Of a stretch of 52,296 bases of DNA, positions 1-52,296 are shown in pieces. The stretch covers positions 1 through 52,296 of the forward strand of contig CAJQPL010000045.1 of assembly GCA_905480215.1 (NCBI GenBank), given 5' to 3'. The notes under the pieces are model-generated. The model did not search any database and was not told the origin of the DNA. It saw nothing but the letters and a program-made list of their open reading frames with translations. Each line of letters begins with the position of its first letter. Position 1 is the stretch's first letter. A program made the translations under genes and the position numbers. Source of the stretch: an uncultured Woeseiaceae bacterium. GTDB lineage: Bacteria; Pseudomonadota; Gammaproteobacteria; Steroidobacterales; Woeseiaceae.

Positions 1-56
1 AGCTGCGGCATCCGACCCGTTCGGATCAACTGCGGAGCTTCTTGCTCGAAGATTAG
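1..56 (+). other. possible 3' end of an upstream gene
   Basis: The first bases stay open in frame 3 and end at a TAG at 54-56, nine bases before the tRNA. The predicted tail LRHPTRSDQLRSFLLED has a plausible charged C-terminal composition. A second frame, starting at base 2, also stays open but runs into the tRNA and stops at 101-103, so it is less likely. Too little sequence is present to name a product, and a non-coding tRNA leader is equally possible. Confidence 0.2.
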
Positions 57-64
57 AAAGTTAC

Positions 65-141
<77 letters not shown>

Positions 142-321
142 TTTTTGGACTGACAAACCGCGATTACGTCCGAGACCGTGAATTGTCCGCATGTCGGGCG
201 TTTAGTCGCCCGACTGCTGCCCCCCCACATCAATGCTTTGCCAGCTTCTGCGACTAGCCAACGATTCATCGCTGTCCATGCGCTACACTGGAGAAAACGA
301 TATGTATTTGTGGGGAAGATC

Positions 322-1056
322 ATGAGTGTCGCTGTTGTAACCGGCGCCAGCTCCGGCATTGGCGCGGCGATTGCAATCGCATTCGCAGAAGCCGGATGGG
401 ACGTTATGGCCGCGGGGCGTGACGAAGGCCGCCTCGAAGAAGTCGCCGACGTGTCAGACAATATTGCGATCTGGTCGGGAGAACTCAGTGAGTCGGAAGA
501 ATGTCGTGAACTGATCGCTGACGCAGTTGACGAATTCGGCAGCATCGATTGTCTCGTTAACTGTGCGGGCATCTTCGTGCGAACCGACACTGCGACCACT
601 ACTGACGAGGAATGGCGAGACACGCTGACAATCAATCTCGATGTGCCGTTCTACCTAAGTCGCGCCGCGTTACCGCACTTGCAACAAACTCAGGGAAGCA
701 TAGTCAACATCGCTTCCAATTGGGGACTGAAAGCCAGTGATCAGGCAGCCGCTTATTGTGCCAGCAAAGGTGGCCTGGTCATGCTGAGTAAGGCGATGGC
801 TTTGGACACGGCCGCTGACGGCGTTCGCGTCAATGCTATTTGCCCCGGCAGCGTCGATACGCCAATGCTGGCCGCCGGCGCGGAACTAGCCGATCAGGAG
901 GTTGACGAATACCTCGCCGAGCAGGCCGCATCCAGTCCCAACGGTCGCATATCAACGCCGGAAGAAGTTGCCGGCCTCGTACTGTTCTTGGCTAGCGAGG
1001 CTGCCACGCAAATAAACGGCGTAGCGATTGCAATAGACGGTGGTGAGTCAGCTTAA
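322..1056 (+). CDS. SDR family NAD(P)-dependent oxidoreductase
   Basis: Classical short-chain dehydrogenase of 244 aa, the usual length. The cofactor motif TGASSGIG is at residues 7-14 and the NCAG structural motif at 80-83. The catalytic triad Ser132, Tyr145 and Lys149 has the standard spacing (YxxxK reads YCASK). The CPGSVDTPM loop and the C-terminal DGG of cytosolic SDRs are also present. The frame is open further upstream to a GTG at 178, but the protein family begins exactly at the ATG at 322, which follows a GGGGAAG ribosome site. The substrate cannot be read from the sequence; a beta-keto or hydroxyl group on an acyl or sugar substrate is typical. It is convergent with the rhomboid gene. 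Confidence 0.9.
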   Translation: MSVAVVTGASSGIGAAIAIAFAEAGWDVMAAGRDEGRLEEVADVSDNIAIWSGELSESEECRELIADAVDEFGSIDCLVNCAGIFVRTDTATTTDEEWRDTLTINLDVPFYLSRAALPHLQQTQGSIVNIASNWGLKASDQAAAYCASKGGLVMLSKAMALDTAADGVRVNAICPGSVDTPMLAAGAELADQEVDEYLAEQAASSPNGRISTPEEVAGLVLFLASEAATQINGVAIAIDGGESA

Positions 1057-1217
1057 GCAACTACTCGCCCGAGAAGTCGACATCCGTCCAGGGCACCGCA
1101 GTAACGTACAAGTCGCCGCTTGCTAAGGGATTAAAGCATTGCGGCGAGACCGCCTGACTAGCCGACGCAATTGCTGACGCTGTTGGCGCAGCCGCTAGCA
1201 ACGTTTCAGAAGTCGCT

Positions 1218-1859
1218 TTATCGGCGGCGGCTTGGAGATCTCCAATACCGAATGAGGCCATAGCCGAATATCATGCCACCAAGATGGGCGAAATTGGCCA
1301 CTCCCGGCATCGCACCGGTGGAACCGATGGATAGTTCGAACAAACCCAGCAAAATGACGAAATACTTCGCTTTGATGGGTATCGGTGGAAATAACAATAC
1401 GATGGTTCGATTGGGAAATGTCATGCCATAGGCAAGCAGAATCCCATACACGCCGCCGGATGCGCCAACTGTTGGCACGCCCCAGCCTTGCACCACGCCT
1501 ACCAGCAATTGCACGATGCCGGCGCCGACAACACACGCCAGGAAATAGGTAAGAAAGCGGCGCGGACCCATCAAACGTTCAATATCGCGACCAAACATCC
1601 ACAGCATCAACATGTTGAAGATGATGTGCGTCAGTGCGGCGGTATTGTGCATGAAGCCATAGCTTACAAGCTGCCACGGCAGGAACGGGGGGAACTGATA
1701 GCCAGGTGGACTGACCAAAGGCATCAACGCAAACAGGCGCTGCATAAGCTCAGGAGCAAAATGCTGCAACGCGAACACCAGACCATTTACGATCAGAAGG
1801 AGGAATATGACGTCCGGAATCGCGCTCGCTGCTTGTGGTTTACGGATTTGTTGGTTCAT
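1218..1859 (-). CDS. rhomboid family intramembrane serine protease
   Basis: A 213-aa integral membrane protein with about six hydrophobic segments. The rhomboid active site is complete: nucleophile Ser134 in GASGG, and general base His192 in NFAHLGG. The oxyanion-side pair His78 and Asn82 sits in HIIFNM. It is expected to cleave transmembrane segments of other membrane proteins; the substrate is unknown. The gene lies 43 bp behind the DUF2207 gene in the same direction and may be cotranscribed with it. The C-terminus RYWRSPSRRR is a short basic cytoplasmic tail. This is one of two rhomboids in the window. Confidence 0.9.
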   Translation of the reverse strand: MNQQIRKPQAASAIPDVIFLLLIVNGLVFALQHFAPELMQRLFALMPLVSPPGYQFPPFLPWQLVSYGFMHNTAALTHIIFNMLMLWMFGRDIERLMGPRRFLTYFLACVVGAGIVQLLVGVVQGWGVPTVGASGGVYGILLAYGMTFPNRTIVLLFPPIPIKAKYFVILLGLFELSIGSTGAMPGVANFAHLGGMIFGYGLIRYWRSPSRRR

Positions 1860-1902
1860 TCACTGTCCTGTTGGTAGACGACTTCGCCGTCAAAAATTGT
1901 CA

Positions 1903-3606
1903 TTACCAGCCGCCGCCACCGCCGCCACCACCACCACCGCCTGATGATCCACCACCGCCACTGCCCGACGATGATCCAGGTGGAGTGACAGATGAACTTA
2001 CAGACGAGTTTAGGCCACTTGAAATAGCACTGGTTGTCGCCGCAAGATTCGACGAATTCCAACTGCCGTCGTACCACGATGGGCTATAGCTGTTGCCATC
2101 AGGGGTTCGCATTGAGGCTAACAATGCTGCAAATTTTTCAGACCATTCCTGATCGACACCTAAGGCCAACGCGAACGGCAAGTACGCTTCAAAAAGCTCA
2201 GGTGTTTTCTCCGGCGGGTTTCGCAAATTCAGATCGTCCTTCTCAGCAACTTCGAGATAGTCCTTGAAACCCAACATTTCGTCGAGCAATACGCGACCCC
2301 GAATAGTCGGCCGCTTCATGATGATGGCGAAGAACACCATGGTTAAATACATCGATACAATCAATGCAATAAGAACCTGACTCGGGCCATCACTTATCTT
2401 TAGTGACACTACAGTAGCGACCAGAACGATAATAATCGCCGGAATATTCAAACCACCGTTGGTGCGAAAATATTTCTTCTTATAGTCGGTTTTCAGCGAT
2501 GCCTTGTGTTTCTCACGTGCCTTGCCCAATACCTCGTGATTGAGTTGCTTTAGCGTTACAACGTCGTCATCGTCTGCAAATAGCGCCTCGTACAGTTCCT
2601 GCTCCCCGGCAGCAAGCGTCTGTCGATTGTCCTCAGGCGCCATTCTCTTCAGCGAGTGAATACTGTCTTTGTGTTTGATCTGCAAATAGCCCTTAACCGC
2701 CAGACTGACAATCCCAGCTGTCATTACTTTGTTGTCGTAGTACATCTGCGATATGTAGCGTAGCGACGCTGGCGAAAAACCCTGCGGCGGTTGGTAACGT
2801 GTAACGATCACCCCTTCCGGCGGGTCTCTGCCCTCTGCACGCCACACCGGAATGTAATAGGCCAGCAACAACAAGAAACCAATGAGCGCGACTAGTAAAT
2901 CGCGATTATCACTCAGCAGCCACTGCAGGCGTTGCCAGTCGCTGGGCTCAGTTACCAGACCTTTCGGCCAGCCGACCACAATGGTCAAGCCGTGCGCAGG
3001 CGGCAAGGACTTGTTGGCGCGAAAGTGAATTTTCCCAGCCTCATCCATACTCGGACTATAGTCCTGCGCTTTGGATCCTCGACGCCCCGTATAGGCCTCT
3101 ATGTGAACAGCATTTCTCGCAACATCGAACTCAAACGTTACGCTAGCACTTGCCTTTTCTATCAGGAAGTCCCAGCGGTTTCCGGTCACATTCCAATACA
3201 GTTCATCGTGTTCGTTAAAGAAGCCGAGCATTCGATTCGCTCGATAACGAAAGGTGTAAGTATGTTCGCCTGGACTCAGCACTTTATCGGCATGACCGAA
3301 GTAGGTACGAATATCACGACGATTTCGCACCGTGTGAAACTGTTCGGGCAAGTCGTCGCGCAGCACAATCAGCGGTTCAACTGTGATCTCATGCTTGTTG
3401 CCAAGATTGTCCTGAAACTCCACGGGAAAGTCGCGATAGATGCCGCGCCTGATCTGCTTTCCTTCCGAACGCACTTTGATGGTCTCTGTAACCTCGATCA
3501 TGCCATCGGCAAAAACACGAACATCGCTGTGGAAGTTCAGGATGCGCTCGTCGGCGCCTGCCAACGAAGAAAATGCTAGCAACAAAAATAAGTAACAGCA
3601 CTTCAT
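1903..3606 (-). CDS. DUF2207 family predicted membrane protein
   Basis: Exported membrane protein of 567 aa. An N-terminal signal sequence (about residues 1-18) leads into a DUF2207 beta-rich domain (FHSDVRVFADGMIEVTETIKV). A transmembrane segment follows near residues 235-255 (LLVALIGFLLLLAYYIPVW), then a cytoplasmic region, and two more membrane spans near residues 390-430. The protein ends in a serine/glycine tail with a run of eleven glycines and a final Trp, a feature shared by many members of this family. The start ATG overlaps the LemA stop codon (ATGA), so the two are translationally coupled. LemA and DUF2207 proteins commonly occur together; their joint biochemical role is unknown. 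Confidence 0.88.
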   Translation of the reverse strand: MKCCYLFLLLAFSSLAGADERILNFHSDVRVFADGMIEVTETIKVRSEGKQIRRGIYRDFPVEFQDNLGNKHEITVEPLIVLRDDLPEQFHTVRNRRDIRTYFGHADKVLSPGEHTYTFRYRANRMLGFFNEHDELYWNVTGNRWDFLIEKASASVTFEFDVARNAVHIEAYTGRRGSKAQDYSPSMDEAGKIHFRANKSLPPAHGLTIVVGWPKGLVTEPSDWQRLQWLLSDNRDLLVALIGFLLLLAYYIPVWRAEGRDPPEGVIVTRYQPPQGFSPASLRYISQMYYDNKVMTAGIVSLAVKGYLQIKHKDSIHSLKRMAPEDNRQTLAAGEQELYEALFADDDDVVTLKQLNHEVLGKAREKHKASLKTDYKKKYFRTNGGLNIPAIIIVLVATVVSLKISDGPSQVLIALIVSMYLTMVFFAIIMKRPTIRGRVLLDEMLGFKDYLEVAEKDDLNLRNPPEKTPELFEAYLPFALALGVDQEWSEKFAALLASMRTPDGNSYSPSWYDGSWNSSNLAATTSAISSGLNSSVSSSVTPPGSSSGSGGGGSSGGGGGGGGGGGW

Positions 3607-4163
3607 TCGACCGAGCCCAGGTCGATCAATGGCACGTTCGCAGCATCGTCCGAGGTTTTCTGAAAGTAAACGCTTCGATCAAAACCGAACCAGGTTGCAA
3701 GCAAATTGCTCGGAACGGTTTCGGTCAGCGTGTTGTAGTCACGCACGGAGCCGTTGTAATAACGCCGCGCAAACTGCAGATAGTCTTCGGTTTCGACCAG
3801 TTCATTTTGCAGATTAAGGAAATTTTCGTTGGCTTTTAGATCCGGATAGCTTTCTGCCAGAACGATAAGACGTCCCAATCCGCTACTAATTTTGGCTTCG
3901 ACCTCACCCCTGGCTTCGACATCGGCAACCTGCATCGCCTCGGCCCGTAACACTGTCACAGCCTCAAGCGTTGCGCGCTCGTAGCTGGCGTATTGGTCTA
4001 CAGCGTCAACCAGCCTTGGGATCAGGTCATAGCGGCGCTGTAACTGGACATCTATATCACTCCAGGCGGTGCTGACTTGGTTGCGTGCGCCGACGAGGCG
4101 ATTGTAGATAATGACGCCAGCAACGAGAATCAGCGCTGCGACGAAAATCACGATCGTGCTCAT
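3603..4163 (-). CDS. lemA: LemA family protein
   Basis: A LemA-family protein of 186 aa. It has one N-terminal membrane span (TIVIFVAALILVAGVII) followed by a long helical domain. The family core NQVSTAWSDIDVQLQRRYDLIPRLV is recognisable, as is the ANENFLNLQNELVETEDYLQFARRYYN segment. The ATG at 4163 is preferred over an in-frame TTG six bases upstream. Its ribosome site GGAG lies nine bases before the ATG, inside the 3' arm of a short hairpin (see 4166-4189). The stop codon overlaps the DUF2207 start by four bases. Confidence 0.92.
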   Translation of the reverse strand: MSTIVIFVAALILVAGVIIYNRLVGARNQVSTAWSDIDVQLQRRYDLIPRLVDAVDQYASYERATLEAVTVLRAEAMQVADVEARGEVEAKISSGLGRLIVLAESYPDLKANENFLNLQNELVETEDYLQFARRYYNGSVRDYNTLTETVPSNLLATWFGFDRSVYFQKTSDDAANVPLIDLGSVE

Positions 4164-4165
4164 TA

Positions 4166-4189
4166 ACAAAGACTCCGTTTAGTGCGGAG
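4166..4189 (-). terminator. hairpin ahead of lemA: terminator or ribosome-site lock
   Basis: On the minus strand CTCCG (4189-4185 side) pairs with CGGAG (4177-4173 side) around a seven-base loop, followed by TCTTTGTT. It lies just past the DUF3570 stop codon and could end the leftward OMP operon. The 3' arm CGGAG is also the apparent ribosome-binding site of lemA, so the fold would also hide that site. The stem is only five base pairs, so either role is tentative. Confidence 0.4.
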
Positions 4190-4236
4190 CACATCGTAAC
4201 ATCGCTCAGGGACCTAAGCGTAAAGACCTTGGTTTG

Positions 4237-5379
4237 TTAGTACCAGATAGAAAAGTACAGTTGAAATACGTTGGCATCGAGCTTATACAGCGGCTCGCTA
4301 CCCAGCGGCGCCGCCGCTGATAGATCGGCGAAGTCGTCGTAGTCCACATGCAACAAATCGAGTGACGCTGAAATTGTCGCCTTCTTGATGAAACCCCAAT
4401 AATCATTTCCATCGTCATTCAGTAACTCGTAGCTCGCTTTGAGTTTGAAGGTATAGCTCGTGAGCGGACTAAGCTCTTTGTCGCGGCCGCGGAAATTGGT
4501 TTCCTGTGCACGCGCGAAGATATCGCGGTAGAAATCCGCGCCAGTCTGATTGTGGTATCTGAATTTTCCGGTAAATATAAATTCACGCCACGGATGGATA
4601 TAACTCAGAGCCGCAGTATGCCCGTCGATATTCCAGGTATCAGTAAAGAATCGATACTCACCTTCAATTGCCGCCCGGTAGGGCAGGAAGTAGCGGGCTC
4701 GCAGGCCAATCGCATTCGAAGTGCGTGTATTTGGGTATAGCTCAGGCTCGTAACTGTAGCCGAGGGCACTGCCAGCATCGAAATAACGCACAGATCGATA
4801 CGGATTGTTGAGGAAGCCCTCGTCCGTGGCAGTTTCAAAATTCAAAGTCGAAATTAGATTCTTGGTAAGAATCTGTGTAATACCGACGCTGTAAGTTTGT
4901 TTGTCGAGAGTTCGTTCAAAAGTCGGGTCATCTGCGCGTCTCACCAGGTCATCGCCCAAGGCGTAAGCAAGCGTTAGTGTGGTCAAGTCGCCGAACATAT
5001 CCTGACTGACGGAAAAGCTTACTGTCTCAGCATCGTAGTCGGACTCCTCGCTGCTAACGTAGTTGAGGCTCATGGTCGTGTTGCCATGCAGGTAGTCCAT
5101 ACCCAGAGACCATTGTTCACGTTCCTCGGTATAGGGGCTCGCAGTAGTGATGACATCGATGGAAGCCGAACTGACCATATCGATGTAATAGTTGCCTACC
5201 ACTGAAATGCTTTTGCCAACTTTCTTTCGTACTAAAACCGACGGACCATCAATCGTAACCCCACCTCCATCATAGAGATGATAAAGGACATCTGCCCTGT
5301 CCTCCGGTAACACACCTGCACTCGCACTAACGGTCATGGCTAGTAGCAAAGCGAAAACAGATATGCGTCGTAAGATCAT
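4237..5379 (-). CDS. DUF3570 family outer-membrane beta-barrel protein
   Basis: A secreted protein of 380 aa with a cleavable signal (MILRRISVFALLLAMTVSASA). The rest consists of alternating amphipathic strands and ends in an aromatic C-terminus (QLYFSIWY), typical of outer-membrane beta-barrels. The start region VLPEDRADVLYHLYDGGGVTIDGPSVLVRK matches DUF3570 as I remember it. DUF3570 genes normally sit directly after a DUF4266 lipoprotein gene, as here (24-bp gap). This is the last gene of the leftward five-gene operon. The function is unknown; an outer-membrane channel or scaffold for the exported heme protein upstream is inference. Confidence 0.85.
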   Translation of the reverse strand: MILRRISVFALLLAMTVSASAGVLPEDRADVLYHLYDGGGVTIDGPSVLVRKKVGKSISVVGNYYIDMVSSASIDVITTASPYTEEREQWSLGMDYLHGNTTMSLNYVSSEESDYDAETVSFSVSQDMFGDLTTLTLAYALGDDLVRRADDPTFERTLDKQTYSVGITQILTKNLISTLNFETATDEGFLNNPYRSVRYFDAGSALGYSYEPELYPNTRTSNAIGLRARYFLPYRAAIEGEYRFFTDTWNIDGHTAALSYIHPWREFIFTGKFRYHNQTGADFYRDIFARAQETNFRGRDKELSPLTSYTFKLKASYELLNDDGNDYWGFIKKATISASLDLLHVDYDDFADLSAAAPLGSEPLYKLDANVFQLYFSIWY

Positions 5380-5403
5380 TGGCTGGTCTTCGATTCCTAA
5401 GTA

Positions 5404-5643
5404 CTAGTTACAGCCGCAGCCACCACCAGCAGCGCCCTCGCCGCCTCGTGCACCCTCGCGAGACTCATAGACGTGCTGCATGTAAGAGCTGGAGATAGCA
5501 TCGGAATCCAGCGCCATGATGGGGTCGGCAAGCCGGTCGCGCTCGTAGGGTTTGACCCAGGGCTCAATCGGACCGCAGCCGGACAAGCCAGCGATGACCA
5601 GTAAGGACAGTAGAATTCGTCCAATTGGCAAGCGTTTCATCAT
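5404..5643 (-). CDS. DUF4266 small lipoprotein with Cys-Gly-Cys-Asn C-terminus
   Basis: A small lipoprotein of 79 aa from the ATG at 5643; the ATG at 5640 or an upstream ATG at 5661 are alternatives. The lipobox LSGC ends a hydrophobic signal. The mature part reads GPIEPWVKPYERDRLADPIM, the DUF4266 hallmark. The tail is rich in glycine (REGARGGEGAAGGGCGCN) and carries two cysteines one residue apart at the very end. A pair of thiols at the end of a flexible glycine tail suggests metal binding, disulfide chemistry or attachment to a partner, but no function is established. It is tightly linked to the DUF3570 gene. Confidence 0.85.
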   Translation of the reverse strand: MMKRLPIGRILLSLLVIAGLSGCGPIEPWVKPYERDRLADPIMALDSDAISSSYMQHVYESREGARGGEGAAGGGCGCN

Positions 5644-5707
5644 AATTGTTCCGTTTTGCATGTTGTTACTTTAGCGCCGCAAGCTGTTTCGAACCGTGAC
5701 CTCTGCC

Positions 5708-6388
5708 TCAGAAGAACACCGTGAAACCGAGGTGGCTTTCAAGATTGTGAGCTGTCTTCTCTTCGCCAATAATGTCGATATCAAATAGGTGATCGCGAAA
5801 ATCGAGGTGCAAAGCGATCGCATCAGTCAACAGGAAGCGGTAACCCGCACCAACGTTGACGGTAAATCGATCGTCACCGGCAAAGCGGGTCGAGCCCAGT
5901 CCAGCGATCAAGTACAAATTGGTGTTGTAAGCACGCCCTTCACCAAGGAATACTTCGCCGGGCAGGATGTTGTAGCCCAGACTCAAGTTGTAATACGTCA
6001 ATGTGCGTTCGTCGTCGGTAATTAAACGCGCGCCGCCCGACAAGGTTTCGAAGCTTGTCAGGCCGCCTTCCGACTGACCAACAGCTCCCTCGATAAAGAA
6101 GCCTTCTGTCATGTGGTATGCAAGCCGCAAACCGTAGGACATATCTGAGCCGAAGTCCTCAATGCTCATAATTCCCACGTAGCCACCAATTTCGAAGTCC
6201 TCGCGATCAATCGCGGGCTCCTTAATTTCCCGGCGTTTAACTTGCGGATTAACAACCTGCCCAGGCGGTTCCGCCGTCGGAGGCGGTGCCTCTTCACGGC
6301 CGAAGCCAAACAGATTTTTTGTCGCAGCGCAGCCTGAAAGGCTAACTATTGCAACAATTAGAAAAAGAACGCGAAGCCGACTTTCCAT
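5708..6388 (-). CDS. outer-membrane beta-barrel domain lipoprotein
   Basis: A protein of 226 aa with a lipoprotein signal (lipobox LSGC near residue 20) and a proline-rich linker (APPPTAEPPGQ). An eight-strand-type beta-barrel domain follows from about residue 65 to the C-terminal Phe-Phe (LGFTVFF). Strands such as YVGIMSIEDFG, FFIEGAVGQSE and LYLIAGLGSTRF resemble the outer-membrane beta-barrel family that often occurs in adjacent pairs. Its start codon lies inside the end of the upstream SH3/barrel gene in another frame (31-base overlap), which implies translational coupling. Confidence 0.8.
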   Translation of the reverse strand: MESRLRVLFLIVAIVSLSGCAATKNLFGFGREEAPPPTAEPPGQVVNPQVKRREIKEPAIDREDFEIGGYVGIMSIEDFGSDMSYGLRLAYHMTEGFFIEGAVGQSEGGLTSFETLSGGARLITDDERTLTYYNLSLGYNILPGEVFLGEGRAYNTNLYLIAGLGSTRFAGDDRFTVNVGAGYRFLLTDAIALHLDFRDHLFDIDIIGEEKTAHNLESHLGFTVFF

Positions 6389-7152
6389 TCTTCTACTTCC
6401 TCATTTTCGTCACGGCTAGTGAAAACCACGTAGCTCTTATACTCGGCACGCAACAAGAAACGTCGCGTGGCATATACTCGGAAGCCGGCACCAACATGTC
6501 CAATCTGATCGGTGCGGTCCTCGCCTTGAATAATCGTGCTCTTGGGTTCAGTACGAATAGCACCTGCGCCCAATGTAAAAAACGGTGACACGCGCCAGTC
6601 GGGGAAGGCTTCGTGTACGATATTGACACTGCCCATCCAACCATTGGAGAAGTTGCCCAGAATTTGCGAGCCCCAAAGTTCGACAGAGATATTCGGATTA
6701 AGCGAATAACTGCCGTAAAGAGAAATGATGTTCGCACCACCAAAGTCGCCAGCAAGGACACCAGTCTCCCACTTGGCATTGGTGAAATCTTCCAATCCCA
6801 GCTCGGCGAAACGGACAGTCGATCCATCGGACTGCAGCGTCTGTTCCATTTGCGAACCGGCGACCCATCCCTCGACGTTTTTGTCGGTACGAACTTTGTA
6901 CCAATCCGTCTTTTGCGAAATAACATCGACAGCGTCGCCGCGGTCGACGACATGAAAAATGGGGTAGCCCCGACCCGGGCCAGTGTGCATTTCAAGATAC
7001 GGGTCAGCAACCGTTACGCTTCGATAATCGTCAGCTGCGCAGGTCGGTGCTACAAAAAATATTTGCAGTGCGACAGCGACTAGGCATCCAAGCCAAATAT
7101 TATTAGTTGGCTGGGGCGTCGAAGGGATTGTTGTAATATTGGGCTCCGCCAT
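6358..7152 (-). CDS. SH3 domain plus outer-membrane beta-barrel protein
   Basis: A protein of 264 aa from the ATG at 7152. It has a signal-like hydrophobic stretch (IWLGCLVAVALQIFFVAPTCA, about residues 19-39). A bacterial SH3 domain follows (LEMHTGPGRGYPIFHVVDRGDAVDVI through VEGWV, about 45-105). The C-terminal half is a small beta-barrel ending in Phe-Phe-Phe. The barrel is related in pattern to that of the next gene. The start overlaps the end of the HzsA-like gene by 50 bases. An upstream in-frame ATG would extend the overlap to 134 bases and place the signal too far from the N-terminus. Bacterial SH3 domains often bind cell-wall peptides, which would fit an envelope tether. Confidence 0.8.
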   Translation of the reverse strand: MAEPNITTIPSTPQPTNNIWLGCLVAVALQIFFVAPTCAADDYRSVTVADPYLEMHTGPGRGYPIFHVVDRGDAVDVISQKTDWYKVRTDKNVEGWVAGSQMEQTLQSDGSTVRFAELGLEDFTNAKWETGVLAGDFGGANIISLYGSYSLNPNISVELWGSQILGNFSNGWMGSVNIVHEAFPDWRVSPFFTLGAGAIRTEPKSTIIQGEDRTDQIGHVGAGFRVYATRRFLLRAEYKSYVVFTSRDENEEVEEWKVGFAFFF

Positions 7153-9886
7153 CCAACCATTCGGCGATAAGTCGCTGCTCGGCTTTGGACAAAATATTGA
7201 AGTGAATGAGATCGTTTGGATCGTTAAAAGGGTCAAAAAAAACGCTCGAGGCCCTTGCCCCTCTATTACTCGCTGGTGAAGCTATCGGAACTGGTACATC
7301 TATCGGATTGCCATCCGCATCAAGGCCAGGAACGGTAAAGTCTACCAACGCACCATTCTCTACAACCTGAAGGTTATCAGTAACTAACAACTCACGGTAG
7401 GCGTGAAAGTGGTCCATCTCATCAGGTGACAAACCATCTTGCAGCTCTAACTGACCGGCTGGTTCGCGAACGGCATTGTTCGCCGGGTCGACAGGTGTAT
7501 GGCAATTCAGGCAGTTATTATTGACCTGCAGACCGTTCGCATCGAGAAGCGGTACCTCTTGCGAATTCGGGTCGTTGTCATCATCAAATGTGACGCCACG
7601 AGGAGCATTCCACAGCGGATGGATGATCGTTTCGTAGTTGATAATACTGCGGCAATTCCACTGCCAGTCGGACTGACATGCCAGTGTCGTTGGCGAGGGT
7701 GTTGTCAAATCCGTATAGCGGTAAGAGATGTCCGGGTTGATCTGACTGCCGTTGACGTCGAGCGGATTCGCACTCCAAACATCGCGGTAAATAACATTTA
7801 GTGATGGTTCGATTGACGAACAGCCATCGTTGGCACAGGTGATTCGCGCTCGCACTTCCGCCATGGTCTCGCCAACATCGCCAACAAACCATTGTGGATC
7901 GGTATTCGGAAATGCCACACCGGCTATGGGAGCACCGGCATAGGCACTTTCGAACGAGTCGATTCGACCATGTGACAGGCCGCTGTTTGCGTCATGACAG
8001 CCGTTGCACTTGAGTTCCTGTCCGTCGGGCACTGCAATCCAGTTTTGATGTCGCTGCGTAATCCGCATGCCATTTTCATCGAGCACGCTGATCATAAGTG
8101 CTGCATTAGCCGGTACTTTGGTAATCACTGAACCATCCGGTTCAATCATCGCGTAGCCAACAATCTCTTTCATTCCAAACTCAGTCGAAACACCAAACGC
8201 AGTATTGTCGATATCGAGTAAGTCTTCGTCCGGCAGCGAAACAGCTTTTTCAATGCGTAGAAACCGAGCCAGTCGGTCGGCCGCCAGTGTTTGCAAAGGA
8301 TCTGCCAGTACCGCCGCATCTATGCCCGGAAACATAGCACCATCAAAATCATAGACGTTGCGAATATTGAGGATAGCTTCGCCATTGTCAGACAAAGTGG
8401 TGTCGAGTGTAGAATCGTTGAGGCCATCGAGAATAACAGGTGGTGTCGAACGCGGGTCACCGGATACGACCTCTGTAAACATAAACCCTTCTTCACCGGC
8501 AACGATCGGCAATTGCGTTTCGTCCCGCGGATCGTAAATCCAGATGCCATATAGCGGCGGCGCAACAGAGAAGTCGCCCTCAACCGGGGTGAGCGGATTG
8601 TCGGGGTCGTTGTCTACCAAGGCTTTGGCAAGATTCTCGTCAGTACACGGCACGATCTGCTCGTCGCTGGTACTGGGGTCGCCGTCGTCAGGCAAGATCT
8701 CGATAAGCCGACACTGACTCCAACTAACCAGCAGTCGATTGGTATTATCCTGAATTGGAAATGCCGAGAAATAACGACCACCTGGAGAGGGTACGCCCGG
8801 TTCTGTCAGGACTTCATTAACGGTCGCATCTTCTTGCGCCGGACCATTGAGCACGCCGACGTTATCCTTGGTTGGCTGGGTATTCTCTACATACTGTGGC
8901 GTGTCGATGAAAATCAGTTCGCCACCACCTTCGGTGTTGTTAAAGGGTCTGGCGACAATCAACAGGCGTCCATCCTGAACCTGGCGCGGCTGCATGAATT
9001 GGATGGTCTCGCCGTTGGAGCCGGTATCGTGACTTTGCTGTCCATACAGCAGTTCGATATTCGAACCGTCCGGATTCATACGATACAGATTGACGGCATC
9101 ATTGTTCTCGTTGTGATCCCAGCGACTAAATACTACTTGACCGTTATCAGTAACCGACGGGTCAAGGTCATGACTCTGATTAAAGGTAACTTGCGTGATG
9201 CTACTGCCATCGTCATTCATGACGTGGATATTGAATGCAAACTCGTTCTCATCCTCATCCATTGCAGGAAACGCGCCTTTGCCCTCGTCCAGCAACAACG
9301 CCTGAGATTGCGTCTGCCGCGTCGAGGAAAACACAATGCGCCCGTCGGGCAGGTATTTCGGCATGATGTCGTGACCAATCTCCGCCGTCAGGTCCGATGG
9401 CATGACACGCACAAGCTCTTCCGTCTCAAACGTGTACTGCCAGATATTCCAGGTTGCAACCTGATCGTCAACAGCAACGCCCATCTCAAATGGGACGCGC
9501 ATGGAAAACAGCACGCGGCTGCCGTCAAAATCCATCTCAACATCGCGGATAGCGGCGAGACCCTGTGATACCGCTGCGGTGATATTGACCGGCTCTGCGC
9601 CTACCGCTGCGCGATCACGGATGAAGAGCTCGGCGCCGAAATCAAACGTGATCTGCTGTCGCAGGTCCGTCTGCAAAAAATCGCCATTATCATCGCTTGG
9701 AATCGGTGACTTAATGTAAGCGATCGGAAAATCAATAATGACGGGGTCCTGACTTTGTCCTGTCCCTATTTGTACACCATCGCCCTTGCTACACGCAGCA
9801 AGCACGAAGCTGGCCATCATCAACGCAACCATCCTGGTCGCTGAACCCGAAAATCCGTCTAATTTTAATTGAGATAGCCTAATCAT
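7103..9886 (-). CDS. di-heme beta-propeller lipoprotein, HzsA-like
   Basis: A large exported protein of 927 aa. The ATG at 9886 is chosen because AAGGTGAG lies six bases before it; ATGs at 9904 and 9925 have nothing comparable. A lipoprotein signal ends in VLAAC. The N-terminal two thirds carry TolB/PD40-like propeller repeats (MPKYLPDGRIVFSSTRQ, DPSVTDNGQVVFSRWDHN, NLYRMNPDGSNIELLYG). The C-terminal part has two c-type heme sites: CNGCH at residues 627-631 and CLNCH at 792-796. This order of propeller then heme domain recalls the alpha subunit of hydrazine synthase, and similar proteins are annotated as HzsA-related. No hydrazine synthase beta or gamma partner is nearby, so hydrazine chemistry is not implied. 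It heads the leftward operon. Confidence 0.8.
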   Translation of the reverse strand: MIRLSQLKLDGFSGSATRMVALMMASFVLAACSKGDGVQIGTGQSQDPVIIDFPIAYIKSPIPSDDNGDFLQTDLRQQITFDFGAELFIRDRAAVGAEPVNITAAVSQGLAAIRDVEMDFDGSRVLFSMRVPFEMGVAVDDQVATWNIWQYTFETEELVRVMPSDLTAEIGHDIMPKYLPDGRIVFSSTRQTQSQALLLDEGKGAFPAMDEDENEFAFNIHVMNDDGSSITQVTFNQSHDLDPSVTDNGQVVFSRWDHNENNDAVNLYRMNPDGSNIELLYGQQSHDTGSNGETIQFMQPRQVQDGRLLIVARPFNNTEGGGELIFIDTPQYVENTQPTKDNVGVLNGPAQEDATVNEVLTEPGVPSPGGRYFSAFPIQDNTNRLLVSWSQCRLIEILPDDGDPSTSDEQIVPCTDENLAKALVDNDPDNPLTPVEGDFSVAPPLYGIWIYDPRDETQLPIVAGEEGFMFTEVVSGDPRSTPPVILDGLNDSTLDTTLSDNGEAILNIRNVYDFDGAMFPGIDAAVLADPLQTLAADRLARFLRIEKAVSLPDEDLLDIDNTAFGVSTEFGMKEIVGYAMIEPDGSVITKVPANAALMISVLDENGMRITQRHQNWIAVPDGQELKCNGCHDANSGLSHGRIDSFESAYAGAPIAGVAFPNTDPQWFVGDVGETMAEVRARITCANDGCSSIEPSLNVIYRDVWSANPLDVNGSQINPDISYRYTDLTTPSPTTLACQSDWQWNCRSIINYETIIHPLWNAPRGVTFDDDNDPNSQEVPLLDANGLQVNNNCLNCHTPVDPANNAVREPAGQLELQDGLSPDEMDHFHAYRELLVTDNLQVVENGALVDFTVPGLDADGNPIDVPVPIASPASNRGARASSVFFDPFNDPNDLIHFNILSKAEQRLIAEWLDGGAQYYNNPFDAPAN

Positions 9887-10300
9887 AGGTCTCACCTTCG
9901 TCATCGTGGCAGGGTACGACGCCATACAGCCAACATACCGTTAACGAGATCACAAACCACGGATTATGTCTAACTGCAGCTACCCTATATTGTCTCGTCG
10001 CATAGAATTATAAGAGAGGCCTCAAACCCGATGTAATGTCTCAAAAGCACGACATTAGCGATCGTGAGCTCTCTTCAATGCGCTGTATTAGCCTATGCGT
10101 AGCCCGATTTCATTGCCTTCCATCGCAATAAAATAAAATCAAAAAATGTAGTTTTCTTCCCACATTGAGACGCGGTAATGCCTGTGAGGAAGCTTGCAAT
10201 TATTGCGACTTGTCGTATCGGGGGCGTCCCGTCTCCCTTCAGAGACAGTAGGCGAGCCTATTAAAATCAACGACTTACTCTCTCTGGCACCCAGAGTTGT

Positions 10301-10320
10301 GCGATTGCGCCGACAATCGC
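10301..10320. promoter_or_regulatory. 20-bp inverted repeat, candidate activator site
   Basis: GCGATTG (10301-10307) and CAATCGC (10314-10320) are perfect inverted arms around six bases. The repeat lies about 100 bp upstream of the sigma-54 promoter, a usual distance for an enhancer-binding activator. Half-site-like TCGCAAT or ATTGCGA strings recur near 10124, 10202 and 10480. Confidence 0.4.
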
Positions 10321-10415
10321 TTGACATATAACGACACTAATCCGGCAAGGCGTAAAGAACGTAAGTCATTGTTTTATATTTATTTTCAACTCATTTTCGC
10401 CGCTTATTCCAAGAC

Positions 10416-10431
10416 TGGCACAGCACTTGCT
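10416..10431 (+). promoter_or_regulatory. sigma-54 (-24/-12) promoter
   Basis: TGGCAC-AGCAC-TTGCT matches the RpoN consensus TGGCAC-N5-TTGCW, with the essential GG and GC at the right spacing, and is preceded by C. Transcription would start near 10442, giving a leader of about 140 bases before the ATG at 10581. A sigma-54 promoter requires an ATP-driven activator bound upstream; no activator gene is in this window. Confidence 0.72.
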
Positions 10432-10580
10432 TTATCAGTTACGAACCTCGACGCAATGACAATACAAGCAGGAAATCGCAATTGCCGAGGACTGTGAGTG
10501 CATTCACGGAGATTCACACTGATGTTTGGCAGCCTTAGACAGCCAGGCTCAACGCATTACCGCAGACGAGCAGAAACGAT

Positions 10581-11840
10581 ATGAATAACTGGACGTGGAA
10601 ACAACACATGGAAGACGTTTTTGAAAATTTGTCTCGCATCGCTATAGCAGCGTTGCTATGTACGATTCTTGCACTGCCTGCGAGTGCCGGTGATAGCGAA
10701 CAGGCGAAACGTATCTTTGATCGTATCGCTGGTGTACCGCCAAATGCCGCGGAAACAACCGATCTGGCAAGCGCTATGACGGGTACGAACTCAGCCTGTT
10801 CTGGCTACCAGCTGCACGGTGCTACCGATGCCAGCGGCGTCGCGGATCTGCGGGCCGAATGCGCTGCCTACATCGCTATGGACAACAAGAACTTCTATAA
10901 CGTCACGTTAAAGAATTTCGCGGCTCCGTGGACGAATCGTGATCAATCAGTATTCGTAACGTTGAACGACTACATCGCTACAGTCATTGGCATGGTGCGT
11001 GATGACCAGGCCTTCAACGAATTGTTATCGCGTGACATCACCTACGTGGGACGTGCCGGAGTAGCAACATCACCGCCTGCGGCTAATAACAATGATCACT
11101 ACGCTGAACTTGAGGCGAACAATGTCAATCTTCGTGACGAACTCGAGTTTGCCACGCAATCATCAATTAACGGCATACCGTCAACGGCAACTGCGGGAGT
11201 TATGACGTCGCGAGCCGCTTCTGAAGCCTTTTTCGTCGCCGGCACGAATCGCGCGATGTTCCGATTCACACTGCTCAATCATCTTTGCAACGATATGGAG
11301 CAGATGCATGACGTAAGTTTGACACCGGACAAGATTCGTCAGGATGTCAGTCGCAGTCCGGGCGGCGACAGCCGCCTGTTCTTGAATAATTGCATTGGCT
11401 GCCATGCTGGTATGGATCCGATGGCGCAGGCATTTGCGTATTACGACTACGATGAAGTAACGACGCAGTCGCTGCAGTACACGCCTAATGTGGTGCAGCC
11501 TAAGTACTACAACAACGATCTGAATTTTCCACCCGGTTTTCGCACACCGGATGACGAATGGAACAACTACTGGCGCACCGGCCAGAATGCTTATCTGGGT
11601 TTTGATAATTCGCTGCCAGGCTCTGGTCAGGGTGCCAAGTCTCTGGGCGCTGAACTCGGCAACAGCCACGCATTTGCCGCCTGCCAGGTTAAGAAAGTAT
11701 TCCGCGCCGTTTGCTTGCGTGCACCTGAAGACGCGACAGACCGGGCAAAGGTCGATGAAATCATTACTACGTTCCGCGGAACGGGCTACCGGATGAAGCA
11801 AGTCTTTGCCGATTCGGCCGTTCATTGCATGGGCGAGTAG
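10581..11840 (+). CDS. exported mono-heme cytochrome with PSCyt3-like site
   Basis: A protein of 419 aa. Its signal peptide (IAIAALLCTILALPASAG) is preceded by a longish N-terminus; the ATG at 10608 is an alternative start. One c-type heme motif, CIGCH, is at residues 271-275. The context NNCIGCHAGMDPMAQAFAYYDYD resembles the heme site of planctomycete-type cytochrome domain DUF1588 (CxxCH..xDPxGFxxExFD). The preceding NRAMFRFTLLNHLCNDMEQMHD resembles the DUF1592-like region before it. Additional cysteines (ACQVKKVFRAVC and one near the C-terminus) may form disulfides. It is the first gene of the rightward operon, six bases ahead of the next gene. The function is probably periplasmic electron transfer; the partner is unknown. 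Confidence 0.72.
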   Translation: MNNWTWKQHMEDVFENLSRIAIAALLCTILALPASAGDSEQAKRIFDRIAGVPPNAAETTDLASAMTGTNSACSGYQLHGATDASGVADLRAECAAYIAMDNKNFYNVTLKNFAAPWTNRDQSVFVTLNDYIATVIGMVRDDQAFNELLSRDITYVGRAGVATSPPAANNNDHYAELEANNVNLRDELEFATQSSINGIPSTATAGVMTSRAASEAFFVAGTNRAMFRFTLLNHLCNDMEQMHDVSLTPDKIRQDVSRSPGGDSRLFLNNCIGCHAGMDPMAQAFAYYDYDEVTTQSLQYTPNVVQPKYYNNDLNFPPGFRTPDDEWNNYWRTGQNAYLGFDNSLPGSGQGAKSLGAELGNSHAFAACQVKKVFRAVCLRAPEDATDRAKVDEIITTFRGTGYRMKQVFADSAVHCMGE

Positions 11841-11846
11841 GGAGAC

Positions 11847-14462
11847 ATGATAATGACTAATGCAAACGGAATTGCTACTCAGGCTCGACTGCTCGGTTTT
11901 CTACGTACGGCGGCGCTCACTATATTTGCAACTGCGTTTCTAGCAGCCTGTGGCGGCGGTGCAGCAACAACCGAGAATCAAGCATCGTTGGTCCCGGCAA
12001 ACAACAACAACTCTAAGTATGCAGGACCCGCTGCAGACGACGCTGATGTTCTGAAGTTTCAGCAAGAATTTTGGTCAAAGGCAAAAACGACAAACCGTTG
12101 TGGCAATTGTCACAATGAGACTGTTGGTCAGATGCCCATGTTTGTAAGAAATGATGACGTAAACCTCGCCTATGAGGCGGCGCTGACCAAAATAGATCGC
12201 AATCAGCCTGCACAGTCAGAAATCGTGAGCAAGGTAAGCGGACTTCCGCTCGGTCACAACTGCTGGGTAGAAGACCCCGGTGTTTGCGGGTCAATCATGA
12301 CGACCTGGGTCGAAAACTGGGTTGGCGATACCGCGGATGGCAGACGTCAGATTACACTCACTGCGCCAGCATCGCTAAACCCTGCTGACAGCAAAAACTT
12401 CCCGGACACTTCAGCCGCATTTGAGCAACTCGTTTACACACCGATATTGCAACGCTACTGCTCGGGCTGTCATAGCTCGGACTCCGCGACAGCGCAACAG
12501 CCCTACTTTGCTGACGTCGATGTCAACGTTGCGTACGAAGCTGCAAAATCGAAAATCAGCCTGGACACACCGGGAGACTCGCGCTTTGTAATCAAAGTTA
12601 GCCCGAACCCTGCGATCTCGGGTGAATCACATAACTGCTGGAACAATGACTGCCCGACAGCTGAGACCGAAATGCTGGATGCGATTACAGCATTTGCAAC
12701 TGGAATCACCGCGACAGTGGTCGACCCGGCGCTGATCACCAGTCGAGCAATACGCTTAATTGATGGCACCCTCGCATCTGGCGGCAACCGCTATGAAGAC
12801 TCGCAGATCGCCCTTTGGGAATTCCAGACGGGTAACGGCCTTAAGGCTTTCGACACCAGCGGTGTTGATCCGGCCATCGATCTGAATTTCTCCGGTGACG
12901 TCAGCTGGTTTGGCGGCTGGGGCATTACGATCGGTAACGATGCCGCTCAGGGGCCCGGTAAAGCGCAAGCATCAACGACGGCCAGTAAGAAACTGCATGA
13001 TGTACTGCAGGAATCAGGTGAGTTTTCGATTGAGGCCTGGATAGTACCCGCCAACGTTACGCAGGAAATGTCACGCATCGTCAGTTACTCGGCGGGAGCC
13101 ACGACGCGAAACTTTACTCTGCAACAAACGCTGTACGACTACAATTTCCTGTTGCGCACCAACGAGACCAGTCTTAATGGTGACCCTTCACTTTCAACAC
13201 CGGCGGACGACGAAGTTTTGCAGGCGACACTGCAACACGTCGTGGCCAACTATGACCCGATTAACGGCCGCAGCATTTACGTCAATGGCGCATTGGTCAC
13301 TAACGCCGATCCAGTACCGGGTGGCACGTTGATCGATTGGCAAGACACCTTTGCGGTCGTACTCGGCAACGAGGCATCAGGCGATGGCATCTGGGAAGGC
13401 ACTTTCAGGCTCGCAGCTATTCACCGCCGCGCGTTAACAGAGGAACAGATCACACAAAACTTTGACGCTGGTGTTGGTGAACGCTTCTACATGCTGTTTG
13501 ATATTTCGGCTCGCATTGGTGCACCGGTCGATACCTCGTTCGTACTGTTTGAGGCGCAACAATTCGACACCTACGCCTACCTGTTCGACAAGCCGCACTT
13601 CATTACGCTCGACGGCTCCACGCCCGAAGGCATTTCAATGCGGGGTTTGCATCTCGCAATGAATGGCCAGGAAGTCGAGAAGTCACAGTCCTACGCCAAC
13701 ATGGATCAGACACTAAGTGCTGCACTGTTCCAGGAGCTGGGACAGCCCTTATCCGCTCTCGGTGCCGTTATCCCGGTTGAGAAAGGCCCGGCGGAGGACC
13801 AGTTCTTCCTAACCTTCGATGATCTCGACGGCGTAATTTACAACCGTCAAGACGCACCGACGCTGATCATAACGCCTACTGATCTAACACCAGCATCGCA
13901 AGTCGGTATTCGCACCTTCGATGAGATCGACGCGTCGTATTCATCAATTCTCGAACTAGATCGATTGATCGTGTACAGCTCCGGCGGCGTTAGCGCCGCA
14001 CATGTTGACGAGACCTTCCAGGAACTTCGTCAATCATTGCCCGCAGTCGAGGAAGTGACCACCTTCCTGTCTTCTCATCAAGTGGCAATTGCACAGCTTG
14101 CGATTCAATACTGCGATGCTGCGATCGGCAGCAACGCAAATCCGAATCCAAATGCCGAGGATGTCGTTTGGACTGCTTTCGATTTTGATCAGCCTGCGGC
14201 AACGGCGTTTAGTGTTGCAAACCGCAACAATTTCGTCGATCCGCTGATCGCACGAGCAGTCGGGCAAACATCAAGCGGTACGCAATTGAGTACGCAACCG
14301 ACGTATACAAGTGTTCACGACGAGCTCGCCGCCTTCCAGGCCGCTGGCAATCGTCCGAACAACCTTATTGACAGACTGCTCGCAGGTCCTAGTGACACGC
14401 GCGCGATTGCCAAGGGTGTTTGTGCCTCCGTTCTCGGAAGCGCGGCTACTCTGGTTCAGTAA
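11847..14462 (+). CDS. di-heme LamG-domain lipoprotein
   Basis: A lipoprotein of 871 aa (signal ending FLAAC, followed by GGGAA). Two tandem heme modules come first: CGNCH at residues 85-89 and CSGCH at 205-209. Each is followed by a D-VN-AYEAA-KI segment and an HNCW motif with a nearby second cysteine. From about residue 330 to 540 there is a LamG/concanavalin-like domain (FSIEAWIVPANVTQEMSRIVSYS, GRSIYVNGALV, FRLAAIHRRALTEEQI). The C-terminal third is unassigned. GGAGAC before the ATG serves as ribosome site; a second ATG lies two codons on. LamG domains bind sugars or proteins, so a surface-docked electron carrier is possible (inference). Confidence 0.78.
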   Translation: MIMTNANGIATQARLLGFLRTAALTIFATAFLAACGGGAATTENQASLVPANNNNSKYAGPAADDADVLKFQQEFWSKAKTTNRCGNCHNETVGQMPMFVRNDDVNLAYEAALTKIDRNQPAQSEIVSKVSGLPLGHNCWVEDPGVCGSIMTTWVENWVGDTADGRRQITLTAPASLNPADSKNFPDTSAAFEQLVYTPILQRYCSGCHSSDSATAQQPYFADVDVNVAYEAAKSKISLDTPGDSRFVIKVSPNPAISGESHNCWNNDCPTAETEMLDAITAFATGITATVVDPALITSRAIRLIDGTLASGGNRYEDSQIALWEFQTGNGLKAFDTSGVDPAIDLNFSGDVSWFGGWGITIGNDAAQGPGKAQASTTASKKLHDVLQESGEFSIEAWIVPANVTQEMSRIVSYSAGATTRNFTLQQTLYDYNFLLRTNETSLNGDPSLSTPADDEVLQATLQHVVANYDPINGRSIYVNGALVTNADPVPGGTLIDWQDTFAVVLGNEASGDGIWEGTFRLAAIHRRALTEEQITQNFDAGVGERFYMLFDISARIGAPVDTSFVLFEAQQFDTYAYLFDKPHFITLDGSTPEGISMRGLHLAMNGQEVEKSQSYANMDQTLSAALFQELGQPLSALGAVIPVEKGPAEDQFFLTFDDLDGVIYNRQDAPTLIITPTDLTPASQVGIRTFDEIDASYSSILELDRLIVYSSGGVSAAHVDETFQELRQSLPAVEEVTTFLSSHQVAIAQLAIQYCDAAIGSNANPNPNAEDVVWTAFDFDQPAATAFSVANRNNFVDPLIARAVGQTSSGTQLSTQPTYTSVHDELAAFQAAGNRPNNLIDRLLAGPSDTRAIAKGVCASVLGSAATLVQ

Positions 14463-14487
14463 AGACAGGACATAAAGGATTATCGAG

Positions 14488-16119
14488 ATGAGTAAGAAAC
14501 GAAATGCACGGCACTGGGATGCGCCGCAGCTTCATGGTGATCATCCGCGGCCTGTCACGCGACGTCAGTTTGTATCGCAAGGCTTCATGTCAGGTGCCGC
14601 GTATACGCTCGGCGCTGGTGCGCTGGGAATATTCTCCGCACCACGCAACGCGATGGCTTTATCGGGCGATCTGGCGAGCCAGCTGGCCACGCCGTGCAAT
14701 ATTACCGACGGTGCAGGCAAAATTCCCTTCATCTGCTTTGACCTCGCGGGTGGTGCCAATATCGCTGGTTCCAACGCATTGATCGGTCAGCAAGGTGGAC
14801 AAAGTGACTTCTTAAGCACATCCGGCTACGAGAAAATGGGTTTGCCGGGCGACATGGTTCCCGGACTACAAGATGCCAGTGGCGCCGACTTCGCAAACTT
14901 CGATCTTGGACTGGGCTTTCACCTCGACAGCGCTTTTCGCCGCGGCATCATGACCAGCCTGACACCGGGACGTGAAGCCAATATCAATGGCGCTGTGATT
15001 CCGGCCCGCTCCGACAACGACACGGGTAACAATCCGCATAACCCGATGTATGGCATTGCCACGGCCGGTGCGAAGGGCTCGATTCTGACCCTCGCCGGAT
15101 CCGAAAATACGGATTCAGGCGGAAACTCCATGTTACCGGCGATGCTGTTTGATCCTGAGTTGCGTCCAACCAAGGTCGATCGTCCCAGCGACGTAGTGAA
15201 CCTGGTTGATACAGGCGAACTAGTGGGGATTCTTTCCGAAAATGACGCGACCGCCGTAATGGAATCCATCTATCGAATTAGCGACCAAAAAATGGGCGCG
15301 GTTAATACACAAATCTCCACGGACGCTGCTATTAAGCAAGCAGTCCGATGCGGTTACCTGAAGGCAGCCGACATCGCCGAGCGCTTCGGCGCGACGCCGA
15401 TCGATCCGACGGTCGATCCCGAAATCGTCGCTGATGATGGCACCGGCATCTTTACGACTGCCGAGTTTATGGCCAATGACCGTAACGGTTCCGAGTTTCG
15501 CAAGACAGCATCGGTCATGAAGCTGGTCATGAATGGATTTGCCGGCGCAGGCTGTGTCGAGATGGGTGGTTACGACTACCACGGCGGTGCTCGAGCGGAA
15601 GGTGAGGTTAAGGACGAACGCGCAGGACGTTGCATGGGGGCCGTACTTGAGTATGCGGCACGGCTCAACAAGCCGGTCATGATGTACGTCTTCAGTGACG
15701 GATCCCTGTCCTCAAACGGTGCGATTGATAATTCAACAGCGGGTCGCGGCAAAGGCGAATGGGACAGTGACAATTCGTCAACAGCAGCGTCGTTCTTTCT
15801 CGTTTACAACCCGACGCGGCGACCGACTATTATCGGCGGTACACCGGAAATCCAGGCGGTACACCAGCAAATCGGCGCGATGGATGCAGGCGGCTCGGTG
15901 ATGCGCGCAGGATCGCCGGTCGCTAACAACGTCAACCTGCTCGTCAACGCGGTCATATTGAACTACATGGCATTGCATGGCGAACAAGCTAACTTCGGAT
16001 CCCTGTATCAAAATCCGGACGGCAGTAATTGGAACCACGGCCTCGGCAACGCGGCGCTTCAGGACAGTCTGACTGCGTTCGAACCGATCGTGAATGGCAT
16101 CATTTCGAACCCGATTTGA
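14488..16119 (+). CDS. Tat-exported DUF1501-like protein
   Basis: A protein of 543 aa with a twin-arginine signal (VTRRQFVSQGF, Arg-Arg at 25-26, then a hydrophobic stretch ending at AMA). The body resembles DUF1501 proteins, which have an alkaline-phosphatase/sulfatase-like fold. The family string normally written GGWDTH appears as GGYDYH at residues 360-365. FICFDLAGGANIAGSN near the start corresponds to the usual FVxVxLxGGxDxxN motif. DUF1501 genes are usually paired with cytochrome- or DUF1800-type genes, as here. Tat export suggests folding, possibly with metal, before export. It is the third and last gene of the operon and is closed by a strong terminator. Confidence 0.78.
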   Translation: MSKKRNARHWDAPQLHGDHPRPVTRRQFVSQGFMSGAAYTLGAGALGIFSAPRNAMALSGDLASQLATPCNITDGAGKIPFICFDLAGGANIAGSNALIGQQGGQSDFLSTSGYEKMGLPGDMVPGLQDASGADFANFDLGLGFHLDSAFRRGIMTSLTPGREANINGAVIPARSDNDTGNNPHNPMYGIATAGAKGSILTLAGSENTDSGGNSMLPAMLFDPELRPTKVDRPSDVVNLVDTGELVGILSENDATAVMESIYRISDQKMGAVNTQISTDAAIKQAVRCGYLKAADIAERFGATPIDPTVDPEIVADDGTGIFTTAEFMANDRNGSEFRKTASVMKLVMNGFAGAGCVEMGGYDYHGGARAEGEVKDERAGRCMGAVLEYAARLNKPVMMYVFSDGSLSSNGAIDNSTAGRGKGEWDSDNSSTAASFFLVYNPTRRPTIIGGTPEIQAVHQQIGAMDAGGSVMRAGSPVANNVNLLVNAVILNYMALHGEQANFGSLYQNPDGSNWNHGLGNAALQDSLTAFEPIVNGIISNPI

Positions 16120-16161
16120 GAACACAGGCAACGGGCCGCTCGAAAAAAGTGCTCTAAATCA

Positions 16162-16192
16162 CGGCCAGTCGCTCTTTCGACTGACCGTTTTT
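16162..16192 (+). terminator. rho-independent terminator of the DUF1501 operon
   Basis: CGGCCAGTCG (16162-16171) pairs with CGACTGACCG (16178-16187) with one C-A mismatch around loop CTCTTT, followed by five T. It lies 43 bases after the DUF1501-like stop and before the methyltransferase gene. Confidence 0.85.
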
Positions 16193-16210
16193 GTTGCATA
16201 ATTCGATTCC

Positions 16211-17578
16211 ATGACTGATCTATCCACCCTCCTCGCCTGCCCACGCTGCGATAAGACACCGCTCGAAACCACTGACGATGCAATGCATTGCAACGCATGC
16301 AAAGTCGACTTCCCGCTGATCGAGGGGATGCCGTGGATGTTCGCGGAACCAGAGGCCACGCTTGGCGAATGGCGCGGACGCCTGCAGTTTTCACTGCAGC
16401 AACTCAGTCACGAGATCGCAAGTCTCGATAAGGAACTTGAATCCAAACAAATGCGCGCTTTGTCGCGGCGCCGCATCGAACGCTATCGGAAAGCCGTAGA
16501 AATGCACCGGCGGTCGCTGCAAAAACTGTTGCGCCCGATCGAGATTCAATCCCTGCAGGGCAATTACGAAAGCTATCTTGCATTGCGCACCCGGCTGCCC
16601 ACAGATCAGGGATTGAATACGTATTACCCGAATATTCATCGCGACTGGGCCTGGGGCGAGGAAGAAAACGCGGCATCGCTTAAGCAAATACGGGCGGTAC
16701 TGCACGACCACGTTGAGCTCGGCAATGTCCTGGTGCTGGGCGCTGGTGCCGGGCGTCTCGCCTACGATATCCACACCGAGCTCAACTGTAGCTCGACAAC
16801 CGCAATGGATTTCAATCCACTTCTGATGCTCGTGGCGAAATCCGTAACCTCCGGTGCGGCTTTGAGTATGTATGAGTTTCCGATCGCGCCGTTATCCCTT
16901 GAAGACGATGCGGTGAAGAGAAAACTCGCCGCGCCTCGCGTTGCCGGTGAGGGATTCCACCTGCTACTTGGCGATGCCTTGCGCGCACCATTTGCGGAAC
17001 AGACCTTCGACACCGTCGTGACGCCCTGGCTCATCGATATCATCAATGAAGACCTGCCAATTTTTGCCAGCCGCATCAACAAGCTGTTAAAAAAAGACGG
17101 CCGCTGGATCAACTTCGGTTCCCTGGCATTTGCCAACCCGGAACGCGCACGTCGTTACAGTCCCGAAGAAACCAAAGCCATCGTTGCTGAAAGCGGTTTC
17201 TCCGATCCCTATGTGTCGCAGGCAACGATCCCCTATATGAGTTCACCTGCCAGTCGGCACGGGCGGCAGGAGCGAGTATTTACTTTTTCAAGCTACAAGG
17301 AGCGCGAGGTGGACAAGCCGCATCGGCACGTCGCCTTGCCGGACTGGATTGTTACCGGGAAAGAACCGGTACCGCTGAGCCCGTCGTTTCGCCAACAAGC
17401 CATGACGACGCAGATCTACGCCTTCATCATGTCTCTGATTGACGGTAAACGATCCATCAAGGAAATGGCTATTATTCTTGAAAATCAGAAGCTTATGACT
17501 CAGGAAGAAGCGCAGGCGGCAATCCGTTCATTCATGACGAAGATGTACGACGACTCGCAGAAGCAAGCCTCTTTCTGA
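16211..17578 (+). CDS. zinc-ribbon class I SAM methyltransferase
   Basis: A protein of 455 aa with three parts. Residues 1-45 form a Trm112-like zinc ribbon (CPRC at 10-13, CNAC at 27-30). The centre is a Rossmann methyltransferase with motif I VLVLGAGAGRLAYDIH, an acidic DFNPLL strand, GDALRAPF, and DTVVTPWLIDII. The pattern recalls the carnosine N-methyltransferase (N2227) family. The last ~70 residues (QIYAFIMSLIDGKRSIKEMAIIL) look like a small winged-helix or PqqD-like domain. The substrate is unknown. The gene ends directly against the stop codon of the convergent esterase gene. Confidence 0.78.
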   Translation: MTDLSTLLACPRCDKTPLETTDDAMHCNACKVDFPLIEGMPWMFAEPEATLGEWRGRLQFSLQQLSHEIASLDKELESKQMRALSRRRIERYRKAVEMHRRSLQKLLRPIEIQSLQGNYESYLALRTRLPTDQGLNTYYPNIHRDWAWGEEENAASLKQIRAVLHDHVELGNVLVLGAGAGRLAYDIHTELNCSSTTAMDFNPLLMLVAKSVTSGAALSMYEFPIAPLSLEDDAVKRKLAAPRVAGEGFHLLLGDALRAPFAEQTFDTVVTPWLIDIINEDLPIFASRINKLLKKDGRWINFGSLAFANPERARRYSPEETKAIVAESGFSDPYVSQATIPYMSSPASRHGRQERVFTFSSYKEREVDKPHRHVALPDWIVTGKEPVPLSPSFRQQAMTTQIYAFIMSLIDGKRSIKEMAIILENQKLMTQEEAQAAIRSFMTKMYDDSQKQASF

Positions 17579-18475
17579 CTACGCGAATCGCGACTGAATG
17601 AAGCTGCCAATTTTTTCGATGGCACGCCCAGACTCTGGCATTTTTCCAACGAAGATTTGAAAAACGTGCCACATCTCTGGCCAGACTTCGAGTGAGACAT
17701 CAATGCCGGCGGCCACGCATTGCTCTGTAATGCGCTCAGCATCGCTAAGCAATATTTCGTCGTTGCCGACCTGAATCAACATCGCGGGCAAGCCCTCTAC
17801 ATCGGCAAACACTGGGGAAACCTGAGGAAATAGAACCTGGTGCGGTTCGCAGTAAAAATCCGCGATGAGCCCAACATCTTTCGCATTAAAGATCGGATCG
17901 TATTCAGCGCGTGTCTGCATGGACTTGCCGCTACCTGTTACATCGAGAAATGGTGACAGCAACACAGCCGCCGCAGGCATTGGTTCGTGCGTATCTCGTA
18001 GCGCCAGTAAAGTCGCCATGACGAGACCACCGCCCGCGGAATCACCCGCAAAAATTATGTCCGCGCTTTTGATACCGGACTGCAACAGCGATTTGTATAT
18101 CGTCAGGCAATCCTCAATCGCCGCGGGAAACTTATGCTCGGGTGCCAATCGATACTCTGGCAGCAATGCCTGGATCTTGCCGGCCCTGGCAATGTGGCTG
18201 ACCATTTGCCGATGCATGTCACAACCACCAACGACATAACCACCACCGTGCATGTACAGCAGCAACTTGCCATCAATTCGTTTCTTCGGGGTGAGCCACT
18301 CTGCGTGCAAACCGCCGATCTCGTCGGCCAATACGCGCACACCGAAAGCCGTTATTGCGAATCTGCTGACGACTTTTTCCAGACGTCGCAGTAAGCTGAT
18401 ATCGGCAGTTTCCGCATCGAACTTACGCATAACAGTCGCCACTATAGCGCGAACTATTCTTGCGCGAATACTCAT
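17579..18475 (-). CDS. alpha/beta hydrolase, hormone-sensitive-lipase type
   Basis: An esterase/lipase of 298 aa in the abhydrolase-3 family. The oxyanion-hole motif HGGGYVVGG is near residue 75, the nucleophile Ser lies in GDSAGGG, the acid in VGNDEILL, and the base His in MWHVFQ. All catalytic elements are intact. The N-terminus (MSIRARIVRAIVATVMRKF) is amphipathic rather than a signal peptide. Short- to medium-chain acyl esters are the usual substrates of the family. Confidence 0.9.
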   Translation of the reverse strand: MSIRARIVRAIVATVMRKFDAETADISLLRRLEKVVSRFAITAFGVRVLADEIGGLHAEWLTPKKRIDGKLLLYMHGGGYVVGGCDMHRQMVSHIARAGKIQALLPEYRLAPEHKFPAAIEDCLTIYKSLLQSGIKSADIIFAGDSAGGGLVMATLLALRDTHEPMPAAAVLLSPFLDVTGSGKSMQTRAEYDPIFNAKDVGLIADFYCEPHQVLFPQVSPVFADVEGLPAMLIQVGNDEILLSDAERITEQCVAAGIDVSLEVWPEMWHVFQIFVGKMPESGRAIEKIGSFIQSRFA

Positions 18476-18578
18476 CTATTTAGCCTTAACCAGACATACG
18501 ACGAAACACGAGGCCCTTTCTGTAGCAGGATAAAGGAGCCGAACTAAGCGCGGGTCTGGTCGCTTTTGTAAACAAGAA

Positions 18579-18902
18579 TTAGCGTTCCAGGAATTGGAAT
18601 TTGTCTTTGACCTCACGCCATTCGTCGGCGTCTTCAGGAGGGTCCTTCATCTCGGTGATGACGGGCCAGTCCTGCGATAGCTCTGCGTTAATCTGCAGAT
18701 ACTTTTCCTGGCCAGGTGGCAGCTCATCCTCGGAAAAAATCGCCTCGACCGGGCACTCAGGCTCACAAAGGGTGCAATCAATACACTCATCCGGATCGAT
18801 TACGAGGAAGTTTGCTCCCTCGTGAAAACAGTCTACGGGACATACCTCGACGCAATCGGTCAATTTGCACTTAATACAAGCTTCTGTAACAACGAAAGTC
18901 AT
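18579..18902 (-). CDS. fdxA: 7Fe ferredoxin FdxA
   Basis: A ferredoxin of 107 aa with the cysteine layout of Azotobacter-type 7Fe ferredoxins. The N-terminal half ([17 protein letters not shown]) binds a [3Fe-4S] and part of a [4Fe-4S] cluster. [12 protein letters not shown] supplies the rest. The C-terminal extension (about residues 60-107) is typical of FdxA. It is a small cytoplasmic electron carrier. It stands alone between the metallo-beta-lactamase-fold gene and the esterase gene. Confidence 0.95.
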
Positions 18903-19007
18903 TCTAGATACCAGTCCTGATCCAAATCCTCTGCAGCGCGTACGCTATGCGATGTTGCGCGGCGAATCAAGCCGCAACATACGTTCGTCGCGGTGCGCAC
19001 GGGTGCT

Positions 19008-19847
19008 TTACTCGACTGCAACCCAGCAATCATTCGTCACCAGCGCCAGGCCGTCCGCCTGCAGCTTGATGAGGTGCGCCAACAGCGACCGTTCCGCCCA
19101 GCCATAGAGTTTCTTATCGACGTCTGCGTAGACATGCGGCACCAATTCCATGGAAGTCAGCCTCGGGTTTGCTCGAAGCGCGAGCAATACTTTTGTTTCA
19201 CGTTCCAGCCTGTGTGCAATTATCCAGTCAACCAGTCGCTGCGGATCGTTTATCAAATCACCATGGCCAGGTGCCAGCGCAACTGGATAACGGCGCTTCA
19301 ACTTTTCGAGTGACTCCAGATAATCCTTCATGTTGCCATCAGGTGGATTGATGACGACAGTGGAACCGTCGATGACGTGATCACCGGTGAATATCCAGTC
19401 CTGCTCCGCGTGCCGATAACAGACGTGATTTGACGCATGACCTGGCGTCCGAATCGCCTCAATATCAATGCCATCTACGTTGAGGCAATCGCCGTCCTCA
19501 AGAATCCGATCCGGGGCGAATGTCATGTCCTGGTGTCCGCCCTCTGGCGCGGGTCTCCCCAACAGCTCGGCGCCGACGCGTTTAGCGAGGACAGCCGCCG
19601 CCGGTGAGTGATCGCGATGCGTATGCGTCACTAACACCCAACGTATGTTTCCAGCCGCTGCCGCCTCAATGGCTTGCAAATGACTGTGAATTACCGGCCC
19701 CGGATCGAGCACTGCAACTGCATCGCTACCGAACAGGTAGGTGTTGGTTCCCGGTCCAGTCATCATCGACGGGTTAGGCGCGACCAGCCGGCGAATACCG
19801 GGAGCAAGTTCGGCGAACGACGGCAGCGGCGCGCCGAAACCACTCAT
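19008..19847 (-). CDS. metallo-beta-lactamase-fold hydrolase
   Basis: A protein of 279 aa from the ATG at 19847, which overlaps the NUDIX stop codon (ATGA). The zinc motif THTHRDH (HxHxDH) is intact, followed by TPGHASNH, FTGDHVIDG and an APGHGD segment. A helical C-terminal domain (about residues 200-279) resembles that of LACTB2-type and related hydrolases. In animals and many bacteria LACTB2-like proteins cut RNA or thioesters; the substrate here is unknown. Overlap with the NUDIX gene suggests the two hydrolases are made together. Confidence 0.88.
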   Translation of the reverse strand: MSGFGAPLPSFAELAPGIRRLVAPNPSMMTGPGTNTYLFGSDAVAVLDPGPVIHSHLQAIEAAAAGNIRWVLVTHTHRDHSPAAAVLAKRVGAELLGRPAPEGGHQDMTFAPDRILEDGDCLNVDGIDIEAIRTPGHASNHVCYRHAEQDWIFTGDHVIDGSTVVINPPDGNMKDYLESLEKLKRRYPVALAPGHGDLINDPQRLVDWIIAHRLERETKVLLALRANPRLTSMELVPHVYADVDKKLYGWAERSLLAHLIKLQADGLALVTNDCWVAVE

Positions 19848-20647
19848 GACCTCGCTCCTGGATAGTCTTGGTCGCCGGGGAGCGAAGCCTGTTTTCTGCC
19901 ATCGCGTTCGATCAACTCCGGCAGCATGCTCGTTACGCCCCGTTGGGCACATGATTGCGCCCATTCGGTAAGACGCGCGAGGCTATCGTGTTGTGCCAGG
20001 CGCTGCAGCGTATTGATCGTCGGAGAATGCAGCACTACATCGCCATTACGGCCAGCAGCAAGCATATCCCTGGCCGTGGTCCAGCGCGATTCCGTCAACT
20101 CGCCCCCACAATGGATAGCGGCTTGCCCTGCTGGCAAAACCGCGACGAAAAATCGAGTGGTATACCGCTTTGCAAGCGCTGTTGGTGTAACCCAATGGCT
20201 GAAGTAGTGCAATTCATCGCAATGTAGCTTGAGCTTATTGGCCACCACAAAATCAAGCCAATTTGTCGAGCCATCGTTTAAGCCATCGCGAATGACATTC
20301 AGATCTTCATCGATATCCGACACGTCCGCAAGTAATACGCCAGCCTCTTCGAACAATTCGCGAATGGCTGCGCTGTAGTAATCGAGGCCAGAGTCTTTTA
20401 CGCCAAGTGTTGTACTAGCTTCACTATCACTAAGGTCACCGCAGTAGTCGTGGACCTTCGCGTCCTCGGCATCCAAGACGCCGCCCGGAAACGCATAGGC
20501 CAAACCAAACGACGTACTTTGATGCCGTTTGACCATGAATATTTGCGGTTCACTCTCTGCCTCGCGAACAAGAACCACTGTGGAAGATGGCCTAACTGGG
20601 ACGCTGTCAGTCAATCTATTAGTCAATCTATTAGTCAATGGCCGCAC
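19844..20647 (-). CDS. NUDIX hydrolase, NUDT19/NUDT7-like
   Basis: A NUDIX protein of up to 267 aa. The box reads AIRELFEEAGVLL (core REUxEExGU), with a long insertion between GGVLDAED and the box as in NUDT19-type CoA diphosphatases. The start is uncertain. GTG at 20647 gives an N-terminus RPLTNRLTNRLTDSV encoded by a 12-bp tandem repeat, and in-frame TTG codons inside the repeat are alternatives. The domain proper begins near SSTVVLVREAE. The GTG overlaps the end of the SRPBCC gene by 17 bases. Confidence 0.85.
   Translation of the reverse strand: MRPLTNRLTNRLTDSVPVRPSSTVVLVREAESEPQIFMVKRHQSTSFGLAYAFPGGVLDAEDAKVHDYCGDLSDSEASTTLGVKDSGLDYYSAAIRELFEEAGVLLADVSDIDEDLNVIRDGLNDGSTNWLDFVVANKLKLHCDELHYFSHWVTPTALAKRYTTRFFVAVLPAGQAAIHCGGELTESRWTTARDMLAAGRNGDVVLHSPTINTLQRLAQHDSLARLTEWAQSCAQRGVTSMLPELIERDGRKQASLPGDQDYPGARS
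20609..20639. repeat. 12-bp tandem repeat at a gene junction
   Basis: The unit AGTCAATCTATT occurs twice (20609-20620, 20621-20632) plus seven bases of a third. In the minus-strand frame of the SRPBCC gene each copy supplies TAA TAG, giving four stop codons. In the NUDIX frame it encodes Leu-Thr-Asn-Arg repeats. Confidence 0.85.
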
Positions 20648-21182
20648 TGTTCACATCACCAGTCTCAACGTGCGCCTTAAGACGCTGCAGGGCTTCGGCA
20701 ATAACAAGGTCGACCGGCGCGGCGATCGTATCCAGGCCGTCGGCACTGTAACCACCAACGACGTAGGTAAACTTCACGCGAGTACCACTATCTGTCTGCT
20801 GGTATTCCCAGGTCATATTGCCATTCACACCCATCAGACCCAGCGGACCGAGCCCGCCAGTAAAGCGGATGACCACGCCGGGATTGACCATCGTCACCGT
20901 CATATGAACAACGCCGCCGCCACTGGCAAAATTTTCACAGAAGCAACCGTTAGGGCGAGAAGAAATGCTGAGTCGAGTCGCATCCCCCGAAACCGTATGA
21001 TCCGAACTCCACCATTGACCAACCTGATCGGCCGATGCCTTCCAGACATCCGCGCGACTGCCGCTGATCACTACTTCATTAACTACGGTGAATCCGCCAG
21101 CCGCTGAATCAGTAACCTCAGCCCAAGAAGCGTCAGCAGCAACTAGCGCTGCGAGTAAAACGGCGAGTGGGAGATTGTTCAT
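20631..21182 (-). CDS. exported SRPBCC (START-like) family protein
   Basis: A protein of 183 aa with a clear signal peptide (NNLPLAVLLAALVAADASWA). An SRPBCC ligand-binding fold follows (FTVVNEVVISGSRADVWKA, TWEYQQTDSGTRVKFTYVVGG, and a long C-terminal helix VDLVIAEALQRLKAHVE). The ATG is preceded by GGAG. Two cysteines lie close together (PNGCFCENF). SRPBCC proteins bind hydrophobic ligands; an exported one is less common. It is first in a leftward run with the NUDIX and metallo-beta-lactamase genes. Confidence 0.8.
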   Translation of the reverse strand: MNNLPLAVLLAALVAADASWAEVTDSAAGGFTVVNEVVISGSRADVWKASADQVGQWWSSDHTVSGDATRLSISSRPNGCFCENFASGGGVVHMTVTMVNPGVVIRFTGGLGPLGLMGVNGNMTWEYQQTDSGTRVKFTYVVGGYSADGLDTIAAPVDLVIAEALQRLKAHVETGDVNSAAID

Positions 21183-21255
21183 GTACGCTCCAGTCGTAGC
21201 GCTCTAGCTTACCGCAAAATTGAATGACACAAACACCACCCATAAACAGGACCGA

Positions 21256-22134
21256 ATGAACGAGGATCTGCGAGTTGTTTTTGAGAGTCGTAGTCGGCAA
21301 AGCTGTGCCGATCGTGCCCTCGTGCTTGCCTCGCTGCAAATAGCGCACCAAGTCATAGACGACGACGGCGTTTTTGTTCTGCTGGTCCCCGCCTCCGCAT
21401 CGGCAGAGGCCGCTAGAGAACTGCAGCTGTACGATGAAGAGAATCCACCTGTGCAAGCACCAACGGTGCCAAAAATAGACTATCAGGATCCCGTGCCAGG
21501 GCTGCTTGCTTATGTTCTGATAGTTTGCCTGATCGCAGGAATGGCGGGCTTCTCGTTTTTTGGCTTCAACTGGTTTATCGCTGGCCGCGTCGACGGTGAG
21601 CTGATTCGAAATGGCGAATTATGGCGACTATTCACCGCCCTGACCCTGCACGGAAGCGTCAAACATTTGTTAGGCAACCTGGTATTCGGCGTGTTTTTTG
21701 GCCTGTTCGCGGGTCGATTGTTGGGCTCTGGTGTCGCCTGGCTCAGCATCGTTGTGGCGGCAGCTTTCGGCAATGCGTTGAACGTATATTTGCTCGAAGC
21801 CACACATCGTTCTATCGGCGCATCGACAGCCGTTTTCGCAGCGCTCGGCTTGCTTGCCGGCTACGTCTGGCGGGGCAAATTGATGCGGCAAGATCGCTGG
21901 TCGAATCGCTATGGTCCCATCGTTGGCGGACTGGCACTGCTTATGTTTACCGGCACTGGCGGGCCGAACACAGATATCGGCGCGCACTTGCTGGGGTTTG
22001 TCTGCGGATTTGCAGCTGGCATGCTGTTGATTCGTTTCGGACCGGTGCCCAGGGATCCTAAAACTCAACTCATCACTGGGCTGCTCGCTGGCAGCATGAT
22101 TTTTTGCAGCTGGACGATTGCGTTGGTGGTCTGA
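21256..22134 (+). CDS. rhomboid protease with N-terminal cytosolic domain
   Basis: A protein of 292 aa from the ATG at 21256 (ACAGG upstream). A TTG at 21220 could extend it but lacks a ribosome site. Residues 1-80 form a soluble domain (FESRSRQSCADRALVLASLQIAHQVIDDDGVFVLLV) of the type that precedes some bacterial rhomboids. About seven hydrophobic segments follow. Active-site Ser is in SIGASTA and the base His in DIGAHLLGF; HGSVKHLLGN supplies the His/Asn loop. The gene is divergent from the SRPBCC gene with about 70 bp between. Confidence 0.87.
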   Translation: MNEDLRVVFESRSRQSCADRALVLASLQIAHQVIDDDGVFVLLVPASASAEAARELQLYDEENPPVQAPTVPKIDYQDPVPGLLAYVLIVCLIAGMAGFSFFGFNWFIAGRVDGELIRNGELWRLFTALTLHGSVKHLLGNLVFGVFFGLFAGRLLGSGVAWLSIVVAAAFGNALNVYLLEATHRSIGASTAVFAALGLLAGYVWRGKLMRQDRWSNRYGPIVGGLALLMFTGTGGPNTDIGAHLLGFVCGFAAGMLLIRFGPVPRDPKTQLITGLLAGSMIFCSWTIALVV

Positions 22135-22195
22135 ATTTCTCGCACAATGCTGTAGACTTTTGCGCTTAGGAAAACTCTGCGTCACATAAGTTCAA

Positions 22196-23308
22196 ATGAA
22201 AACCGTTCTAACCTTTCTTGCCTTCCTGTTAATAGCCGCGTCAACCATTCTGTGGGTACGACATGGCGGTGGCGAGGCGTATCCAGATCTGACCAGCTCA
22301 CCGGAATTCAGCGCCAACGCGCTGCAAGAAGTGCTCGCCTACTCAGAGCCTATCGGCAACGTTGCTGTAAGCCGACATGGACGGATATTTTTTACGGTTC
22401 ATCCTGAATCCCGGCCGCAGGGAAACAAGCTGCTTGAGTACGTTGACGGCGCGTCTGTTCCATTTCCATCAAGGCGCAGGCAAAGCGACTTATTCGCTAC
22501 ACCTTTGGGAATTGCAATCGACCGCCTCGATCGATTATGGGTCATCGACCACGGTAATCATGGCATGAATTCCGCGCGCATCATTGGCATCGACTTGATC
22601 GGTGGCGATGTCATCCGCGACCAACAATTTGACGCATCGATTGCACCGGCCGGATCATTGCTGCAGGACCTGCAGGTCAGCGCCGATGGCCGCACGATTG
22701 TGATCGCCGATGCCAGCTTCTGGCGCAAATCGCCCGCGCTTATCGTGTACGACATCGAAAGCGGCAAAGCGCGGCGCGTACTGGAGGGCCACCAGTCGGT
22801 CTCAGCCGAAAACTTTGCGATACATAGCGGCGGTAGCAAGCTCTCTTATTTAGGCGGAATGGTCGCACTTCGCGGCGGCGTCGATGGTATTGCTCTCGAC
22901 AACGAATGGCTTTACTGGGGAGCACTCAACGGTTCCGGGCTCTATCGTATCCGCCTCAAAGACTTGAGAAATAGCGATTTACCGCAGCTGGAAACACGCA
23001 TAGAACGCTTTAGCGATAAACCACTCAGCGATGGACTCAGCGTAGACACTAGCGGCAACGTTTACATTACCGCGGTGGAACATAACGCGATATTCAAAGT
23101 CGATCAGGAGCGAAAGCTGACTACGACAATTCAATCGAAGCAAATTCGCTGGCCGGATGCATTATCATTCGGTCCCGACGGATACCTGTATATCGCCGAC
23201 AGCGCACTACCCGAACTCATATTAAAATCAACTGATCACATCGAAGCCAACGGGCCGTATCGAATCTTCCGATTTCAGCCCGGATTTGACGGCAATCCTG
23301 GACAGTAA
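22196..23308 (+). CDS. major royal jelly/yellow-type beta-propeller protein
   Basis: A protein of 370 aa anchored or exported by an N-terminal hydrophobic segment (VLTFLAFLLIAASTILWV). The remainder has the propeller signatures of the MRJP/yellow family: LDRLWVIDHG, DLQVSADGRTIVIADAS, GGVDGIALDNEWLYWGALNG, LSDGLSVDTSGNVYIT and IRWPDALSFGPDGYLYIADS. Bacterial members are sometimes called gluconolaconase- or dopachrome-related, but no activity is certain. It is followed after 28 bp by mscS. Confidence 0.82.
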   Translation: MKTVLTFLAFLLIAASTILWVRHGGGEAYPDLTSSPEFSANALQEVLAYSEPIGNVAVSRHGRIFFTVHPESRPQGNKLLEYVDGASVPFPSRRRQSDLFATPLGIAIDRLDRLWVIDHGNHGMNSARIIGIDLIGGDVIRDQQFDASIAPAGSLLQDLQVSADGRTIVIADASFWRKSPALIVYDIESGKARRVLEGHQSVSAENFAIHSGGSKLSYLGGMVALRGGVDGIALDNEWLYWGALNGSGLYRIRLKDLRNSDLPQLETRIERFSDKPLSDGLSVDTSGNVYITAVEHNAIFKVDQERKLTTTIQSKQIRWPDALSFGPDGYLYIADSALPELILKSTDHIEANGPYRIFRFQPGFDGNPGQ

Positions 23309-23336
23309 GTCCGGACATTAAGGAAGGATAAAAATT

Positions 23337-24203
23337 GTGAACGATGAAATTGTTACAGAAGCTATAGCGTTTGATTGGTCAACGCTACCGCAATTATTGC
23401 AGGAGAAAGGCATCGACCTTAGTGTCGACCTGGGCATCAAGGTCGTGACTGCACTCGCAATATTTTTTGTCGGTAAGTTTATCATCCGGCTGGTCATGCG
23501 GGCTTTGCAAAAAGTTATGCAAAAACAGGACGTCGAAGATACGTTGGAAACTTTTGTTAGCAACTTGGTTAGATCCGCCCTGATGATCGTCTTGGTGATC
23601 GCAACTATCGGTGCGCTGGGTATTGAAACCACCTCGTTTATCGCGATCTTCGGCGCCGCTGGCCTGGCGGTCGGATTAGCGCTTCAGGGGTCACTGTCAA
23701 ACTTCGCGTCAGGCGTGTTGATCGTCCTGTTCCGACCATACCGGGTCGGCGATTTTGTTGAAGCTGCAGGCATCGCTGGCGTTGTCGAGCAGGTACAAAT
23801 ACTGACTACGATCATGAAAACGGGCGACAACAAACAGATAATCGTGCCGAACAGTCAAATCATGGACAGCATTATTACCAACTACTCGGCCAATGACACG
23901 CGACGCGTCGACATGGTCGTTGGCGTTAGCTACGACGATGACCTGGACAAAGTCAGGGAAACCATCGAAGCGTTAATCGCGGCCGACGATAGAATTCTCG
24001 ACGAGCCCGCGCCGAAAATTGCGGTTTCCGAACTGGCAGACAGCAGCGTTAACTTTGTGGTTCGTCCGTGGGTCAATTCGGCCGACTACTGGGGCGTAAT
24101 GTTTGACCTTACCGAGGCCATCAAGAAGCGTTTCGACAAGGAAGGTATTTCCTTCCCGTTCCCGCAACAGGATGTGCACCTGTATAAGCAGGGCTCGGAC
24201 TAG
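23337..24203 (+). CDS. mscS: small-conductance mechanosensitive channel MscS
   Basis: A MscS-type channel of 288 aa, close to E. coli length. Three membrane spans lie at roughly residues 30-50, 72-92 and 97-120. The pore helix is GAAGLAVGLALQGSLSNFASG, with the alternating Gly/Ala pattern that packs the pore, followed by VLFRPYRVGDFV. The C-terminal alpha/beta vestibule ends in FPFPQQDVHL, the family signature. The start is a GTG behind AAGGAAGG. It releases solutes on osmotic downshock. Confidence 0.94.
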   Translation: MNDEIVTEAIAFDWSTLPQLLQEKGIDLSVDLGIKVVTALAIFFVGKFIIRLVMRALQKVMQKQDVEDTLETFVSNLVRSALMIVLVIATIGALGIETTSFIAIFGAAGLAVGLALQGSLSNFASGVLIVLFRPYRVGDFVEAAGIAGVVEQVQILTTIMKTGDNKQIIVPNSQIMDSIITNYSANDTRRVDMVVGVSYDDDLDKVRETIEALIAADDRILDEPAPKIAVSELADSSVNFVVRPWVNSADYWGVMFDLTEAIKKRFDKEGISFPFPQQDVHLYKQGSD

Positions 24204-24214
24204 TCAGTATTTTG

Positions 24215-24238
24215 CCGCGGGCGTCATAAGACCCGCGG
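24215..24238 (+). terminator. G/C-rich hairpin after mscS
   Basis: CCGCGGG (24215-24221) pairs with CCCGCGG (24232-24238) around ten bases. It lies 12 bp after the mscS stop. The downstream GGCTTTG is poor in T, so it may be a weak or factor-assisted terminator. Confidence 0.4.
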
Positions 24239-24283
24239 GGCTTTGCACTCGAGCCTCCGCTTGACCCGGGCTGGCAGCCCAAG

Positions 24284-24303
24284 TACTGTGTATTTATACA
24301 GTA
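24284..24303. promoter_or_regulatory. LexA (SOS) box
   Basis: TACTGTGTATTTATACAGTA fits the SOS consensus TACTG-(TA)5-CAGTA with both CTG and CAG half-sites intact. The symmetry extends outward to twelve-base arms (24278-24289 and 24298-24309). It ends 12 bp before the start codon of the radical SAM gene, where bound LexA would block transcription or initiation. Confidence 0.82.
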
Positions 24304-24315
24304 CTTGGGGTCAGC

Positions 24316-25377
24316 ATGACAATCGTACAACACAAGGGCCGCGGTGCACTGAGCGCGAGTGAAGGACGATTTGCGCGGCAAAAAGTCGAATACTTTGCCG
24401 ACGAAGTTGAGTCCCCGGACAAGGCTCCGGAGACGGTGCTCAAGGCAATGCGCGCCGACAAAATCATTAGTACAAATAACTCGCCGGACGTCCCGTTTGA
24501 TAAATCTATTAATCCCTATCAAGGCTGCGAGCACGGCTGCATCTATTGCTATGCGCGACCGAGCCATAGTTATCTGGATTTATCGCCCGGCCTCGATTTC
24601 GAGACCAAAATATTCTACAAACCCAACGCCGTGGAACGCTTGCTCAATGCATGGCAAAAGCCGAGCTACGAGGTCAAGCCTATAACCATCGGTGCCAATA
24701 CCGACCCCTATCAGCCAGCCGAAAAGACCTTGCAGCTAACGCGCCGCTTACTGGAGCTGTTCGTTGAGTATCGACACCCTGTCAACATCATCACTAAAAG
24801 CCATCTGATTTGTCGCGACATCGATCTTTTGCAGGACCTGGCGAATGACAATCTATGCTCTGTTGCGGTCAGTATTCCGACAATGAACTCGGACCTGAAA
24901 CGCATCATGGAACCGCGGGTACCTGCAGCCAGCGCGCGACTCAAAGCGAGCCGCGCTCTAGCGCACGCGGGTGTCCCGGTTAGCGTGCTCGTTGCGCCCG
25001 TCATACCAATGATCAATGACGCGGAAATCGAAACCATACTCGAAGCTGCCGCCGATGCTGGTGTAACGCAGGCGCGCTACATTTTCTTACGGCTCCCCCA
25101 CGAACTCAAATCCTTGTTTGAACAGTGGTTGCAAACACACTATCCCGAGCGGGCGAAACACGTCATGAGCCTTGTCCAGCAAGCCAGTGGTGGCAAGAAA
25201 TACGATCACCGTTTCGGTCGCCGGCAATCTGGTCAGGGGCCTTATGCAAACATGCTGGCATCAAGATTCTCTAAGGCTACCAGACACTTACACCTGGACT
25301 CCGGCACTTACCAACAATCACTCGATTGCACACGCTTCCTACATCCGGCAAAACAGCAGCTGGAACTCACTCTCTAA
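24316..25377 (+). CDS. PA0069-type radical SAM protein, SPL-like
   Basis: A radical SAM enzyme of 353 aa. The cluster-binding motif CEHGCIYC (Cys71, Cys75, Cys78) follows SINPYQG, and downstream ITIGANTDPYQPAEK and VNIITKSHLICRDIDLL are typical of the PA0069/Rv2578c family related to spore photoproduct lyase. It is likely to act on nucleic acid, but the reaction is not established for this family. The SOS box directly in front links it to DNA damage. It is a monocistronic unit by spacing. Confidence 0.88.
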   Translation: MTIVQHKGRGALSASEGRFARQKVEYFADEVESPDKAPETVLKAMRADKIISTNNSPDVPFDKSINPYQGCEHGCIYCYARPSHSYLDLSPGLDFETKIFYKPNAVERLLNAWQKPSYEVKPITIGANTDPYQPAEKTLQLTRRLLELFVEYRHPVNIITKSHLICRDIDLLQDLANDNLCSVAVSIPTMNSDLKRIMEPRVPAASARLKASRALAHAGVPVSVLVAPVIPMINDAEIETILEAAADAGVTQARYIFLRLPHELKSLFEQWLQTHYPERAKHVMSLVQQASGGKKYDHRFGRRQSGQGPYANMLASRFSKATRHLHLDSGTYQQSLDCTRFLHPAKQQLELTL

Positions 25378-25535
25378 CGTCGATCAATCCTGCAACGCTA
25401 CCGCCAATCAGCAGCAATCGGTATAGTGGGTGCGGCTTGGCGATACTATGAATGCAGAACTAATGAGCCCATGTTGGGTCTTAGTTAGTACTCGGTAAAC
25501 CGATCTCAGGCTTGGCCCCGGATGCGCACTACAGC

Positions 25536-26996
25536 ATGAATAATAACAACACGTATGTAGCACTTGTTTCGCTTTTTCTGACGCCCTGCGTATTGCTGGC
25601 AGAAGATGAAGTGCCTCCACTGGAGGATATTGACGAAACCTTCGAGCAGACCGTTCCCGTGGCCGACGAAGTCGCCGCCGACATGCCGCAAGCAGCGAGC
25701 GACGTACCGACAGAAGAGCAACTTCTCAACGAATTCAATCGCTACCGCCAGCTGGTTGCCGCGGATACGCTCGATGAAGCCGACATCACAGCGAAGCGAA
25801 TTGTAGAGATGTCTATCAAGGTTTATGGGCCGCAATCAAGAGAAACCGCCAGCTCGCTCAGTAATCTTGGCATCGTGCAGCACCGCAACGGCCAGTACGA
25901 CGCAGCTATTCAAAACTTCACATCTGCCGTAGAAATTATTGAGTCCGCTGAAGATAGGCTCAATAGTGCGTTGGTGAATCCGCTGAAGGGACTTGGCTCA
26001 GCGCAGTTAAGTATCGGCCGGCCGGATCAGGCACGAGCAACTCTGGATCGAGCGGCGCACATCACTCGGGTCAACAATGGCCCGCACAATATTGGGCAGG
26101 TCGAAATTCTCGAGTCGATTGCGGAAACGCACATTCGCATGGATGATCTGAAGGGCGCGCGCAAGATTCTTGATCGAATCCACGTACTGAACGTTAAATA
26201 TTTTGAGGAAGATCCACTCGGATTGTTGCCATCTCTTATGAGACGCGCCGAGTGGCAGCACCGGGCCGGCTTCTTTGCAGAGGAAGGGGCCAGCTACCGA
26301 AGTGCCATACGCATCATTGAATCGAGCAATGGCAAAGATTCGCCGTTGCTGGTCGAACCGCTAAGGAAGCTGGGCGAAACCTTCTACTTCGTAGACATGA
26401 CTGTAGCGGAAACGTCGATGCAGGGCCGGGTATCGACCGGTGAAGGCTATTTTCGGCGCTCCGCGCGGATTGCTGAACAGTCCGAAGATATGAATTGGCA
26501 CGATTCAACTCGCAGCCGGATTGCCTTGGCAGACTTTTACGTATTCACCGACTCGCATAACAAAGCGCGGAAAATTTACGAGGACACTTGGCACTTTCTC
26601 TCAGAAGACGATGAGCGAATCGCGACAAGAATCGAGCTGTTCTCAAAGCCAACGCCTATACAAATCAACGTATTACCAACATTTGCAGGTAACGGACCGA
26701 TCGACAGTTCCGAATCTGAGGAACTATTGAGTGGAAAAATCGTCGTTGAATACGAGGTTTCGACAAAAGGTCGGGTCCGCAACTTGCGAACCGGAGCATC
26801 GCCGCCCGAGTTCATCGAAATGCAACGCATGGTGCACCGCGAGATCAGAAGCCGTCTGTTTCGGCCGCGCTTGGTCGACGGAGAGCCTGTCGCTTCTAAA
26901 GATCTTATTTTCGAGCATGAATTTAACTATTATCAATCTGATCTCGATGCGATAAAAGAATCGCTTGCAGAAGCAGCGGAAGGAAAGAAGAAATAG
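25536..26996 (+). CDS. TPR protein with TonB C-terminal domain
   Basis: A protein of 486 aa from the ATG at 25536. A short signal ([17 protein letters not shown]) is followed by an acidic stretch and then TPR-like helical repeats from about residue 65 to 370 ([26 protein letters not shown]). The C-terminal domain (about 385-465) has the TonB-C pattern [21 protein letters not shown] and [18 protein letters not shown]. There is no membrane-spanning proline-rich arm as in real TonB, so it is probably a periplasmic adaptor rather than an energy transducer. It ends four bases before the msrA start. Confidence 0.82.
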
Positions 26997-27000
26997 CGCT

Positions 27001-27564
27001 ATGAATATTTCCGAAGCACATTTCGTCAATGGCAATCCTCTGCAGGGACCATTCGATAGTCATCTACAACAAGCGATATTCGGACTAGGCTGTTTTTGGG
27101 GCGCTGAAAGACGCTTCTGGGAAATAGATGGCGTCTTTTCAACTGCAGTCGGCTATGCCGGTGGCCATACACCGGAACCAGACTACAAAGCGGTTTGTAG
27201 CGGGCAGACGGGACATGCCGAAGTGGTCCTGGTCGTATTCGACCCTGCAGTGGTCAGCTATTCGGATCTTCTCAATGTTTTCTGGGAGAGCCACAATCCT
27301 ACTCAGGGAAACCGCCAGGGGAATGACGTGGGATCGCAATATCGCTCCGTGATTTTTGCCAGTGACGAACCGCAGCGGGCCACAGCGCAGAAATCGAGTG
27401 AAGCGTATCAGCTAAAACTGAGCGCGGCCGGTCTCGGGGCAATCACCTCAGAAATTCGAATATTGGACAAGTTTCATTACGCTGAGTATTATCATCAACA
27501 ATATCTTGCCAAGAATCCGGGTGGTTATTGTGGGCTGAGCGGTACCGGCGTCAGCTGCGGCTGA
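27001..27564 (+). CDS. msrA: peptide-methionine (S)-S-oxide reductase MsrA
   Basis: An MsrA of 187 aa from the ATG at 27001; an earlier in-frame codon lies inside the upstream gene. The catalytic motif GCFWGAE has Cys31. [25 protein letters not shown] and [19 protein letters not shown] are family signatures. The C-terminal [13 protein letters not shown] holds the resolving cysteines. It repairs methionine-S-sulfoxide using thioredoxin and is likely cytoplasmic, since no signal peptide is seen. Confidence 0.96.
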
Positions 27565-27610
27565 GCGTTTACGCTAGCCAAACGCCCGTCGCCATCTGTA
27601 GTATTCATTC

Positions 27611-28216
27611 ATGGTCGCAAATAAACGAAAACAACCCAAGCCCAGAAAGCCCAGTCGCAAGCAGGCTGAAGAAGCAGTACGCACCCTGTTGCTTTGGGCT
27701 GGTGAAGATACCCGCCGAGAAGGATTGCTTGATACACCAAAGCGCGTCGCAAAAGCCTATGAAGACTGGTTCAGTGGTTATAAGGAAAATCCAGTTGAGT
27801 ACTTGCAGCGCACGTTCGAGGAAGTCGACGGCTACGATGAAATGATTGTGTTGCGTGATATCGCGTTTGAATCGCATTGCGAACACCACATGGCACCTAT
27901 CATCGGTAAAGCCCATGTCGGCTATTTGCCAAAGAACAAGGTTGTTGGAATTAGCAAAATTGCCCGCGTTGTTGAGGCTTTCGCGCGGCGCTTTCAGGTG
28001 CAGGAAAAAATGACGGCGCAGATCGCAAATTGCATACAAGATGTATTGCAGCCAAAGGGAGTCGCGGTTGTCATTGAAGGCAAGCACCAATGCATGACTA
28101 CCAGAGGCATTCATAAATCGGATGTATCCATGGTTACCAGTCAAATGGTTGGCACATTCCGCAAGGATGCCCGTACGCGCGCCGAGTTTCTTCGGATGAT
28201 TGAAGCTCAACGTTAA
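27611..28216 (+). CDS. folE: GTP cyclohydrolase I
   Basis: A FolE of 201 aa. It converts GTP to dihydroneopterin triphosphate, the first step of folate synthesis. The zinc site SHCEHH has Cys90, His92 and His93, and the later Cys (HQCMTTRG) completes it. [19 protein letters not shown] and [16 protein letters not shown] are family signatures. A basic N-terminal tail precedes the domain. It is complete and of normal length. Confidence 0.97.
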
Positions 28217-28225
28217 GCCGCTGCT

Positions 28226-29311
28226 TTGCTAAGAACCACCCTATCGGCATTAGCAGCGCTACTCAGCCTGATCATCTTGTACCTGTTGCTGTGGCCCATC
28301 GCGATGGAGCCGGTCGCATGGCAAGCACCTGTCGATCGCGGCTTCATTGATCCATTTGCGCCCAACGATCAGCTGAAGACGGCGAGCGGAATTCATCTTG
28401 GGAACTTTGAAGGTCCGGAAGATGCCACCGTGGGTGCCGGCCAGCACATATACGTAACAACATACAACGGCGTCATCTTAAAAATCCGCAATCGTGGTAT
28501 CAGCGAATTTGCCAACGTTGGCGGTCGACCGCTGGGTATTATCGCGGATTCCGATGGCTCCCTTCTGATCGCGAACGCTTACCACGGCATACAACGAGTA
28601 TCACCGAGCGGCGAGGTCGCTAGCATTCTGGCCGAAGTCAATGGCGAACCGTTGATTTACGCGAATAGTCTAACCATCGCGCCTGACGGCACCATTTTCT
28701 TTAGCAATTCGAGTAACAAGTTTGGTGCGCAAGAGTTTGGCGGCACCTATGAGGCCGCAGTAATCGACCTTCTCGAACATGGTGGCCATGGCCACGTGTA
28801 TGCATATGACCCGAAGACAGGAGTTGTCGACGAAATAATAGATGATCTGAATTTTGCTAACGGTATCGCTATCAGTGAGGATGGCAGCTATCTTCTCGTC
28901 GCTGAAACCGGTAGCTACAGAATCCTTAAGCACTGGCTCTCAGGTGACAACGCGGGTACCACGGATGTTCTTCTGGATAATCTGCCGGCGTTTCCAGACA
29001 ATATTAAACGTGGCAAAAACGGCCGCTTCTGGATTGGTTTCGCTTCACCACGAAACGCCGCAATGGATAAACTATCCGATAAACCGCTGCTCCGTAAGGT
29101 CGTGCAACGACTGCCGGCATCATTACGACCCAGCGCTCAGCCTTATTCCCAAGTTATTGCGATCAATGGTGATGGCCAGGTGCTTATGAGCATGCGAGAC
29201 ATAGAAGCCCGATTTCCGACCTTAACCGGCGTCATCGAAACTCACGACACCTTGTACCTCACTACCTTGTTCGGTAATCAGCTACCTCGCCTCGCTAAGC
29301 GCGATCTTTGA
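28226..29311 (+). CDS. strictosidine-synthase/SMP-30-type beta-propeller protein
   Basis: A protein of 361 aa. A TTG start is chosen because it gives an N-terminal membrane anchor (LSALAALLSLIILYLLLW); the first ATG, at 28304, would remove it. Propeller motifs GPEDATVGAGQHIYVTTYNG, RPLGIIADSDGSLLIANAY, YANSLTIAPDGTIFFSNSS and FANGIAISEDGSYLLVAETG match the strictosidine-synthase-like family. An FPDNIKRGKNGRFWIGF segment is also characteristic. Members include lactonases and arylesterases; the substrate is unknown. Confidence 0.83.
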   Translation: MLRTTLSALAALLSLIILYLLLWPIAMEPVAWQAPVDRGFIDPFAPNDQLKTASGIHLGNFEGPEDATVGAGQHIYVTTYNGVILKIRNRGISEFANVGGRPLGIIADSDGSLLIANAYHGIQRVSPSGEVASILAEVNGEPLIYANSLTIAPDGTIFFSNSSNKFGAQEFGGTYEAAVIDLLEHGGHGHVYAYDPKTGVVDEIIDDLNFANGIAISEDGSYLLVAETGSYRILKHWLSGDNAGTTDVLLDNLPAFPDNIKRGKNGRFWIGFASPRNAAMDKLSDKPLLRKVVQRLPASLRPSAQPYSQVIAINGDGQVLMSMRDIEARFPTLTGVIETHDTLYLTTLFGNQLPRLAKRDL

Positions 29312-29340
29312 TTTACCAACGGCCACGTCTCAGCAACTCA

Positions 29341-31002
29341 CTACTCCAGACCCAAAGCTGCAGCTCCTTGCACGAACGTAATATCGACCGGAATACTGGC
29401 TTCCATCAGGCGCAGAAGGTCTCCCTGTAGTTCAGCTTCGACGCTGCCGTGCTTCTTGGCTAGTGCGACCGCTCCGGCATAGTCGCCGTCACCTTGTATC
29501 GTCAGCAACAGACGCGACAAGTCGGTCATTACCAATTTCATCTGCTCGAAGTCAATTCGGTAGCGACCCGTTTCAGGGTCGCGAATGAATGCGCCCTGAT
29601 CGAGAAAAAAGTTAAACCGCAGCATGTTAGCTTTGCCATGAGCACTCGATACGCCAAATCGAACAGAGCGGAAGACACTTGTCATGAAAGTCACATAGTA
29701 GTCGCGCAAGTCGACGTCACCGAGTTCGCCGGCCTTGTGCAATTCGGTGATCATGTAGAGACCCAGAACGTCTGCTTTGCCTTCCTCCATGCTGGCGGCC
29801 TCATCAAGCAAGGCTGCGCTAACCGTACCGCTGCCATCAATAGTATTTTTGATGCCAAGGCCGTGCGCAATCTCGTGGAACATGGTGTTGGCGAAGAACG
29901 CATCAAAGGTCACGTGACTACGCTGGGACTCATCGATCAGGATGTCCGCGATTGGCTCGAGAATCTTGTCGAACTTTGCCTGCATGGCATTCTTGAGTTG
30001 CAGCCGGCGCGTGCCGCGCGACAGCTGAACTTCCGGATCATTTGGCAGATTGATCGCAATAGTTTTGCTCGCCGCATTGCTATAACCAGCATAGTAAACA
30101 ACATCGTAGGCGTTAAGGTCGGAGTCAATACCCGGGGTCTCCCATTTGTATTCGTCAGCAACTGGCAGTCCTTCCTGCAGCGCTGGCAAGAAGTCCGCGA
30201 ATCGACTCAGACGATCGCTCCACTCGAGATCTTTGACCAACACGTAGGATTCGTAGGAAGTTCGGTAGCCGAACAAGCCATCCTCGTAGATTTCGATTGG
30301 CCCGATTACGACGTCGATTTGATTGTCACGCACGTCCATCCAATACATATCGCTAACTTGATACTCGTCGCTGATAAGTGCCGCAGCGCGAAGCTTCAGG
30401 TAGATCGCGAAATCCATGCTCCTCGCAAGTGCAGCCGCCTGACGCAATAAGTCCGCGGCGGCCTTTAGCTCGCTGGCGAAAGCAACGTGATAGGGAAGCA
30501 GCGTTAAAGCACCATCGAGATCGCGGCGGATGAATGAATACGCGCCCTTCTTGCCGGGCAGGTACGCTGTATCAAACTCTTCTTTGCTCATATCTCGAGG
30601 ATAAAAATTTGCGCCGGGCGGGCGGGCGCCAATCCGGTCCATGAAGGGTTTGTCGTCTTGAAAACGATCCCAGGGACCGTAGTTCAGCTCCGCAAAGCGA
30701 CGCGTTTGATCATCCTCAATCGACGCCAGCCACGCTTGATAATCGTCGCCGTAGGATTGTCTCCAGAATAGCCCGTCCATAATTTTCGACGCGTCGATCA
30801 GCAACTTCAGCATCTCATGCTGCTCTTCGTTCAATTCGCTCAGATCTGCAGTTAGCGTGAACTCGGCGTAGATCTCGGGACGAGGCGCGACGATTTCGAG
30901 CGCTTGAAAAGTTAGCTCGTCAGGTGCCTCGCCGCCGCAGGATACTAGAAAAAGACTGACTAAAAATAGGCCGGTCTGGCGCAAGAGATTATCGGGATTC
31001 AC
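29341..31002 (-). CDS. M49-type (DPP III-like) zinc peptidase lipoprotein
   Basis: A lipoprotein of 553 aa with lipobox LVSC. The GTG at 31002 is preferred because GGGGGAAG lies just before it and it puts the signal at the N-terminus; the ATG at 31035 is weaker. The zinc motif HEIAHGLG is at residues 376-383 and EEGKAD at 406-411, the pair seen in bacterial dipeptidyl-peptidase III-related proteins. Here the first motif is HExxH rather than the HExxxH of classical M49. The gene follows murI by 45 bp in the same direction. Confidence 0.83.
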   Translation of the reverse strand: MNPDNLLRQTGLFLVSLFLVSCGGEAPDELTFQALEIVAPRPEIYAEFTLTADLSELNEEQHEMLKLLIDASKIMDGLFWRQSYGDDYQAWLASIEDDQTRRFAELNYGPWDRFQDDKPFMDRIGARPPGANFYPRDMSKEEFDTAYLPGKKGAYSFIRRDLDGALTLLPYHVAFASELKAAADLLRQAAALARSMDFAIYLKLRAAALISDEYQVSDMYWMDVRDNQIDVVIGPIEIYEDGLFGYRTSYESYVLVKDLEWSDRLSRFADFLPALQEGLPVADEYKWETPGIDSDLNAYDVVYYAGYSNAASKTIAINLPNDPEVQLSRGTRRLQLKNAMQAKFDKILEPIADILIDESQRSHVTFDAFFANTMFHEIAHGLGIKNTIDGSGTVSAALLDEAASMEEGKADVLGLYMITELHKAGELGDVDLRDYYVTFMTSVFRSVRFGVSSAHGKANMLRFNFFLDQGAFIRDPETGRYRIDFEQMKLVMTDLSRLLLTIQGDGDYAGAVALAKKHGSVEAELQGDLLRLMEASIPVDITFVQGAAALGLE

Positions 31003-31047
31003 GGCTTCCCCCTGAAGCTTCAGTCGAGCAGACATTATCGCACGAGG

Positions 31048-31875
31048 TCACAAATCAACGAGCTGAATGTCACTTGTTTGTAGCGAATTTCCCAAGAATT
31101 GGCCGCCGACCCGCGCGAAACGGGTCGCACCATCAGTCGCGAGGAGCCGTAGCGTTGCCGCTTCATCACTGCTTCTTAAGTGGCCAGCAGACGCGAGTAA
31201 CTTTTCAACGACAGCTGCCGTTGTGATCGCTGAATCGACTACGTCGACGCCTTCGCCCGCAATGCAAGAAATCGTATCTCGTAATAAGGGAAAATGGGTA
31301 CAACCCAGAATAATACTATCCACGGTGAATTCGCTGTCTACAGCCTCAGCGAGATATCGCCGCACAATCGCGTCAGCGATGGAGCCGTTAGTCCAACCCT
31401 CTTCCGCGAGCGAGACCAGCAATTCGCAGGCCTGCTCACGAACCTTCGCCTCAGGGTCGAGCCGCTCTATCGCTTTGCGGTAGGCTCCCAACCCGACCGT
31501 CGCCTCGGTAGCCAGGACCAAATGCGAACCACCAGGCCGTGCGTTAACCGCAGCGGTCGCACCCGGCTCAACGACGCCCAGCACCGGCACTGGATGCATT
31601 TGATCGCGCAGAACATCCAGGGCGACTGCCGATGCCGTGTTGCAAGCAATGACAAGTAGTTTAATGCCCTGATCTTGCAACTTTTTGGTGGCCTGTACCG
31701 CATAGCGAACAATCGATGCCGGACTCTTGGTCCCGTAAGGCAAACGCGCCGTGTCGCCCAGATAAATCAGATTTTCCTGCGGCAGGGCTTCGCGGATCGC
31801 CTTCAGCACGGTCAATCCGCCAACACCCGAATCGAACACTCCGATCGGCAATTCTTTGTAATCGTGATCAGTCAT
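31048..31875 (-). CDS. murI: glutamate racemase
   Basis: A racemase of 275 aa that makes D-glutamate for peptidoglycan. The family start IGVFDSGVGGLTVLKAI is present. Both catalytic cysteines are visible: ACNTASA in the N-terminal half and LGCTHFPLL in the C-terminal half. YLGDTARLPYGTKS is intact. Length is normal. Confidence 0.97.
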   Translation of the reverse strand: MTDHDYKELPIGVFDSGVGGLTVLKAIREALPQENLIYLGDTARLPYGTKSPASIVRYAVQATKKLQDQGIKLLVIACNTASAVALDVLRDQMHPVPVLGVVEPGATAAVNARPGGSHLVLATEATVGLGAYRKAIERLDPEAKVREQACELLVSLAEEGWTNGSIADAIVRRYLAEAVDSEFTVDSIILGCTHFPLLRDTISCIAGEGVDVVDSAITTAAVVEKLLASAGHLRSSDEAATLRLLATDGATRFARVGGQFLGNSLQTSDIQLVDL

Positions 31876-31950
31876 TAGCGCATTGTGCCCAAAGATGCGG
31901 TTCTGTGGAATAATTCTATCTGGACTTCAAGCGTAAAGGCCTCAATCGGC

Positions 31951-32964
31951 GTGCAAAAACTCATCTACGGCATCGGCATCTTCTTCGCACTCCTGATAAT
32001 CATCGGCTTCGCTCTGCCGCGCACCCATCAGATAGAGGTCTCGATGGAAATCGATGCCCATCCAGCCACGGTGTTTGCACTGGTCAATGATTTTCGACGA
32101 TTCTCGGCATGGTCGCCGTGGACCGATACCGATCCCAACGCGCGTGTCCTTTATTCCGGCGCTAATCGCGGCAAAGGTGCGCTGATGACCTGGGACGGCG
32201 CGGTTCGCGGTAGCGGCAGCCAGCTAATTACCGCGAGTCAACCGCATGAGCATGTGGCCATCACCACCAATCCCGGTGAAGCTGGCGAAGCACACTCCTG
32301 GTTCACCCTGACGCCGGGAGTCGGAACCACGCAAATCACCTGGGGATTTGAAGCGGACTATGGCTTCAATATCGTCGGACGATATTTCGCCGCGATGCTC
32401 GGCGGTATAGTCGCGCGCGACTATTATAACGGTTTGGCCGATTTGAAAGAACTCGCTGAAGGCCTGCCGACTGCCGACTTCAGCGACATTGAGATCGAGC
32501 ACATTGTGGTCGAAGCCACTCAGATCGCTTACCTGCCAGCGACGTCACAAGCAGCACCGGACGCAATATCCGCGGCCTTGCGCAAGGCGTATTTACAGAT
32601 CCTCAGCTTCATCGACGAGAACCGACTAACAGCTGCGGGCGCGCCGCTGGCCATAACGAAAGCTTTCAGCGGCGCAGAATTGCGTTTCGATGCCGCCATT
32701 CCGGTGCGTGGAGTCGACCAGGACACTCCGCGGGACAACGCGGGGGTCAAAATCGGACAGACCCATGCGGGAAACGTTATCCGGGTCAGCCACATCGGCT
32801 CTTACAGGAATCTAATTCTGACGCACCGCAAGATATCGGCCTACTTGGCGGCGCTGGATATTGAGCGCGATGGCCCGTCATGGGAATCATATGTCAGTGA
32901 CCCGGGCAGGGTCGCTGAGGTCGACCTCCTGACTCACATTTTCTACCCGATCCGGGTTGATTAG
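31951..32964 (+). CDS. SRPBCC plus GyrI-like effector-binding protein
   Basis: A two-domain protein of 337 aa from a GTG at 31951; a GTG at 31885 would add 22 residues ahead of the membrane segment. One N-terminal membrane span (IYGIGIFFALLIIIGFAL) precedes an SRPBCC domain (VSMEIDAHPATVFALVNDFRRFSAWSPW). A GyrI-like/AraC effector-binding domain makes up the second half (VVEATQIAYLP to the C-terminus). Both domains bind small hydrophobic ligands. It is a recurrent fusion of unknown role. Confidence 0.75.
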   Translation: MQKLIYGIGIFFALLIIIGFALPRTHQIEVSMEIDAHPATVFALVNDFRRFSAWSPWTDTDPNARVLYSGANRGKGALMTWDGAVRGSGSQLITASQPHEHVAITTNPGEAGEAHSWFTLTPGVGTTQITWGFEADYGFNIVGRYFAAMLGGIVARDYYNGLADLKELAEGLPTADFSDIEIEHIVVEATQIAYLPATSQAAPDAISAALRKAYLQILSFIDENRLTAAGAPLAITKAFSGAELRFDAAIPVRGVDQDTPRDNAGVKIGQTHAGNVIRVSHIGSYRNLILTHRKISAYLAALDIERDGPSWESYVSDPGRVAEVDLLTHIFYPIRVD

Positions 32965-32979
32965 ACGAACTGCAACTCG

Positions 32980-33351
32980 TTAAACGGACTTCACCAGAAA
33001 TGGCGGAACTCGCACTTCATCAGAATCAGTCAATGTCAGGCTCACCTGGGTGTCATCCTGCACTCGGGCCACTTCGCGAAACAGTGTCACTATAGAAGCC
33101 GCGCATTCGCTAGCCTCGGCAACTGACATCTTGCGCACTGAAGCGCAAATCGGTCCTTCGCCATTTAGCGGTGTAACGCTGTGCATTTGCCGTCTTACGT
33201 CGGCAAACAACTGCTTGCTTGCAATCGGCAATTCGTCTTCATTGATTTCTGCGAGGTTGTCCTCGTAGGCCTTCATAAGTCTTTGTTTTATGTGACCATG
33301 CCCAGCCAGCACAGCGAGTGCGGCGTGAAAGCGGTCGACGTGGTTCATCAT
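32980..33351 (-). CDS. conserved hypothetical protein, helical
   Basis: A soluble protein of 123 aa with no signal or membrane span. The N-terminal 45 residues look helical (FHAALAVLAGHGHIKQRLMKAYEDNL), followed by a mixed region with two cysteines (GPICAS, SECAAS) and a short beta-like C-terminus. GGAGTAAAC before two adjacent ATGs is a good ribosome site, and codon use matches the neighbours. I do not recognise the family. Confidence 0.6.
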   Translation of the reverse strand: MMNHVDRFHAALAVLAGHGHIKQRLMKAYEDNLAEINEDELPIASKQLFADVRRQMHSVTPLNGEGPICASVRKMSVAEASECAASIVTLFREVARVQDDTQVSLTLTDSDEVRVPPFLVKSV

Positions 33352-33556
33352 GTTTACTCCAGCGCTTATTTTTTGTTAATGCCGCTCGTATCCTTACGGT
33401 GGCTTATACGCTTTTGTTGCTATTTAGAGTCTGCTACATCCTGTAGCGTTGTTTCCTGCAGAGCCAAAAAATCTCTCTACTACTCCCTATCTATCAAGTT
33501 GTTGCGCAGCTTTTTTATAGCAGATACTCGGCAACCTGCGCAAGCACAATCGCAAA

Positions 33557-36500
33557 TTACGGCTGGCGACTGATCTCAATCCGCCATTGCTCATCGCCCA
33601 ACGACGTTGCGTCGCTATGCAGCGGCTCTGCCTGGCCAACTACCCAGGATGTGGCCAGCGTTTCACTCATTATGTAATCCCGATGTCGCTGCACTGCCGA
33701 CTCGGTGCCCGGCGAACCGGAAATTCCCAACGTGATTCGGTCCGATACCTCCAGCCCTGCTTGCTTGCGAGCATCCTGCACCGAACGCACGATAGCTCTG
33801 GCCAGACCTTCGCTGATGAGTTCATCATCAAGCGTCGTATCCAGAGCGGCCAGAAATCCCGCGTCCTCCGCGCACGCGTAGCCGTCGGCGGCACTCGTTT
33901 CGATCAGGACATCTTCACCTTCGAAACTAATTATCTGCCCATCGACTTCAATATCGAATGCGCTACCGGCAGCTGCCGCGATGGCAATTGCCGCACCGTC
34001 TGCGGCATCGAGCGCCTTGCGAATCGCAGGAATCAATTTGCCATATTGTTTGCCTATGCGCGGCAGATTCGGCTTGATGCGGTAGCTTACGAGATCGGCA
34101 TCGCGAGCAATAAACTCTATCGCCTTGACGTTGAGTTCCTCGAGCACTTGATCCTGATGCGAGTCCAGGGACTTTGTCGCTGCATCGCTTGGCGCGCGCA
34201 CCAACAACCTTGCGAGAGGTTGTTGCGTTCGAACCCCCGATTGCACGCGCGCTGACCGGCCAAGGCCGACGACCTTCTGCACCACGTCAACGTCATACAA
34301 GAGTTTGTCATTCTGCCAATTCGGGTCTGCCGCTGGCCAGCTCGCCATGTGTACTGATTCAGGCGCATTGGCGTCAACGCCCCTGACAAGGTTCTGATAG
34401 ACGTTCTCGGCGAGGAATGGAACGAACGGCGCCATTAATTTGTGCGCTGTATTAAGACACTCATACAAAGTCAGGTAGGCAGCTTGTGTGTCTCTGGCAT
34501 CTGTCGACTTCCAGAATCGCCGCCGATTGCGGCGCACGTACCAATTGCTCAACTGGTCGACGAACGATTCGAGCGCTTCACCAGCCGTCTTCGCGTCAAA
34601 ATTGTCGAGCGATTCAGTAACGGTTGTTGTGGTCTTATACAACAAGGCTAGTGCCCAACGATCGATCTCTGGTCGCTCTTCAGGTGGAATGTGATCACTG
34701 AGGTCAACATCGTCGAGTCGCGCGTAGAGCACGAAAAAACTATACGTGTTCCAGAACGTGTTAATGAATTGCCGCGTTACGTCGGCGACAATCTCAACCG
34801 ACACTCGCTTTAGCGCATCGGGCGCAAGCCGCGCAAGGAAATACCATCTAAGAGCATCTGCACCGGCGGTATCGAAAACATCGTAGGGATTGATGATGTT
34901 ACCCACTGACTTCGACATCTTTTTGCCGTCTTTATCGACGATCAAATTCAGGCAAATAACATTTTTGTATGCGACGCTGTCCGACACCAAGGTTGAAATC
35001 GCGTGCAAGGTATAAAACCAGCCGCGCGTCTGGTCGATCGCTTCGCAAATATAATCGGCCGGAAAATGCTTCTCGAACTTGTCATGATTCTCGAACGGAT
35101 AGTGCCATTGCGCGTACGACATGGCACCGGAGTCGAACCAGCAATCAATAACTTCAGGAACCCGCTGCCAGGTCTTGCCGTCTTTTTCGAAAGTGATCTC
35201 ATCGACCGCCGGCCGATGTAAGTCCAGGTTGCTGAGTTCGCGACCAGTGAGATCTTCAAGTTCGCCAACGGAACCGATGCAATGGTATCCACCTTCACCA
35301 TCGGTCCAGACGGGCAGTGGCGTGCCCCAAAAGCGTTCGCGCGACAATGCCCAATCAACGTTGTTTTCGAGCCAGTTGCCGAATCGTCCGTCCTTAATAT
35401 GCTCTGGAACCCAATTAATTGTTTGATTGAGCTCTGCCATACGATCACGAAATTTCGAGGTGCGGATGTACCAGGCATTTTTCGCGTAATAGATAATCGG
35501 GTCGCCGGTACGCCAGCCGAATGGATAGCTGTGCAAATAGCGCTCGGAGCGAAACATCATGCCGCGCTCTTTCAATAAACGGATTAGCGGCTTGTCCGCG
35601 TCTTTGAAGAACAAACCCTTGACCGGTTCAACTTCGTCAATGAAATGGCCGTCCAGTCCTACGCCATGCAAGACCGGCAAGTCGTTTTCCTGACCCAGCG
35701 CCAGATCGTCAACACCGTAGGCCGGTGCCGTGTGCACAATGCCGGTCCCGCTTTCCGTACTAACGAAGTCTGCCGCAAATACCTGAAACGCGTTCGGCGC
35801 ATCAACACTAAGATAGTCAAACAGTTGCTGATAACGAGTAGCAACGAGCGTGCTGCCCTTAACCGTTTTTAGTACAGAGTGTTCGATGTCACGAAACACA
35901 GCTTCCCGTAGCGCCTCGGCGACAATTAATGTCTCGCCATCGGTTTCGCAAAAGCTGTAATCGATATCATTGCCAACCGCCAGAGCGAGGTTTGACGGTA
36001 AGGTCCAGGGCGTCGTCGTCCAAACGAGAAAATAGGTATCGTCTGCACCCTGCATCTTGAAACGCACCGTGATTGACGGGTCTTCGACATCTTTATAGCC
36101 CTGCGCCAACTCGTGAGACGACAAGGTCGCACCAATGCGCGGATCGTAAGGGACAACCTTGTAGCCACGATAGATCAGGTCTTTGTCCCAGATCTTGTGT
36201 AGCAAGCTCCAGACTGATTCGATGTAGCTGTTATTGAGCGTGTAATAAGCTTCGTCGAGATTCACCCAGAATCCCATACGCTCCGTCATTTTTTCCCAAT
36301 CGTCGATATAGCGCATCACCGAGTCACGACAGCGCTTGGTGAACTCAGCTACGCCAACTTTGGCTTCGATCTCGTTCTTGTCGAAAATGCCGAGCTCTTT
36401 TTCGACTTCGTGCTCAACAGGCAGGCCATGCGTATCCCAACCTGCCTTTCGCGGCACGTGGTATCCCTGCATGGTCTTATAGCGCGGAAAAATGTCTTTG

Positions 36501-36694
36501 AAACTGCGCGCCAACACATGATGGATGCCGGGCTTTCCGTTCGCTGTCGGCGGACCTTCACTGAAACTAAAGTGCGGATTGCCCTCTGTCTGATCCAGCG
36601 TTTTCTGAAAAATATCGCGCTCACGCCAGAACGCCAGCACCTCGGTCTCGAGCGCTGGTCCATCATATCGACCCTGAACTTCTTTAAATGACAA
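33557..36694 (-). CDS. ileS: isoleucine-tRNA ligase, type 2, GIHH motif
   Basis: A complete isoleucyl-tRNA synthetase of 1045 aa. Its opening (FWRERDIFQKTLDQTEGNPHF) and length match the eukaryote-like type 2 enzymes rather than the ~940-aa type 1 of most Gammaproteobacteria. It lacks the C-terminal zinc finger of type 1. The class I signature at residues 56-59 reads GIHH, so positions 1 and 3 of HIGH are exchanged. The KMSKS loop (KKMSKSVGN, near residue 592) is standard. GWDTHGLPVE and DQTRGWFYTLHAI are intact. No second ileS is in the window. Confidence 0.96.
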   Translation of the reverse strand: MSFKEVQGRYDGPALETEVLAFWRERDIFQKTLDQTEGNPHFSFSEGPPTANGKPGIHHVLARSFKDIFPRYKTMQGYHVPRKAGWDTHGLPVEHEVEKELGIFDKNEIEAKVGVAEFTKRCRDSVMRYIDDWEKMTERMGFWVNLDEAYYTLNNSYIESVWSLLHKIWDKDLIYRGYKVVPYDPRIGATLSSHELAQGYKDVEDPSITVRFKMQGADDTYFLVWTTTPWTLPSNLALAVGNDIDYSFCETDGETLIVAEALREAVFRDIEHSVLKTVKGSTLVATRYQQLFDYLSVDAPNAFQVFAADFVSTESGTGIVHTAPAYGVDDLALGQENDLPVLHGVGLDGHFIDEVEPVKGLFFKDADKPLIRLLKERGMMFRSERYLHSYPFGWRTGDPIIYYAKNAWYIRTSKFRDRMAELNQTINWVPEHIKDGRFGNWLENNVDWALSRERFWGTPLPVWTDGEGGYHCIGSVGELEDLTGRELSNLDLHRPAVDEITFEKDGKTWQRVPEVIDCWFDSGAMSYAQWHYPFENHDKFEKHFPADYICEAIDQTRGWFYTLHAISTLVSDSVAYKNVICLNLIVDKDGKKMSKSVGNIINPYDVFDTAGADALRWYFLARLAPDALKRVSVEIVADVTRQFINTFWNTYSFFVLYARLDDVDLSDHIPPEERPEIDRWALALLYKTTTTVTESLDNFDAKTAGEALESFVDQLSNWYVRRNRRRFWKSTDARDTQAAYLTLYECLNTAHKLMAPFVPFLAENVYQNLVRGVDANAPESVHMASWPAADPNWQNDKLLYDVDVVQKVVGLGRSARVQSGVRTQQPLARLLVRAPSDAATKSLDSHQDQVLEELNVKAIEFIARDADLVSYRIKPNLPRIGKQYGKLIPAIRKALDAADGAAIAIAAAAGSAFDIEVDGQIISFEGEDVLIETSAADGYACAEDAGFLAALDTTLDDELISEGLARAIVRSVQDARKQAGLEVSDRITLGISGSPGTESAVQRHRDYIMSETLATSWVVGQAEPLHSDATSLGDEQWRIEISRQP

Positions 36695-36865
36695 AACTTC
36701 TACCCAATCGCTGCGAAATTACAGTGAATATTGCTCTCATTATTCACGATGACGGTGGCTCAGACCCCTTTGCGGAGCCAAGCTAACTATCACCGCAGTG
36801 GAGTGCCGCGAAATTAGCGCCCAAGCGACTAAAATACAAGGAATATTCTCGCTTATCGCCCGCTG

Positions 36866-37210
36866 CTATCGTTCCGCTTTGCTAGCGCAGCCGATGCAAA
36901 GCGTCGCGGTTGGATCGAACTCAAGGCGCTTTGGATTAATTGGCTCATCGCATGAGCGGCAGAAGCCGAACTCATCATCGTCGATTCGCTTTAGCGCAGC
37001 GGTAACTCTATGCCCCAGGGCATCGCGCCGCTGGCTTGACGCTTGCGCCATTGCCTGAGCCTGCAGCGCGTCCATCCGCGACAAGCGGCCAACTTTGGAT
37101 TGATCGAGCTCGACGACGGCGGCGGACTCTTTGCCGGCCGCTAACTGCTCTTTTAGTTCGCTCTGCAGACTAAGGAGACGCTTGCGCATGGTTTCAGAAA
37201 AGTACGTCAT
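36866..37210 (-). CDS. DksA/TraR family zinc-finger protein
   Basis: A small protein of 114 aa. An N-terminal helical hairpin (about residues 1-75) is followed by a four-cysteine zinc finger: FCRSC and LCIGC at the C-terminus. The motif GFCRSCDEPINPKRLEFDPTATLC is typical of short DksA/TraR relatives that can enter the RNA polymerase secondary channel. Acidic residues at the hairpin tip are not obvious in the DksA (DxxDxA) form, so a ppGpp-linked role is uncertain. Confidence 0.87.
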   Translation of the reverse strand: MTYFSETMRKRLLSLQSELKEQLAAGKESAAVVELDQSKVGRLSRMDALQAQAMAQASSQRRDALGHRVTAALKRIDDDEFGFCRSCDEPINPKRLEFDPTATLCIGCASKAER

Positions 37211-37307
37211 ACTTTTAACCTGTCGATAGCGACATATGCCCCTCGCCTCAGCAAGCCGCGGTCAAGCAACGCGATTACAAAGTCGTAATAACTGCTGATG
37301 ACAGAGC

Positions 37308-38687
37308 TCATTGGTCCGATTCTATTACGTTTGTAATCGCGAAGTCCTGATTCGAAAACAATCTCGGCTTGCTCGGATCGGCCAGTTTGTCAGCCAATGA
37401 TCGAACTGCTGCCACCAGTCTGAGTCGAGTCGCTTGCAAGTCATCGATTTCAGCACGCAGCCGTGTCCGCCGCAGAATCGAAAACAGTGACGCCAACAAC
37501 GTCACCTGCGTCTCAATCACCCAGACTGATGCCGAGAAGCTAATGCTGAGCGCAATCACAGCGAAGATCGCCCAGCCGATGCCAAAATAATTGCCGATCA
37601 TGAATGCTGCGACGACATAAAGAACCGGCAGAATTGCTACGACAGCAAGAACCTTTAGGGTTGCGACATCGTCTGCCTCGTAGCTGAATTTATCGCCCAC
37701 AATGGCGGCAACCCAGGCCACCGGCAGGTGCAAAATAATGCCAGGAATGGCTATCGGTAGCAGCAGCAGAAGTATCAATGAACGTCCCATCAGGCGACGA
37801 ACGGCACGGCCAATGGAGATACTTTTTCGCAATTGGTAATCCTTTAAACCCAGCGCATCAAGGCGTGCCTGATAGTTATCAATCTCCTCACGGATCGCAA
37901 TCATTTCGGGCTCACCGCTTGCCGCCTGATACGTATCGATAAAGCGACGATTAAGTTCCATATAAGTACTGGGGGAGAGATGTGCAGTGGCAGGCTTATA
38001 CAAGCGTCTCGCGGTTTGAATAAAACGCAAAGTACCCCAGTCGGGGGCGTTCAGGGTCACCGCTTTTAGAGAGTCCGCCAGATATTCTGTGAGCGCTAAA
38101 ACGGTCGCGCGATCATCGCTTTCAAATCGGCTCAACCATTCTGCGTCGATATGAATGGCTTCACCAAATTCAATTAACACCTGACTACGAAAGCGGTCTC
38201 GGTGTATGTAGTTCAGTCCGCACGGCACGATGGTAACTTTCGTATGACCGCGTGCGGCAACGGATAACGCGATACGGGCAGTACCGGTTTTGAGCTTGGT
38301 GAGTTGCGATTCCGTGTGGCTGACTCCCTCCGGAAAAATCCCCATACAATTGCCGGCCTCAAGAACCTCGAACAGTTTTTCAAACGCCATCGTGTTGTCG
38401 ACGTCGGCAGCGTGTTCTTCTCGCCGCAATATGGGTACCGCGCCCATGGCGTCAAGGATTCGCCCCAACAACGGATAGTCCCAAAGTTTCGCACTCACCA
38501 TGAAATGTAGTGGCCAGCGGCCACAGCGAGCAGTTAGCAACCATCCATCCATTAGCGCATTAGGATGATTGCCGGCAAAGATAACCGGGCCTGCCTCAGG
38601 AATATTTTCCTCACCAACAACATCAATGCGGCGAAAAAATGTGTTGGTGATGACTTTCATCAGCGATATGAAGAAACGCTGCAGCAT
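37308..38687 (-). CDS. PlsC-like 1-acylglycerol-phosphate acyltransferase
   Basis: A protein of 459 aa from the ATG at 38687 (GGAG upstream). A longer frame upstream overlaps the divergent hydrolase start and is not used. The acyltransferase motif NHPNALMDG has five residues between His and Asp, as in the long GPAT-like subgroup. FPEGVSHTESQLTKLKTG is the second motif. The C-terminal half has about three membrane spans (SLILLLLLPIAIPGIILHLPV and others) and a helical tail. It probably acylates a glycerophosphate at the inner membrane. Confidence 0.85.
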   Translation of the reverse strand: MLQRFFISLMKVITNTFFRRIDVVGEENIPEAGPVIFAGNHPNALMDGWLLTARCGRWPLHFMVSAKLWDYPLLGRILDAMGAVPILRREEHAADVDNTMAFEKLFEVLEAGNCMGIFPEGVSHTESQLTKLKTGTARIALSVAARGHTKVTIVPCGLNYIHRDRFRSQVLIEFGEAIHIDAEWLSRFESDDRATVLALTEYLADSLKAVTLNAPDWGTLRFIQTARRLYKPATAHLSPSTYMELNRRFIDTYQAASGEPEMIAIREEIDNYQARLDALGLKDYQLRKSISIGRAVRRLMGRSLILLLLLPIAIPGIILHLPVAWVAAIVGDKFSYEADDVATLKVLAVVAILPVLYVVAAFMIGNYFGIGWAIFAVIALSISFSASVWVIETQVTLLASLFSILRRTRLRAEIDDLQATRLRLVAAVRSLADKLADPSKPRLFSNQDFAITNVIESDQ

Positions 38688-38757
38688 AGGCTTACTCCGC
38701 TTCTGTGTCGGCTGACCCCACTTTGCGATCACGGGCGCTTTGCTGTCAAATGGAGCG

Positions 38758-39702
38758 ATGTTCCCCGCAGCAAAATTTGTCGACAGCAACGGCATCCGTA
38801 TGGCCGTGTATGAGCAAGGCGACGGTCCCGCCGCCATCATGGTTCATGGCTTCCCGGAACTCGCGTTCTCCTGGCGACACCAGTTTCCAGCATTGGCAAG
38901 CGCCGGTTACCGGGCGATTGCGCCTGACATGCGAGGCTATGGACAATCCGACTCACCCGGCGATGTGGAAGCCTATGGCATCGCCGAATTGGTCGCCGAC
39001 TTAACGGGATTGCTCGATGCATACGAGCTCGAACGCGCAATTTTCGTTGGCCACGATTGGGGTGCAATAGTTCTTTGGCACATGGCTATGTTGGCGCCGG
39101 AGCGAATTGAGAAGCTGCTTATCCTTAATATTCCGCATTTCCCTCGCCCGCCGATTGATCCGATCGAATTGTTTAGAAAGCGACTCGGCGACGACTTCTA
39201 CATCGTCAACTTCCAGGACTCCGACGAGGCCGACCAAGCGTTTGCGAACGATCCAGGCCATTTCTTCGACATGTTGATGAGAAAGAATCAGGTGACGCGC
39301 GCAGAATTTGATCGGCTGCCGCCGGCAATGAAAGTATTCAGCATGCTGAAAGCCATACGGCGCTCTCACGCCGGTGGCGAGCCGCTGCTGACAAACGAAG
39401 AGCGAGACTATTTCGTGAATGCGTTTGCCCGCTCAGGTTTCAGCGGGCCAATCAACTGGTACCGAAACTGGAGCCAAAACTGGCGAGCGATGGACGGCGT
39501 TGACCAGCTCATCAAAATTCCTACGTTGTTCATCGGTGCCAGCGATGATGTCATTATTGGCCTCGAGCAAATTGACGCAATGCGGCCACTGGTGGCTGAT
39601 CTGACACTCGAAATGCTGGACCCCTGCGGGCACTGGACGCAGCAGGAGCGCCCGCAGGACGTTAACAGACTGATGCTTAAGTGGCTAAAAAGCACTAAAT
39701 AG
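38758..39702 (+). CDS. alpha/beta hydrolase, epoxide-hydrolase type
   Basis: A protein of 314 aa from the ATG at 38758 (GGAG upstream). HGFPELAFSWRHQ and GHDWGA are the motifs of soluble epoxide hydrolases; the nucleophile is the Asp of HDWG. The C-terminal base lies in CGHWTQQERP. The PINWYRNW cap segment supplies a tyrosine typical of epoxide hydrolases. Haloalkane dehalogenase or other ester-forming chemistry cannot be excluded. It has no signal peptide. Confidence 0.87.
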   Translation: MFPAAKFVDSNGIRMAVYEQGDGPAAIMVHGFPELAFSWRHQFPALASAGYRAIAPDMRGYGQSDSPGDVEAYGIAELVADLTGLLDAYELERAIFVGHDWGAIVLWHMAMLAPERIEKLLILNIPHFPRPPIDPIELFRKRLGDDFYIVNFQDSDEADQAFANDPGHFFDMLMRKNQVTRAEFDRLPPAMKVFSMLKAIRRSHAGGEPLLTNEERDYFVNAFARSGFSGPINWYRNWSQNWRAMDGVDQLIKIPTLFIGASDDVIIGLEQIDAMRPLVADLTLEMLDPCGHWTQQERPQDVNRLMLKWLKSTK

Positions 39703-40422
39703 GCGAATTTAGTTCCTAAATTACTCTAAATTCTTAAAAAAGCGGGTCTCGAGACATCAAACAAAAGTAAGGAGCTGGCAGCTTGAAATTATTTATTTTA
39801 TCGACATTCGGGATACTTATAGCTAAATTTTGAATAATTTGACGAAATTTACAGAAGTTGTCTGCCAGGTCGCTTGTCCCGTTTTATTCACAGTCCTCGT
39901 TCTGCACGTTGCAACTGCTGCCTGAGACATAGAATGCAGCTAAAAAGGCGCTATTTTCGCTATTAGGTGGGCAATATGTTGCTATCACCGTAAAACAGGT
40001 AATAATGACTGAGCTCGAAAGGTGCTCACCACGGTAATCCTTGCTTTGACATATTAATCAATTTTTGCGCTTTTTAGAGACCAAACACCGCGAAATTACG
40101 CGATATAAGCGATTTTCCCTGAAATTAGATAAATGAACAATTCCTGGCCGGTGTGATTGCTCCGCCACCTTTTCCAGTCGTCTCATCGGTCATAATCATG
40201 AGCTGCAGAAAGGCCATTCGGACATTAATCTGCAGAAAGTAATCGACAACCACGAAACTGAATCTGCCGACGCAACACAGCTTAATTGCGTTATTTATGA
40301 TCCAGGCCTTACGCGGATTGGATTTCGTTGCAATAATTACAGCCCGGTCGTGGTCTAGTAGACAAGGGCCTTATTTTATCCCCTATTTTTATTCCCGAAG
40401 CTAAGTCCGATGGAGAACGTTA
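39703..40422. other. A/T-rich intergenic region without a gene
   Basis: About 720 bp distinctly richer in A and T than the flanking genes, with stop codons in all frames at short intervals. It starts with an A/T hairpin (ACTAAAT/ATTTAGT, 39694-39713) over the hydrolase stop. It holds a 10-bp palindrome GTCTCGAGAC near 39746 and a direct repeat CTGCAGAAAG (40203-40212, 40231-40240). The last 60 bp before msrP are T-rich and may hold its promoter. Confidence 0.6.
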
Positions 40423-41382
40423 GTGTTGATCAAAAAACCGGCTGATCTTAAGCCCTCAGAAATAACCAGTGAGAAGAACTATCTTAACCGGCGTGACTTT
40501 ATACGCGGCGGTGCGATTGCAGGTGGCGCGCTGCTCGGCGGCAGCGCTGTCGGGGCTGTGATACCGGATGCTCGCCTGGGCAAACTGGCTAACGTCACAA
40601 AGAGTCCCTACAGCACTAGTGAGAAAGCCAACAGCTTCGAAGACATTTCTACCTACAATAATTTCTACGAGTTCGGCCTGGGTAAGGAAGATCCGTTTCA
40701 AAACGCAGAAAACTTCAAAACCCGCCCATGGACGATTGAGGTCTCAGGACACGCAGAGAAAACCGGTAGCTTCGATTTTGATGACTTCATGAAGCCGTTT
40801 GATCTTGAAGAGCGCATTTACAGGATGCGCTGTGTTGAAGCCTGGTCCATGGTTATACCGTGGGTGGGAATATCCTTGGCTGAGGTCGTCAAACACTTTA
40901 ACCCGACATCCAAAGCAAAGTACGTAGCCTTCGAAACATTGAATGATCGCGAGCAGATGCCCGGATTAAACGGCCGCTCTCTTGATTGGCCATATCGTGA
41001 AGGTCTAAGCATTGCCGAAGCAACAAATCCGTTGCCAATACTGGCTGTTGGTATTTATGGCAACGTCATTCCCAATCAGAACGGCGCACCCATTCGTTTG
41101 GTTACGCCTTGGAAATACGGCTTCAAAGGAATCAAAAGCATCGTTAAAATCAAGTTCACGTCGACGCGTCCGCAGACCAGTTGGAACATGGCGGCGGCGA
41201 ACGAGTACGGTTTCTATGCCAATGTGAATCCGGAAGTCAGCCACCCGCGTTGGAGCCAGGCGCGCGAGCGTCGTATTGGCGCCGGAATTTTTGCCGATAA
41301 GCAAGAGACGTTGATGTTCAACGGCTATGGCGAGGACGTCGCACACTTATACAAAGACCTCGATCTCCGCCGCAACTTTTAA
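40423..41382 (+). CDS. msrP: periplasmic methionine-sulfoxide reductase catalytic subunit MsrP
   Basis: A molybdopterin protein of 319 aa (YedY family). The Tat signal NRRDFIRGGAIAGGALLGG is near residues 22-40. RMRCVEAWSMVIPWVGI holds the Mo-ligand cysteine, and APIRLVTPWKYGFKGIKSIVKI is the family core. The start is GTG behind GGAG. It reduces oxidised methionine in periplasmic proteins with electrons from MsrQ, encoded six bases downstream. Confidence 0.96.
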   Translation: MLIKKPADLKPSEITSEKNYLNRRDFIRGGAIAGGALLGGSAVGAVIPDARLGKLANVTKSPYSTSEKANSFEDISTYNNFYEFGLGKEDPFQNAENFKTRPWTIEVSGHAEKTGSFDFDDFMKPFDLEERIYRMRCVEAWSMVIPWVGISLAEVVKHFNPTSKAKYVAFETLNDREQMPGLNGRSLDWPYREGLSIAEATNPLPILAVGIYGNVIPNQNGAPIRLVTPWKYGFKGIKSIVKIKFTSTRPQTSWNMAAANEYGFYANVNPEVSHPRWSQARERRIGAGIFADKQETLMFNGYGEDVAHLYKDLDLRRNF

Positions 41383-41388
41383 TAGACG

Positions 41389-42009
41389 ATGAATACACTG
41401 CAACAGATCCGGTTGATCTGGAAGCCGAGCGTATTTCTGCTTTGCCTGATTCCGGCAGTGCTCGTCGTTACCGATGCCTTTGAACTTACAGGCCGGCTCG
41501 GCGCAAATCCCATTGAAGAAATTCAAGATCGTTTCGGCAACTGGGCATTACGATTTATTTTGATCACGTTGGCGATCACGCCATTGCGCCGACTCAGCGA
41601 TTGGAATTGGCTATCGCGTTATCGCCGCATGATTGGACTGTTCGCTTTTTTCTACGCACTAATGCACTTCCTGGCGTGGCTAATTCTGGATCAGGGCCTG
41701 TTGCTCTCCGCCATTCTTGAAGACATCGTTAAACGACCATTCATAAGCATCGGTTTTCTTGCTGTGCTCTTGTTACTCGCACTCGCGCTGACGTCGTTTA
41801 CCGCGATTCGACGGCGCATGGGACGCAACTGGCAGAAGCTGCATAACTCGGTCTACTTGGCAGCTATTCTCGGTGTTTCGCACTACTGGTGGCAGGTTAA
41901 GAAAGACATTACCGAGCCACTGATCTATGCCACGATTCTTGCTGTGTTACTCGCTGCTCGACTTGGGTGGCGATATCGACGACACCGGGCCAAAAAAAAC
42001 CCGGCATAA
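41389..42009 (+). CDS. msrQ: heme-binding membrane subunit MsrQ
   Basis: An integral membrane protein of 206 aa with about six spans. It carries the ferric-reductase-like histidines (ALMHFLAW, KLHNSVYLAAILGVSHYWW). GNWALRFILITLAITPLRR is a family signature. It passes electrons from the quinone pool or flavins to MsrP. The stop codon lies inside the shared terminator. Confidence 0.95.
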   Translation: MNTLQQIRLIWKPSVFLLCLIPAVLVVTDAFELTGRLGANPIEEIQDRFGNWALRFILITLAITPLRRLSDWNWLSRYRRMIGLFAFFYALMHFLAWLILDQGLLLSAILEDIVKRPFISIGFLAVLLLLALALTSFTAIRRRMGRNWQKLHNSVYLAAILGVSHYWWQVKKDITEPLIYATILAVLLAARLGWRYRRHRAKKNPA

Positions 42010-42024
42010 AGCCGGGTTTCTTGA
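41992..42024. terminator. bidirectional terminator between msrQ and groEL
   Basis: CCCGGC (42000-42005) and GCCGGG (42011-42016) enclose ATAAA. Eight A precede the stem, giving a T8 run for minus-strand groEL transcripts, and TTTCTT follows for the plus strand. The loop contains the msrQ stop codon. Confidence 0.88.
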
Positions 42025-42046
42025 TCTTGCTGGTGCAGTAGGCGAT

Positions 42047-43998
<1,952 letters not shown>

Positions 43999-44064
43999 GG
44001 TGCTTATCTCCTGTAAACTATTGATTTATAACCGACTTATGGCGGCTTTCCCGACCGACAATTG

Positions 44065-44091
44065 TTAGCACTCGGTCGCAAGGAGTGCTAA
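44065..44091. promoter_or_regulatory. CIRCE operator (HrcA site)
   Basis: TTAGCACTC-N9-GAGTGCTAA is a perfect match to the CIRCE inverted repeat, with the canonical nine-base spacer. It sits between the -10 element and groES, where HrcA binding would repress groESL until heat shock. hrcA is not in this window. Confidence 0.95.
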
Positions 44092-44118
44092 TAATAGGGA
44101 TCGGGCAGTAAATTACAA
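44091..44118 (-). promoter_or_regulatory. sigma-70-like groESL promoter
   Basis: On the minus strand TTGTAA (44118-44113), a 16-bp spacer and TATTAT (44096-44091) form a -35/-10 pair. The -10 abuts and shares one base with the CIRCE repeat. I see no clear sigma-32 type promoter close by. Confidence 0.6.
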
Positions 44119-44519
44119 CAGCAAAATTTGACTTGTAGTCATGACATGGCCAGTCAACGGTCATTTAGCGCGCACCTGTGTGCACTATTAACTGTCAAAT
44201 TAACGCTGCAAACCTTGGTAATTTTTCATTAGTCGAATAGCTTCAGTCCCGCTGGTGCTGTAAGTAGTGATAATTTATGCACACGTTTGCTAGATATTAT
44301 CAAGCCACTTGTCTAGAATCCCGAGCAGTCGCTTGGCTGAGAACACGCAGCCTGTAAAATTCACTTGCTGGCTGTAACAATCCTGGAGTGAACTATGCCT
44401 GTAGACTTCAAAGTGAACGGTCAACACATATCCTCCGGGGCAGCGAACGCGTAATGATCGCGCTCCTAACGCGGTCCTAGTAGATTGGGCTAGCACTTTC
44501 GAGTTATGGATAGGGCCGT
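44119..44519. other. intergenic region between groES and dsbD
   Basis: About 400 bp with no full-length gene. It contains a 19-codon frame at 44395-44454 behind a good GGAG site, and probably the dsbD promoter near the 3' end (TTGGGC around 44476, TATGGA around 44505; weak). No terminator or RNA gene is obvious. Confidence 0.5.
44395..44454 (+). pseudogene. 19-codon frame, possible 2Fe-2S oxidoreductase remnant
   Basis: ATG with GGAG eight bases upstream, encoding MPVDFKVNGQHISSGAANA and then TAA. The first ten residues resemble the start of the small 2Fe-2S subunit of xanthine-dehydrogenase-type enzymes (for example VDFKVNGK). The cysteine-rich part does not follow in any frame. It could be a decayed fragment or a short leader peptide. 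Confidence 0.2.
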
Positions 44520-46766
44520 ATGTCAACGTTTTCACGAGTATCGATCGCATTCGCCATTTTGTTGTTTGGCAACCTGTCACAGGCAGCCAGCGAGCGCCCG
44601 CCACCGCCGGAAGACGTATTCCGCTACGTTGCATTCGATGCCGGTGACGCTTTTGAGCTCGATTGGGCGGCTATTGACGGCGCCTATATGTACCGTGATT
44701 CATTTGGCTTTTCCGTTGCCAGTGCGTCCATTCAATTAGGTACACCCGAACTGCCGCAAGGCAAAATTCATTCTGACCCGTTTCTCGGCGAGCAGGTTAT
44801 TTATCGCGACAGCTTTCTTATTCGCATTCCCTACTCTGTTATCGGTGATAAGCCGACATCCATTGACCTGACAATAGAGAGTCGCGGTTGTCTTGACACT
44901 GGCTTTTGCTATGCGCCGCAATCATGGATTGAGAATATTCAACTAGCCGCAGCAGAACCTCGGCAGAAGCAGCTCAAATTTGGCAGCGTTGGCAGCTCGT
45001 CAGAAGACCAGCCATTACCAGCGGACGAAGTTTTCATTCCGGATGCGTTTGCGGTTGATGGCAACACAATCGAGTTCGGTATTCGCATACTGCCCGGTTA
45101 CTACATTTACAAAAGCAAAATTGCTGTTCGTTCCTTGAATGAAAACGCCAAAGCCGGCCAACTCGACTTGCCAAAGGGCAAACAGAAAACTGACGAGTGG
45201 CTTGGAGAACAAGAAGTATATTTTGACGAAGTCTTCGGCAAAGTCTCGATCGCTCGCGCAACACCGGAGACCATGGAGCTTGCTATTGAGCTCAGTTATC
45301 AGGGTTGTAAGGTAGATGGCATCTGCTATCTGCCGCAAACCCGAACATTGCTCGTCAGCCTGCCAGAAGCCGGCACAATAACGGACCTTCCGAAAGATAG
45401 TGATGCCAATGCACCGGTTTCGGAGCAAGCTCGACTCGCGCAAATAATCACTGACTCAAGTATTTGGGTTGCGGCTGGATTGTTCTTCCTTGCCGGACTT
45501 GGCCTCGCCTTTACGCCTTGCGTACTGCCTATGGTGCCTATTCTCTCCGGCATCATTGCCGGCGAAGGCGACGACGTCAGTCCGATGCGCGGATTCATGC
45601 TGGCGCTGAGCTACGTAATGGGTATGGCAATTATCTATACCCTCGCGGGCGTGGCGGCGGCAGCCGCAGGCCTGCAATTGCAGGCGACGTTTAATCAGCC
45701 CTGGATTCTGATTCTATTCTCAGGTTTGTTTGTAGTTCTCGCGCTCGGCATGTTCGGTGCCTACGACATGCAGATGCCAAGCGGAATACAAAGCAAGCTC
45801 TCCAGCATCAGCGGCAACCAAAGAAGCGGTACGACGATCGGTGCTTTTGTCATGGGAGCTTTGTCCGCACTGATCGTTACCGCTTGTGTAGCACCTGCGC
45901 TAATTGCTGCACTCACAGTCATTGCACAAACAGGTGACATGTTGCGTGGCGGCAGCGCCTTATTCGCCATGAGCCTCGGTATGGGAGCGCCGCTGCTCGC
46001 CGTCGGTGCCGCACAAGGAAAGCTATTGCCAAAGGCCGGCGTCTGGATGATCGTCGTCAAGAACGCATTTGGTTTCATGATGCTCGGTCTCGCAGTCTGG
46101 ATGTTGTCGAGAATTTTGCCGGGCACGGTGACGATGCTGCTTTGGGCAGTACTGATATTCATGACCGGCGTCTTCATGGGCGGCCTGACAACCTTAGGCA
46201 GCGATTCGAATGTCACGCAAAAACTGGGTAAAGGCTTTGGTTTCCTGGCCATCATCTACGGCATCATTTTACTGCTCGGCTCACTAACCGGTGGCAGCAA
46301 CCCATTGAAACCGCTTGCCAGTATCAACCTCGCTGGTGGAGGCGCAATGCTCGCTGAGGCGGAACACGAATTACCATTTCAACGCATCAAGTCAAGCGAC
46401 GATCTTGATCGTGAAGTCGCGGCGGCGGCCGCAAATGGTCAATCGGTATTTTTGGATTTCTACGCAGACTGGTGTGTATCGTGCCTCGAGATGGAGGCCT
46501 ATACGTTCACGGATGCCGACGTTCAAGACGCGCTTTCAAACACCGTATGGCTGCAAGCAGATGTCACCGCTAACGACGAGATCGATCAGGTTCTCCTCAA
46601 GCGCTTTGGTGTTTTTGGTCCTCCGACCATAATATTTTTCGGTGCAGATGGTCAGCAACGTCAGGGCTACGAGGTTGTCGGCTACATGAAGGCAGCAGAG
46701 TTCGCGGCACATGTCCGACAAGCCGTCTCGATATCGGATAACATATCGGCTCAGGTTTCCAGATAA
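44520..46766 (+). CDS. dsbD: thiol:disulfide interchange protein DsbD, duplicated alpha domain
   Basis: A DsbD of 748 aa, against about 565 for the E. coli protein. After a signal peptide it has two successive DsbD-alpha-like periplasmic domains. The first (about 25-150) has the Cys pair GCLDTGFCYAPQSW; the second (about 165-290) has GCKVDGICYLPQTRTL. The membrane domain (about 310-590) carries Cys334 (TPCVLP) and Cys456 (TACVAP). The C-terminal thioredoxin-like gamma domain has DWCVSC with Cys652 and Cys655. It carries electrons from cytoplasmic thioredoxin to periplasmic thiol proteins. A TlpA-like partner follows directly. Confidence 0.93.
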   Translation: MSTFSRVSIAFAILLFGNLSQAASERPPPPEDVFRYVAFDAGDAFELDWAAIDGAYMYRDSFGFSVASASIQLGTPELPQGKIHSDPFLGEQVIYRDSFLIRIPYSVIGDKPTSIDLTIESRGCLDTGFCYAPQSWIENIQLAAAEPRQKQLKFGSVGSSSEDQPLPADEVFIPDAFAVDGNTIEFGIRILPGYYIYKSKIAVRSLNENAKAGQLDLPKGKQKTDEWLGEQEVYFDEVFGKVSIARATPETMELAIELSYQGCKVDGICYLPQTRTLLVSLPEAGTITDLPKDSDANAPVSEQARLAQIITDSSIWVAAGLFFLAGLGLAFTPCVLPMVPILSGIIAGEGDDVSPMRGFMLALSYVMGMAIIYTLAGVAAAAAGLQLQATFNQPWILILFSGLFVVLALGMFGAYDMQMPSGIQSKLSSISGNQRSGTTIGAFVMGALSALIVTACVAPALIAALTVIAQTGDMLRGGSALFAMSLGMGAPLLAVGAAQGKLLPKAGVWMIVVKNAFGFMMLGLAVWMLSRILPGTVTMLLWAVLIFMTGVFMGGLTTLGSDSNVTQKLGKGFGFLAIIYGIILLLGSLTGGSNPLKPLASINLAGGGAMLAEAEHELPFQRIKSSDDLDREVAAAAANGQSVFLDFYADWCVSCLEMEAYTFTDADVQDALSNTVWLQADVTANDEIDQVLLKRFGVFGPPTIIFFGADGQQRQGYEVVGYMKAAEFAAHVRQAVSISDNISAQVSR

Positions 46767-46777
46767 GCAGGTTTGGT

Positions 46778-47395
46778 TTGCCCCGAGTATTTCTGATTTT
46801 CGTCGCTGCGCTGGTCGCGTTAATGGCCGGCGCTTTGTTTTATGCTGCCCGCATACCGGTGCAGGTCGAGGCGAACACAGCAGCAGAGCCGCAAACGATC
46901 GCACCACCAGCGCCCATTGAAGTCGTAACGCATCCATCGTTTGCGATGCCGGACGTGAATGGCACCGTAAGAGACTCCTCGGAATGGGACGGCAAAAATC
47001 GAATCCTGAACTTTTGGGCAACCTGGTGTGCCCCCTGCCGCCGCGAAATCCCAATGCTCAAAGCGTTTCAGGACGAGCAGTCCGGCAACGGCTTCCAGGT
47101 TATCGGCATTGCTGTCGACTATGCGGAAGAAGTCGCGCGATACGCACAGGAAGTGGAGTTCAATTATCCCGTTCTTGTTGGAGAGCAGGATGCTATGGCG
47201 CTGGCAGAGTCCTCGGGAATCTATTTCGTCGGGCTGCCATTCACAATGTTCATTGCCGCAGATGGTGAGTATGTCGGCGCCTTTGTCGGTGAATTGCACC
47301 AGACCCATCTCGACACCGTGGTTGATGTTATGACCCGCCTGGATCGAGCTGAGCTCAGCAAGGATGAAGCCAAAGACGCGCTCGCACGACTCTAG
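46778..47395 (+). CDS. TlpA/ResA-like thioredoxin-fold protein
   Basis: A membrane-anchored periplasmic thioredoxin of 205 aa. An N-terminal anchor (VFLIFVAALVALMAGALFY) is followed by a linker and a thioredoxin fold with active site WCAPC (LNFWATWCAPCRREIPML) and cis-Pro in VGLPFTMFI. The start is TTG, eleven bases after dsbD. A role in reducing cytochrome c apoprotein cysteines or other periplasmic thiols, with DsbD as donor, is likely from the linkage. Confidence 0.88.
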   Translation: MPRVFLIFVAALVALMAGALFYAARIPVQVEANTAAEPQTIAPPAPIEVVTHPSFAMPDVNGTVRDSSEWDGKNRILNFWATWCAPCRREIPMLKAFQDEQSGNGFQVIGIAVDYAEEVARYAQEVEFNYPVLVGEQDAMALAESSGIYFVGLPFTMFIAADGEYVGAFVGELHQTHLDTVVDVMTRLDRAELSKDEAKDALARL

Positions 47396-47488
47396 GCCGC
47401 ATACAAGATTTGCGAATGTTGTAGCAAAACCGTGAAAAACCGTTAGAATTGTTGCCATCTTCGTCTATCTGGCAGCGAACACCTAGAA

Positions 47489-47938
47489 ATGTCCTCTTTT
47501 TTGCTCTTAAACGGCCCCAACCTGAACTTGCTCGGCTCACGAGAACCCGAGGTTTATGGCGCAACGCGACTGCCAGACATAGAGGCGAAGTGCGTAGCCA
47601 CTGCAAATGCTCTTGGCCATGATATTGAGTGCTTCCAAAGCAATGCTGAACACGACCTCATTGACCGGGTGCAGCAAGCGGCCACAGATGGGGTCGAATT
47701 TATCATTCTGAATCCGGGTGGATTCACACATACCAGCGTCGCCTTGCGTGATGCCTTTTTAGCCGTTCAGATTCCCTTTATCGAAATTCACCTCAGCAAT
47801 ACCTTTGCTCGCGAGGAATTTCGACACAACAGCTACTTCAGTGATATCGCGAGCAGCTGCCTGTTTGGGTTCGGAGCGTACGGCTACGAACTGGCAATAC
47901 AGGCCGCCGACCAAAACATTAAGAATGCCAAAGTTTAA
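47489..47938 (+). CDS. aroQ: type II 3-dehydroquinate dehydratase
   Basis: An enzyme of 149 aa in the shikimate pathway. [19 protein letters not shown] holds the active-site Tyr, [15 protein letters not shown] and PFIEIHLSN are signatures, and REEFRHNSY contains the catalytic His region. It is commonly located just before accB, as here (16-bp gap). Confidence 0.97.
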
Positions 47939-47954
47939 TAATGGATAAGAAACG

Positions 47955-48431
47955 ATGGATATTAGAAAAGTAAAAAAACTCATAGAGCTTCTGGACGAAT
48001 CCGGCATAGCCGAGATCGAAATTACCGAGGGTGAGGAATCGGTTCGCATCAGTCGCTATTCGCAGAATGCGCCTGTCGTGGCAGCCCCTGCCATAGTGAC
48101 GGCACAACCGGCAGCGACTCCAGTTGCCGCACCGCTTGCGGCAACCCCGCTTGCGGCCGCGCCTGTCGAAGCAGAAGAGGACGGCTTTGAAGTAACCGCA
48201 CCCATGGTCGGTACTTTTTATGCCGCCTCCTCGCCCGGTGCTGCGCCCTATGTGCAAGTTGGCGACCGCGTGAGCGAAGGCGACACGCTATGCATTATTG
48301 AAGCAATGAAGATGATGAATCAGATTGAAGCCGATATTTCCGGCGTGGTGAAATCTATCCGCCTGCAAAGTGGCGAACCAGTTGAATACGGTCAGACTCT
48401 GATCGTTATTGAACAACGACAGAACGACTAA
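47955..48431 (+). CDS. accB: biotin carboxyl carrier protein of acetyl-CoA carboxylase
   Basis: A BCCP of 158 aa. The N-terminal domain ([22 protein letters not shown]) is joined by an Ala/Pro-rich linker (about 60-80) to the biotinyl domain. EAMKMMN carries the biotin lysine at residue 119. The thumb loop is present ([17 protein letters not shown]). It is in an operon with accC. Confidence 0.97.
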
Positions 48432-48445
48432 GCGAGCAACCAGAC

Positions 48446-49789
48446 ATGCTCGAGAAAATCGTAATAGCCAATCGCGGCGAAATTGCACTTCGCGTGCTAC
48501 GCGCGTGCCGAGAGATGGGCATCAAAACGGTCGCTGTGCATTCGACGGCTGACAATAACCTCAAGCACGTTCTGCTGGCCGACGAGACTGTATGCATCGG
48601 CCCGCCGCAATCGGTCGACAGTTACCTGAATATGCCGGCGATTATCAGCGCGGCAGAGGTCACTGACGCCACCGGCATTCATCCTGGCTATGGCTTTCTC
48701 TCCGAGAACGCTGACTTTGCTGAACGCGTTGAATCCAGCGGCTTCACTTTTATCGGCCCAAAATCCAGCGCTATTCGGCTTATGGGTGACAAGGTTTCAG
48801 CGATCGCGGCGATGAAAAAAGCCGGCGTACCCTGCGTGCCAGGGTCGGATGGCCCACTGGGTGAAGATGCAGATGAGAATATGCGCATCGCCAGGGAAAT
48901 CGGCTACCCAATTATCATCAAGGCCTCCGGCGGCGGCGGCGGACGCGGCATGCGCGTTGTTCATGCTGAAGCGTCATTGATCGCTGCCATCACGGTGACA
49001 AAAGCAGAGGCACGAGCGGCATTTAATAACGACGTGGTTTACATGGAGAAATTCCTGGAACAGCCACGCCACGTTGAGTTTCAAATTCTGGCGGACACAC
49101 ACGGCAATGCAATCCATCTCGGTGAGCGCGACTGCTCAATGCAACGTCGCCATCAAAAGGTAATCGAAGAAGCGCCTGCTCCAGGGATAACAGAAGAGCA
49201 AAGGAACCGTATCGGCGAGCGCTGCGTGCAGGCTTGTAAAGACATGGGCTACCGCAGCGCTGGCACATTCGAATTTCTGTATGAAAACGATGAGTTTTAT
49301 TTCATAGAAATGAACACCCGCTTACAAGTAGAGCATCCAGTCACCGAGATGATTACTGGCGTCGACATAGTCCGCGAACAACTGCGAATTGCGAGTGGCG
49401 AAAAGCTCAGTTACACGCAAGAACAAATAATTTTTCAGGGCCACGCTATCGAGTGTCGCGTGAACGCGGAAGACCCCAAGACATTCATGCCATCACCGGG
49501 TCTGGTAACTTTGTGGCACCCGCCAGGTGGTCCAGGCATTCGTGTTGAAAGCCATATGTACAGTGGTTACAAAGTTCCTCCCTATTACGATTCGATGATC
49601 GGCAAGATCATTGCGCACGGCGAATCTCGCGAAGCCGCATTTGCACGTATGAAAAACGCGCTTAGCGAGGTAGTTATTGAGGGCATTAAGACCAACGTTC
49701 CGCTGCATCAGGAAATTTTTCAACACGCCGCTTTTCAAGCGGGCGGGACGGATATTCACTACCTTGAGAAGCGTCTCGGCCTAACCTGA
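48446..49789 (+). CDS. accC: biotin carboxylase of acetyl-CoA carboxylase
   Basis: A protein of 447 aa, the usual length. It starts [24 protein letters not shown], carries the ATP-grasp glycine loop [12 protein letters not shown], and has [18 protein letters not shown]. It carboxylates biotin on BCCP using bicarbonate and ATP, the first step of fatty-acid synthesis. Confidence 0.98.
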
Positions 49790-49806
49790 TTCGGAGTAGC
49801 GCGAGC

Positions 49807-50709
49807 GTGGCATGGCGTCAGTTTATAATGCGTCTCGACGCACTTGAAGTCGATACAGTCGAGGCGATCTTCGAGCGTTGCGGAGCCAGCTCGGTAACAT
49901 TTCTGGATGCAGGCGACGACCCGGTACTCGAACCCGGTCCCGGCGAGACACCGCTGTGGACGGATACGACCATCACAGGCTTGTTCGCACTCGACATTGA
50001 TCTCGGCCACCTCGAGGCGACTCTGATTTCAGAGCTCGGCCTCAGCACCCTGCCCGCACATCACATCGAAGATCTGGAAGACCGGGCGTGGGAACGTGAA
50101 TGGTTAAAAGATTTCGGGCCGATGCAATTCGGCCGCCACCTCTGGATCGTCCCAAAAGGCACGCAGCACCCGTCTGTCGATGATGTAGTGATACACCTTG
50201 ATCCGGGCCTTGCCTTCGGCACCGGGACGCACGCCACCACTGCGTTGTGCCTGGAATGGCTTGATGGCCAGACTCTTAAGGACAAGACCTTACTCGACTA
50301 TGGCTGCGGATCAGGCGTTCTGGGCATCGCGGGGCTCAAATTGGGCTGTTCCTCGGCCGTCGGCATGGATATTGACCCACAGGCTGTAATTGCGACGCGA
50401 CAAAACGCCGACAACAACGAAATCGGCGAAAAGCTGCGGGTTTGTGGCGCGGCGGACGAAATTGAGGGCGATTTCGACGTTGTCGTTGCCAATATCCTTG
50501 CTGGACCACTTGTCCAGTTTGCAGATTCCATCACATTAACGCTCAGAAGGGGCGGTATGCTTGCCTTGTCCGGCGTATTATGTGAACAAGCCGATGACGT
50601 TATGGCAGCTTACGAACCCTGGATTGACTTTGAATCCCCGGTGTTCAAGAAACAGGACGGCCAAATTTGGTCGAGATTGACTGGAAAACGGAGAGCGGAA
50701 CGGCGTTAG
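49807..50709 (+). CDS. prmA: ribosomal protein L11 methyltransferase
   Basis: A PrmA of 300 aa. The N-terminal substrate-recognition domain includes WEREWLKDFGPMQFG. The SAM motif LDYGCGSGVLGIAGLKLG and the DVVVANILAGPL catalytic region follow. The FGTGTHATTALCLEWL segment is a family hallmark. The start is GTG behind GGAG. It trimethylates lysines of L11. Confidence 0.96.
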   Translation: MAWRQFIMRLDALEVDTVEAIFERCGASSVTFLDAGDDPVLEPGPGETPLWTDTTITGLFALDIDLGHLEATLISELGLSTLPAHHIEDLEDRAWEREWLKDFGPMQFGRHLWIVPKGTQHPSVDDVVIHLDPGLAFGTGTHATTALCLEWLDGQTLKDKTLLDYGCGSGVLGIAGLKLGCSSAVGMDIDPQAVIATRQNADNNEIGEKLRVCGAADEIEGDFDVVVANILAGPLVQFADSITLTLRRGGMLALSGVLCEQADDVMAAYEPWIDFESPVFKKQDGQIWSRLTGKRRAERR

Positions 50710-50732
50710 TACAAGCCCTGTAGACAAGTTCG

Positions 50733-52296
50733 ATGTATACCCAATGCCCAGATTGCGGAATCGCATTTAGAGTAACCGCTGATGTTCTGAAGCAGGCCGC
50801 CGGCATGGTGCGCTGTGGTGGATGCCGCAGCGCATTCAACGCGTTGTCTTTCCTCTCTGAATCGATGCCCAAACAAGCGGCCGCCATCAATACGAACGCC
50901 GCCGTCCCCGAACTAACACCCGAAATAATTGAAACAGATAGCAGCCCACCACACGCCATTTCAGCTGCACAAAGCGCGGCGCTACTCAAAACGCTGGACG
51001 AGCTGGCCGGATCAGACATTCGTATTGAAGATACGGGTGTTGAATGGCGAGTGCTCGATGATGACGAGTCGTCCGCGCCGGCGAATAATGTAAATGCGTC
51101 CGCAGCCGGCAACGTGGCATCGGATTTTGACGCACCGTTAGAATTCGCCGTCATGAGCGTTGACGAACCATTGGACGCCTCCGAAACACCGGTTGACGAA
51201 TTCCTCACCAGCACTCCGGAGGTCATCGATTCGCCCGAGATATTCGATGAAGATGCCAATGCTCTCGGCAGCACACCAGTCGATGAATTGCGTTTCGACG
51301 ATAATACGCCACTGCCCGATGACTTTGACCTCGACAACGAATCCTCATACGTCACGCCGCCGACGCCCGAACCCGTAATCGAAACTCAGCCTGCGCCTGC
51401 GCCACGGACCGAGTTCGAATTGAGTGCGCCGGAAGAGTGGTCTGACATCCTCGACGAGTTCGAGAATGTCGGAGCGGAGTTTGCGGCGCTCAGCGAAGCA
51501 CTGCCTGATACCGAAAACTCGGCGGAAGAAGAATTAGATGAGGAAAATATTGCCTCTGAGATAGCGTATGAAGCTAATGAAATCCTGGATATGGATACTC
51601 AGTTCGCGTTGCAGGCCGAGGCGATGGGTATCGATCTCAGCGGAATCAACAAGCTTGATAGTGAGCCCGCGGACGAATTAGCTGAAGTTGTCGAAGAGCG
51701 TCTGCATGACGAACTCGAAGCTGATTCAATAGCCGCTGCCGCAGATGATGAGGATCACCGCCGCGGCGAGGAACTCGATGAAGACACAATTGCCAGCGAT
51801 CTGGACACCGTAGTTGAGGCCGAACAAGACCCTCTAAGTGCACTAGAAGTTGTTGTCGACGACCTGTTTTCTGATCTGGACGAAAGCGCCGGAGACGAGC
51901 TGGGCTACGAGGTGGAAGAAGAAATCGAATACGAAGTTGACGACGGCGAAGCTGACAGCAACGAGGTAGAAGACGAGGACGACGAAGCTGACAGCGACGA
52001 GGTCGAAGTCGAAGACGACAAAGCTGACAGCGACGAGGTCGAAGTCGAGGACGACAAAGCTGACAGCGACGAGAGCGAAGTCGAGGACGACGAAGCTGAC
52101 AGCGACGAGAGCGAAGTCGAGGACGACAAAGCTGACAGCGACGAGAGCGAAGTCGAGGACGACAAAGCTGACAGCGACGAGAGCGAAGTCGAGGACGACA
52201 AAGCTGACAGCGACGAGAGCGAAGTCGAGGACGACGAAGCTGACAGCGACGAGAGCGAAGTCGAGGACGACGAAGCTGACAGCGACGAGAGCGAAG
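50733..52296 (+). CDS. zinc-ribbon protein, DUF3426 type, 3' truncated by window
   Basis: Open from the ATG at 50733 to the window end (521 codons visible). The N-terminus is an MJ0042-type zinc ribbon: Cys5, Cys8, Cys28 and Cys31 in CPDCGIAF and RCGGCRSAFNAL. The rest is extremely acidic and low in complexity, ending in a 12-residue repeat array. The position directly after prmA is that of the DUF3426 zinc-ribbon gene in Gammaproteobacteria. A membrane span and the DUF3426 domain would lie beyond the window; this is inference. The acidic middle is much longer than usual in the family. Confidence 0.8.
   Translation, partial: MYTQCPDCGIAFRVTADVLKQAAGMVRCGGCRSAFNALSFLSESMPKQAAAINTNAAVPELTPEIIETDSSPPHAISAAQSAALLKTLDELAGSDIRIEDTGVEWRVLDDDESSAPANNVNASAAGNVASDFDAPLEFAVMSVDEPLDASETPVDEFLTSTPEVIDSPEIFDEDANALGSTPVDELRFDDNTPLPDDFDLDNESSYVTPPTPEPVIETQPAPAPRTEFELSAPEEWSDILDEFENVGAEFAALSEALPDTENSAEEELDEENIASEIAYEANEILDMDTQFALQAEAMGIDLSGINKLDSEPADELAEVVEERLHDELEADSIAAAADDEDHRRGEELDEDTIASDLDTVVEAEQDPLSALEVVVDDLFSDLDESAGDELGYEVEEEIEYEVDDGEADSNEVEDEDDEADSDEVEVEDDKADSDEVEVEDDKADSDESEVEDDEADSDESEVEDDKADSDESEVEDDKADSDESEVEDDKADSDESEVEDDEADSDESEVEDDEADSDESE
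51948..52296 (+). repeat. 36-bp coding tandem repeat, 9 full units plus
   Basis: Units begin at 51948, 51984, 52020, 52056, 52092, 52128, 52164, 52200 and 52236. A tenth starts at 52272 and is cut by the window end. Each encodes (E/K)ADSDE(S/V)EVEDD in the frame of the zinc-ribbon gene. The first two units are the most diverged; the later ones differ mainly in the first codon, GAA or AAA. Confidence 0.95.

Follow-up and report, generated by a model that had tools for sequence, protein, structure and literature searches.

An eight-gene divergent heme-protein locus of Woeseiaceae as the probable outer-membrane module of a larger envelope system

The window, that is the whole 52,296-nucleotide stretch that was analysed, carries between positions 4237 and 16119 eight genes in two head-to-head operons. 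An ORF check of the window recovered all eight ORFs, and a CxxCH search recovered the five heme motifs of the preliminary description as written (CNGCH, CLNCH, CIGCH, CGNCH and CSGCH), which are conserved rather than due to chance. Export signals and lipoboxes were assigned by eye, and the features are as follows.

4237..5379, minus strand: DUF3570 outer-membrane protein, probable ApbE substrate (Pfam PF12094, E 4e-36)
5404..5661, minus strand: DUF4266 lipoprotein, C-terminal GGGCGCN, CGCN at 5418-5407 (PF14086, E 3e-24)
5708..6388, minus strand: small outer-membrane beta-barrel lipoprotein, TIGR04565 (OMP_myx_plus) (NCBIfam 166 bits, cut-off 60; OMP_b-brl E 2e-8)
6358..7236, minus strand, probable ATG start 7152: SH3 domain and small beta-barrel (SH3-barrel; SH3_3 E 4e-11)
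7103..9925, minus strand: HzsA-like lipoprotein with propeller, HZS_alpha middle domain and C-terminal domain (HZS_alpha E 1e-14)
9926..10580, no strand: shared divergent promoter region (head-to-head layout kept across loci)
10416..10431, plus strand: sigma-54 -24/-12 consensus TGGCACAGCACTTGCT preceding the right operon (exact consensus)
10581..11840, plus strand: PSD2/PSCyt3-like monoheme exported protein, CIGCH 11391-11405 (PSD2 E 3e-4, below cut-off)
11847..14462, plus strand: diheme LamG lipoprotein (LamG cytochrome), CGNCH 12099-12113, CSGCH 12459-12473 (Laminin_G_3 E 1e-18)
14488..16119, plus strand: DUF1501-like protein, twin-arginine signal by eye, alkaline-phosphatase-superfamily fold (predicted model)

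The residue and heme counts quoted here are recounts without duplicates and without three unrelated or paralogous rows; the first alignments had included genes counted twice where stretches overlapped, besides the weak loci L168 and L169 and a paralogue of DUF3570 (L085). The proposal of one redox system implied heme motifs that persist among homologues, and this is what was observed, as both heme columns of the HzsA-like protein (CNGCH 8008-7994 and CLNCH 7513-7499) are occupied in 63/63 rows, those of the PSD2-like protein in 54/54 and those of LamG in 52/52. With the plain CxxCH pattern, 53 of the 63 HzsA-like rows show two motifs, nine show three and a single one (L146) shows one. The HzsA-like protein shares with the hydrazine synthase alpha subunit (5C2V) its whole-length fold and two c hemes, and H908, the equivalent of the distal His772, is present in all 63 rows; it differs from 5C2V by a signal bearing a lipobox, as judged by eye. 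Compared with TolB of Tol-Pal it adds heme domains to a TolB-like propeller, which may be a common fold only.

Regarding the other left-operon products, DUF3570 displays in the window the motifs D67MVSSAS73 (5181-5161) and D75VITTAS81 (5157-5137), i.e. SSAS and TTAS in place of two [ST]GA[ST] acceptor motifs. The first motif follows [DE]xx[ST]xA[ST] in 62/63 deduplicated rows and the acceptor Ser/Thr is retained in 62/63 and 63/63 rows for the two motifs, while the canonical [ST]GA[ST] occurs in either motif in only 9/63 rows and its Gly is absent from both in 54/63. In the available parts of the respective papers, DUF3570 flavinylation is demonstrated for Chlorobium luteolum (PMC8238504) and about 50% flavinylation is reported for a Gly to Ala change (PMC12052999). 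On these sequence grounds the window DUF3570 is likely an ApbE substrate and a putative flavin carrier. Both C-terminal Cys of DUF4266 are found in 54/54 deduplicated rows. For the SH3-barrel, OMP_b-brl is below cut-off and TIGR04565 reaches 35 bits against a cut-off of 60, and a sequence search of the barrel lipoprotein against the PDB gave no match. The sizes of the barrels are similar to those of GltA and GltB in PMC4488436.

In the right operon, the CxxCH, Cys236/368/378/416 and His173 of the PSD2-like protein are invariant in 54 rows. In LamG, the hemes, His137/His262 and Cys139/147/264/269 are invariant in 52 rows, from which L154, full of undetermined bases, was excluded, and an HNCW...C follows each heme motif. 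The DUF1501-like protein has no Pfam match and the Pfam DUF1501 model, which we take to be PF07394, matched 0/28 members at E 1; the name thus rests on a presumed motif resemblance to DUF1501 and on the alkaline-phosphatase-superfamily fold of the predicted model. This fold is clearer with VIA-align than with Foldseek, whose best match was no better than E 2.5e-3, and the profile gave against PDB sequences a single chance match (E 0.89). Pairs of PSCyt/PSD and DUF1501 proteins are a feature of Planctomycetes, and the preliminary description had related the locus to them. The window indeed shows PSD2 and PSCyt3 traces next to LamG and an alkaline-phosphatase-superfamily partner. In contrast to the Planctomycete pairs, its PSD2, PSCyt3 and DUF1501 matches are below the Pfam cut-offs or absent, and the system is gammaproteobacterial and joined to a motor system. 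The Planctomycete kinship of the PSD2-like protein is faint (20.9 bits, Pfam cut-off 25.8), and a plain Planctomycete PSCyt/DUF1501 system was rejected on the below-cut-off matches.

All eight genes keep their order and orientation in 27/27 same-order loci showing both operons, the last gene running off the contig in three; these remain from 40 same-order loci after exclusion of 10 cut by a contig end and three with the left operon only. Furthermore, among the best 80 of 565 confirmed stretches, 22 extend less than 8.5 kb upstream and were left out; the remaining named loci have PSD2, LamG, divergent HzsA and SH3-barrel genes in 58/58 cases, and some of them share genomes with the 27. At the class level, 31 loci from 30/35 matching genomes (G000, G207, G117, G231 and a 3.3-kb contig of G124 lying outside) comprise 18 with all eight genes, 17 of them divergent (the right operon of L155 is not), eight with the left operon only, two cut, G089 (L160) and two weak unrelated ones (L168, L169). 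G089 carries the right operon and a truncated HzsA-like gene; its left operon is missing at this locus, and TPR625 is absent genome-wide. The left operon also lacks the right one in families f9 and f11, and G123 and G239 have their DUF1501-like gene at a separate genomic position.

An HzsA-like gene occurs in 32/231 sampled Gammaproteobacteria, about one in seven, a set which excludes the window's own genome and the weak matches G116 and G154 (E about 1e-5 to 1e-6). The DUF1501-like protein is present in 28 of these 32 HzsA-positive genomes (Fisher p 2e-28), which supports the earlier claim that both operons belong to one envelope system with redox parts; conversely, HzsA is found in 28/31 class genomes with a DUF1501-like protein and in 43/43 DUF1501-like-positive genomes among 60 relatives examined. 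Of 299 genomes in a phylum sample with an unspecified share of other classes, nine matched, namely that of the window and eight more from the same class. Cultured Microbulbifer, Aliiglaciecola, Porticoccus and Aliikangiella are among the carriers in the matches listed.

By synteny, the system further includes an ApbE flavin transferase, a TlpA thioredoxin, p180, three TPR proteins, a TolQR-type motor with one TolQ/ExbB-like channel and two TolR/ExbD-like proteins, and a GltG/TonB-like transducer. Of 28 class-level loci with usable HzsA, 22 have core genes (p180, TPR625 or TPR941) in the fetched stretch and six have none there; these genes are contiguous and co-directional in five genomes (G050, G040, G057, G044, G059), and among the matches listed Microbulbifer agarilyticus DP4N21-6 has all 18 searched genes in one locus. 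TPR625 is present in 46/46 HzsA-positive genomes among the 60 relatives and in 30/32 HzsA-positive class genomes (p 1e-21), G154 being retained in the class TPR625 set and G180 scored negative despite a partial TPR625 beside its operon. Core TPR genes without HzsA were seen in G038, G045, G046, G051 and 21 class genomes, part of them being paralogous clusters. In the window's genus, ApbE, TlpA and the core are at a second locus not adjoining the window genes. TlpA and partly ApbE are adjacent in outgroups, and in several genomes the right operon is followed by core or ApbE genes.

The motor proteins of L086 match MotA_ExbB (E 2e-29) and ExbD (E 2e-16 and 4e-15) in Pfam. The Agl-Glt/Nfs core (GltC, GltD, GltE, GltG, AglR, AglQ and AglS) is reported in Gammaproteobacteria with function unknown (Luciano 2011, PMC3169522), and comparable components are present here: a TolQ-like and two TolR-like proteins, in conserved order within the cluster, three exported TPR proteins and a GltG/AgmX-type transducer. 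The latter reaches 61-67 bits against NF033768 (AgmX/PglI C-terminal domain, cut-off 40) in 4/4 proteins scanned and stays below the cut-off of the full GltG model NF033760; the GltE candidate scores 26-40 bits against a cut-off of 225, and the candidate GltC and GltD were assigned by size, TPR content and gene order. The Glt link is hence a putative one, based on one domain model above cut-off. The two small outer-membrane barrels recall GltA and GltB of the full machine, which PMC3169522 found only in Myxococcales and Bdellovibrionales. Unlike in Agl-Glt, gene order here ties the core to ApbE, TlpA, DUF4266, DUF3570, HzsA-like and LamG/PSD2/DUF1501-like genes. ApbE, thioredoxin-like, DUF4266 and DUF3570 genes are contiguous in several outgroups, and the flavinylation clusters of Meheust 2021 (PMC8238504, available part) show the same four families in the same neighbourhood; they differ in that the flavin motif is mostly non-canonical here, and the main text is without mention of TPR, ExbB or ExbD. 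A literature search, with subscription journals mostly outside its scope, found no link of DUF3570/DUF4266/HzsA-like genes to the Glt core.

Taken together, the eight genes probably form the surface and outer-membrane part of a single larger envelope machine with a motor resembling the Myxococcus gliding motor; its other parts, assigned by synteny, would correspond to the orphan Agl-Glt core known from Gammaproteobacteria. Protons would pass through the TolQR-like motor, and the resulting force, relayed through the periplasm by the GltG-like and TPR proteins, would reach both small barrels as well as the TolB-like propeller of the HzsA-like protein, so that the assembly in the outer membrane is moved or gated. 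Alongside this, electrons could run from periplasmic thiols (TlpA) via the DUF4266 CxC lipoprotein to FMN put on DUF3570 by ApbE, then to the HzsA-like hemes and, where present, those of LamG and the PSD2-like protein. The hemes would act on a surface-bound substrate, probably carbohydrate-containing, gripped by the lectin-like domain of LamG, with the DUF1501-like protein as periplasmic partner of phosphatase/sulfatase fold. Electron direction, substrate and force-redox coupling are guesses. More tentatively, this could be an envelope machine of a new class, whose proton-driven Agl/Tol-type motor mechanically drives a thiol-flavin-heme complex of the outer membrane, force and electrons acting jointly on a surface substrate, and which would supply the missing function of the gammaproteobacterial orphan Glt core.

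A somewhat unlikely alternative is a Glt/Nfs-like machine for moving or packing a surface coat of polysaccharide or lipoprotein, the redox parts only maturing it through disulfide repair and heme ligation. Agl-Glt/Nfs shifts surface polysaccharide in Myxococcus (PMC3858216, available part), the LamG fold is lectin-like, TlpA and DUF4266 are thiol proteins and the PSD2-like and LamG proteins have invariant extra Cys; however, a dedicated ApbE-linked barrel and five class-wide extra hemes are not obviously needed for thiol maturation. Also unlikely is a plain extracellular electron conduit, in which DUF3570 and the hemes would lead electrons over the outer membrane to an acceptor such as a mineral, flavin or oxygen, with neighbouring motor genes that serve another job. 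Five conserved hemes with flavin and thiol sites agree with it, and surface redox is plausible in sediment Woeseiaceae because MtrCAB-type genes are reported there (PMC12175321, available part). Such a conduit does not explain the proton-driven motor, and in several lineages the redox genes are interleaved and contiguous with those for the motor and the TPR proteins, with which they also co-occur. Moreover, the hemes are only five, both OMP_b-brl barrels are small and the cultured carriers are aerobic heterotrophs. No MtrCAB-type decaheme cytochrome was found among the eight products, which have at most two CxxCH each, and a large porin-cytochrome conduit was rejected. The preliminary "oxidase, reductase or electron conduit" fits the outer-membrane part only, since the system includes TlpA, ApbE and the motor, which it had missed together with the TPR proteins and the GltG-like transducer.

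That the HzsA-like heme carries out nitrogen chemistry of the hydrazine synthase kind is very improbable and was rejected, in line with the earlier doubt, as none of the 63 rows has a Tyr at the Tyr591 position or among the eight residues that follow the first heme His, and no beta or gamma HZS subunit is among the family matches of the operon genes (genome 65% complete). The homologues studied in PMC12758564 are reported to be without Tyr591 and Cys303, and HzsA relatives outside anammox have there no confirmed function. Finally, that two unrelated operons merely have a common promoter region, as left-only loci and the displaced DUF1501-like genes could suggest, is extremely improbable and was rejected on order conservation, the co-occurrence of HzsA and DUF1501-like genes and the core or ApbE genes following the right operon.

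The reading as a motor-linked envelope machine joins the Glt core, DUF3570 electron transfer, whose role was called uncertain in 2021 (PMC8238504, available part), and HzsA relatives into one system of 18-19 genes. Given that cultured carriers are named, of which one has every searched gene at one locus, the open questions are accessible by deletion and the motor and heme-flavin combination is now testable in cultured strains.

Regarding the promoter region, the -24/-12 consensus used is the general one for sigma-54. At least two mismatches to it are seen in 26 examined loci of other families; within the genus, the TGGCACAGCACTTGCT site is exact in the window and in 24/25 loci, with one mismatch in L058, and is kept amid diverged flanks.

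Contig C45, from a genome that is 65% complete, makes up the whole window; Woeseiaceae are among the named close matches. ORF calls and family profile matches confirmed the eight genes of the preliminary description at 4237-16119, as well as its five CxxCH motifs spread over three proteins. By eye, lipoboxes were seen in the HzsA-like, LamG, DUF4266 and small-barrel proteins, and a twin-arginine signal in the DUF1501-like protein. In some records, relatives of the latter (P0166, P0177, P0222 and P0230) go under the label 'general secretion pathway protein GspF', apparently in error. The left operon is flanked at 1903-4169 by a LemA-like and a larger membrane protein, as in most genus loci. On the other side, at 16211-17578, lies a methyltransferase with a weak Trm112-like N-terminus and a PqqD-like C-terminus; in most loci of the genus that reach that far, a gene of this type comes after the DUF1501-like one, though not in L054 and L062.

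The distribution of the two operons was examined in 60 related genomes, the window's own genome counted, and in an even sample of 231 gammaproteobacterial genomes from which it was left out. Among the relatives, the HzsA-like gene is present in 46/60 and the DUF1501-like and LamG genes in 43/60 each, all 43 carriers falling within the 46. Three same-genus genomes (G001, G004 and G010), two of them only 1.5 Mb, are without HzsA, DUF1501-like or TPR625 genes. Both operons are visible in 27 of the 40 loci fetched, and all 27 agree in the order and orientation of the eight genes, the last gene running off the contig in 3; the other 13 are either cut by contig ends (10) or show the left operon only, in diverged form (3, families f9 and f11). 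Furthermore, in a scan of named genomes (best 80 of 565 loci, some genomes shared with the 40-locus set), PSD2, LamG, divergent HzsA and SH3-barrel genes were found in 58/58 loci that extend 8.5 kb or more upstream of the gene for the DUF1501-like protein. In the class sample HzsA occurs in 32/231 genomes, the DUF1501-like gene in 31/231 and both in 28. An exception is G089, where the right operon (L160) lies beside a truncated HzsA-like gene; the left operon and core genes were not found at L160, nor TPR625 in that genome. On the co-occurrence check named in the preliminary description the two operons go together, and they almost certainly form one system.

This system exceeds eight genes. 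In other families a TlpA-type thioredoxin gene lies between those of the barrel lipoprotein and DUF4266, and in some families outside the genus ApbE follows DUF3570. Within the genus of the window, a second locus, apart from the eight genes, encodes ApbE and TlpA, followed in order by p180, TPR625, TPR941, a TPR lipoprotein, p133, ExbB and two ExbD; a ~ 310-residue transducer comes next in the one genus locus inspected and in three other families. The two loci form a single co-directional run in G050, G040, G057, G044 and G059. Core genes lie within the same fetched stretch in 22 of the 28 usable class-level loci, and in several of these loci they come downstream of the right operon. Microbulbifer agarilyticus DP4N21-6 has 18/18 searched genes in a single 21.6-kb locus, with DUF3570 and a transducer-like ORF running off its ends. 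TPR625 is present in 46/46 HzsA-positive relatives and 30/32 HzsA-positive class genomes. Another 4 relatives and 21 class genomes carry TPR625 but not HzsA, in part within paralogous clusters.

A paralogous core cluster, with TPR proteins at ~ 33-40% identity, was observed at L106, L107 and L108, the last from the window's genus; HzsA and DUF3570 were not found in the fetched stretches of these three loci. A third locus of G014 (L085:6370-9221), apart from the main system, encodes ApbE together with a paralogue of DUF3570 and a thioredoxin-like protein. The ApbE/core locus is also flanked by a LemA-like gene (L081:1643-4189). Elsewhere in the window are a DsbD with a thioredoxin domain (44520-46766), which could feed TlpA, and a molybdopterin-binding oxidoreductase (40423-41382).

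The transducer scored above cut-off against the AgmX/PglI C-terminal domain model in 4/4 proteins scanned. Luciano 2011 (PMC3169522) gives the gammaproteobacterial core complex as GltC, GltD, GltE, GltG and AglRQS with one extra gene, names Marinobacter, Teredinibacter and Saccharophagus, and leaves the core's function open. Construct names in an excerpt of PMC4488436 give Myxococcus GltA, GltB and GltC of Agl-Glt 256, 275 and 673 residues respectively, compared to 226 and ~ 264-292 for the barrels here and 625 for the TPR protein. The gene composition fits an Agl-Glt core, sequence kinship with Myxococcus having been probed via NCBIfam models only. According to a passage of PMC3858216, Agl-Glt/Nfs machines move surface polysaccharide in Myxococcus. 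The system is very probably a motor-linked machine of the Glt type.

As for redox sites, an excerpt of PMC8238504 describes DUF3570 as an ApbE substrate clustering with thioredoxin-like and DUF4266 proteins. One passage of PMC11334425 does not mention DUF3570. The first DUF3570 motif reads [DE]xx[ST]xA[ST] in 62/63 deduplicated rows, and only 9 are canonical in either motif. Since about half of flavinylation is retained upon Gly to Ala exchange in the motif, as stated in part of a review (PMC12052999), a putative flavin on DUF3570 is plausible here. The CxC of DUF4266 is invariant (54/54 rows), as is, in LamG, an H-x-C...C after each CxxCH (HNCW in the window), which may be read as a distal His ligand and a disulfide. 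That a thiol-flavin-heme chain works on a substrate at the cell surface is conceivable, with a likelihood slightly short of even. A sub-clade of HzsA-like proteins bears three heme motifs (L073, L161 and L163-L167), and in L073, read reversed, an additional small exported protein is encoded between the HzsA and SH3-barrel genes. MtrCAB-type genes are reported from sediment Woeseiaceae in a passage of PMC12175321.

One candidate regulatory site was located in the window:

10416-10431, + strand: exact match to the sigma-54 -24/-12 consensus, upstream of the right operon

The match is exact in the window and in 24/25 same-genus loci, amid diverged flanks; 26/26 other-family loci examined show at least two mismatches, so that among loci examined it is exact in the genus only. 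A palindrome-like GGACTGTGA(A/G)TGCATTCACGG lies at ~ 10489-10509 of the window, ahead of the PSD2-like start, and was recognised on visual inspection in several loci of the genus.
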